Positions 1 to 41,353 of a stretch of 41,353 nt of DNA are shown here, in pieces. Numbering within the stretch: the stretch's first letter is position 1; each line of letters opens with the position of its first letter. A model generated the notes under the pieces. It saw nothing but the letters and a program-made list of their open reading frames with translations. It was not told the DNA's origin and made no database searches. The DNA comes from Bacteroidota bacterium (lineage in GTDB: Bacteria > Bacteroidota > Rhodothermia > Rhodothermales > JAHQVL01): NCBI GenBank assembly GCA_039111535.1, contig JBCCIM010000031.1:1-41353 (forward strand). Direction: 5' to 3'. The position numbers were made by a program, and so were the translations under genes.

Positions 1-3000
1 AGCAATCCATCTGTGGAGAAGGTAAAGCCTGCAACAGGCGCCTGGTTGCCACCAGCATCAACGCCTTCACCCGTCAGATCAACGGTCTGTGAGGCGTTGG
101 TACCGTCGTGGTCAAATACCAGCTGTGCTGTTTTTGGACCGGTACCCGTGCTGCCGTCGAGTTCAATGATCTCAATTGCTGCAATAGTTGAAGGCCGGTT
201 GTTTACCAGCGGCATAGCGATCGTCAACGTGGCATCTCCTGCAGTCAGCGTAGTGCTGTGCATGATGCCGGTGTCACAAACGTTGCCGGCTGCGGCATAG
301 ATGTCGAAATCATCAAGAACAACGACGTCTTCAACAACCACATCGAAGATGCGGCCGCCAACAGAACAGCGCGAGTTCTCGTTGAAGTACATCCGTACTT
401 CGTAATCATTACCTGCCGTTACCGGGAAGTCCCACGTCATGTCAGGCGCTGCTTTAGCGGCATCGCGACGGACAGACTGGAAGATTTCCATTGGCGTGCC
501 GGCTGGCACTGAAGCGTCCAGTGTTACCACATCTGTGTGCGTTTCAACTTGCGTATCCGTCACATTCACAAATGCAGATGGATTGGCATCAGAGTCTTCC
601 GTGAAGTCTCCAACAACAGCTCCACCACCGTTTATTTTGTAGATAACCGTGCTGGCAAGCGGTGTGCTGATGGAAGAAGGAGAGAAGGTCACATTAACCG
701 TCTCCTGTCCACCTGCAAGTACTGTAAATGTGCTTGCTGCATCGTGTGCAAATTCTGCAGCATCGTCACCCGTAAGTGATACGCTGGTTACGTCAACATC
801 TGCATCACCCGTGTTGGTCAGCGTTACAGCAACGGGTGCTGAAGTTGAGCCAACCTCAATCTGGCCGAAGTCGATGCTGAGCGGCGAAGCAGTTAGCGTT
901 GAACCACCGCCGGTGCCGCCATCTTCAACGATGAGGCTCCGCTGGTTGATGCCGATACCTGTTTCGGTCTGCACCGTACCTGATGGCCAGGTCACCGTTA
1001 CGCTCACAATTGAGCTTGCGGTGCCGAGGCCGAAGTAGCCACCGATGTCGTCGCCCGCGCCAAGGCTCGAGCCGCTACGCACTTCGTGGTACTGGGTTAC
1101 GCCATCATTCGTCTCTACTTCGATCTTCGCGCCAATACCATCGCGGTTACTCGTCACACCCTGGAGATCGATGATCGCCCAGTTGTTGAAGTTCGCGTTG
1201 TCATTACGGAAGAGCTGCATCTGACCTTCGTAGTTCACGATGAACATGTCCGGGTCACCGTCTGCATCATAGTCTGCAAACGCGCTCGTACGGGTACGCT
1301 CCTGCGTATCCAGACCACCACTGTTGGTCGATACATCTGCAAACGTACCGTCGCCGTTGTTCTGGTAGAGATACGAGTTCATATCCGTCTGCAGATCCTG
1401 CATACCGCCGGCTGCAACGTAGAGGTCAAGCCAGCCATCGAGGTCGTAGTCGAAGAAGTTGGCACCCCAGGTAATGTTGTCGTTATCTACGCCAGCTGCA
1501 TCAGTGCGCTCGAAGTAGGTTGTCAGATCGTTGCGCAGCAGCACACCGCCGGCGCGTACGTTGGCTGACGTCGGGCTCGTGCCACCGTTGTCGGTGAAGT
1601 AGAGGTCCGTGTCAAGGTCGCGGTCATAGTCACCCATGGCCAGACCCATACCCTGCTGACACCAGTCTGCTTCGATTGAAGCGCTGATCTCCGTGAAGGT
1701 CCAGTCCGTTGCGCCGTCGGTACCGCCGTCGTTACGGAAGAACTCCGTCGGGTCGGTGTTCGACGTTGGACAGTCGTTCACTTTGAATACGTCAAGGTCA
1801 CCGTCTTTATCGAAGTCGGTGAATCCACCCACAAAGCTGCGGCCTTCGCGGTCAACGCCCATCAACATGTCCGATACGTCGGTAAACGTACCATCGCCAT
1901 TGTTGTGGAAGATGTAGTCCTGGCCGTTGATGCCGTCAAACGTGGCACCTGATACTGCCGTGTGGTTGGCGATGTAGAGGTCTACAAAGCCGTCATTGTC
2001 ATAGTCACCAAATGAGGCTGAGGATGCGCGGTGCTCCAGCAGCGCGTCGATGCCTGAGCCGGCTGTGATGTCGGTGAATGTGCCGTCGCCGTTGTTGCGA
2101 TAGAGTACGTCTTCGCCGCCATTGGCAAGGAAGAGGTCTTTGTCGCCATCGTTGTCGATGTCAGCTACAACCACACCACCACCGTCGCCCGTTGCGTCTT
2201 CGACGCCGGCTGCGGCAGCCATGTTGGTGAAGGTCCCGTCACCGTTGTTGCTCCACAGGAAGTTCGCCTGTGTACGCATCGTGGTGTAGAGGTCCATGTC
2301 GCCATCGAGGTCGTAGTCAAACCAGGCGGCACCAGTACCTTTACGCGGATCGCCTACGACTGGGAAAAGGTCCCCGTCGTGCGTGGCTGATACGCCGGCA
2401 GCTACCGATACGTCTGTGAACAGACCAGCAACACCGCTGGGTTCTGTAACGTTGATCATCTGGTTGACGCCTACGCTTGTCAGGTTAGATACCTGACCAG
2501 ATGGCCAGAAAATGTCTACGTTGTCTGCTGTTGTTGCAGTACCCAGACCAAATTCGAGCACCAGTTCATTCTGCGAGTGTGCACTCACAGCACCTTTGAT
2601 CTGGCGCATCCGCTCAACACCGCCGGCAGTAACTTTAACAAGCGCGTTGATGGCGCCAGTGTTACTCTGGGTTGCGTCGAGATTAACCTGGAGGTAGTTG
2701 TTGCTGTTTGAGGTAATGTTCTCATACAGGTGCATACCAAAGCCGTCGTGGATCACAACGATGTCCTGGTCGCCATCACGGTCATAGTCTGCTGCCGCGA
2801 GGCCGCGAGAGCTACCGCCAAATGCAGGCAGACCTGCAGAGCCGGTAATGTTGGTAAACGTACCGTCTCCATCGTTGTGATAGAGAATCGGGTCGCCTGT
2901 CCCTACAAGTAGATCTTCAAAACCATCCTGGTCAAAGTCGACAAAAACGATACCCCAGGAACCACCGCCGGTGATGCCGGCTGCAGGCGCTGAGTTTTCG

Positions 3001-4049
3001 TTCCATGTGCCATCAGCATTACCGGTGTAGAACGGGTTGCCTTCAGCGACAGGTTCGTTGCCTGGATCAGGCAGGTCGGTCATGTAGATATCCCAGTCGC
3101 CATCAAGGTCGATGTCGGCAAGGTCGATGCCCATACCAGCGCCTGAATCATCACCAATACCCGGCATAGAAGTAACCATCTCGGTGAAGGTACCATCGCC
3201 GTTGTTGCGGAACTGCTGGTCATGATGCCAGGGTGATGCATCGTGAACGTTGGTCACGTAGATATCCGGAAACAGGTCGTTCGGGTCCATCAGGCCGGCA
3301 AAAGCAGTCAGCGTCGGACGGTACCAGTCAACATCCGTTTCAGGATTCACACCACTGGCGACGGTAACGTTGGTAAACGTGCCGTCGCAGTTATTCATGT
3401 ACAGGGCATTGTTATTGCTTGGCATACCCCCTTCGAAGAACACCATATTGCCTACAAAGAGGTCAATACAGCTGTCGAGGTTGTAATCCAGCCAGGCAGC
3501 GGTAAGACTTTGGTGTCCGGGATCGCTGCCAAAAGGAACAGCTGGCAGGTTGTCTACGCCGGCGGCTGCAGCCACATCAATAAACATTGGGGTGCTTTCT
3601 GCACCACCATTTTCTACCCACTGATTTTGCCACAGCACGTTGGCTTCCCCATCAGGGTTACCGAGGCTGTTGTTCATCGTGATGTAGATATCCATGTCGC
3701 CATCATTGTCGTAGTCGGCAAAGTTGGCGGCCGTTTTTTCTTCATTCGAGATTGAAGGCAGGATGGCATCTTTGTTTGTAAACGTTCCATCCTGGTTATT
3801 CAGGAACAGATGAACGTCCATACCTGCGCCGTTTGTGGCGAAGATATCGGGCCATCCGTCGTTGTTGTAATCCACCCAGATCACGCCAAGTCCGTGCGCA
3901 TGTCCGGTGTCGTAGAGCTCTGTATCCAGGCCGGCGGCTACACTTGATTCCTGAAAAGAAACCTGTGCAAACGCTTGTGTGGTCAGAAGAGACCAGGCTA
4001 CAAAGAACAGAAGCGGGATTACACCTCTGGTAGCAAGTTTTTTAAACAT
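1..4049 (-). CDS. Giant FG-GAP/VCBS-ASPIC/UnbV surface protein, C-terminus cut by window edge
   Basis: The frame is open from an ATG at 4049 to the window edge (1349 codons, no stop). It opens with a signal peptide (MFKKLATRGVIPLLFF..., cleavage likely after AFA, about residue 28). Two blocks of seven Asp-rich loops follow, of the type DYDNDGDMDIYI, each closed by an ASPIC/UnbV domain (about residues 450-536 and 955-1043). Then come an ASH/choice-of-anchor-D-like domain with the motif VDFGQIEVGSTSAPV, a malectin-like domain (about 1135-1310) with the cysteines SRCS and NVCDTG, and the first strand of a PKD domain at the edge. By family knowledge VCBS repeats fold into calcium-binding beta-propellers, and malectin and PKD domains are common in exported adhesins. 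The paralogues at 4273 and 26213 end in a T9SS tail, so this one probably does too. The first propeller is divergent, with longer inserts and few WCQNGMG-like motifs. A role in cell-surface binding or adhesion is inferred; no catalytic residues were recognised. Confidence 0.9.
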   Translation of the reverse strand, partial: MFKKLATRGVIPLLFFVAWSLLTTQAFAQVSFQESSVAAGLDTELYDTGHAHGLGVIWVDYNNDGWPDIFATNGAGMDVHLFLNNQDGTFTNKDAILPSISNEEKTAANFADYDNDGDMDIYITMNNSLGNPDGEANVLWQNQWVENGGAESTPMFIDVAAAAGVDNLPAVPFGSDPGHQSLTAAWLDYNLDSCIDLFVGNMVFFEGGMPSNNNALYMNNCDGTFTNVTVASGVNPETDVDWYRPTLTAFAGLMDPNDLFPDIYVTNVHDASPWHHDQQFRNNGDGTFTEMVTSMPGIGDDSGAGMGIDLADIDLDGDWDIYMTDLPDPGNEPVAEGNPFYTGNADGTWNENSAPAAGITGGGSWGIVFVDFDQDGFEDLLVGTGDPILYHNDGDGTFTNITGSAGLPAFGGSSRGLAAADYDRDGDQDIVVIHDGFGMHLYENITSNSNNYLQVNLDATQSNTGAINALVKVTAGGVERMRQIKGAVSAHSQNELVLEFGLGTATTADNVDIFWPSGQVSNLTSVGVNQMINVTEPSGVAGLFTDVSVAAGVSATHDGDLFPVVGDPRKGTGAAWFDYDLDGDMDLYTTMRTQANFLWSNNGDGTFTNMAAAAGVEDATGDGGGVVVADIDNDGDKDLFLANGGEDVLYRNNGDGTFTDITAGSGIDALLEHRASSASFGDYDNDGFVDLYIANHTAVSGATFDGINGQDYIFHNNGDGTFTDVSDMLMGVDREGRSFVGGFTDFDKDGDLDVFKVNDCPTSNTDPTEFFRNDGGTDGATDWTFTEISASIEADWCQQGMGLAMGDYDRDLDTDLYFTDNGGTSPTSANVRAGGVLLRNDLTTYFERTDAAGVDNDNITWGANFFDYDLDGWLDLYVAAGGMQDLQTDMNSYLYQNNGDGTFADVSTNSGGLDTQERTRTSAFADYDADGDPDMFIVNYEGQMQLFRNDNANFNNWAIIDLQGVTSNRDGIGAKIEVETNDGVTQYHEVRSGSSLGAGDDIGGYFGLGTASSIVSVTVTWPSGTVQTETGIGINQRSLIVEDGGTGGGSTLTASPLSIDFGQIEVGSTSAPVAVTLTNTGDADVDVTSVSLTGDDAAEFAHDAASTFTVLAGGQETVNVTFSPSSISTPLASTVIYKINGGGAVVGDFTEDSDANPSAFVNVTDTQVETHTDVVTLDASVPAGTPMEIFQSVRRDAAKAAPDMTWDFPVTAGNDYEVRMYFNENSRCSVGGRIFDVVVEDVVVLDDFDIYAAAGNVCDTGIMHSTTLTAGDATLTIAMPLVNNRPSTIAAIEIIELDGSTGTGPKTAQLVFDHDGTNASQTVDLTGEGVDAGGNQAPVAGFTFSTDGL

Positions 4050-4188
4050 ATCGAAATATTTGATCTAGAAAATTCTTGAGCGAGTTGCTTTTGCGAGCAG
4101 ACGGAATTGCGTTCCAAAACAATCATCGTTGCAATTTCTCGCTGCACATTGTTTGCAGCTGAGTCGTCGGCGAACCCGAGAAGCGGAA

Positions 4189-4232
4189 GATCGAAGGGAA
4201 GGGTGACATTGTACCACCCTTCCCGCTCGATC
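4189..4232 (-). terminator. Probable transcription terminator hairpin
   Basis: A long stem pairs 4189-4205 with 4214-4232, interrupted by a small bulge, around a loop of about 8 bases. It lies about 40 bases past the stop of the giant gene ending at 4273 and before the start of the next minus-strand gene at 4049. The tract after the stem on the minus strand is only moderately T-rich, so it may instead be a stabilising 3' hairpin. Confidence 0.6.
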
Positions 4233-4272
4233 TGCTTTCAATCGTCGGGCAAGTATGTCGAAGGACACACTT

Positions 4273-7200
4273 TTACTTCATGAGCAACATGGTATTGGTT
4301 TGGGTAAAGGATCCGGCTTTAATCCGATAGAGATAAATGCCACTTGCAACAGGAGCGCCTGCGTCATTTCGCCCATTCCACTGGGTTTCATAACGGCCGG
4401 CAGCAAGCTGTCCATTCATCAGTGTAGCAATGCGGCGACCCATCGTGTCGTACACTTCAAGGGTTACCCCTGCTTCTTCCGGCAACGCAAACTTGATGGT
4501 AGTTGCAGGATTGAACGGATTCGGATAGTTGTCTTCCAGCGCGTACTCGGTTGGCAGATCAACAGATGCGCCCTGCAGGGTCAGCATGTCTTTGTTAAGT
4601 CCACCATTCTTCGCTGCAGCTACAGCACCTGAACGCGGGCTTTCAGCAGGACCCTGTCCGGTTGGGACAAAGTTGATGTCGGTTGTTAACACAACTTTGT
4701 CTACGTAAGCGCCATCTTCGCGCATCCAGACATTCACTGTATTAACACCGCCGGCTGTAATACCCATCGTCAGCACATTGCCTTTGGAGTTCACATTCAC
4801 CCAGTTCCAGGAGCCAATGGTAGAAGATTCCATTTTACTCGCTGAAGGGAAATCGTTAAGACCCATGTGGATGGTATTGTCCACAACGGCTGGTGCAAAG
4901 ATACGTGCCCATACGAAGTAAGAGCCGGTAGTCGTGAAGTCGACTTCATACGTCATTACCGGGCTATTGCCTACGCTGGACTTCTTCAGGTTGGTACCTG
5001 TGTTTGGCGTGGTTACCATTGCACTGGTTCCGCTGTAATCAGCCTGATCGGTTGAAGTGATCCACTCGTGATCGCTACGCGGTTCATTGTTCAGGAAGTT
5101 TTCTGCTTCCATTACAACCATGCCACCTTCTTCAACAAAAGGTCCGATTGCATTCGGATCAGCGACATTGACATCCTGCGTAGCGCTACCTGTAGCACCC
5201 TGGTCGTCTGTAACGGTCAATGTAACCGTGTAGATACCGTAAGCACCGTATGCGTGCGTTGGGCTCTGGGTGGTGGATGTATTGCCATCACCAAAGTCCC
5301 AGCTCCAGCTTACTACGCTGCCATCGCTGTCTGTACTGGCATCTGTATATTCAACGCTCAGGTCGTTAACAGAAGCTGTGAAGACTGCGGTTGGCGCAAC
5401 GTTGCCGTCACTTACCGTAACCTGTTGGCTTGTGCTACCGGTTGCCCCGAGGTCATCAGTGACCGTGAGCGTAACCGTGTAGGTGCCGCTGGCAGCATAC
5501 GTGATGTCAGGATTCTGTCCGGTTGATGTGTTGCCATCACCAAAGTCCCAGTCCCAACCGGCGATTGTGCCATCGCTGTCGGAGCTACCATCAGTGAAGC
5601 TCGCCTGGAGACCTGTCGTTGTGAAGGTAAAGGCTGCCGTTGGTGCGTTGTTGCCGCTACCGTCGGTAGTTGCTTCACCCATCAGGTCAGCGTTAACAGC
5701 AGGGTTGGATCCCGTGTGAGATACCACCAGCTGCGCGGAGCGCGGATCGCTTGTGCCACCGCCGCCGGCGCCCAGGATTTCAAATCCTGTGACCAGTGAA
5801 GGCCGGCCATTGACGAGCGGGAAGTCGATATCGAGGTTGCCGTCGGTTGGCGTTACGGTGAAGGACCGCATGATACCAACGTTACAGGCGTTGCCGGCTT
5901 CGGTGAAAATATCGAAGTCGTCCAATACCAGGTTACCTTCGATTTCAACGTCGAAGAGGCGGTTACCTGAAGAACAACGCGACATTTCAGCGAAGAAGAG
6001 GCGTACCTCAATTTCTTCACCTGCGGTTACAGGGAAGTCCCATTCCATTTTCGGATCGTTCTTCGTAGCGTCGCGACGCGCAGATTTGAACAGATCGTCT
6101 GGCGTTTCAGCCGGAACAGATGCATCGATTGTTGGCGTAACTGCGTCAGTTTCGATTGACGTAGCACCTGGCAATACGTAAGGTGACACATTGGTGTCTG
6201 AGTCTTCTTCCCAGTCACCAAGCAGATCGCCACCCGCGTTAACGCGGTAGAGCACGCCTTCAGGCAACAGGCTAGGCGCTGCGGCCTCCTGTGGCGAGAA
6301 GGTTACGTTGAACGTGCCCGTGGCACCACCAGAGAGCGTGATCGGACCAGAGAAGTCGTGGCTGAAGTCCGTTGCATCAGCGCCCGAGATCGAAACGTCG
6401 GTTACGTCGATGGCATCAACACCATTGTTCGTCATGGTCATTTCTACAGGTGCAGAAGAAGAACCAACTTCAACAGCGTCAAAGTCGACGCTCAGTGGCG
6501 AGAGTGCCAGTGTTGAGGTAGCTGTTCCATCTTCTACAACGAGATGACGCTGGTTAATGCCCAGGCCGGATACGTTCTGTACCGTACCTGAAGGCCATGT
6601 GATCTGCAGGTTCGAGATTGAACCGTTGTTGCCAATACCGAAGTAGGCAGCAACATCATCGCCGGCGCCAAGGCTGGAGCCACTGCGAATCTCGAAATGC
6701 TGTGTTACACCGTCTGGTGTGCTCAGCTCAAGGCGTGCACCAATACCGTCGCGGTTGCTGCTTACACCCTGGAGATCAATTGTCAACCAGTTGTTGCCAT
6801 TGTTGTTGTCGTTTCTGAAAAGCTTGACAGGCTGGTTGTAGTTCACGATGAACATGTCGAGGTCGCCGTCACCATCGTAGTCTGCATAAGCAGAAGTACG
6901 GGTGTTGGAACCGTCATCCATGCCACCAGCTGTGCTGGATACGTCAGAGAACGTGCCGTCGCCGTCGTTTTTCCAGAGAATGTTTTCTACAACGTTCTCC
7001 GGAGCCATGGCGCCACCAACCATAAAGAGGTCTTGCCAGCCGTCGAGGTCGTAGTCAAAGAAGTTGGCACCCCACGAGAAGTGGTTGTTGTCAACCTGCG
7101 CTGCATCGGTCGTCTCGGTAAAGGTACCGTTGTCGTTGCGAAGCAGTACAGCACCCACGCGCTTGGAAGCGTCTGGATACTCGGTTGTGGTTGCGCCATT

Positions 7201-9618
7201 GTCTGTGAAGAAGAAGTCCATCCAACCGTCACGGTTGTAGTCGCCCGTAGCGAGGCCCATACCGTTCTGGCACCAGTCGGTATTGGTTGCATCAGACACT
7301 TCCGTGAACGTCCAGTCAGTTGTGCCATTGGTGCCTCCATCATTACGGAAGAGACGCATCGGCGCAGAGTTCTGACCAAATGGACAGTCAGCGATCAAGT
7401 ATACATCGAGATCGTTGTCATTGTCGTAATCTGTCCAGCCACTGATAAAGGCGCGTCCCATGCGGTCGCCACCAAGTAGCATGTCAGATACATCGGTGAA
7501 GTTGCCCGTACCGCCATCGTTGTGGAACAGGTAATCCTGCTCGCCGTCGCCGGTGAAGGTCTGGCTGAACGGCATGTGATGTGATACATAGAGGTCAAGG
7601 AAACCATCCTGGTCATAATCGCCCCAGGAAGCAGACGTACCGCGGCGCTCTTCTGACGCCTCGAGACCTGATCCTGTAAAGATGTTGGTGAATGTGCCAT
7701 CACAATTGTTCTCGTAGAAGGCATCACCATTTGAGTTGGCCAGGTAGAGGTCAACACAACCGTCGTTGTTGTAGTCGGCCACTGCTACACCTGAACCGTC
7801 GTTGCCGGCATCCTGAACGCCCGCAGCCGCAGCTACATCAGTGAAGCTTCCACCATTGTTTTCGAACAGGTGGTTTGCACCGGTACGGTTGGTCATGTAA
7901 AGGTCGAGATCGCCATCCTGGTCGTAATCAAACCAGGCAGCACCTGTACCAATGGCCATGTCGCCTGTCTGGTCGCCTACGTGTGATACGTTGAGGCCGG
8001 CAGAGCTGGTCACATCGGTAAAGAGGTCGTTTCCACCACCGGTTGAACTGGACTCTACAACCAGAATACGCTGGTTGATGCCCACGCCACTTACCGTCTG
8101 CACGGTCCCTGATGGCCATTCGATGGTCAGGTTAGAAATAGAAGCATCTGAACCAAGGCCGAAGTACGCAGCCACATCATCCCCGCCACCAACGCTCGAA
8201 CCGCTGTGAATCTCGTGTGTCTGCGTGCCACTGCTGGCACTGGTTACAATTACTTTTGCGCCAATACCCTGGCGGTTACTGGTCACACCCTGCAAGTCTA
8301 CGATGAGCCAGTTGTTGCCGTTGCCATTGTCGTTGCGGAAAAGCCGCGCCTGGCCGGCGTAGTTCACGAGGAACAGATCCGGGTCACCATCCTCGTCGTA
8401 GTCAGCGTAAACGCCGGTACGGCCGCGGCCGGTGTCATCCACACCCTGAGCAGCTGATACGTCGGTGAATGTACCGTCGCCATCAGAATGCCAGAGGACA
8501 GACTCTACAGGATCGAAGTTGTTCAGAGAACCAGCTGCCATGAAGAGATCTTCCCAACCATCGAGGTCGTAGTCGAAGAAGTTGGCTCCCCATGAGAAGT
8601 TGAACGAAGAAACGTTGGCAGCATCGGTGGCATCAGACATGGTCGACCCGTTGTTATTCAACAGAATCGTACCCTGACGCTCTAGCCCACCTGAACCAGA
8701 AAGGTTGCCGTTGTCCGTGTAGAAGTAGTCCTGGAAACCGTCTTTGTCGTAGTCACCAACCGCGATACCCATGCCGTTCTGGCACCAGTTTGCATTGGCT
8801 ACATCCGCAACGTTTGTGAAGGTCCAGTCGGTTTCCCCGTTTGTACCGCCGTCATTTCTCCAGAGTCGCATAGGCGCCTGGGCATCAAACGGACAGTCAG
8901 CGATCATGTAGATATCGAGGTCACCGTCGTTGTCATAGTCAGTCCAGCTACCAATAAAGCTTGCTTTTTCGCGGTCATCGCCGAGAAAAGCATCGGTAAC
9001 GTCGGTAAAGGTGCCGTCGCCGTTGTTGTAGTAGAGGTAGTCCTGACCTTTGGATTTGTCGTCGGGTACGTTGGTGCCATCGAGCGGGTAGTGATGCGCT
9101 ACGTACAAATCGACAAAACCGTCGTTGTCGTAGTCTCCCCATGAGGCGGAAGTACCGCGGCGTTCGCCTGACGTTTCAAGGCCAGAGCCGGCATAAACGT
9201 CTGTGAAGGTACCGTCGCAATTGTTCTCAAAGAGCACGTCTTCGATAGAATTTGCGAGGTAAAGGTCGATACAGCCGTCGTTGTTATAGTCGGCTGCAGC
9301 AACGCCGGCGCCATCGTTGCTGGCATCCTGGACACCAGCGGCGGCAGCTACGTCCGTAAACGAGCCAGCGTTGTTTTCAAAAAGAAAGTTTGCGCCTGTG
9401 CGCATGGTCATGTAGAGGTCAAGGTCGCCGTCGTTATCATAGTCAAACCAGGCTGCACCGGTACCTAACCCCATATCAGCTACAGATGCACCATCATGGG
9501 TCACATTGATCCCCACGCTGGATGCGACGTCTGTAAACTGAGCCTGCACATTACTCAATGGCCACAGAAAAGCCACCAGGAGTAATGTGAGAACTGTTGA
9601 GCGTTGAAACTGACACAT
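4273..9618 (-). CDS. Giant FG-GAP/VCBS-ASPIC/UnbV protein with malectin, PKD and T9SS sorting domains
   Basis: This is a 1781-residue exported protein. Its order is: signal peptide (1-27, cleavage after NVQA); seven-loop VCBS propeller; ASPIC/UnbV (about 435-520); second seven-loop propeller; ASPIC/UnbV (about 939-1026); ASH/choice-of-anchor-D-like domain (about 1036-1110); malectin-like domain (about 1121-1283); two PKD domains (about 1322-1402 and 1406-1484, each with WDFGDGNTST); a jelly-roll/CBM-like domain opening VVMEAENF (about 1491-1653); and a T9SS type A tail with YPNPFNPATTIKF (about 1686-1781). The Asp-rich loops (DYDNDGDLDLYM type) match calcium-binding FG-GAP repeats. The start is supported by GGTGAG five bases upstream of the ATG. 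It is closely related in order and sequence to the genes at 1 and 26213. It is probably exported by T9SS and anchored at or released from the cell surface. The binding partner is unknown; polysaccharide or cell contact is inference from the malectin and CBM-like domains. Confidence 0.93.
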   Translation of the reverse strand: MCQFQRSTVLTLLLVAFLWPLSNVQAQFTDVASSVGINVTHDGASVADMGLGTGAAWFDYDNDGDLDLYMTMRTGANFLFENNAGSFTDVAAAAGVQDASNDGAGVAAADYNNDGCIDLYLANSIEDVLFENNCDGTFTDVYAGSGLETSGERRGTSASWGDYDNDGFVDLYVAHHYPLDGTNVPDDKSKGQDYLYYNNGDGTFTDVTDAFLGDDREKASFIGSWTDYDNDGDLDIYMIADCPFDAQAPMRLWRNDGGTNGETDWTFTNVADVANANWCQNGMGIAVGDYDKDGFQDYFYTDNGNLSGSGGLERQGTILLNNNGSTMSDATDAANVSSFNFSWGANFFDYDLDGWEDLFMAAGSLNNFDPVESVLWHSDGDGTFTDVSAAQGVDDTGRGRTGVYADYDEDGDPDLFLVNYAGQARLFRNDNGNGNNWLIVDLQGVTSNRQGIGAKVIVTSASSGTQTHEIHSGSSVGGGDDVAAYFGLGSDASISNLTIEWPSGTVQTVSGVGINQRILVVESSSTGGGNDLFTDVTSSAGLNVSHVGDQTGDMAIGTGAAWFDYDQDGDLDLYMTNRTGANHLFENNGGSFTDVAAAAGVQDAGNDGSGVAVADYNNDGCVDLYLANSNGDAFYENNCDGTFTNIFTGSGLEASEERRGTSASWGDYDQDGFLDLYVSHHMPFSQTFTGDGEQDYLFHNDGGTGNFTDVSDMLLGGDRMGRAFISGWTDYDNDNDLDVYLIADCPFGQNSAPMRLFRNDGGTNGTTDWTFTEVSDATNTDWCQNGMGLATGDYNRDGWMDFFFTDNGATTTEYPDASKRVGAVLLRNDNGTFTETTDAAQVDNNHFSWGANFFDYDLDGWQDLFMVGGAMAPENVVENILWKNDGDGTFSDVSSTAGGMDDGSNTRTSAYADYDGDGDLDMFIVNYNQPVKLFRNDNNNGNNWLTIDLQGVSSNRDGIGARLELSTPDGVTQHFEIRSGSSLGAGDDVAAYFGIGNNGSISNLQITWPSGTVQNVSGLGINQRHLVVEDGTATSTLALSPLSVDFDAVEVGSSSAPVEMTMTNNGVDAIDVTDVSISGADATDFSHDFSGPITLSGGATGTFNVTFSPQEAAAPSLLPEGVLYRVNAGGDLLGDWEEDSDTNVSPYVLPGATSIETDAVTPTIDASVPAETPDDLFKSARRDATKNDPKMEWDFPVTAGEEIEVRLFFAEMSRCSSGNRLFDVEIEGNLVLDDFDIFTEAGNACNVGIMRSFTVTPTDGNLDIDFPLVNGRPSLVTGFEILGAGGGGTSDPRSAQLVVSHTGSNPAVNADLMGEATTDGSGNNAPTAAFTFTTTGLQASFTDGSSDSDGTIAGWDWDFGDGNTSTGQNPDITYAASGTYTVTLTVTDDLGATGSTSQQVTVSDGNVAPTAVFTASVNDLSVEYTDASTDSDGSVVSWSWDFGDGNTSTTQSPTHAYGAYGIYTVTLTVTDDQGATGSATQDVNVADPNAIGPFVEEGGMVVMEAENFLNNEPRSDHEWITSTDQADYSGTSAMVTTPNTGTNLKKSSVGNSPVMTYEVDFTTTGSYFVWARIFAPAVVDNTIHMGLNDFPSASKMESSTIGSWNWVNVNSKGNVLTMGITAGGVNTVNVWMREDGAYVDKVVLTTDINFVPTGQGPAESPRSGAVAAAKNGGLNKDMLTLQGASVDLPTEYALEDNYPNPFNPATTIKFALPEEAGVTLEVYDTMGRRIATLMNGQLAAGRYETQWNGRNDAGAPVASGIYLYRIKAGSFTQTNTMLLMK

Positions 9619-9623
9619 AAGAA

Positions 9624-9641
9624 CTCACCAAATGCTTGCAG
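9624..9641 (-). promoter_or_regulatory. Ribosome-binding site and conserved leader of the giant gene starting at 9618
   Basis: Read on the minus strand, the leader is CTGCAAGCATTTGGTGAG, five bases before the ATG. GGTGAG is the likely Shine-Dalgarno element. Almost the same leader (with CACG inserted) precedes the giant paralogue at 34546, which supports both start choices. Confidence 0.55.
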
Positions 9642-9886
9642 AATGCTGATTCAGGCAGATTTGCGGGAGCACTTTTACCTGTTTCAGCCAGAGAGATTGG
9701 GGGATCGACATAAGGAAGCAAATTGGCCGAGTTTTTTTATAATCCGCACGCCATGGGGGGGCTTCAAATTTGGAGATGAAAAGGCAATTGTAGGTGTGTA
9801 ATGGCGGCTGGTCGCGTCAGCCATTTGTCAGGGGGAGATTTGCGCCAAAGCACCCCGCTCGGGTACACCTTTTGTTTGCGCCAAAC
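9642..9886. other. Intergenic upstream region of the giant gene at 9618
   Basis: This is the main part of a 330-base gap between two minus-strand genes. It should hold the promoter of the giant gene at 9618. I see a short stem (AATGGC/GCCATT near 9802-9828) and an AT-rich stretch near 9735, but no convincing promoter on the minus strand and no coding sequence. Confidence 0.5.
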
Positions 9887-9920
9887 GAAAAAAGGGCACG
9901 GTATTTAGCCGCGCCCTTTC
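9887..9920 (-). terminator. Rho-independent terminator of the beta-helix gene ending at 9949
   Basis: An 11-base-pair stem (9891-9901 with 9909-9919, one G-T pair) encloses a 7-base loop. On the minus strand it is followed by a run of T residues. It sits about 30 bases past the stop of the beta-helix gene ending at 9949, the classic intrinsic-terminator geometry. Confidence 0.85.
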
Positions 9921-9948
9921 GGATTTCCTCCTGTTTGACACCCACCAT

Positions 9949-12057
9949 CTATTTGGTTAGCAGGAGGTTGCGTGTGTCGACAAAATGTTCGCCGGCAACG
10001 CGCAAAAGGTAGCTCCCGGAAGCGAGGCCGGCAGCGTTAAAAGTGAAGCTGTGGGTAGCCTGGGCAGCAAGCGGTCCATCGTGGATCAAGGCAACCGTTC
10101 GACCCAATAGATCGTGTACGGTGACGCGAACGGACTGGTGCTGCTCAACCTGTAGCGTAAAGTTGGTTTGCGGGTTAAACGGGTTCGGATACGCTGGAGA
10201 AAGCGCGAAGCCATATTTTAACAACTCGCTTGATTCGGCTCCTTCATCTTCGTTCGACACCAGCGATGGCGGCGCTCCAAGGGGTTGGGAAGTAGCACTA
10301 AATTCGCTGGTATTGCCAAAGGGATCTGTTGCGGTAAGCACCAGCACATCACGTACATCCCATATTAAGCCGTCAGCCGACACCTCAAACCGCTCTGATC
10401 GACCAGGTACCACGTATGTGTGCGTCCCCAGGTATGTCTTGCCTTCGCCACTGCTCGCATCATCAGCAAGATACATGTCTACCGTCAGTGGGAAAGTAAC
10501 ATAGGCGTTGCTGGCATCAATGCTATATTCGACACCAAGCACATGCTGTGTCTCATCATAGCCAGCAACGAGAATGTCCGGATAATTCTGATTGAAATTG
10601 GGACCTTCATCAGCATCATCTAAATCATTCATCGTCACACCATCGACATTCAAATCGATACCGATGGCGCCATTGTTATACATGCGATTTCCGCGCAAAG
10701 ACGTATTCCGTGTCCCCGGAGCCGATTCAATGGCAATACCACTGCCCCCGTTAAACGCAATAGTATTGGTAAATTGCTGCGTCGTAGATATGGTATCAAC
10801 TGCGCTATATCCAATCGTAGTATCGAATACAGTTTCTTCAAGCAAAACACCATGCCCATCATTGCCGAGATTGGCGCCGTTCCGATTCGTGCCTATATAG
10901 TTACCTTGCACAACACTTAGCGCCGTATTGTGCAGCACAATACCATTACCTCGAATATTGCCTACCACATTCCCTTGATTGGCTGCCTTACCGCCCACTA
11001 CTACGTCTTCTGCGTTTGTTATTTCAATACCAATGTTAACATTGGCCGGCAAAGGAACACCAAGATCATCGCCGGCAGCGTTGGTGCCTATGTAATTTCG
11101 CTGGACAGTTATACCTTCACAATTGGATATCCGTAGAAATGTACGTTGAAACCCAATGGTATTATCAACAATAGTGTAATGGTCTCCATATATGGATATC
11201 CCCAAATCATCACTAGTCCCCAACTTTGCGCCACTGGCATTGGTGCCGATATAGTTATTGCTGACAATCCCTCCCTCACCAGCCAAAGAAAGTGTTCTAA
11301 GCACACTTCCTCCAATTACATTACCCTGCTCAGGCTGCGGACCGCCAATGATGGTGTTTTTGCCTGAATCAATTATCCCAGAGGCATTGGTTATGGGATT
11401 ACCATCCATATCAACACCAATCCGATTTGCCTGTATAACCGTGTTACTTGCGTCTGGAGAAACAGATACTTGTGTGCTGTTGTCAGCGATTACGTTGTTC
11501 CGCAAGATATTACCTGACCCATCCAATACCCTTAGACCAATAGCATTCAGAAACTCACCTGCAGGGACTATGCCGATGATGTTTTGCTCGATCAAATTGG
11601 CATCGCTATGAATGACAATTGCAGTTGATACCCTGCCTATGATAAAACCCTTGATGACACTGCCCGCTGACCCGAGCACTAATTCAAAACCATTCCAGTT
11701 TGTATCCTCCACTTCGATTCGTATGCCGGCACCCGGCCCGCTTAATCCATCAAGTATCACGCGGTCCTTAATTTCGGGTAGCGCAAGATTTGTAGTTCGA
11801 CCAACACGGATCACAACAGGCGCCGTCAAGCTAGTAGAAAAGTGGATTTCATCCGGGCCGGCAAACGCATTGCCCGTAGCATTGGCTTCTTCTATAGCTG
11901 CGCGCAGCGTGCAGGATTCAAGCATGGTGAGGCACTGCCCATCACCGGGATTTGCATCAGTGTGGTCGAGTACAGAATTGACGGTAAAAATTTTTTGGCC
12001 GTTAGCCGGCAGCAGGCTAACCAAAAGCCAGCCGCATAGTGCAAGAAGTGTTCTCAT
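9949..12057 (-). CDS. Secreted right-handed beta-helix protein with CSLREA-type N-terminus and T9SS tail
   Basis: This 702-residue protein has a signal peptide (cleavage after PANG, about residue 20). A CSLREA-type N-terminal segment follows, with ESCTLRAAIEEANATG and a second Cys shortly before. The body (about 90-480) is a right-handed parallel beta-helix built on repeats such as NYIGTNASGAKLGTSDDLGI, with GNVIG and IGG turns. After a conserved region around PFGNTSEFSA (about 580) comes a T9SS tail with YPNPFNPQTNF (about 620-702). Beta-helices of this kind occur in surface adhesins and polysaccharide-active proteins, but I see no pectate-lyase-type catalytic site. The gene is divergent from the ECF sigma gene at 12336, so a shared regulatory region is possible. 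Two paralogues follow at 15860 and 18202. Confidence 0.9.
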   Translation of the reverse strand: MRTLLALCGWLLVSLLPANGQKIFTVNSVLDHTDANPGDGQCLTMLESCTLRAAIEEANATGNAFAGPDEIHFSTSLTAPVVIRVGRTTNLALPEIKDRVILDGLSGPGAGIRIEVEDTNWNGFELVLGSAGSVIKGFIIGRVSTAIVIHSDANLIEQNIIGIVPAGEFLNAIGLRVLDGSGNILRNNVIADNSTQVSVSPDASNTVIQANRIGVDMDGNPITNASGIIDSGKNTIIGGPQPEQGNVIGGSVLRTLSLAGEGGIVSNNYIGTNASGAKLGTSDDLGISIYGDHYTIVDNTIGFQRTFLRISNCEGITVQRNYIGTNAAGDDLGVPLPANVNIGIEITNAEDVVVGGKAANQGNVVGNIRGNGIVLHNTALSVVQGNYIGTNRNGANLGNDGHGVLLEETVFDTTIGYSAVDTISTTQQFTNTIAFNGGSGIAIESAPGTRNTSLRGNRMYNNGAIGIDLNVDGVTMNDLDDADEGPNFNQNYPDILVAGYDETQHVLGVEYSIDASNAYVTFPLTVDMYLADDASSGEGKTYLGTHTYVVPGRSERFEVSADGLIWDVRDVLVLTATDPFGNTSEFSATSQPLGAPPSLVSNEDEGAESSELLKYGFALSPAYPNPFNPQTNFTLQVEQHQSVRVTVHDLLGRTVALIHDGPLAAQATHSFTFNAAGLASGSYLLRVAGEHFVDTRNLLLTK

Positions 12058-12164
12058 TGTATTTCTTCGATTGATGGAAACTGATCATGGTGGGCGTTTG
12101 CTTACAGATTTCTGCCCATCTGATCACTCTAGCGTCGCCAATCTCGAAATGTGGACACGGGGGG

Positions 12165-12229
12165 TAGGTTGAAGGTTGAAGGTTGAAGGAATGTAAATTT
12201 CGACATTCGTTATTCCTTGCTCGATATTC
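12165..12229. repeat. Dispersed intergenic repeat, copy A
   Basis: Three tandem GGTTGAA units run into TTCGACATTCG and CGATATTC. About 65 bases closely match the copy at 21468-21540, differing by a few substitutions. This copy lies between the divergent beta-helix and sigma genes, upstream of sigma. No transposase or coding potential was found. Confidence 0.85.
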
Positions 12230-12335
12230 CCAAGAAGGCTGCCCCTGGTATTCAACCCTCGGCAAGATCTTTGTCGAATAATTCCTTTAATTAAGGAAGA
12301 GACCCATCCCCGCATTCACTCACTGGGTATCAGTC

Positions 12336-12926
12336 ATGCAAGAAACAGGCACAGTCACGGTATGGCTTCGCCGGCTCAGCGATGGCGACGCGTCAGCCCT
12401 CGATGAATTGGTCCCGCTCATCTACGACGAACTGCATCGGGTAGCCCAGCACCGCATCAACCGCGAACGCAAAGGACACACATTCGGTGCAACAGCGTTG
12501 GTGAACGAGGTTTATTTGCGGCTGGTGAACGGCAAACAACTTGACATGGCAGACCGCAATGACTTCATGGCCGTTGCGAGCCAAACCATGCGTAATATCC
12601 TTGTGGATTATGCGCGCAAAAAGAACCGTGTTAAGCGAGGCGGTGGCCAGGCCAGCGTACCGCTGGAAAAAGTAGAAGCTTTCCTCACGCAGGAGGAATC
12701 AGAAGAAGTATTGCTACTAGACGCGGTACTGACGCGGCTCATGGACATCAACGAACGGGCCGGCCAGGTGGTACAACACAGGTTCTTTGGTGGCCTTACG
12801 CTCGACGAAACGGCTGAAGTATTGGGGCTTTCCAAGCGATCAGTCCAGCGATCCTGGGTTGTAGCTAAGGCCTGGTTGCGCAAAGAAATGGCCGGCGAAA
12901 GCGACCGCTTGATAGAGCCAGAGTAA
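12336..12926 (+). CDS. ECF-type RNA polymerase sigma factor, ECF43-like
   Basis: A 196-residue sigma-70 family protein of the kind often annotated as ECF-type sigma factor in kinase-linked loci. Region 2 spans about 20-95 (GATALVNEVYLRL, then FMAVASQTMRNILVDYAR). Region 4 has a helix-turn-helix at about 152-182 (LTLDETAEVLGLSKRSVQRS). Where typical ECF sigmas carry acidic residues (DAED-like) in region 2.2, this protein has HTFGAT with T49 and T53. In the Vibrio EcfP/PknT pair, such a sigma is activated by phosphorylation of a region 2.2 threonine. A TPR-bearing Ser/Thr kinase follows at 13132, so phosphorylation control is likely but inferred. No anti-sigma factor gene is adjacent. The start is supported by alignment with the second sigma (MQEPGTIT); no strong Shine-Dalgarno is visible. 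Confidence 0.92.
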   Translation: MQETGTVTVWLRRLSDGDASALDELVPLIYDELHRVAQHRINRERKGHTFGATALVNEVYLRLVNGKQLDMADRNDFMAVASQTMRNILVDYARKKNRVKRGGGQASVPLEKVEAFLTQEESEEVLLLDAVLTRLMDINERAGQVVQHRFFGGLTLDETAEVLGLSKRSVQRSWVVAKAWLRKEMAGESDRLIEPE

Positions 12927-12931
12927 CAATC

Positions 12932-12951
12932 GAAAACACAGATGTGTTTTC
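12932..12951. other. Small perfect hairpin after the sigma gene
   Basis: GAAAACAC pairs with GTGTTTTC around a 4-base loop, six bases past the sigma stop. A degenerate piece of the GGTTGAA repeat follows (12953-12989). There is no T-run after the stem, so it is not a standard terminator. It could limit readthrough into the kinase at 13132. Confidence 0.4.
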
Positions 12952-13131
12952 AGTTGAAAGTTGCAGGTTTAAGGTTGAAGGTTTTGGAGCCATGTCACTA
13001 GAATTTACTTGTCGTAGCTTACGAACAACCCTGACTAAGAACTTGTCAACGTAAGCTTGCTTACTGGTGTCCACTCTTGCGCCAGAGCGACGCTAAGTAA
13101 AGCACACCCACAGTATTTTTGGAGCTAACCC

Positions 13132-15798
13132 ATGGACGCTAACCGCTGGCAACAACTCGAAAACCTTTTTATTTCAGCACTCACACTGGAAGGCAAGGAA
13201 CAAGCAGAATTCCTCGACAAGGCCTGCGGTGATGATGCTGCCCTGCGACACGAACTCGAATCGATGTTGCATGTCGACCAGGACAGCGTTGCTTTTGCCC
13301 TGGAAAACAAGTTGTTAAACGAAGAAGCGCCGGCGCAGTCACGGGCTGCAGACCTGATCGGCTCTCGTATTGGGCCTTACCGTCTCGAGGAATTGCTCGG
13401 AGAAGGGGGCATGGGTGAAGTATACCTGGCACAACGCAACGATGGGCAGTACGACCAAAAAGTAGCGCTCAAATTAGTGCGACCAGGTTACCGAAGTGCG
13501 GACCTATTCCGCAGGTTTCGCATGGAGCGCCAGGTACTGGCGCGTTTATCGCATCCCAATATCACCCAATTGCTGGATGGTGGCATCGATAACGATGGCC
13601 GGCCTTATCTGGTGATGCAATATGTGGAAGGGCTCCCCATCACCAAGTTTTGTGATAAACACGCGCTCTCCATCGAGGAACGTCTGGGTTTATTCCGCAC
13701 CGTCTGTGCGGCAGTGCAGCATGCACACATCAATCTGGTTGTACATCGCGACATCAAGCCCTCCAATATTCTCGTCACCGAGGGCGGCGTCGTAAAACTA
13801 CTCGATTTTGGTATTGCAAAGCTGCTTGCGCCAGATTTGCAAACGTCTGTTGCGCTCACGCAAAGCAGGGTTCGCCTGATGACACCGGAATATGCTGCAC
13901 CCGAGCAAGTCCAGGGTGCAAACATCACGACGGCCACCGATGTCTATGCATTGGGTGTACTACTATATGAAATGTTGACAGGCCGGCGACCTTACCAGTT
14001 AGACAAAAAAATCCTATCGGAAGTCGAGCGCATCATATGCGAAGAAACACCTCTCCGGCCAAGTACATCGCTTACCGAAGCAACCCACACCAAGGCTTCC
14101 ATCGAAGCAATTAGTAGCGCACGCCGGACAGGTGCTGCGCGGCTCCGCAGAACCCTCCAGGGTGATCTGGACAATATCGTACTCATGGCCCTCCGCAAAG
14201 AACCAACACGGCGGTATGCTTCAGCAGAACAGTTTGCACAAGATATCCAACGCTACCTGGAAGGCCTTCCTGTCTCCGCACAAAAAGATCGCTTAAGCTA
14301 CCGGTTCAAAAAGTTTGTTTTTCGTCATCAAACTGTCGTAGCAGTAGCCAGCGCAGCATTTCTGTTGGCCATCGGTTTTGGCATCGCGATGTCAATCCAG
14401 GCGCGAAACTTGGCCATTCAACGGGACCTTGCGCAATCTGAAGCAACCAAAGCACAGCAGGTCTCGGCCTTCCTCGAAAACATGTTTGAAGCTTCCGATC
14501 CACTCGCCGTAAATACCGAGCGACGCGACACCTTGCGGGTTCGTGCACTACTTGATATCGGCGTCAAGAACTTGCACGAAGAGCTCGCGGATCAACCCCA
14601 GGTCAAAGCTTCGCTCCTTCATGTGCTGGGCAATGTCTACAACGGCCTTGGTGATCCAGTTGCAGCCCTGCCTTTGCTAGATGAGGCCCTGTCAATACGA
14701 ACAACGTTGTATTCTGGTGATCATGCAGAAATTGCAGAAAGCATGGCTGGGAAATCTAACATCCTACGCCAACAGGGAAAGTTCAACGAAGCGGAGCCGC
14801 TAATCCTGGATGCGCTGGCAATGAACACCCGGCTCGCGGGTGCAGAGCATATTTCAATTGCAGACGACTTACAAGATTTAGGGGTACTCCGACAGCGCCA
14901 GGGCCGTTATGTTGAGGCCGATTCATTATTCCGCGCCTCGTACCAGCTTCGGAGTACGTTGCTAGGACCAGCACACTGGGATGTTGCATCTGACCTGAAC
15001 AACATCGCAACCGTGCAATACCTGAGCGCTAACTTCGAAACTGCCGACTCACTTTTTCGGGAGGTGATTGCGATCAGGAGCCAGCTGCGAGACTTCACCC
15101 ACCCTGACATTGTGTCCGCGCAAGGCAATCTGGCGACTACCCTGAGACGACAAGGAAAGCTCGATGAAGCCATTGCTTTGAGTCAATCCGTACTCGAAAA
15201 CCTGAGAAACCGCCTTGGACCGGTCCATCCCATGATTGCCGGAAGCCTCAACAATCTTGGGCAATTGTTCAAGACACAGCAAAAGTATGCAGAGGCTGAA
15301 ACCCATTACAAAGCAAGCCTTGCGATGTACCAACAAGTGCATGGCAGTTCGCACCCCAACATCGCGCTGATCCTGCATAATCTGGGCGCACTCTACAAGG
15401 CCATGCGTGCGTATGATGAGGGCTTTGCCCATTACGAGCAAGCACTGCAAATGCGCAGGGCCTTATTTGGCAATACACATCCTGCTGTTGCCGCTACACT
15501 CAATAATCTGGGTATCCTGCTGAAATCTAAAAGGGACTACGCCGGTGCTGAACCCTACCTACGCGAAGCGCTGGCTGTAAACAGAAAATTGCTCGGCGCC
15601 GATCATCCCCGTATTGGGATCACAATGGATAGCCTTGGCGACTTACTCATCAAAACAGGTAAGTATGCGGAAGCAGACTCAATGCTGCACGGCGCAAAAA
15701 AAATACTCCTCGCACAGTTTGGTCCAGACAACAGGATTGTCAAGAACAATCAGAAATCGCTGGAATTGCTGGCGGAGAAACAGCAAAACAACCAGTAG
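13132..15798 (+). CDS. Membrane Ser/Thr protein kinase with C-terminal TPR region (cassette 1)
   Basis: An 888-residue protein. Residues 1-75 form a helical N-terminal segment shared with the kinase at 21692. The Hanks-type kinase domain (about 80-380) has a glycine loop GEGGMGEVYLA, VALK lysine K114, HRD aspartate D207 in HRDIKPSN, DFG aspartate D225 and the APE motif at 256-258, so it looks catalytically complete. One membrane segment (about 401-421) follows. The rest holds kinesin-light-chain-like TPR repeats (HPxIAxxLNNLG...YAEAE...A). With one membrane span the TPR region should be extracytoplasmic and the kinase cytoplasmic. GGAG eight bases upstream supports the start. It lies 205 bases after the ECF sigma gene, which is its likely substrate by analogy with EcfP/PknT. 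The ligand of the TPR region is unknown. Confidence 0.93.
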   Translation: MDANRWQQLENLFISALTLEGKEQAEFLDKACGDDAALRHELESMLHVDQDSVAFALENKLLNEEAPAQSRAADLIGSRIGPYRLEELLGEGGMGEVYLAQRNDGQYDQKVALKLVRPGYRSADLFRRFRMERQVLARLSHPNITQLLDGGIDNDGRPYLVMQYVEGLPITKFCDKHALSIEERLGLFRTVCAAVQHAHINLVVHRDIKPSNILVTEGGVVKLLDFGIAKLLAPDLQTSVALTQSRVRLMTPEYAAPEQVQGANITTATDVYALGVLLYEMLTGRRPYQLDKKILSEVERIICEETPLRPSTSLTEATHTKASIEAISSARRTGAARLRRTLQGDLDNIVLMALRKEPTRRYASAEQFAQDIQRYLEGLPVSAQKDRLSYRFKKFVFRHQTVVAVASAAFLLAIGFGIAMSIQARNLAIQRDLAQSEATKAQQVSAFLENMFEASDPLAVNTERRDTLRVRALLDIGVKNLHEELADQPQVKASLLHVLGNVYNGLGDPVAALPLLDEALSIRTTLYSGDHAEIAESMAGKSNILRQQGKFNEAEPLILDALAMNTRLAGAEHISIADDLQDLGVLRQRQGRYVEADSLFRASYQLRSTLLGPAHWDVASDLNNIATVQYLSANFETADSLFREVIAIRSQLRDFTHPDIVSAQGNLATTLRRQGKLDEAIALSQSVLENLRNRLGPVHPMIAGSLNNLGQLFKTQQKYAEAETHYKASLAMYQQVHGSSHPNIALILHNLGALYKAMRAYDEGFAHYEQALQMRRALFGNTHPAVAATLNNLGILLKSKRDYAGAEPYLREALAVNRKLLGADHPRIGITMDSLGDLLIKTGKYAEADSMLHGAKKILLAQFGPDNRIVKNNQKSLELLAEKQQNNQ

Positions 15799-15806
15799 AC
15801 TAAACA

Positions 15807-15844
15807 AAAAAGCTACACAAAATAGCTGGCACAGATTGCTTTTT
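15807..15844. terminator. Weak possible bidirectional terminator between convergent genes
   Basis: AAAAAGC and GCTTTTT (7 bp) flank a 24-base loop that itself contains AGCT repeats. It fills the 61-base gap between the convergent kinase (ends 15798) and beta-helix gene (ends 15860). The stem is short and the loop long, so the call is tentative. Confidence 0.3.
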
Positions 15845-15859
15845 GAGATACAAACCGTA

Positions 15860-18130
15860 CTACTTCACCAGCTGCAATTGCCGGGTCTCAACAAAGCGAT
15901 CTCCCTGTACCCGGAGCAGGTAACTGCCTGAGGCGAGGCCGGCAGCGTTAAAGGTGAAAGTATGCACCCTTGCGCCTTCCAACATGCCGTCGTGTAAGGT
16001 GGCAACCCGCCGGCCCAGCATATCGTGGACAGCAATCTGCACAGGACCATCCTCGCGCAAAAGCAATTCGAAACTGGTGCTCGGGTTAAACGGGTTGGGA
16101 AAAGCCGGCTTTAACTCATGGGTATCCATCTGCTCAGTTAGTACCAGCGATGGCTCCAGGGCAGCCAGATTGGAAACGCCAACGGCCCCGCCAAATTCAC
16201 TTGTATTGCCCAGAGAGTCCGTTGCTGTTGCGGTAAACATGACGTCTTCCAAATGAACGCCCAATCCCGTGGTGTCCACAGTAAGCACAGCCAGATCCTG
16301 GGGATTGATATATGATGTACTGGCTATGTGTTGTACACCTTGACTGGCGAATGCAGACTGATCTTCTATATAAAAATCCAGCGTGAGCGGATACGCAGCG
16401 TACATGGTGTCAGCCGTGTGGATAAAAGTAAATTCGAGTTGGCCCGTTGCACTGTTGAACAAGACTTCTCCGATATCAGGAGAATTGAGGAGCGTATTTG
16501 CGCCAGTATCATCGTCAAACTCGTCATTGGGGGTATTGCCATCTAACTTAAGGTCAATGCCAATGCCATCATTTTCGCCTGTTGCATTGCCTCGAATGGT
16601 ATGCGGGTGACTACCCAATCCAATTACGCCAACGGCCGGCCCTTTGTTGAAGAAGATATAATTGGCTTTGCCCATTTTTGTGTGGTCAACAACCTCCCCC
16701 AAACCATATCCGATAACACTGTCGCCAAAACCACCATCCATTAAGATCCCGCCCAACGCGTTACCCAGCGCCTGATGTTCTGAGTTCGTGCCAATGTAAT
16801 TACCTTCGACACGGAAGTTCGTGTTACTTCCGGAGACATGAATTCCGTATGTACCATTGCTGCCAATCGTATTGACTGCGCCATAAAAATCACCGCCGAT
16901 TAAACTATCATCGATGTCATACATTCGAAGACCAGCTTTAAAATTGCCAATGGGTGTCCCTGATTTGCTCACGCCAATGTAGTTGCCACGAATGAGCAGC
17001 GCCCGGCTCCAACCTATGTTGATGCCTTCCTCATTAAATCCAATGACATTTCCGGCTACCGGACTACCGATCACGTAGCGGTCCGCGTTCACCTTAATTC
17101 CTATGCCAGCGTTTCCAATATTTGCACCTGATGCGTTCGTACCGATATAATTATTTTCTACCCGTCCTGCTACCCCCGCAAGCAAAATACCTGTGTCATT
17201 GTTACCAATCACATTACCGTCAGTGTTGAATACCCCTCCTATTTCATTCGCGCTCCCGTAATCAGCTATGCCTATGATACCACTCCCCAGATCATCTCCT
17301 TCTTCGTTCACGCCGACATAATTTGCAGTAATCCGGTTGAGTTCTCCATCAACTGTAATACCTGTTACCTGATTAAAGCCCACAGTATTTCCTGAGACGA
17401 TATTTGACCTTCCATAAACATCAATGCCCCCATTGTTACCCAAAAAATCGCCTTCAGCATTGGTACCTACATAGTTATTTTCAACCTGGGTAAACAGTGC
17501 ATAAATAGACAAATAAACCCCAACTTCGTTGAACCCTATCACATTGGGATCATCTGACGAACCGATTTCTACGGAAAAACTGGACCGTTCAAGCTCTATG
17601 CCGGCAAACCCATTTCCTCTGTCATTCCCGTCCTGATCAGTACCCAGATAGTTGCCTATGATAACCTGGTCTGAGCCCCCCTCTACCAGAATAGCGCTCT
17701 CTGAAAAATTTCCGATCGTTAATCCTTTTATAACGCTTTTCCTTGATCCCGTTGCCAATACAATACCGTCGTCCTGGGCGGCTAATGTACCATCGATATA
17801 AACGCCCCCTTCTGCGGTTGTGCCATCGATAATGACATGATCGTCGATATCAGGCAGCACAAGCGCCGGCCCAGATAAATTTATGCGGTTTGCAAAGGGT
17901 CCAGGTGAAAAATGAATTTCGTCAGGCTGCGAATTGCTCACATTAACCGTCGCATTTGATTCCTCGATGGCCGCCCGGAACGTGCAGACACCAATCCAGG
18001 TGGCACAAATCCCATCACCCGGATTGATATCAGGGCCATGACCTGAGGTAGTAACCACAAATATGTTTTGTGCATGCGCGGAGATCGTACAAAAAAAGCA
18101 GAGCAAGAGGTATAGGGAATAGCGTTTCAT
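15860..18130 (-). CDS. Secreted right-handed beta-helix protein with CSLREA-type N-terminus and T9SS tail (second copy)
   Basis: This 756-residue protein has a signal peptide (cleavage after SAHA, about residue 20). The CSLREA-type segment reads VCTFRAAIEESNA. The beta-helix (about 100-500) is built from a super-repeat of about 56-57 residues that alternates an NYIGTNASGANIGN element with a GNVIGFN element. A conserved DSLGNTSEFGG region precedes the T9SS tail with FPNPFNPSTSFEL (about 668-756). It is most similar to the beta-helix genes at 9949 and 18202, especially in the signal peptide, CSLREA segment and tail (AAGLASGSYLLRV is shared with the 9949 gene). It lies 71 bases downstream of the 18202 gene on the same strand and converges with the kinase at 13132. 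A structural or adhesive surface role is inferred; no enzyme active site was recognised. Confidence 0.9.
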   Translation of the reverse strand: MKRYSLYLLLCFFCTISAHAQNIFVVTTSGHGPDINPGDGICATWIGVCTFRAAIEESNATVNVSNSQPDEIHFSPGPFANRINLSGPALVLPDIDDHVIIDGTTAEGGVYIDGTLAAQDDGIVLATGSRKSVIKGLTIGNFSESAILVEGGSDQVIIGNYLGTDQDGNDRGNGFAGIELERSSFSVEIGSSDDPNVIGFNEVGVYLSIYALFTQVENNYVGTNAEGDFLGNNGGIDVYGRSNIVSGNTVGFNQVTGITVDGELNRITANYVGVNEEGDDLGSGIIGIADYGSANEIGGVFNTDGNVIGNNDTGILLAGVAGRVENNYIGTNASGANIGNAGIGIKVNADRYVIGSPVAGNVIGFNEEGINIGWSRALLIRGNYIGVSKSGTPIGNFKAGLRMYDIDDSLIGGDFYGAVNTIGSNGTYGIHVSGSNTNFRVEGNYIGTNSEHQALGNALGGILMDGGFGDSVIGYGLGEVVDHTKMGKANYIFFNKGPAVGVIGLGSHPHTIRGNATGENDGIGIDLKLDGNTPNDEFDDDTGANTLLNSPDIGEVLFNSATGQLEFTFIHTADTMYAAYPLTLDFYIEDQSAFASQGVQHIASTSYINPQDLAVLTVDTTGLGVHLEDVMFTATATDSLGNTSEFGGAVGVSNLAALEPSLVLTEQMDTHELKPAFPNPFNPSTSFELLLREDGPVQIAVHDMLGRRVATLHDGMLEGARVHTFTFNAAGLASGSYLLRVQGDRFVETRQLQLVK

Positions 18131-18152
18131 CGTGTGATTGCCTCAAAGGATA

Positions 18153-18178
18153 AGCCGGCCCACGCGTAAGGGCCGGCT
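18153..18178 (-). terminator. GC-rich hairpin between the two tandem beta-helix genes
   Basis: A perfect 9-base-pair stem AGCCGGCCC/GGGCCGGCT encloses an 8-base loop, 24 bases past the stop of the gene ending at 18202 and just upstream of the start at 18130. It contains two GCCGGC palindromes. There is no long T-run, so it may be a partial terminator or a leader hairpin of the downstream gene. Confidence 0.5.
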
Positions 18179-18201
18179 ATTGAATTGATATGGGGAAATG
18201 A

Positions 18202-20688
18202 TTACTTCAGCAGCGTGAGCATGCGGACCGCTCGAAATGCATCTGCCTGCACGTGGAGCAGGTACGTTCCGCTAGACAAGCCGGCAGCGTCAAAAGTGAA
18301 CGTATGCCGGACGCCTGCTGAAAGCGGCGCGTCGTGTAACAGGGCAACTTCGCGACCAAGCAAATCAAACACGGCGATGCGAACGGGCGCTACATCGGCA
18401 ACTTCCAGCGAGAACGAAGTGGTGGGATTAAACGGATTCGGATAGGCGGGTGATAGCGCGTACGTTTGCGGCTGCGCCGCCTCGTCATCTTGCACAAACG
18501 TTGCCGCTGCAGCCCAACTCGAGACCGGCGCGGTGGCTTTGCTAAACTCGCTTGTATTGCCCAATGAATCCGTCGCCGTAGCAACAAATACATCGTCGAG
18601 TTTCAACGCCAACCCGGTGGTGTCTACGGCAAAGACAGCCGCTTCTCCGGGCACCTCATAGCTATGGCTACCGACATACTTCTTGCCCTGCGTATCTGCT
18701 GAACCATCGCCAAGGTACAAGTCGATGGTCAAGGGAAACACAGCCGCTGTGCTGGCTACATCCAACGTGTAGACAATTTCAAGCTGCTTTTGCGCCGCGT
18801 TGTAATTCAGCGATTGCCACTCGGGGTGATTGAGCAAGGTGTTGGGTCCATCGTCAGTATCTTCATTGTCATTGATCAAAAAACCCTCATTGAACAAGTC
18901 GATGCCCAACCCGAGGTTGTTGCCAATTACATTGCCCCGAATCGTGTTAGCGTGGCTGCGAAATTCAGAGGGTAAAGCAACACCACCGCCGCGGTTGTAC
19001 AGTATATGGTTGCCCCTTGCTTCAGCTTCAATAATAGGATCGTGGGGTGCATAGCCAATTATGGTATTGGATGACGCCAAACCCAGGGTGATGCCATATC
19101 CCGCATTACCCAGGTCCTCCCCCGCAGCATTGGTGCCGATATAGTTGCCTTCAATTATCATCCCTTCACATTCAGTCGATTCAATCCCGGCAGTTCCGTT
19201 AAACCCAATAACGTTGCCCTGACCAAATCCGCGACCACCAATTTGCTCCTCTTCACAATCCGACATATGCAATCCCACTTCAAGATTTCCCATGGGCAAC
19301 CCGTCCGCATTGGTCCCGATGAAATTGCTGCGTATCAGGTTGCGTTCACTGCTCCATACAGCAATTCCGGTCTTGTTAAAGCCAACAACATTACCTGACC
19401 CGGGCAAGCCAACAAGGTTGTTTTCGCCATCCGTTACCCAAATCCCAAAGCCGGTGTTGCCCGCGTTGGTCCAGATACGTGTCGTTCCAACAAAATTGTT
19501 TTCGATGATGTTGTTGTTCGGTACGGTCTCGCTTCCAAAAACCAACTCAATACCGTTCTCATTAAACCCAATGACATTGCCATCTTCAGGTAAATTCCCG
19601 CCTACCTGGTTACCGGAACTGCTTAACCGTATGCCCTCATTTCCGTTGCCAATATTTTCACCGCCGAAGCCAACGCCGACGTAGTTGGATTTAATGGTCG
19701 AAAATGGGCCTCCTACATCAATGCCAGCACCCTGACTAAACCCTATTACATTATGGGTGATCGTAGTTTCCTCGGCGAAATGAACAGAGATACCAGCAGG
19801 TGAGCCAATGCTGGTTGCACCGTTCCCCATGGGATCCCCCTGTGCGTTGGTGCCAATGTAATTGTGTTGAATTACCGTTGACCGGATCGCAACACCGCCA
19901 CTCCACAGCTGAATACCGTCCCCCACATTAAATCCAATAAAGTTGCCGGCATCAGGCTCTCCTATAACGTTCGAAAAACCGCGCGACACCGTAATGCCCT
20001 GCCGCTGATTGCCAAGTGGCCGGTATTCAACATCGGTACCGATGAAGTTGCCGGCGACAACATTGCGCGATGATGCAATGAAAACACCTGCGTCTCCGTT
20101 AAAGCCGATAACGTTGCCCGCATCTCGACCGCCTACAATATTCTCACCCCCATCCTCCGACAGATACAGTCCGGCGCCCCCATTTCCCAAATCATCACCC
20201 GCCGCATTTGTCCCCAGATAATTAACAAGAATGGTATTTTCCTCGCTTTCGACATAAATGCCGACTTCCGGGAAATTACCGATGGTCATGCCCTTGATGG
20301 TGCTACCATCCGAGCCCGCTGCCAGGGTAATGCCATTACCGGCGATGGACGCTCCATCCAAAAAAACAGATCCGGGCGCCGTGGTCCCATCAATCACGAG
20401 GGCATCCGTGATTGCCGGCAAAACGTTTACCGACATGGCAATTACAAAGGAAGAATCCAGCGTGGATGAAAAATGAATTTCATCGGGTCCATCCGGGCTA
20501 TTGGCAAGCGCATTGGCTTCCTGAATCGCAGCACGTAACGTACAGGGACCGAATAAACTGCGACAATCGCCGTCTCCCGGCAGTAAATCTGCATATCCTC
20601 TAGGACTACTGACGACAAAAACGTGCTGTGCGTATGCAGGTGATAAGACGAATAAACAGAGCAAAAGCGTTGCAAAAAGTGTTTTCAT
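18202..20688 (-). CDS. Secreted right-handed beta-helix protein with CSLREA-type N-terminus and T9SS tail (third copy)
   Basis: This 828-residue protein is the longest of the three beta-helix paralogues. Its signal peptide is MKTLFATLLLCLFVLSPAYA, and the mature chain starts QHVFVVSS. The CSLREA-type segment reads GPCTLRAAIQEANALAN. The beta-helix (about 100-560) carries the regular NYLGTNAAGDDLGN and GNVIGFN elements with a super-repeat of about 58 residues. A DSLGNTSEFSKA segment precedes the T9SS tail with YPNPFNPTTSFSL (about 740-828). It is divergent from the second ECF sigma gene at 20907, mirroring the arrangement at 12057/12336. The most likely role is a T9SS-exported surface protein; the ligand is unknown. 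Confidence 0.9.
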   Translation of the reverse strand: MKTLFATLLLCLFVLSPAYAQHVFVVSSPRGYADLLPGDGDCRSLFGPCTLRAAIQEANALANSPDGPDEIHFSSTLDSSFVIAMSVNVLPAITDALVIDGTTAPGSVFLDGASIAGNGITLAAGSDGSTIKGMTIGNFPEVGIYVESEENTILVNYLGTNAAGDDLGNGGAGLYLSEDGGENIVGGRDAGNVIGFNGDAGVFIASSRNVVAGNFIGTDVEYRPLGNQRQGITVSRGFSNVIGEPDAGNFIGFNVGDGIQLWSGGVAIRSTVIQHNYIGTNAQGDPMGNGATSIGSPAGISVHFAEETTITHNVIGFSQGAGIDVGGPFSTIKSNYVGVGFGGENIGNGNEGIRLSSSGNQVGGNLPEDGNVIGFNENGIELVFGSETVPNNNIIENNFVGTTRIWTNAGNTGFGIWVTDGENNLVGLPGSGNVVGFNKTGIAVWSSERNLIRSNFIGTNADGLPMGNLEVGLHMSDCEEEQIGGRGFGQGNVIGFNGTAGIESTECEGMIIEGNYIGTNAAGEDLGNAGYGITLGLASSNTIIGYAPHDPIIEAEARGNHILYNRGGGVALPSEFRSHANTIRGNVIGNNLGLGIDLFNEGFLINDNEDTDDGPNTLLNHPEWQSLNYNAAQKQLEIVYTLDVASTAAVFPLTIDLYLGDGSADTQGKKYVGSHSYEVPGEAAVFAVDTTGLALKLDDVFVATATDSLGNTSEFSKATAPVSSWAAAATFVQDDEAAQPQTYALSPAYPNPFNPTTSFSLEVADVAPVRIAVFDLLGREVALLHDAPLSAGVRHTFTFDAAGLSSGTYLLHVQADAFRAVRMLTLLK

Positions 20689-20906
20689 GACGTGTTCTCG
20701 CTTGAAGTGGGTGTTTCCGGCGGCACGAAGTGGGTCTCCTCCTTAAGCTCTAGCGACAGAAAAGACGGAACATGGCCAAACTATTTTGCACGCACCCAAT
20801 TTTTATGCTTTTTGCCGACCTGCGAGGATGGGTTAGGTAGCGATTACAAGTTAGAAAAGTCTTATTTTGTATGATTGTGGCCCCATCCACAGCTTGGCGC
20901 ACGGAT

Positions 20907-21482
20907 ATGCAAGAACCAGGAACGATCACACGCTGGCTACGCCAGCTCCAGGAAGGCGACACATCTGCCTTCGATGCGCTTATTCCACTGATGTATGAAG
21001 AACTCCATCTTATTGCACAGCAGCGACTCAAACGGGAACGTGCAAACCATACGCTGGGCGCAACGGCACTTGTGAACGAAGTCTACCTGAAGTTTGTCAA
21101 TCAGCAACAAATTACGCCGGCCGACCGCGGTGAATTCATGGCAGTTGCGAGCCAGTCTATGCGCAACATTCTCGTAGACTACGCAAGAACCAAAAAACGA
21201 CAGAAACGCGGCGGTGAACAGATGAAGGTATCGCTGGAAACCGTAGAGGCATTTCTTTCGGACAGAGAAGCTGACGAGGTACTCGTGCTCGACGGCGCAC
21301 TCGCCCGCCTCGCTGCCATCGACGAGCGCGCCGGCCAGGTTGTGCAGTACCGCTTCTTCGGCGGCCTCACGCTCGACGAAACGGCAGAAATTATGGGCAT
21401 CTCCAAACGCTCTGTCCAACGCTGCTGGAATACGGCAAAAGCCTGGTTAAGGAAAGAGGTTGTAGGGAAGGTTGAAGGTTGA
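20907..21482 (+). CDS. ECF-type RNA polymerase sigma factor, ECF43-like (second copy)
   Basis: A 191-residue paralogue of the sigma at 12336, matching along the whole length: MQEPGTITRWLRQL, then HTLGATALVNEVYLKF in region 2, and LTLDETAEIMGISKRSVQRC in region 4. It also lacks the acidic region 2.2 motif and has T53. An in-frame ATG at 20871 would add 12 residues (MIVAPSTAWRTD), but the first sigma has no such extension, so 20907 is preferred. The last residues (GKVEG, stop) are encoded inside a dispersed GGTTGAAGG repeat, so the native C-terminus was probably replaced by the repeat. It is followed 209 bases later by the kinase at 21692, and is divergent from the beta-helix gene at 20688. Confidence 0.9.
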   Translation: MQEPGTITRWLRQLQEGDTSAFDALIPLMYEELHLIAQQRLKRERANHTLGATALVNEVYLKFVNQQQITPADRGEFMAVASQSMRNILVDYARTKKRQKRGGEQMKVSLETVEAFLSDREADEVLVLDGALARLAAIDERAGQVVQYRFFGGLTLDETAEIMGISKRSVQRCWNTAKAWLRKEVVGKVEG

Positions 21483-21540
21483 AGGTTGAAGGAAAGCTAA
21501 ACTTCGACATTCGACATTCCTTGCCCGATATTCGATATTC
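21468..21540. repeat. Dispersed intergenic repeat, copy B, overlapping the sigma 3' end
   Basis: Three GGTTGAA units, then TTCGACATTCGACATTCC and two CGATATTC motifs. It matches copy A at 12165-12229 closely. It overlaps the last five codons and stop of the second sigma gene. Confidence 0.85.
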
Positions 21541-21560
21541 AAAGAATGTGCAGGCCTGGC

Positions 21561-21582
21561 AGAGATCCTTCGCACGGCTCTG
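21561..21582. repeat. Degenerate small palindromic repeat (GATCC-type)
   Basis: AGAGATCCTTCGCACGGCTC resembles the GATCCCTCGGCTACG elements at 24604 and 24847, and the widespread bacterial family of intergenic palindromes that pair a GATCC end with a GGATGAC end. Here only part of the element remains. Confidence 0.45.
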
Positions 21583-21691
21583 TTAGACTTATCAAGAGCA
21601 GCATAACAGACTGGAGCAAATCAACATTCAGCAATCCCCTCTGTCCACATCCGTCATCAAATATCGCTAAACTAATAAAGCCCTCTGCAGG

Positions 21692-24472
21692 ATGGACACG
21701 CAACGCTGGAAAAAACTGGAAGCACTCTTTAATGCGGCACTTGAGCTGACGCATGTGGACAGGGCTGCATTTCTGACGGATGCCTGTGCAGATGACGAGG
21801 CGTTGCATAAAGAACTTGTCGCCATGTTAAAAGCCAACGAAGGCAGCATGGCCATGGCCCTCGAAGAACGGCTGCTAACAGAAGACGATAGCCCCGAAGC
21901 AATCGACCTTGTCGGCACACATATTGGGCATTACCGCCTGGAGAAACTCATCGGTGAGGGAGGCATGGGCGAGGTCTACCTCGCGCAACGAGATGATGCG
22001 CAGTATAAACAGCACGTGGCCCTCAAGCTTGTCAGGCCTGGCTATCGAAACAACCAGATTATGGCGCGCTTCCGCATGGAGCGGCAGGTACTGGCACGGC
22101 TCACCCATCCAAACATCACGCAGTTACTCGACGGAGGCATCGACAACAACGGCCGACCCTATCTCGTGATGCAATACGTGGAAGGCATCCCGATTACCCA
22201 GTATTGCGATGATCACGCGTTGTCCATCAATGAACGCCTTGCATTATTCACCACCGTCTGCAATGCTGTGCAGCACGCCCATCGCAACCTCATTGTACAC
22301 CGCGACCTCAAGCCATCCAATATTCTTGTCACAGGAGAAGGCGTCGTAAAACTGCTCGATTTTGGCATAGCCAAACTCCTCGATCCCGACTGGGAAATGT
22401 CTCTTGCCATCACGCAATCACAAATGCGGTTGATGACACCCGAATATGCAGCCCCAGAACAGGTAAAAGGCGAAGCCATCACAACGGCGACCGATGTGTA
22501 CGCGCTGGGGATTTTGTTATACGAAATTCTTGCCGGCCGACGCCCCTACCACCTCAAAAATCGCCGGCAATCAGAAATCGAACGGATCATCTGCGAAGTA
22601 GCACCCACACGACCAAGCACAGCACTTACCGTAGCCACAAAACAAGAAGACACTGCAGCAACGTATTCTCCTAAAGCGGTTAGCAAAGCACGCGGCATAG
22701 GGTTGAACAGGCTCAAAAAAATGCTCCGGGGTGATCTCGACAATATCGTACTCATGGCCATGCGCAAAGAGCCTGCGCGGCGATACAGTTCTGCAGAGCA
22801 ATTAACAGAAGACATCTCCCGGTTTTTGAAGGGACTGCCTGTTCGCGCGCAGAAAGACAAGACGCTGTACCGCATGCAAAAATTTGTGCGCCGGCACCGG
22901 GCTGCGGTACTCTTCACTACCTTCGCCATTACAACCCTGATAGCATTCAGTATTTTTGCAACCTACCAGGGTTCGCTGCTCCGCGTGGAACGCGACACAG
23001 CACAGGTTGAAAAGACCCGTGCTGAGAAAATGGTAGGCCTGCTTGTCAGCCTCTTTGAGACCGCTAATCCTAATGTTACCCCCGGTGGCGATACGCTCCG
23101 CGTGGGCACCTTTGTAGAGAAGGGGGCCAGGAAGGTCTTGCAAGAGGTAGAAGACGACCCTCAACTTAAAGCACAAATGACTTTCACGCTGGGCCAAATG
23201 TATGCGGCACAGGGACAATACCGCGAAGCACAGGGACTGCTGGAAGACGCCTATGAAATGCAACGCAAACTACGCGGCCCAGCAGACTCGGTGACAACGG
23301 GTTATCTGATGGCGTTGGCCACACAAACCTGGCGTTTGGGGCAGCGAGAAAAGGGCAAAGTCATGTTCGAAAAACTGCTCATCCACAACAAAGCAGTATT
23401 TGGAGAAACACATCCTCGCGTTGCCAAAAGCATGCAACTTCTTGCCTTGGCCACCAGCGACGTATTGGAAAAACAGGCGCTACTGGAATCTTCGCTACAG
23501 ATTAGGCAAGAAATTTTGCCGGCGAATGACATTGAAATTGCGGACGGCCTGAATGCCCTGGCTACGTTCCATTTATTGACCTCCAATTATAGCCTTGCAG
23601 AGGAGAATTATCGCGCCTCGCTGGATATCCTTGAGCAAATCCTCGACAAAAACCACCCCAACATCCTGGCCGTCATGGGCAATCTGGCTTCAAGCCTGAA
23701 TCAAATGGGTGATACCCCGCAAGCAATAACCATTCAAAAAGATGTGATCAGCAGGCTGCGGACGGTAAAACGCGACTCATCCGTACAAACAGCCAACGCC
23801 TGGAATAACCTGGCCGTGTATTACATTCACGAAGGCAAATTTGCAGATGCAAGGGACGCGCTACAATATGCCAACGGCTTGCAGACAGTTTTGCTGGGCC
23901 CCAAACATCATCGCGTATTATCTACAGCGCGCAACCTCGGCGTTGTATTATCCAAAATGGGCAATCACGAAGCTGCCAAAGCAATATTTCAAAATATCAA
24001 CCGGCAAATAACAACCAGGAATGATCAGTTAAACATCGAGACAGGCTATTACTTTGGACAGTACGCTAACATTCTGCGAGAAGCTGATGCATCACGGAGA
24101 GAAATCGAAGACTACCTGCAAAGGGCCCTCGCGGCTGCCGAACAAACACGCAATAACGATCCCGAAGCCAAGCATACAAAGATAGCAGATATCTACCTCT
24201 GGCAAGCGATGTATTTGCTGGAAAATCAGGCGTACGCAGCGGCTGCACCTTACACGGAAGACGCGCTTGCCATGCGCCTGGCGCTTCTACCAAAATCCCA
24301 TCCCCATATTGCCATCGCGCAGAGCCTGGATGGTATAACGCGATACCATCTCGATCAGAAAAAAGAAGCTGTTGCACTGCTTGAGGCCGGCAACAATGCG
24401 TTCCAGGCCCACTCACTTGTTGAACAACAATGGAAAGACGAGGCAAGCGCTATTTTAGCTGACAACTTGTGA
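21692..24472 (+). CDS. Membrane Ser/Thr protein kinase with C-terminal TPR region (cassette 2)
   Basis: This 926-residue paralogue of the kinase at 13132 has the same helical N-terminal segment (about 1-75). Its kinase domain (about 78-380) has GEGGMGEVYLA, VALK lysine K112, HRD aspartate D205, DFG aspartate D223 and TPEYAAPEQ, so it appears active. One membrane span lies at about 404-424. The C-terminal half is a TPR region, but the repeats are much more degenerate than in the first kinase. From residue 90 to 230 the two kinases are very similar by eye (roughly 80 %), whereas the TPR halves diverge strongly, which suggests different signals feeding a similar output. The start aligns with the first kinase (MDTQRWKKLE versus MDANRWQQLE). 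Its likely substrate is the sigma at 20907. Confidence 0.92.
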   Translation: MDTQRWKKLEALFNAALELTHVDRAAFLTDACADDEALHKELVAMLKANEGSMAMALEERLLTEDDSPEAIDLVGTHIGHYRLEKLIGEGGMGEVYLAQRDDAQYKQHVALKLVRPGYRNNQIMARFRMERQVLARLTHPNITQLLDGGIDNNGRPYLVMQYVEGIPITQYCDDHALSINERLALFTTVCNAVQHAHRNLIVHRDLKPSNILVTGEGVVKLLDFGIAKLLDPDWEMSLAITQSQMRLMTPEYAAPEQVKGEAITTATDVYALGILLYEILAGRRPYHLKNRRQSEIERIICEVAPTRPSTALTVATKQEDTAATYSPKAVSKARGIGLNRLKKMLRGDLDNIVLMAMRKEPARRYSSAEQLTEDISRFLKGLPVRAQKDKTLYRMQKFVRRHRAAVLFTTFAITTLIAFSIFATYQGSLLRVERDTAQVEKTRAEKMVGLLVSLFETANPNVTPGGDTLRVGTFVEKGARKVLQEVEDDPQLKAQMTFTLGQMYAAQGQYREAQGLLEDAYEMQRKLRGPADSVTTGYLMALATQTWRLGQREKGKVMFEKLLIHNKAVFGETHPRVAKSMQLLALATSDVLEKQALLESSLQIRQEILPANDIEIADGLNALATFHLLTSNYSLAEENYRASLDILEQILDKNHPNILAVMGNLASSLNQMGDTPQAITIQKDVISRLRTVKRDSSVQTANAWNNLAVYYIHEGKFADARDALQYANGLQTVLLGPKHHRVLSTARNLGVVLSKMGNHEAAKAIFQNINRQITTRNDQLNIETGYYFGQYANILREADASRREIEDYLQRALAAAEQTRNNDPEAKHTKIADIYLWQAMYLLENQAYAAAAPYTEDALAMRLALLPKSHPHIAIAQSLDGITRYHLDQKKEAVALLEAGNNAFQAHSLVEQQWKDEASAILADNL

Positions 24473-24603
24473 TGGGGAGTGTGTTCTCGTGCTTCCGAGG
24501 ATTATTGCACAGTCTTCCTCAACGTCATGCAGGATTTAATCCGGTACCCAGGGTGCGTTGGCACTGCCAGGAAACAAGTAATCCAATGTGATATGCTCGC
24601 CTA

Positions 24604-24688
24604 GATCCCTCGGCCACGCTCGGGATGACATGGATACAGTATTACTCCATTCCTCATACATTCGGCACTCGAAATTCGACATTCGGCA
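24604..24688. repeat. Composite intergenic repeat, unit 1
   Basis: A GATCCCTCGGCCACGCTCGG palindrome followed by ATGACATGGA, then CCATTCCTCATACATTCGGC and ACTCGAAATTCGACATTCGG. The same order of parts recurs at 24847-24929, so the composite was duplicated as a block. Confidence 0.75.
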
Positions 24689-24714
24689 CGCAAAGACCGC
24701 TCACTTACCCGTCA

Positions 24715-24733
24715 TGCCCAACTTGATTGGGCA
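24715..24733. repeat. Small palindrome TGCCCAA-5-TTGGGCA
   Basis: A perfect 7-base stem with a 5-base loop, preceded by GTCA, as in the family of CGTCATGCCCAACTTGATT-type intergenic palindromes. Confidence 0.6.
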
Positions 24734-24792
24734 TCCACCCGGCTAGCAGATGCTATCACAAACAAATCCAACACCTCTAGCCATGCCTGTGG

Positions 24793-24813
24793 ATCCCCAG
24801 TCAAGCTGGGGAT
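24793..24813. repeat. Small palindrome ATCCCCAG-5-CTGGGGAT
   Basis: A perfect 8-base stem with a 5-base loop followed by GACG. It is the same type as 24715-24733 but in opposite orientation. Confidence 0.6.
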
Positions 24814-24846
24814 GACGTGAATGATGGGTTGTGCCATCCCGACAGA

Positions 24847-24929
24847 GATCCCTCGGCTACGATCGAGGTGACATGGACGAAGGATAACGCCATTCCTCAT
24901 ACATTCGGCACTCGAAATTCGGTATTCGA
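24847..24929. repeat. Composite intergenic repeat, unit 2
   Basis: GATCCCTCGGCTACGATCGA with GTGACATGGA, then CCATTCCTCATACATTCGGC and ACTCGAAATTCGGTATTCG. It matches unit 1 in order and sequence. Confidence 0.75.
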
Positions 24930-25009
24930 AAATCCTCCCTGGCAACTTTTGAGGGATTACTGTATGCTGTAGCATGTACAACACAAATGGGCTTTGACGC
25001 ATACTTGCC

Positions 25010-25324
25010 ATGTTGCAACTGCTGTCTATCTTTTTCTTTATTCCCCTCGGGCTCAACGGCTATGCAACCGATCTTCTGATCGGTCATAGTGCGTATACGC
25101 AGCTTGTTGTACAAACTACGCTCGTAGAAAACGCATCCTTGGAGCAAAAGTCGGCCCTTGCGCTGCTTAGCGAAGATACAGGACTGCCAACGTATTTCAC
25201 GGTCGAGCTACCGCATCCAGCAACACTTGCGTCCGCGCCTCCGTGCGCAACAACCTCACTGTTGCCCGTTTTTTCACCAGGGTTCACATTTCATCTACAA
25301 AGCCGACCTCCACCCACCCTTTGA
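25010..25324 (+). CDS. Possible small exported protein of unknown function
   Basis: A 104-residue ORF that I do not recognise. It begins with a hydrophobic stretch, MLQLLSIFFFIPLGLNGYA, that could be a signal peptide. The rest contains no domain I know; the end is proline-rich (SRPPPTL). It starts right at the end of the repeat-rich gap, with no clear ribosome-binding site, and lies 131 bases upstream of the membrane protein gene at 25456 on the same strand. It may be a chance ORF. Confidence 0.35.
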   Translation: MLQLLSIFFFIPLGLNGYATDLLIGHSAYTQLVVQTTLVENASLEQKSALALLSEDTGLPTYFTVELPHPATLASAPPCATTSLLPVFSPGFTFHLQSRPPPTL

Positions 25325-25378
25325 GCCGGCGCCTCTCTTTTTCTTTGACACTAACATCATCCTTGGTTAGCCCTAGAG

Positions 25379-25400
25379 CATTATGCGCTGAAGCATAATG
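25379..25400. other. Short perfect hairpin upstream of the membrane protein gene
   Basis: CATTATGC and GCATAATG pair perfectly around the 6-base loop GCTGAA, 55 bases before the start at 25456. It could be an operator or a leader hairpin. Confidence 0.35.
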
Positions 25401-25455
25401 TATAGCCGGTACCCTTCTCAGTCGCTCATTTTCCCCATTTTTCCCAATATTCGAG

Positions 25456-26145
25456 ATGAACAATACATCCAGTTTCCTGGGCTTTGGGTCCGCAGTTCTG
25501 GGCAGCATTTTGCTACTTGCCTTTACCTTCTGCTTTATTGCCCTAATAGCCAATAATCCGCAGATGCCGGCAGCATGGACCACTTTACCCGACTACCTTG
25601 CGTACACCCAACAAACCGATCAGGCCCTCAAGTACATCGCACAATGTTGCATGCTACTTTTCTGCCCACTGTTTGTCATCATGGCGTTCAGTCTACATGA
25701 AATAACACCACCGGCTAAACAATACTGGGCGCGCCTTGGTAGCGCGTTTGCTATTGGTTTTTGTGTACTTACCACAACCATGTACTTTGTGCAACTAACA
25801 ACCGTACGACTTGGTGCAAAAGGGATTTACACATCGGGGATCGAACAATTTATTCAGTTTTATCCGTATGCCGGCATCTTATCGATAGGCATGCTTGGCA
25901 TGACGCTTTTTCTGGGCCTGGCATCGCTATGCATGGCGCCGCTTTTCCGGGGAAACCGGCTGCAGGTGTGTATTCGCATCTTCCTGCTGATCAACGGTTT
26001 CAGTTGCCTGTCTGGAGGTTTAGCGTATGCATTCGATAATGTGTGGGTGATCAACTTGACCATGAATCTAGGCATGGGTGGTAGCCTGTTGATCCTGACC
26101 AGCCTGCTTGCGGTTTACTTCTCCAGACAACTGCGACATCTGTAA
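25456..26145 (+). CDS. Multi-pass membrane protein of unknown function
   Basis: A 229-residue hydrophobic protein with about six predicted membrane segments (near residues 10-33, 62-82, 95-116, 135-155, 172-192 and 200-222) and a short basic C-terminus (SRQLRHL). I do not recognise the family; the topology recalls DUF4386-like membrane proteins, but no diagnostic motif was identified. It ends 68 bases before the convergent giant gene, with a strong bidirectional terminator between them. The start ATG follows an AT-rich stretch (TTTTCCCAATATTCGAG) with a weak GAG signal. Confidence 0.75.
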   Translation: MNNTSSFLGFGSAVLGSILLLAFTFCFIALIANNPQMPAAWTTLPDYLAYTQQTDQALKYIAQCCMLLFCPLFVIMAFSLHEITPPAKQYWARLGSAFAIGFCVLTTTMYFVQLTTVRLGAKGIYTSGIEQFIQFYPYAGILSIGMLGMTLFLGLASLCMAPLFRGNRLQVCIRIFLLINGFSCLSGGLAYAFDNVWVINLTMNLGMGGSLLILTSLLAVYFSRQLRHL

Positions 26146-26155
26146 GCCCGACAAT

Positions 26156-26194
26156 AAAAAACCCCGTCCCGGCGTAAGCCAGGACGGGGTTTTT
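26156..26194. terminator. Strong bidirectional rho-independent terminator
   Basis: A 13-base perfect stem AAAAACCCCGTCC/GGACGGGGTTTTT encloses a 13-base loop. A and T runs at the two ends make it work in both directions, between the convergent genes ending at 26145 and 26213. Confidence 0.93.
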
Positions 26195-26212
26195 AAATCG
26201 GTTATGGTCTGT

Positions 26213-29200
26213 TTACTTCATCAGAACCATCTGCTTGACAGACTCGAAAGAGCCGGCGCGCAGGCGGTAGATGTACACACCACTTGCAACCATGGAGCCA
26301 GAATCGCTGCGTGCGTTCCACACGGCTTCGTAGCGACCTGCATCCAGGCTACCATTGATCAGCGTCGCTACCCGGCGACCCATCATGTCGTAGACTTCCA
26401 GTCTCACATCCGTTGCTTCTGGAATATCGAAAGCAATGTTTGTGGTTGGATTGAATGGGTTCGGATAGTTGGACTTGAGTGCAAACTCAGTTGGCAGATC
26501 AACAACGTTGTCGATTGACAGCATGTCCTGACCGAATTTAGCAGCTGTTGCAGCACCACCACGTGGGCTTTCTGCAGGACCCTGTCCTGACGGTACAAAG
26601 CTGCCATCCTGCGTGAGGAGGATTTTGTCGATCATGGTGCCGTCTTCGCGCATCCAGATGTCGATCGTGTTGGTGCCGGCTGACGTGATACCAAGCGACT
26701 GTACGGCGCCTTTGGTATTGACGTTGGTCCATACCCAGGAGCCAACGGTCAGCGTCTCCATCTTAGAAGCAGATGGGTTGCCAGCAAGACCAACGTGGAC
26801 AGAGTTGTCATCCGTTGTAGCAGCAAACATGCGCACCCAGACGACATACGAACCGGTGTTCGTGATGTCTACTTCGTACGTCATGTGCGGGCTACCAGAT
26901 ACGCCGTTCTTCTTGATCAGCGTGCCCGTGTTCGGATCAGCAACCATTGCACCAGCGCCACTGAAGTCAGCCTCGCTTGTGCTTGAGATCCACATGTGAC
27001 CACCGTTGTCGGTGTTGGTATCGAAGTTTTCGACTTCCATCACAACCAGACCATTCTCTTCGATGAACGGACCTGTTGCATTTGGATCTGCAACCAGTAC
27101 GTCATGAGCCACCGTGTTGGTGTTCGCGAGGTCATCCGTTACCGTCAATGAGACATTGTAGGTACCGTATGCAGCGTACACATGCACAGGGTTCTGATCG
27201 GTAGATGAGTTGCCATCACCGAAGTCCCATGCCCACGATACGATCGTGCCGTCATCCGTGCTTTCGTCTGTGAAGGTTACGGTCAGGTCAGCGGCTACTT
27301 CAGAGAAGGCAGCGACAGGAGCGCCGGCTGGATTCTCTGTAGCTTCACCAGTCAACTGAACGATCTGCGTACCGTTTGAACCAGTGTGCTCGATGTTCAC
27401 CTGTCCCGTTCTGATTGATGGCGCGCTCGTGATTGCTTCGATGATCTCGATAGCGGCCACGATTGAAGGCTTGCCATTGGCGAGCGGGAAGCTGAGGTCG
27501 ATGCTGGCATCCGCTGGCGTAACATTGAAGGAACGCATCGTTCCTACGTTACAGGCGTTGCCGGCCTCGGCGTACACATCGAAACCACTCAGCTCGGTTA
27601 CCCCTTCGATTTCAACATCGAACGTACGGCTACCCACAGCACAGCGAGACAGCTCTACGAAGTACAGGTTGACTTCATAGGTGGTACCGGCTGTGACCGG
27701 GAATGCCCATTCCATGTAGGGTTCTGGCTGGTTGGCATCTTTACGCTTGCTTTCAAAAATGTCAAGCGGTGTACCTGCAGGAACCGTTGCGTCTGCCGTA
27801 GCTGTGACTGGCTCAGATTCCGTGTTGCAGCATCCAGGTACAATGTACACGGATGGAGAAGCCTGAGAGTCTTTCTCCCAATCATCTACATTGCCACCAC
27901 CAGCGTTGACGCGGTACAGTACGTCGCCAGGGGCCAGAATTTCTGGTCCTGTTACCGGTGCCGGTGTGAAGGTTACATCAAACGAACCTACGCTACTTGC
28001 AGCGACCGTTACCGGCGCTGTGAGATCGTGGCTAAAGTCGCTTGCGTCCGTGCCTGTGATCGAAACAGCCGTCACATCGATGTCTTCCGCGCTGTTGTTT
28101 GTCAGCGTGATTGTCATCGGTGCAGAAGCAGAACCTTCGTTTACCTGACCGAAGTCGATATCTGTAGGCGTAGCGATCAGTGTTGCGCCGCTTGCAGCCG
28201 TAGCTTCACCAGCGAGGTCAACGTTGAGTACTGGGTTTAGGCCTGTGTTGTTGATCACAAGCTGGCCTTCGCGCATGCTCGTGCTAACACCTGAAGAACC
28301 AACAATCTCGATCGCTGCCAGGGCAGACGGCTTACCGTTTTCAAGCGGGAAGTTGATGTCGAGGTTGGCGTCCAGCGGCGTTACGATGAACGAGCGCATG
28401 ATGCCCACGTTACAAGCGCTGCCGGCTTCAGTGAAGATGTCGAGATCTTCGAGTACTGTGGTGCCTTCAACTTCGATGTCGAATACGCGGTTGCCAACAG
28501 AGCAACGCGACATTTCAACAAAGAACAGGCGGATTTCAATTTCTTCACCTGCAGTTACAGGGAAGTCCCACTCCATGTATGGCTCAGGCTGATCAGCATC
28601 AAGGCGCATGGCCGTGAAGAGGTCAACCGGTGTACCTGCTGGTACAGAGGCATCCAGGGTTGGCGTTGGTGAATCCGTTTCGATGTTGGAGGATCCTGCG
28701 AGCAGGTAAGCAGATGGCGTTGTCGCCGAATCTTCTTCCCAGTCGTCAACCAGTGAACCACCAGCATTTACACGGAAGAGTACGCCTTCAGGTAACAACA
28801 TCTCTGGTCCGGCAGAAGCTGTCGGTGAGAAGGTTACGTCGAAGGTGCTCGTTGAGCCACCAGCGATGGTAACAGGTGCAATGAAGTCGTGGCTGAAGTC
28901 GCCAGCGTCTGTACCTGTTACATCGATTGAGCTTACATCAACAGAGGCAACACCCGTGTTGGTCAGCGTCACGGTTGAAGGTGCTGAAGAAGAACCTTCA
29001 CCCACCTGGCCGAAGTCGATGCTTACAGGATCGACGGTAAGGACTGACACCCCACCACCTGTAGTCACTGATTCACCGCTCAGGTCAACATTAACCGTTG
29101 GGTTTTCACCATCGTGTTCGATCATCAACTGCGCAGCGCGCGGATCTGTTGTCGTGCCGTCAGATCCGAGGATCTCGATACCAGCAAGCACAGAAGGTTT

Positions 29201-32200
29201 GCCGTTTTCCAGCGGGAAGTTGATGTCCAGGTTAGCATCGGTAGCTGTGATCGTGTACTCACGCATGATACCAACGTTACAGGCGTTGCCAGCTTCAGCA
29301 AATACGTCGAAGTTATCCTGAACAAGCGTGCCTTCGATTTCTACATCGAATACGCGGTTGCCAGCAGAACAGCGAGACATTTCCACGAAGAACAGGCGTA
29401 CCTGGTATTCTTCACCTACAGCAACCGGGAAGTCCCACTCCATGAATGGCTCGGGCTGGTTAGCATCGAGGCGCATCGTTGTGAAGAGATCGGTTGGCGT
29501 GCCAGCTGGTACAGAAGCATCCAGCGTTGGCGTTGGTGAATCGGTTTCGATGTTGGTAGAGCCAGCAAGCAGGTACGTAGATGGTACTGCGTCCGTATCT
29601 TCTTCCCAGTCATCAACCAGTGAACCACCAGCGTTGACACGGTAGAGTACACCTTCAGGAAGCATCATCGCTGGTGCTGCCGTTGCCATTGGCGAGAAGG
29701 TTACGTCGAACGTGCTCTGGCCACCAGCAGCAATAGTCAGCGGACCACCTGCAAACGTGTGGCTAAAGTCGCCGGCATCGGTACCTGTGATTGTTACAGC
29801 CGTAACATCAAGATCTGCTGAACCAACGTTGTTCAATGTCATCGTCTGCGGTGCAGAGCTGGATCCTTCATTGATCTGGCCAAAGTCAACGCTGGCTGGA
29901 TCAACTGTAAGGACACCACCTGCGATACCACTCTCAACGATGAGATGGCGCTGGTTCATTCCCAGGCCTGTCTCAACCTGAACGATACCAGATGGCCAGG
30001 TGATGGTAAGGCTTGTAATAGATGTTGCAGAACCGATACCGAAGTGCGCGCCGAGATCGTCACCGCCACCAAGGCTTGAACCACTACGGGTTTCGTAGTA
30101 CTGCGTAACACCGTCAGAAGTCAACAACTCAAGGCGAGAACCGATACCATCGCGGTTACTGGATACCCCTTCGAGGTCGAAAGCAATCCAGTTGTTCAGG
30201 CCGTTGTCGTTGTTTTCGTAGAGTTTGGTGTCGCCGGCATAGTTCACGATGAACATGTCGAGGTCACCATCCTGATCGTAGTCAGAATAAACACTGGTAC
30301 GTGTCCGTGTTGGATCATTGAGTCCACCACTAGAAGCAGAGACATCCGTGAAGGTTGCGTCTCCGTCGTTATTCCAGAGTACAGATTCTACAACTTCGGT
30401 GTCTGAGTTCATCGCGCCGGCTGCAAGGTAGAGATCCTGGAAGCCGTCGTTGTCATAGTCGAAGAAGTTTGCACCCCATGACCAGTTCAATGAAGAAACA
30501 CCTGCAATGTCCGTAGCATCGGTGAAGGTGCCACCGTCGTTGCGAAGCAGCACTGTGCCGGCGCGTCCCATCTGACCAACAGGAATTGTACCGTCGTTTC
30601 CGTTGTCAGAGATGAACAGGTCAAAGTCGCCGTCGCGGTCGTAGTCACCTACTGCGAGCCCCATACCATTCTGGCACCAGTCAGCATTGATCGTTCCAGC
30701 TACTTCGGTGAAGGTCCAATCCGTTACACCGTCTGTTCCGCCATCATTGCGGTAGACTTGCTGTGGTGACGTGCCATCAAATGGGCAGTCATGTACAACA
30801 AAGACATCAAGGTCGCCATCAGCATCGTAGTCAGTCCATCCACCAATGAAGCCCATGCCTTCACGCGTTGTACCCATCAACATGTCAGATACATCGGTGA
30901 ACGTGCCATCTCCATCGTTGTGGTAGATGTAGTCCTGTGCTTTGATTTGCTCAGTGGCACCCGTTGCTGTGTTGGCAGCAATGTTCATGTGGTTTGCAAC
31001 GTAGAGGTCAACAAAACCGTCCTGGTTGTAGTCGCCCCATGATGCTGTTGTACCGCGGCGTTCTTCAGAAGACTCAAGGCCAGAACCAGACGTGATGTCT
31101 GTGAACGTACCGTCACCGTTATTCCGGTAGAGTACGTCATTGTCGCCATTGGCAAGGAAGAGGTCCTTGTCGCCGTCGTTGTCAAAGTCAGCAACAGCTA
31201 CGCCGGCACCGTCATTGGTTGCATCCTGTACACCAGCTGCAGCAGCCACATCCGTGAACGAGCCGCCGTTGTTCTGGTAGAGGAAGTTAGCACCGGTACG
31301 CATGGTAACGTAGAGGTCCTGGTCGCCATCGTTGTCGTAATCGAACCAGGCTGCACCCGTACCCATGCCCATGTCGGCAACAGCACCACCATCGTGCGCC
31401 AGATTAACGCCAGCAGCAGCAGTTACATCAGAGAACAGTGCCGCAGGCGGCGCTACATCTTCAATAACCAGGTGACGCTGGTTGATACCCAGACCAGTTT
31501 CAACTTGTGTGATGCCTGAAGGCCATTTGATGGTTACGCTTGTAACTGATCCGTTCAGACCCAGGCCAAAGTACGCTGCCTGGTCATCGCCGGCACCAAG
31601 GCTGGAGCCGCTGCGGATTTCATAGTGCTGCGTTACACCGTCTGGTGTTTCAACTTCAACACGCGCACCAATACCATCACGGTTACTGGCAACACCTTGC
31701 AGGTCGATAGCCATCCAGTTGTTGGATGTGCTCAGGTTGTTACGGAAGAGTTTAGACTGCTGTCCGTAGTTCACAACAAACATGTCGATGTCGCCGTCAT
31801 CATCGTAGTCAGCAAATGCAGACGTACGCGTGTTCAACGGATCGTCCATACCACTGGCAAGTGATACGTCGGTAAACGTACCGTCACCATCATTCTGCCA
31901 GAGCGCGTTTTCCAGCGCAACAGCAGGATCCATAGCACCAGCAACCATATAGAGGTCCTGGAACATGTCGTTGTCGTAGTCAAAGAAGTTGGCACCCCAA
32001 GAGAACTTGTTGTTGTCAACATCTGCAACATCCGTAGTCTCGATGAATCCACCTGCGCCGTCACCCTGCAACAGTACAGCACCCACGCGCTTCGGAGAAG
32101 CAGGGTATTCTGTAGTAGTTGCACCGTTGTCCGTGAAGAACAGGTCCATGTTGCCATCGCGGTTGTAATCACCAACTGCGAGACCCATACCGTTCTGGCA

Positions 32201-34546
32201 CCAGTCAGCACCAGCGGTTTCAGCAACCTGCGTCATCGTCCAATCTGTAACAGGGTCCGTACCGCCATCGTTGCGGTAGAGACGCATTGGGCCAGAGTTG
32301 GCGCCAAATGGACAGTCACGAACCGTGAAGATATCGAGGTCGCCATCGTTGTCGTAATCGGTCCAGCCGGCGATGAAGCCGCGACCTATGCGATCCAAAC
32401 CAAGCAACTCGTCAGATACATCGGTGAATGTACCGTCACCATTGTTGTGGAATACGTAGTCCTGCTCGGAGTCACCCGTGAAGGTAGCTGCCGGCGCCGG
32501 CATGTGGTGTGCTACGTAGAGGTCAAGCAGACCGTCCTGGTCGTAGTCACCCCATGAAGCAGAAGTACCACGACGATCTTCGGTAATTTCAAGACCGGAT
32601 CCCGTGGTGATATCTGTGAACGTGCCATTACAGTTGTTCTCGTAGAGGACATCTGAATGGGTGTTAGCGAGATAGATATCTACACAACCATCATTGTTGT
32701 AGTCAGCAACTGCAACACCTGCGCCCGTACCGGAAGCGTCTTCAACACCAGCTGAAGTCGCTACATCGGTGAAGGAGCCGGCATTGTTCTGGAAGAGCCA
32801 GTTGCTGCCTTCGCGGTTAGTCATGTAAAGGTCAAGGTCGCCATCGTTGTCATAGTCAAACCAGGCGCTACCCGTACCAATTGGCATGTCGCCATCAGTA
32901 GCACCGCCATGTGTTACTTCTGCACCCAATACAGAAGCCATGTTGGTGAAGAGGAAATCAGTGGTGCCTGCGGCTTCCACGATGTTCATGCGCTGGTTTA
33001 CGCCAACGTTGTTCAGCGTCTGAACCGTACCTGAAGGCCAGGTAACAGTGATGCTTGCGATTTCTTCGTCTGATCCTACGCCAAAGTAGGCACCGGTGTC
33101 GTCACCGCCACCCAGGCTTGAACCACTGCGGGTTTCGTGGATCTGGGTCCCGCCGGCTGAAGTCAGTTCGATGCGGGCACCAATACCGTCTAAGTTACTG
33201 GTTACGCCTTCAAGATCGACAATAAGCCAGTTGTTAGAACCGCTGTTGTCATTTCTCCAGAGTTTTACGTCGCCAGCATAGTTGACGTAGAACATGTCAG
33301 GGTCCCCATCCTGGTCATAGTCGCCATAAATGCTAACGCGGCCGCGGCCGGTGTCATTCACACCCTGTGCAACTGATACATCAGTAAATGTGAAAGCAGG
33401 ACCGTCGCTCTCCCATAGTTTGGCTTCGATCAAAGCAGAGGCGTCATTTACAGAGCCGGCAGCCATGAAGAGATCGAGGAAACCATCGAGGTTGTAGTCG
33501 AAGAAGTTTGCACCCCAGGAGAAGTTCAGCGTGTTAACGCCAGCTGCATCCGTAACGTCGGTAAATCCGGTTGCGCTGTTGGCAAGCAGGATTGTGCCGG
33601 CGCGGTTCGGATCCGTACCACCTGGAGCTGTACCGTTATCGGTGTAGAACAGGTCCATGAAGCCGTTGCGGTCGTAGTCACCTACTGCAACGCCCATACC
33701 GTTCTGGCACCAGTTGCCATTAACTGTGCTGGCAACTTCAGTAAACGTCCAATCGGTCACACCATCGGTGCCACCGTCGTTCCGCCAGAGATCCATCGCA
33801 CCTGAGCCGTCAAATCCACAGTCGCGGATCAGGTAGATGTCGAGGTCACCATCGTTGTCGAAGTCTGTCCATGAGCCAATGAAGCTCGCGTTTTCACGCT
33901 CTGAGCTACCCAGCATGTCGTCAGATACATCTGTAAAGCTAAAGCTTCCGTCGTTATGGAATAAGTAGTCTTGATCTTTTGTTTTGTCGTCAACTACGCC
34001 ATACCCAGCAACAGGTGTGTGATTTGCAACGTAGAGGTCGAGTAGACCGTCGCCGTCATAGTCACCTACGGAAGCAGAAGTACCGCGTCGTGCACCTGAA
34101 GACTCAAGTCCAGAACCCGTGGTTACGTCTGTAAACGTCCCGTCACAGTTGTTTTGAAAGATTACATCTTCATTGCTATTCGCGAGATAAAGGTCTTTGC
34201 AGCCATCATTGTTGAAGTCTGCAGCTACGACGCCGGCACCGTCGTGTGATGCGTCTTGGACGCCGGCTGTTGCTGCGACATCGGTAAATGTGCCGCCATT
34301 GTTTTCGTACAGGAAGTTAGCGCCTAAACGCATCGTCATGTACAAGTCGAGGTCACCATCCTGGTCATAATCGAACCAGGCAGCGCCGGCACCAACCCCC
34401 ATGTCGGAAGGATTCCCGTCATGTGGCGTCGTGATGCCCGCACCAGCGGTAACATCGACAAATTGAGCGTGTACCTGAGCGGCCGGCAGTAATGCGAATA
34501 CCAGCAGCGCCAGGACACAGGAAAATATTCTTGTGAAATGAGGCAT
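26213..34546 (-). CDS. Very large FG-GAP/VCBS-ASPIC/UnbV protein with three propeller modules and three ASH-malectin modules
   Basis: This is a 2777-residue exported protein. Its order is: signal peptide (cleavage after VHA, about residue 28); three seven-loop VCBS propellers, each closed by ASPIC/UnbV (about 434-520, 942-1032 and 1449-1537); three ASH/choice-of-anchor-D-like plus malectin-like pairs (about 1545-1805, 1834-2095 and 2119-2382); one PKD domain (about 2407-2482); a CBM-like domain opening VVMEVENF (about 2489-2648); and a T9SS tail with YPNPFNPTTNIAF (about 2680-2777). It is an expanded version of the genes at 1 and 4273, which have two propellers and one ASH-malectin pair. A TTG at 34558 is in frame, but GGTGAC four bases before the ATG at 34546 and the parallel leader of the 9618 gene favour 34546. 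Each malectin domain keeps paired cysteines (SRCS/SRCA and NACNVG). Export by T9SS is well supported; the ligand is unknown. Confidence 0.93.
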   Translation of the reverse strand: MPHFTRIFSCVLALLVFALLPAAQVHAQFVDVTAGAGITTPHDGNPSDMGVGAGAAWFDYDQDGDLDLYMTMRLGANFLYENNGGTFTDVAATAGVQDASHDGAGVVAADFNNDGCKDLYLANSNEDVIFQNNCDGTFTDVTTGSGLESSGARRGTSASVGDYDGDGLLDLYVANHTPVAGYGVVDDKTKDQDYLFHNDGSFSFTDVSDDMLGSSERENASFIGSWTDFDNDGDLDIYLIRDCGFDGSGAMDLWRNDGGTDGVTDWTFTEVASTVNGNWCQNGMGVAVGDYDRNGFMDLFYTDNGTAPGGTDPNRAGTILLANSATGFTDVTDAAGVNTLNFSWGANFFDYNLDGFLDLFMAAGSVNDASALIEAKLWESDGPAFTFTDVSVAQGVNDTGRGRVSIYGDYDQDGDPDMFYVNYAGDVKLWRNDNSGSNNWLIVDLEGVTSNLDGIGARIELTSAGGTQIHETRSGSSLGGGDDTGAYFGVGSDEEIASITVTWPSGTVQTLNNVGVNQRMNIVEAAGTTDFLFTNMASVLGAEVTHGGATDGDMPIGTGSAWFDYDNDGDLDLYMTNREGSNWLFQNNAGSFTDVATSAGVEDASGTGAGVAVADYNNDGCVDIYLANTHSDVLYENNCNGTFTDITTGSGLEITEDRRGTSASWGDYDQDGLLDLYVAHHMPAPAATFTGDSEQDYVFHNNGDGTFTDVSDELLGLDRIGRGFIAGWTDYDNDGDLDIFTVRDCPFGANSGPMRLYRNDGGTDPVTDWTMTQVAETAGADWCQNGMGLAVGDYNRDGNMDLFFTDNGATTTEYPASPKRVGAVLLQGDGAGGFIETTDVADVDNNKFSWGANFFDYDNDMFQDLYMVAGAMDPAVALENALWQNDGDGTFTDVSLASGMDDPLNTRTSAFADYDDDGDIDMFVVNYGQQSKLFRNNLSTSNNWMAIDLQGVASNRDGIGARVEVETPDGVTQHYEIRSGSSLGAGDDQAAYFGLGLNGSVTSVTIKWPSGITQVETGLGINQRHLVIEDVAPPAALFSDVTAAAGVNLAHDGGAVADMGMGTGAAWFDYDNDGDQDLYVTMRTGANFLYQNNGGSFTDVAAAAGVQDATNDGAGVAVADFDNDGDKDLFLANGDNDVLYRNNGDGTFTDITSGSGLESSEERRGTTASWGDYNQDGFVDLYVANHMNIAANTATGATEQIKAQDYIYHNDGDGTFTDVSDMLMGTTREGMGFIGGWTDYDADGDLDVFVVHDCPFDGTSPQQVYRNDGGTDGVTDWTFTEVAGTINADWCQNGMGLAVGDYDRDGDFDLFISDNGNDGTIPVGQMGRAGTVLLRNDGGTFTDATDIAGVSSLNWSWGANFFDYDNDGFQDLYLAAGAMNSDTEVVESVLWNNDGDATFTDVSASSGGLNDPTRTRTSVYSDYDQDGDLDMFIVNYAGDTKLYENNDNGLNNWIAFDLEGVSSNRDGIGSRLELLTSDGVTQYYETRSGSSLGGGDDLGAHFGIGSATSITSLTITWPSGIVQVETGLGMNQRHLIVESGIAGGVLTVDPASVDFGQINEGSSSAPQTMTLNNVGSADLDVTAVTITGTDAGDFSHTFAGGPLTIAAGGQSTFDVTFSPMATAAPAMMLPEGVLYRVNAGGSLVDDWEEDTDAVPSTYLLAGSTNIETDSPTPTLDASVPAGTPTDLFTTMRLDANQPEPFMEWDFPVAVGEEYQVRLFFVEMSRCSAGNRVFDVEIEGTLVQDNFDVFAEAGNACNVGIMREYTITATDANLDINFPLENGKPSVLAGIEILGSDGTTTDPRAAQLMIEHDGENPTVNVDLSGESVTTGGGVSVLTVDPVSIDFGQVGEGSSSAPSTVTLTNTGVASVDVSSIDVTGTDAGDFSHDFIAPVTIAGGSTSTFDVTFSPTASAGPEMLLPEGVLFRVNAGGSLVDDWEEDSATTPSAYLLAGSSNIETDSPTPTLDASVPAGTPVDLFTAMRLDADQPEPYMEWDFPVTAGEEIEIRLFFVEMSRCSVGNRVFDIEVEGTTVLEDLDIFTEAGSACNVGIMRSFIVTPLDANLDINFPLENGKPSALAAIEIVGSSGVSTSMREGQLVINNTGLNPVLNVDLAGEATAASGATLIATPTDIDFGQVNEGSASAPMTITLTNNSAEDIDVTAVSITGTDASDFSHDLTAPVTVAASSVGSFDVTFTPAPVTGPEILAPGDVLYRVNAGGGNVDDWEKDSQASPSVYIVPGCCNTESEPVTATADATVPAGTPLDIFESKRKDANQPEPYMEWAFPVTAGTTYEVNLYFVELSRCAVGSRTFDVEIEGVTELSGFDVYAEAGNACNVGTMRSFNVTPADASIDLSFPLANGKPSIVAAIEIIEAITSAPSIRTGQVNIEHTGSNGTQIVQLTGEATENPAGAPVAAFSEVAADLTVTFTDESTDDGTIVSWAWDFGDGNSSTDQNPVHVYAAYGTYNVSLTVTDDLANTNTVAHDVLVADPNATGPFIEENGLVVMEVENFDTNTDNGGHMWISSTSEADFSGAGAMVADPNTGTLIKKNGVSGSPHMTYEVDITNTGSYVVWVRMFAATTDDNSVHVGLAGNPSASKMETLTVGSWVWTNVNTKGAVQSLGITSAGTNTIDIWMREDGTMIDKILLTQDGSFVPSGQGPAESPRGGAATAAKFGQDMLSIDNVVDLPTEFALKSNYPNPFNPTTNIAFDIPEATDVRLEVYDMMGRRVATLINGSLDAGRYEAVWNARSDSGSMVASGVYIYRLRAGSFESVKQMVLMK

Positions 34547-34550
34547 GTAC

Positions 34551-34572
34551 GTCACCAAACGTGTGCTTGCAG
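34551..34572 (-). promoter_or_regulatory. Ribosome-binding site and conserved leader of the giant gene starting at 34546
   Basis: On the minus strand: CTGCAAGCACACGTTTGGTG followed by AC. GGTGAC lies four bases from the ATG and decides the start against the upstream in-frame TTG, which lies inside this element. The leader matches that of the 9618 gene apart from a 4-base insertion. Confidence 0.6.
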
Positions 34573-35280
34573 TTTATTGTGGATACGCTTCTTGGTGGGA
34601 GGACTTCTCGGGAACAGGAGAAAGAAGCCCCCTAAGAAAGCAACAGGATGGGCGCTATTTGTCATCCACAGGTGAAGGGGGTGTTTATCTCTGGCGCGGA
34701 TATTCAGAGACATGGCATGCTGAAGCGCAGCCAATTGATAGCCATTCGTACTACATCACTATGCGCCAATCTGCCCGTGTCGATAAGCCATTTACCTATT
34801 AAGGCGCGCAAACATAAAGGGACGTGTTAATCCTTGCATGGCAAAAAGTGGTATTTTTGCATGCATGAGGGTAGTTTTCAAGGCTGGTTAGTTGTTTTCA
34901 CATGCCTTGAAAAAGGGTGTTTAAACCGGTACAAAAAAGAGGAAGGAGTTTGTTGAAACTGTTTTCAAATTGTGGCGGCTTGCCCAGCACAGGCGTGCGC
35001 CAAATTGTGAAGAACTTGTGTACTGATTGATAGCCCGTTACCCGAAAAATCATAGCTGATTTTCCCGCAGAAACAGTTGCCTTTCACACAGTCGAGCGCC
35101 GGCTGTATAGAACCTGGAGGTGTCCTTTTACACAGCTTACTTCAGTAACCTGAATGACCTCAAATTATGCAAGCAGATCCGGCGCACACTGTGGGTAAAA
35201 GCAGCGCTACAGGCGTAAGCCAATCAAGCTAAACCGAAACAGCTTTGCATTGGATTTGCCTACAAGGGAGTTCGACTTGA
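34573..35280. other. Long intergenic region upstream of the giant gene
   Basis: About 700 bases without a credible gene; the short ORFs here lack family resemblance. It should contain the promoter of the giant gene. A perfect 10-base inverted repeat TTTTCAAGGC/GCCTTGAAAA lies at 34875-34884 and 34904-34913 with a 19-base spacer. It could be a regulator site or an RNA hairpin; there is no T-tail. Confidence 0.5.
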
Positions 35281-35718
35281 TTACTCGACTGTAGTCGCCG
35301 TGGTCATTCTTGCCAGTAGCGCTATAAACGTATCGCGCTCTTCATCTGCCAGCGGTACAATCAACTCTTCAGCTACCGTGCGGTAGTTCTTCGCCTGCAC
35401 CTCAAACAGATCTTGTCCGGCTTTGCTCAACTCTACAAGCCAAACGCGGCGGTCTTGTTTGCTCCGTACGCGCACAACCTTCCCTTTTTCTTCCAGCCTG
35501 TCGATGAGCGATGTGATTGCGCTCTGCCCCACCCCGAGGTACTCCGCGATTTCGCCCATCCGGCAGGCACCGTTCATACCCAACACATCGACGGTCAGGA
35601 GTTCCTGTTTGCTGTAATCCGCCGGCATCCCCGGCTGGTTACTAACTACCTTTGCATACAGGTAGCCGAGTTGGCGCAGCGCCTTGGCCAGCGCTTCTAT
35701 TTGTTCGGTATTAGACAT
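35281..35718 (-). CDS. MarR family transcriptional regulator
   Basis: A 145-residue winged helix-turn-helix protein of the usual MarR length. The recognition region reads CRMGEIAEYLGVGQSAITSL (about 52-71), followed by the wing with KQDRRVWLVELS (DRR at 89-91), the hallmark of the family. MarR proteins bind palindromic operators as dimers and are usually released by small phenolic or other ligands. It is divergent from the dehydrogenase at 35889, and a large AT-rich palindrome lies between them (35776-35810), so it probably represses itself and the dehydrogenase. Confidence 0.92.
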   Translation of the reverse strand: MSNTEQIEALAKALRQLGYLYAKVVSNQPGMPADYSKQELLTVDVLGMNGACRMGEIAEYLGVGQSAITSLIDRLEEKGKVVRVRSKQDRRVWLVELSKAGQDLFEVQAKNYRTVAEELIVPLADEERDTFIALLARMTTATTVE

Positions 35719-35775
35719 CGATCGAACGGATTGTACTGATTGCCCACGTTACCGGAAAGATAACAAATAGTTTCC

Positions 35776-35810
35776 AAAATAAATATTTCATTTTTTGAAA
35801 CATTTATTTT
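35776..35810. promoter_or_regulatory. Candidate MarR operator: large AT-rich palindrome
   Basis: Arms of 15 bases (AAAATAAATATTTCA and TGAAACATTTATTTT) match as inverted repeats with one mismatch around a 5-base T spacer. It lies 58 bases upstream of the regulator start and 79 bases upstream of the dehydrogenase start, as expected of a shared operator. Confidence 0.6.
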
Positions 35811-35888
35811 TCTGAACATGTATATCTCGAACCAAACGGGGCAACCACCCTGACTCACAGAAACAAAGCATAGCAACATACAACACCC

Positions 35889-36716
35889 ATGAAGCAAACC
35901 ATTCTTATAACAGGCTCCTCTTCAGGTATTGGTAAAGCAACAGCACAACTGTTTGCAGACAAAGGTTGGAACGTAGCAGCAACCATGCGCACGCCGGCTA
36001 AAGGAGCTGACCTTGCAGCACATGAAAACATTGAAGTCATCCAACTCGATGTAACAGACAAAGCCAGCATCGACAATGCCGTCGCTACAACGCTGGAGAA
36101 ATTCGGTCGCATTGATGTTGTACTGAACAACGCCGGCTACGGCACCTTCGGCCCGCTTGAATATGCAACAGACAAGCAGGCCAGAACGCTGATGGACACA
36201 CACCTGTTTGGTGTAATCGACATCACCAAAGCCGTGTTGCCAACCATGCGCACGCAGAAAAGTGGCATCATCTTCAACGTATCCTCCATCGGCGGCACGC
36301 TTACCCTGCCGTTTGTAAGCCTCTATCACGCAGCCAAATGGGCCATGGAAGGCCTCTCGGAGTCGCTGAGCTTTGAGCTTGCCCCATTGGGTATCAAAGT
36401 CAAAATTCTCGAGCCCGGCGCAATAGGTACGGGCTTCCTCGAAGCGATGGAACAACACGTGGGCGAAGGCGAGAATGCATATACGCCGGCAGTGCAACGT
36501 ATGATGGCAAACTTCGAGGGGCTAACCGAGCACAGCTCAACGTCGGAATCAGTCGCGGAAGTGGTATATGACGCCGTGCACGATGATTCAGATACCATTC
36601 GCTACCTCGCCGGTCCGGATGCTGTGGAAATGTACAAACAGCGCCGCGAAGTTGGTGATGAAGCCTTTATTAAAGGCCTCGCGCAGCAGATGCTTGGTGA
36701 AGTTGCCGCAAGCTAG
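35889..36716 (+). CDS. Short-chain dehydrogenase/reductase (classical SDR)
   Basis: A 275-residue NAD(P)-dependent oxidoreductase. The cofactor loop is TGSSSGIG (8-15), the NNAG motif is at 80-83, the catalytic serine is S133 in NVSSIGG, and the active-site pair is Y146 and K150 (YHAAK). All catalytic residues are present. Classical SDRs reduce or oxidise alcohols and ketones; the substrate cannot be read from the sequence. The MNTHLFG-like region (THLFGVIDITKAVLP) and the long C-terminus match the many annotated oxidoreductases of this type. It is divergent from the MarR gene and followed by a clear terminator. Confidence 0.92.
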   Translation: MKQTILITGSSSGIGKATAQLFADKGWNVAATMRTPAKGADLAAHENIEVIQLDVTDKASIDNAVATTLEKFGRIDVVLNNAGYGTFGPLEYATDKQARTLMDTHLFGVIDITKAVLPTMRTQKSGIIFNVSSIGGTLTLPFVSLYHAAKWAMEGLSESLSFELAPLGIKVKILEPGAIGTGFLEAMEQHVGEGENAYTPAVQRMMANFEGLTEHSSTSESVAEVVYDAVHDDSDTIRYLAGPDAVEMYKQRREVGDEAFIKGLAQQMLGEVAAS

Positions 36717-36738
36717 CAGCATTTGACGTCTAAAACCT

Positions 36739-36773
36739 AAAACGGGAAGGTAGCCTCACTGCCTTCCCGTTTT
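36739..36773 (+). terminator. Rho-independent terminator of the SDR gene
   Basis: A perfect 12-base stem AAAACGGGAAGG/CCTTCCCGTTTT encloses an 11-base loop, 22 bases past the SDR stop, and is followed by TGCTTTTG. Confidence 0.9.
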
Positions 36774-36841
36774 GCTTTTGGGCCAATACTGCTTCAACTT
36801 GCTATGGTTGGAGATCGTAGCTTCGTTACCTACCTTCCTCC

Positions 36842-38128
36842 ATGGCTGATAAAAAAATAGGTTTTTGGCCGAGCACAGCGCTTGTTGTCGGGAATATGAT
36901 TGGCTCAGGAATTTTCCTGTTGCCCGCTTCCCTCGCGCTATACGGAGGCATTTCGTTGCTTGGTTGGCTTGTGGCCGCAGGCGGGGCCATGTTGCTCGCC
37001 GTGGTTTTTGGCAACCTGGGTCGATACGCGCCTGATGCAACCGGGGGGCCGTATGCTTACACAAAAATTAGCCTCGGCGAATTTCCAGCCTTTCTTGTAG
37101 CCTGGGGGTATTGGATTTCTATCTGGTCTACCAATGCAGCCATTACGGTAGCGTTGGTCGGATACCTGGCCGTTTTCTTTCCCGTGCTGTCAATCAATCC
37201 GATGGCGGCAATCCTGACCGGGTTGTGTTTTATCTGGTTGATTACCTGGGTGAACACGAAGTCCCTGCAAACCGTTGGCGTGGTGCAACTGACTACCACC
37301 GTGCTCAAGGTTGTCCCCATCTTTCTGATTGGCCTGTTGGGGCTTTTCTACTTGAAAGGCGCCGGCACATTTCCAGTGTTTAACCTCTCCGGCGAGTCAA
37401 ATATTTCTGCGCTTACCGCGACAGTCACCCTTACCTTTTTTGCTTTTCTGGGGGTTGAAAGCGCCACAATTCCAAGCGCTAATATTAAAGATGCGGCGCG
37501 CACTGTTAAAAAAGCGACGGTTGTGGGTACCGTAGTTGCCATCGTTGCCTATGTGCTGAGTTCAGCCGTGATCATGGCGCTGATTCCGGCTGAAACACTT
37601 GCTAATTCCAGCGCGCCTTTTGCTGATGCAGCAGCGGTAATGTGGGGAGAATCAGCGCGAAAACTCGTTGCGTTAGGTGCAGTTATTTCCACGCTGGGCG
37701 CGCTAAATGGCTGGATCCTGATTCAAGGCCAAATCCCAATGGCAGCAGCAACTGACAAGTTATTCCCCAAAGTTTTTGGCAAACAAAACAAGTCAGGGGC
37801 GCCGGCTGTCGGGATTGTGTTATCCAGCATACTGGTTTCTGTGTTGATGATGACCAACTACCACAAAAGCCTGGTCGAAGCATTTACATTTATGATGCTG
37901 CTCTCAACACTTTCTGTACTCACACCATACTTGTTCTCTATTGCCAGTTACGGACTCATGGTGTTTGAAAAAGAGGAGGAAGGTAAAAAAGGCAAACTTA
38001 TCGTAGCGTTACTGGCGTTCTGTTTTTCAATGTGGATTGTCATCGGATGCGGCCACGAAGTGGTATTTTTGGGCTTCATCCTGCTGATGATGGGCATCCC
38101 TTTTTATGTCTGGCTGAGACGGACATGA
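36842..38128 (+). CDS. APC-family amino acid permease, AdiC-like
   Basis: A 428-residue, about 12-span transporter of the APC superfamily. The broken first helix carries GNMIGSGIFLLPASLA (17-32), the substrate-carboxyl binding loop. FLGVESAT holds E206 and LNGWILIQGQ holds W291; these align with the gating E208 and substrate-stacking W293 of the arginine/agmatine antiporter AdiC, and the spacing is the same. The protein is thus likely an amino-acid or polyamine exchanger of the AdiC/CadB/PotE group. No decarboxylase gene is adjacent, so an acid-resistance role is not shown. The genes on both sides lie on the same strand, but a terminator precedes it and 124 bases separate it from the Rieske gene. 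Confidence 0.88.
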   Translation: MADKKIGFWPSTALVVGNMIGSGIFLLPASLALYGGISLLGWLVAAGGAMLLAVVFGNLGRYAPDATGGPYAYTKISLGEFPAFLVAWGYWISIWSTNAAITVALVGYLAVFFPVLSINPMAAILTGLCFIWLITWVNTKSLQTVGVVQLTTTVLKVVPIFLIGLLGLFYLKGAGTFPVFNLSGESNISALTATVTLTFFAFLGVESATIPSANIKDAARTVKKATVVGTVVAIVAYVLSSAVIMALIPAETLANSSAPFADAAAVMWGESARKLVALGAVISTLGALNGWILIQGQIPMAAATDKLFPKVFGKQNKSGAPAVGIVLSSILVSVLMMTNYHKSLVEAFTFMMLLSTLSVLTPYLFSIASYGLMVFEKEEEGKKGKLIVALLAFCFSMWIVIGCGHEVVFLGFILLMMGIPFYVWLRRT

Positions 38129-38224
38129 TCCCTTTTCGCTAGTGATCTACACACCGTAAATGCACCCCTAACTAAAGTCTAACCTATGGGGCAAGATTCT
38201 CTGGTATGATACAAAAAACCTTCT

Positions 38225-38248
38225 ACCTGTAACCTGTAACGTTCAACC
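38225..38248. repeat. Short repeat related to the dispersed GGTTGAA family
   Basis: ACCTGTAACCTGTAACGTTC followed by AACC: two tandem ACCTGTA units and a reversed GGTTGAA-like end, lying immediately before the Rieske start. Confidence 0.4.
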
Positions 38249-38252
38249 ACAC

Positions 38253-39332
38253 ATGCAATACATTGTAGATCCTGACATTACCCGAGCTGAGACTTTACCA
38301 GCCGCTTTCTACAAAGATGCCGCTGTTTTTGAAGCACTGAAAGAAAAGGCATTTGCAAAAAGCTGGTTGTGGATCGGTGATGAAAGCCTCGTCCCGTTAC
38401 AAAATACTGTGCACCCTTTTGTACTGCTGGACAACTTTATTGGTGAACCGATGGTATTGGCCAGAGATGGGGCTGATAACATCACCTGTTGCTCCAATGT
38501 GTGCACGCACAGAGGCAACATTGTAATACAAAATCCCGGCCGCACCAAAGGACTGCTTTGCAACTATCACGGCCGGCGATTTTCACTGGATGGCCGCTTC
38601 AAATCGATGCCTGAATTCAAGGAAGCAAAAAACTTCCCCCGGCCCTGCGATGATTTACACGCCTTTCCCGTTGGGCAATGGGGCCCTTTCTTGTTCACCG
38701 CACTCGATCCAGGTTTTGCGTTTTCAGAACTGGTGGATTTGATGAACGAACGTATTGGCTTTCTGCCGCTACATGCGTTTGAACGCAACACGCAGCTGAG
38801 CAAGGATTACCTCGTCAACTGCCACTGGGCCTTGTATTGTGACAACTACCTCGAAGGCTTTCACATCCCTTTTGTCCACGAAGATCTGAACAAAGCATTG
38901 GACTATGGCTCGTATGCTACGGAGACCTACGATCATGCCGTGTTGCAAATTGGATATTCGAGTGGCGGAGACGAGGTATTCGACTTACCAGAAGGGCATG
39001 TCGATTACGGTAAAAACGTGGCGGCGTACTATTACTGGGTTTTTCCAAATATGATGTTCAACTTCTACCCCTGGGGGTTATCTGTGAACATCGTGCATCC
39101 GTTGAGCATGAACAAAACGCGGGTGTCCTTTATCTCTTATGTGTATGATGAACAAAAACTAGACGCCGGCGCCGGTGCACTGCTGGATAAAGTGGAAAGG
39201 GAAGATGAGTTTGTGGTAGAAGGCGTGCACAAAGGCTTGCAGTCGAGGTTTTATACCACGGGCAGGTTCTCTCCAACCAGAGAACAAGGCGTGCATCATT
39301 TCCACCAACTACTAGCAACTTGTTTGAGCTAG
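38253..39332 (+). CDS. Rieske [2Fe-2S] non-haem iron oxygenase, alpha subunit
   Basis: A 359-residue ring-hydroxylating-type oxygenase. The Rieske cluster ligands are C84/H86 (CTH) and C103/H106 (CNYH) with the usual 16-residue spacing. The catalytic domain contains DNYLEGFHIPFVH: H204 and H209 are the mononuclear iron ligands, and E201 stands at the position of the bridging Asp of classical dioxygenases. A Glu there is known from the carnitine/choline oxygenase branch (CntA-like), so the substrate may be a small quaternary amine or similar rather than an aromatic, but this is inferred. No reductase or beta subunit gene is adjacent, so electrons must come from elsewhere. It is convergent with the HAAS gene at 39396. 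Confidence 0.9.
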   Translation: MQYIVDPDITRAETLPAAFYKDAAVFEALKEKAFAKSWLWIGDESLVPLQNTVHPFVLLDNFIGEPMVLARDGADNITCCSNVCTHRGNIVIQNPGRTKGLLCNYHGRRFSLDGRFKSMPEFKEAKNFPRPCDDLHAFPVGQWGPFLFTALDPGFAFSELVDLMNERIGFLPLHAFERNTQLSKDYLVNCHWALYCDNYLEGFHIPFVHEDLNKALDYGSYATETYDHAVLQIGYSSGGDEVFDLPEGHVDYGKNVAAYYYWVFPNMMFNFYPWGLSVNIVHPLSMNKTRVSFISYVYDEQKLDAGAGALLDKVEREDEFVVEGVHKGLQSRFYTTGRFSPTREQGVHHFHQLLATCLS

Positions 39333-39395
39333 TAATCCATCGTTTATAAAACGTACTGCTGTTGCCGCTTCAATTAGCATAACCAATGGCTGAAG

Positions 39396-40205
39396 CTAAT
39401 TCTTAGCAATGCTAGTTATCGCTATAGTTCCTTGTTTTTGTCTAAACAATGCGTAGCCCAACATAACACCTATAATGGGATCGCCTACTGTCGTTACCAG
39501 AACGATGAGTATCGAATCAGCCGGTAAGCCAGCCAGCACGAGAATAGATGGCATCATAGATATGCTTACAAAGAAAAGATATACCCCAGTAACCAATACT
39601 GTTAATCTCCAAGCCCAGGCTTCCCTAAAGAATAAGGAGATGACTAGGATTAAAAATGAGGTGCGAAATAGGCTTTCATTATCATATATAAAACTTGATA
39701 CCCGATACGGAGCACTTATGTAATCTACTATCAAAAGCGTAGCCAAGATGATAACAAAAAGCTTAACAGTAGAATTCTTAATGAACGTAAAGGCGGTGAA
39801 AATGGTCAAAACAGGGAGCCACCATGCAACTATGGCAAAAACGCTTAAGCCATTAAATACATTCGTTGAATACAGAAGCGAAGGTGCATAGCCAGTTTTG
39901 AACTGATACACCTGAGCAATGACAAACGCAAAAAGCCCTACGATCAAATAAAGTGCTCGTAAAAAACTAAAAGCAAGCCAACTAGCAGATTTAGCATTAA
40001 TGTATTCCTTACGCAATGCCTTGCTCTGACCCAGAGCTAAAGATGCCACTTGAAACGCTTCAGATTCATTCATCCCCTCTTGTATGTTTCGTTGAAATGT
40101 TTCCCTTAGATGCGACTCTAGCTCATCGATATCTTCGTTAGTAAAAGCTATATCCTCCTGAAAGCTTTTTCGCCAACGTTGAATCTCGTCCTCTAATCTA
40201 AACAT
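39396..40205 (-). CDS. HAAS-like signalling domain membrane protein, PadR partner
   Basis: A 269-residue protein. Residues 1-70 are a charged helical domain (MFRLEDEIQRWRKSF, then ESHLRETFQRNIQEGMNESE) resembling the HAAS/permease-prefix domains encoded next to PadR regulators. About six membrane segments follow from residue 75 to 255. It overlaps the padR gene by 13 bases, so the two are translated together as one operon. In such pairs the membrane protein is thought to sense envelope state or a lipophilic compound; the signal is unknown. The gene is notably AT-rich (sample lines 37-45 % GC, against about 53 % in a line of the giant gene). Confidence 0.75.
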   Translation of the reverse strand: MFRLEDEIQRWRKSFQEDIAFTNEDIDELESHLRETFQRNIQEGMNESEAFQVASLALGQSKALRKEYINAKSASWLAFSFLRALYLIVGLFAFVIAQVYQFKTGYAPSLLYSTNVFNGLSVFAIVAWWLPVLTIFTAFTFIKNSTVKLFVIILATLLIVDYISAPYRVSSFIYDNESLFRTSFLILVISLFFREAWAWRLTVLVTGVYLFFVSISMMPSILVLAGLPADSILIVLVTTVGDPIIGVMLGYALFRQKQGTIAITSIAKN

Positions 40206-40531
40206 AGCTTAGGCCCCCACAATTGTCCTAATACCGCGTTCGCCACGTGCCACTGCTCTTTTTCAGCAGCAAGCTCACGCAATCCTTTTTGAGTGATTTG
40301 GTAGTACTTTCTTTTGCGTCCCTGAGCAGATTTATGCCAATTCGAAGTTATAAACCCCTGCTTTTCCAAACGATGCAAAACCGGATACAATGCTCCTTCT
40401 CTCCATTCAATCTTATCATCCGATAATCGTTTTACTTCTTGAATGATTGCGTACCCATAGTTCTCACCCTTACTGAGCACACCCAGAACAATGGGTTTAG
40501 AAGAAGCAGCTGATAATTCTCTAGAAATCAT
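40193..40531 (-). CDS. PadR family transcriptional regulator
   Basis: A 112-residue compact winged-helix protein. The motifs are YGYAIIQEVKRL, EGALYPVLHRLEKQGFI and the wing QGRKRKYYQITQKGLREL, which identify the short PadR-s2 class. These dimerise and usually repress their own operon. It overlaps the downstream membrane protein gene by 13 bases. An imperfect palindrome just upstream (40544-40582) is the likely autoregulatory site. Confidence 0.92.
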   Translation of the reverse strand: MISRELSAASSKPIVLGVLSKGENYGYAIIQEVKRLSDDKIEWREGALYPVLHRLEKQGFITSNWHKSAQGRKRKYYQITQKGLRELAAEKEQWHVANAVLGQLWGPKLCLD

Positions 40532-40543
40532 TTTTTACCTCGA

Positions 40544-40582
40544 TGATCTATGCAAGATACAAACAAATACATAGATGATCAA
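40544..40582. promoter_or_regulatory. Candidate PadR operator
   Basis: Inverted arms GATGATCTATG and CATAGATGATC (10 of 11 positions match) with a 17-base spacer, 12 bases upstream of the padR start. The position suits autorepression. Confidence 0.5.
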
Positions 40583-40751
40583 GGTGTCAAAATAATTCAT
40601 ACTAGAACCTATAAAAACCTTCAAAGCTGAGGCCCTTTTTTTAGATCGTGAGCTGTATTCAGAAATGCTCCTTGTTTCTCAGGCGATCAGCGTTAGTTCG
40701 AAACCGCACCCACATTATATCCTTTCTGGGATAGGCTTTATATACATAAAC

Positions 40752-40786
40752 AAAATGGGCCAGCTGTGAAATAACTGGCCCATTTT
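40752..40786 (-). terminator. Rho-independent terminator of the Dps gene
   Basis: A perfect 12-base stem AAAATGGGCCAG/CTGGCCCATTTT encloses an 11-base loop, about 40 bases past the Dps stop on the minus strand, followed there by GTTTATG. It can probably act in both directions. Confidence 0.88.
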
Positions 40787-40827
40787 GTACTTAAAACGAA
40801 AACAATGTAAAGAGAACATCGACAGTG

Positions 40828-41271
40828 TCAGGCTACTTCGAGAAAGCTCTTTAACATCCACACGGTTTTTTCGTGCACCTGGATACGGGCGATCATCAAG
40901 TCTTCTGTTTCCGAATCATTTGCATCGCCGGCGGCATCACGCGCAGCTTTGAGGTCAGCAAGTAGTTTCTCGTTGGCATTGACCAGGTGTTGAACCATCG
41001 CTGTGGCACCTGCGTCTTCAGCAATTTCTTCGATGCCGGCCATTTTCGAAAGATTGGATAACCCACCGGGTGCCAGCGCACCTTTTGCGCGGATCCGCTC
41101 TGCAATTTCATCTACAGCTACAAAGAGTTCATTGTACTGTTCTTCAAAAGCGGTATGCAGCGAAAAAAAGGAAGGACCGCGAACATTCCAGTGGCAAAGA
41201 TGGGTCTGGCCGATCAGGGCATAGGTATCAGCAACAACTAGTCGGAGTGCATCAACTACAGGTTGATTCAT
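40828..41271 (-). CDS. dps: Dps-family DNA-binding ferritin-like protein
   Basis: This 147-residue protein has the Dps four-helix bundle. The ferroxidase ligands show the exact family spacing: H27 (HWNVRG), H39, D54 and E58 (DEIAERIRAKG). Dps proteins form 12-subunit shells that oxidise and store iron with hydrogen peroxide, protecting DNA. There is no lysine-rich N-terminal tail (MNQPVVDALRL), so tight DNA binding is not indicated. It is transcribed alone, with a strong terminator downstream. It could equally be called a MrgA/Dps-like protein. Confidence 0.93.
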   Translation of the reverse strand: MNQPVVDALRLVVADTYALIGQTHLCHWNVRGPSFFSLHTAFEEQYNELFVAVDEIAERIRAKGALAPGGLSNLSKMAGIEEIAEDAGATAMVQHLVNANEKLLADLKAARDAAGDANDSETEDLMIARIQVHEKTVWMLKSFLEVA

Positions 41272-41353
41272 GTATCTATGGGTGGATTTTTTTCTTTATT
41301 AATGGACACTAATAGTACACGACAGCCCGCTTCTGCAACCAATTATTGGCCAC

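Follow-up and report, generated by a model that had tools for sequence, protein, structure and literature searches.

Sigma factor and kinase genes of the window

The window analyzed here, a stretch of 41,353 nucleotides of a Bacteroidota genome, contains two sigma factor genes, each followed by a protein kinase gene. Genes for secreted proteins are read in the opposite direction. The features considered are as follows.

9949..12057, minus strand: CSLREA protein with a T9SS tail, divergent from sigma 1 (head to head) and a candidate target (scores of TIGR04214 and TIGR04183 above cut-off; synteny conserved in relatives)
12149..12157, plus strand: 9-mer ATGTGGACA upstream of sigma 1 (common to loci L139 and L140, there also upstream of the sigma gene; reverse copy at 21642-21650, minus strand)
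12336..12926, plus strand: sigma 1, putative ECF43-type (TIGR02999 191 bits; PF07638 E 6e-48)
12486..12497, plus strand: GATA motif in region 2.2 of sigma 1, residues 51-54, with T53 at 12492-12494 (aligns with DAED and with QATE of EcfK, T51)
13132..15798, plus strand: kinase 1 (Pkinase E 5e-46; TPR families; best PDB kinase match PknS, 9EED)
15860..18130, minus strand: secreted protein with a T9SS-type tail (PNPF; tail by pattern alone), between the pairs, candidate target
18202..20688, minus strand: secreted protein with a T9SS tail, divergent from sigma 2 (head to head) and likewise a candidate target (TIGR04183 above cut-off; weak CSLREA, TIGR04214 below cut-off)
20871..21482, plus strand: sigma 2, putative ECF43-type (TIGR02999 189 bits; PF07638 E 9e-49)
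21057..21068, plus strand: GATA motif in region 2.2 of sigma 2, residues 63-66 from the first ATG or 51-54 from the second, with the Thr at 21063-21065
21692..24472, plus strand: kinase 2, layout as kinase 1 (Pkinase E 1e-46; TPRs; TM helix near 405)

Both sigma factors scored far above the TIGR02999 cut-off of 126 bits and were 68% identical to each other. The start of sigma 2 that is homologous to the start of sigma 1 is its second ATG at 20907, offset by 12 residues from the first ATG at 20871. EcfK, an ECF43 sigma factor of Xanthomonas citri (PMC13147305), also lies far above the cut-off (184 bits), which places it in one ECF subfamily with sigma 1 and sigma 2, at a distance of 28% sigma identity. 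To recover EcfK, we searched 198 genomes, all from the family to which a Lysobacteraceae locus belongs, with a DNA pattern encoding QATELVHE (I/V accepted as well as L); the recovered proteins carry T at 51 and TLTISLS at 104-110, that is, all five published EcfK phosphosites, and the identification rests on these sites. A PDB sequence search with sigma 1 as query returned zero matches. When a moderate model of sigma 1 (mean pLDDT 76) was used for a fold search, ECF sigma factors came out on top, but weakly (best E 0.004). No anti-sigma gene adjoins either sigma factor gene; the neighbors other than kinases encode secreted proteins. On the basis of the common TIGR02999 family, the motif, the threonine and the kinase pairing described below, sigma 1 and sigma 2 are probably new members of ECF43.

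The first-pass annotation had noted a kinase behind each sigma factor. Indeed, the kinase genes lie on the same strand, 205 bases downstream in pair 1 and 209 bases in pair 2, and both products have the full catalytic set of Gly loop, VALK, HRD, DFG and APE. Kinase 1 consists of an N-terminal extension, a Hanks kinase domain (approximately residues 80-365), a TM helix near 402-420, and C-terminal TPRs. Against the PDB, its residues 3-377, extension included, matched 9eed_A with an E-value of 2e-60, and the next bacterial kinases, StkP and PknB, followed far behind (6e-42 and weaker). The 9EED entry is PknS 1-364. EcfK is phosphorylated by PknS, in which an N-terminal segment of 83 residues is accompanied by a TM helix and by TPRs on the periplasmic side (PMC13147305). 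Like EcfK/PknS, the window pairs thus combine a TIGR02999 sigma factor bearing Thr at the phosphosite with a kinase that is extended at its N-terminus, has a single TM helix and carries TPRs in its C-terminal part.

Region 2.2 threonine in the window and among relatives

Region 2.2 reads HTFGATALVNEVYL in sigma 1, where the Thr is residue 53, and HTLGATALVNEVYL in sigma 2; the two window motifs are identical except for F/L at residue 50. In the alignment, GATA falls on the place of DAED and contains no acid in either protein. The genome has 10 weaker TIGR02999 matches that are conventional ECF sigma factors, with motifs such as EAED, ECED, RCED and EVDD opposite GATA; they keep D at the fourth place in 10/10 cases and have T at the third in 0/10. 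The acidic region 2.2 motif is therefore missing from both window proteins, as had been proposed. The accompanying statement that both carry the Thr at position 53 holds as it stands for sigma 1; for sigma 2 it holds only when translation is counted from the ATG at 20907, the residue being T65 from the first ATG.

In the alignment, T53 of sigma 1 stands exactly opposite T51 in the QATE motif of EcfK, a phosphorylated residue (PMC13147305). EcfP of Vibrio parahaemolyticus, also of group ECF43, has the motif STTA, whose second T is phosphorylated (PMC8999054). T53 falls at the place of this residue, a comparison that was made by the published motif only. The likeness to the EcfP site claimed by the first-pass annotation is thus supported and extends to EcfK. 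EcfK lacks the neighboring T49, which is conserved in 90 of 98 sigma factors, so that T53 is the residue in common.

In their own genome, the two window sigma factors belong to a set of 18 members above the TIGR02999 cut-off, most with an adjoining kinase, and T is third in the motif in 16 of the 18. The remaining two are natural exceptions to the Thr model: a paralog with SVNG beside a kinase (L212, 8884-9489, minus strand), and one with DTVA for which no kinase was found nearby (L211, 8970-9539, minus strand). In another paralogous locus of this genome (L208), the kinase gene (9411-11699, plus strand) is divergent from the sigma factor gene (8682-9317, minus strand) instead of downstream.

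Outside this genome, relatives were searched with only the sequence downstream of the motif, which avoids selection for T. The search yielded 80 loci from Rhodothermota, Balneolota, Acidobacteriota, Gemmatimonadota, Planctomycetota and others. Their third place was T in 66, S in 6, A in 4, N in 3 and R in 1. A same-order set, which includes the 18 own sigma factors and overlaps the outside set by a few sequences, had T in 73 and S in 1 of 78. Neither D nor E occurred in this column in the outside (n = 80) or the same-order (n = 78) set, and S was the commonest replacement (6/14 in the outside genomes). Such a pattern is expected if the charge on this residue has to be regulated and not permanent. 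As to whether an acid at motif place 1 or 4 might compensate for a lost T/S, one was present in 6/10 sigma factors that had lost T/S vs 24/88 of the others (Fisher’s exact test: p = 0.06, ignoring kinship). Since T is also reported for 88% of ECF43 (PMC13147305), and given these counts across genomes, the GATA-type Thr is a family hallmark and not peculiar to the window. As judged from the aligned sequences, it is a matter of homology and not of chance, but it is family-wide; the phospho-Thr idea has already been published for ECF43 and is not new here.

Proposed phosphorylation switch

We propose that each pair is an ECF43-type signaling unit in which the sigma factor is switched on by its kinase through a phosphate on T53, a reading to which our analysis gives a probability of roughly 0.77. 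On the model of EcfP, the sigma factor would be inactive as made, because the acids through which the beta-prime clamp of RNA polymerase is bound are missing from GATA. The membrane kinase would hold its kinase domain in the cytoplasm and, across one TM helix, a TPR sensor that is presumably extracytoplasmic. Upon activation, the adjacent kinase would phosphorylate T53, the phosphate supplying the missing charge, and the phosphorylated sigma factor could then bind polymerase and have its target genes transcribed, probably including those of the divergent T9SS-secreted proteins. What we infer here is the phosphorylation of T53, the kinase responsible for it, the inactivity of the sigma factor without phosphate, and the targets. 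Activation by phosphorylation had been suggested from the motif; it gains support at the sequence level from the match of T53 with T51 of EcfK, the common TIGR02999 family, and the closeness of kinase 1 to PknS.

The closest precedents are EcfP/PknT (Iyer et al. 2020, as cited in PMC8999054 and PMC13147305) and EcfK/PknS. EcfP/PknT resembles the window pairs in a sigma factor without the DAED acids, a Thr third in the motif, an adjacent kinase gene and no anti-sigma. It differs from them in having STTA instead of GATA and in responding to polymyxin. EcfK, unlike the window sigma factors, has an acid beside its Thr (QATE) and a linker phosphosite, and it controls a T6SS instead of T9SS cargo. 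Other kinase-linked ECF groups retain the DAED acids (PMC8999054).

Conservation alone is no proof of the switch, because T is kept equally well without an adjacent kinase. In the outside set, 54 T and 4 S were found among 64 kinase-linked sigma factors, and 7 T and 2 S among nine unlinked ones. The idea that T53 goes together with a neighboring kinase gene was therefore rejected. These counts would also fit a T53 that is conserved for structure, as a cap where the region 2.2 helix begins, while the kinase has some other target, such as a linker site or a different protein. In the model of sigma 1, whose confidence is low here, helix 52-65 has T53 at its beginning, and T49 is equally conserved though missing from EcfK. 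Nevertheless, we consider this explanation quite improbable, since the residue corresponds to a proven phosphosite in two relatives (PMC13147305, PMC8999054), and since D, a good helix cap, never substitutes for T. A different concern is which kinase acts. The genome encodes about 30 Hanks kinase domains beside its 18 such sigma factors, and the window motifs are alike apart from residue 50, so that T53 might be phosphorylated by similar kinases through cross-talk and not, or not only, by the neighboring one. This seems unlikely to us, because gene pairing is strongly conserved (54 of the 66 T-bearing outside sigma factors have a same-strand kinase gene no more than 1 kb away), and because EcfP and EcfK are partnered by their own neighboring kinases.

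It is also conceivable that phospho-activation is real but that Ser/Thr residues in the sigma2-sigma4 linker share the role of T53. EcfK is phosphorylated at T104, T106, S108 and S110 besides T51; either T51 or T106 alone suffices, and EcfK T51A is functional in vivo owing to the second, linker site (PMC13147305). T53 may therefore not be the sole switch. In the corresponding stretch, the counterparts of the EcfK linker sites are S107/P109 in sigma 1 and K119/S121 in sigma 2, in an alignment that is uncertain by two residues, so that S107 and S121 are candidates. However, neither window sigma factor has Ser/Thr at both candidate places, both have E opposite one EcfK site, and EcfP has a single site. 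We therefore hold sharing by the linker to be a tentative possibility, on the doubtful side. Returning to the switch at T53, with no E beside the Thr and the EcfK linker sites not clearly conserved, dependence on T53 should, as predicted from these sequences, be stricter in the window sigma factors than in EcfK. The family as a whole does not strictly need T/S at this place, because some kinase-linked sigma factors, including the SVNG paralog, lack it.

With 18 such sigma factors in one genome, most of them kinase-paired, the phospho-switch may be a main signaling route in Rhodothermota, and the same may hold for the relatives among acidobacteria, gemmatimonads and planctomycetes. Since their motifs are alike and have no fallback acid, the two window pairs would offer a clean test case for T53 dependence and kinase specificity.

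Secreted protein genes and intergenic elements next to the pairs

The connection of the pairs with T9SS cargo deserves further work. Both sigma factor genes are head to head with a gene for a T9SS-tailed protein, and the gene at 15860..18130 is the second of the genes that are read towards kinase 1. In the own genome, T9SS-type tails occurred in 5/14 divergent neighbors of the 18 sigma factors vs 8/132 other genes of the same loci (Fisher’s exact test: p = 0.003; post hoc). The window sigma factors belong to a subclade of nine loci from seven genera, plus one long-branched row, with a support of 94 in a quick, unfinished tree. Within it, a T9SS-tailed gene is divergent from the sigma factor gene in L142, L144 and L145, and lies two or three genes off in L140 and L141. 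CSLREA and beta-helix domains are also present in L144 and L145, paralogous loci from another family of the order. The neighbors could be assigned at all subclade loci but L143; the one at L139 is different. The conserved arrangement across genera suggests a dedicated surface-cargo regulon, and this link to cargo suggests the purpose of the route in this group. Our literature search found no paper joining CSLREA with a sigma factor. SigP/PorXY of Porphyromonas gingivalis likewise connects an ECF sigma factor with type IX secretion; however, SigP is under two-component control and it is the secretion machinery that it regulates, and it is not a kinase-paired ECF43 member beside cargo genes (PMC4800418).

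More broadly, T9SS-tailed secreted proteins, several with CSLREA/beta-helix domains, were seen head to head with sigma-kinase pairs or near them in several genera, at L140, L141, L142, L144, L145, L199, L203 and L207. In one relative, two tandem kinases stand behind one subclade sigma factor (L144, 3140-7932, minus strand).

In the promoter search, a bipartite promoter was rejected (the dyad search reached at most 4/7 loci vs 3 in shuffles), and CTCTWGCGNC was not above chance within the window. Only the 9-mer ATGTGGACA stood out. Four loci of the subclade have it, either close to the sigma factor gene or in the sigma-kinase gap, and no 9-mer reached four loci in 200 shuffles. It is possibly a promoter element or operator. 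Short intergenic repeats, with runs of GGTTGAAGG followed by TTCGACATTC / TCGATATTC, surround both pairs at about 12160-12240, 12950-12990 and 21483-21545.
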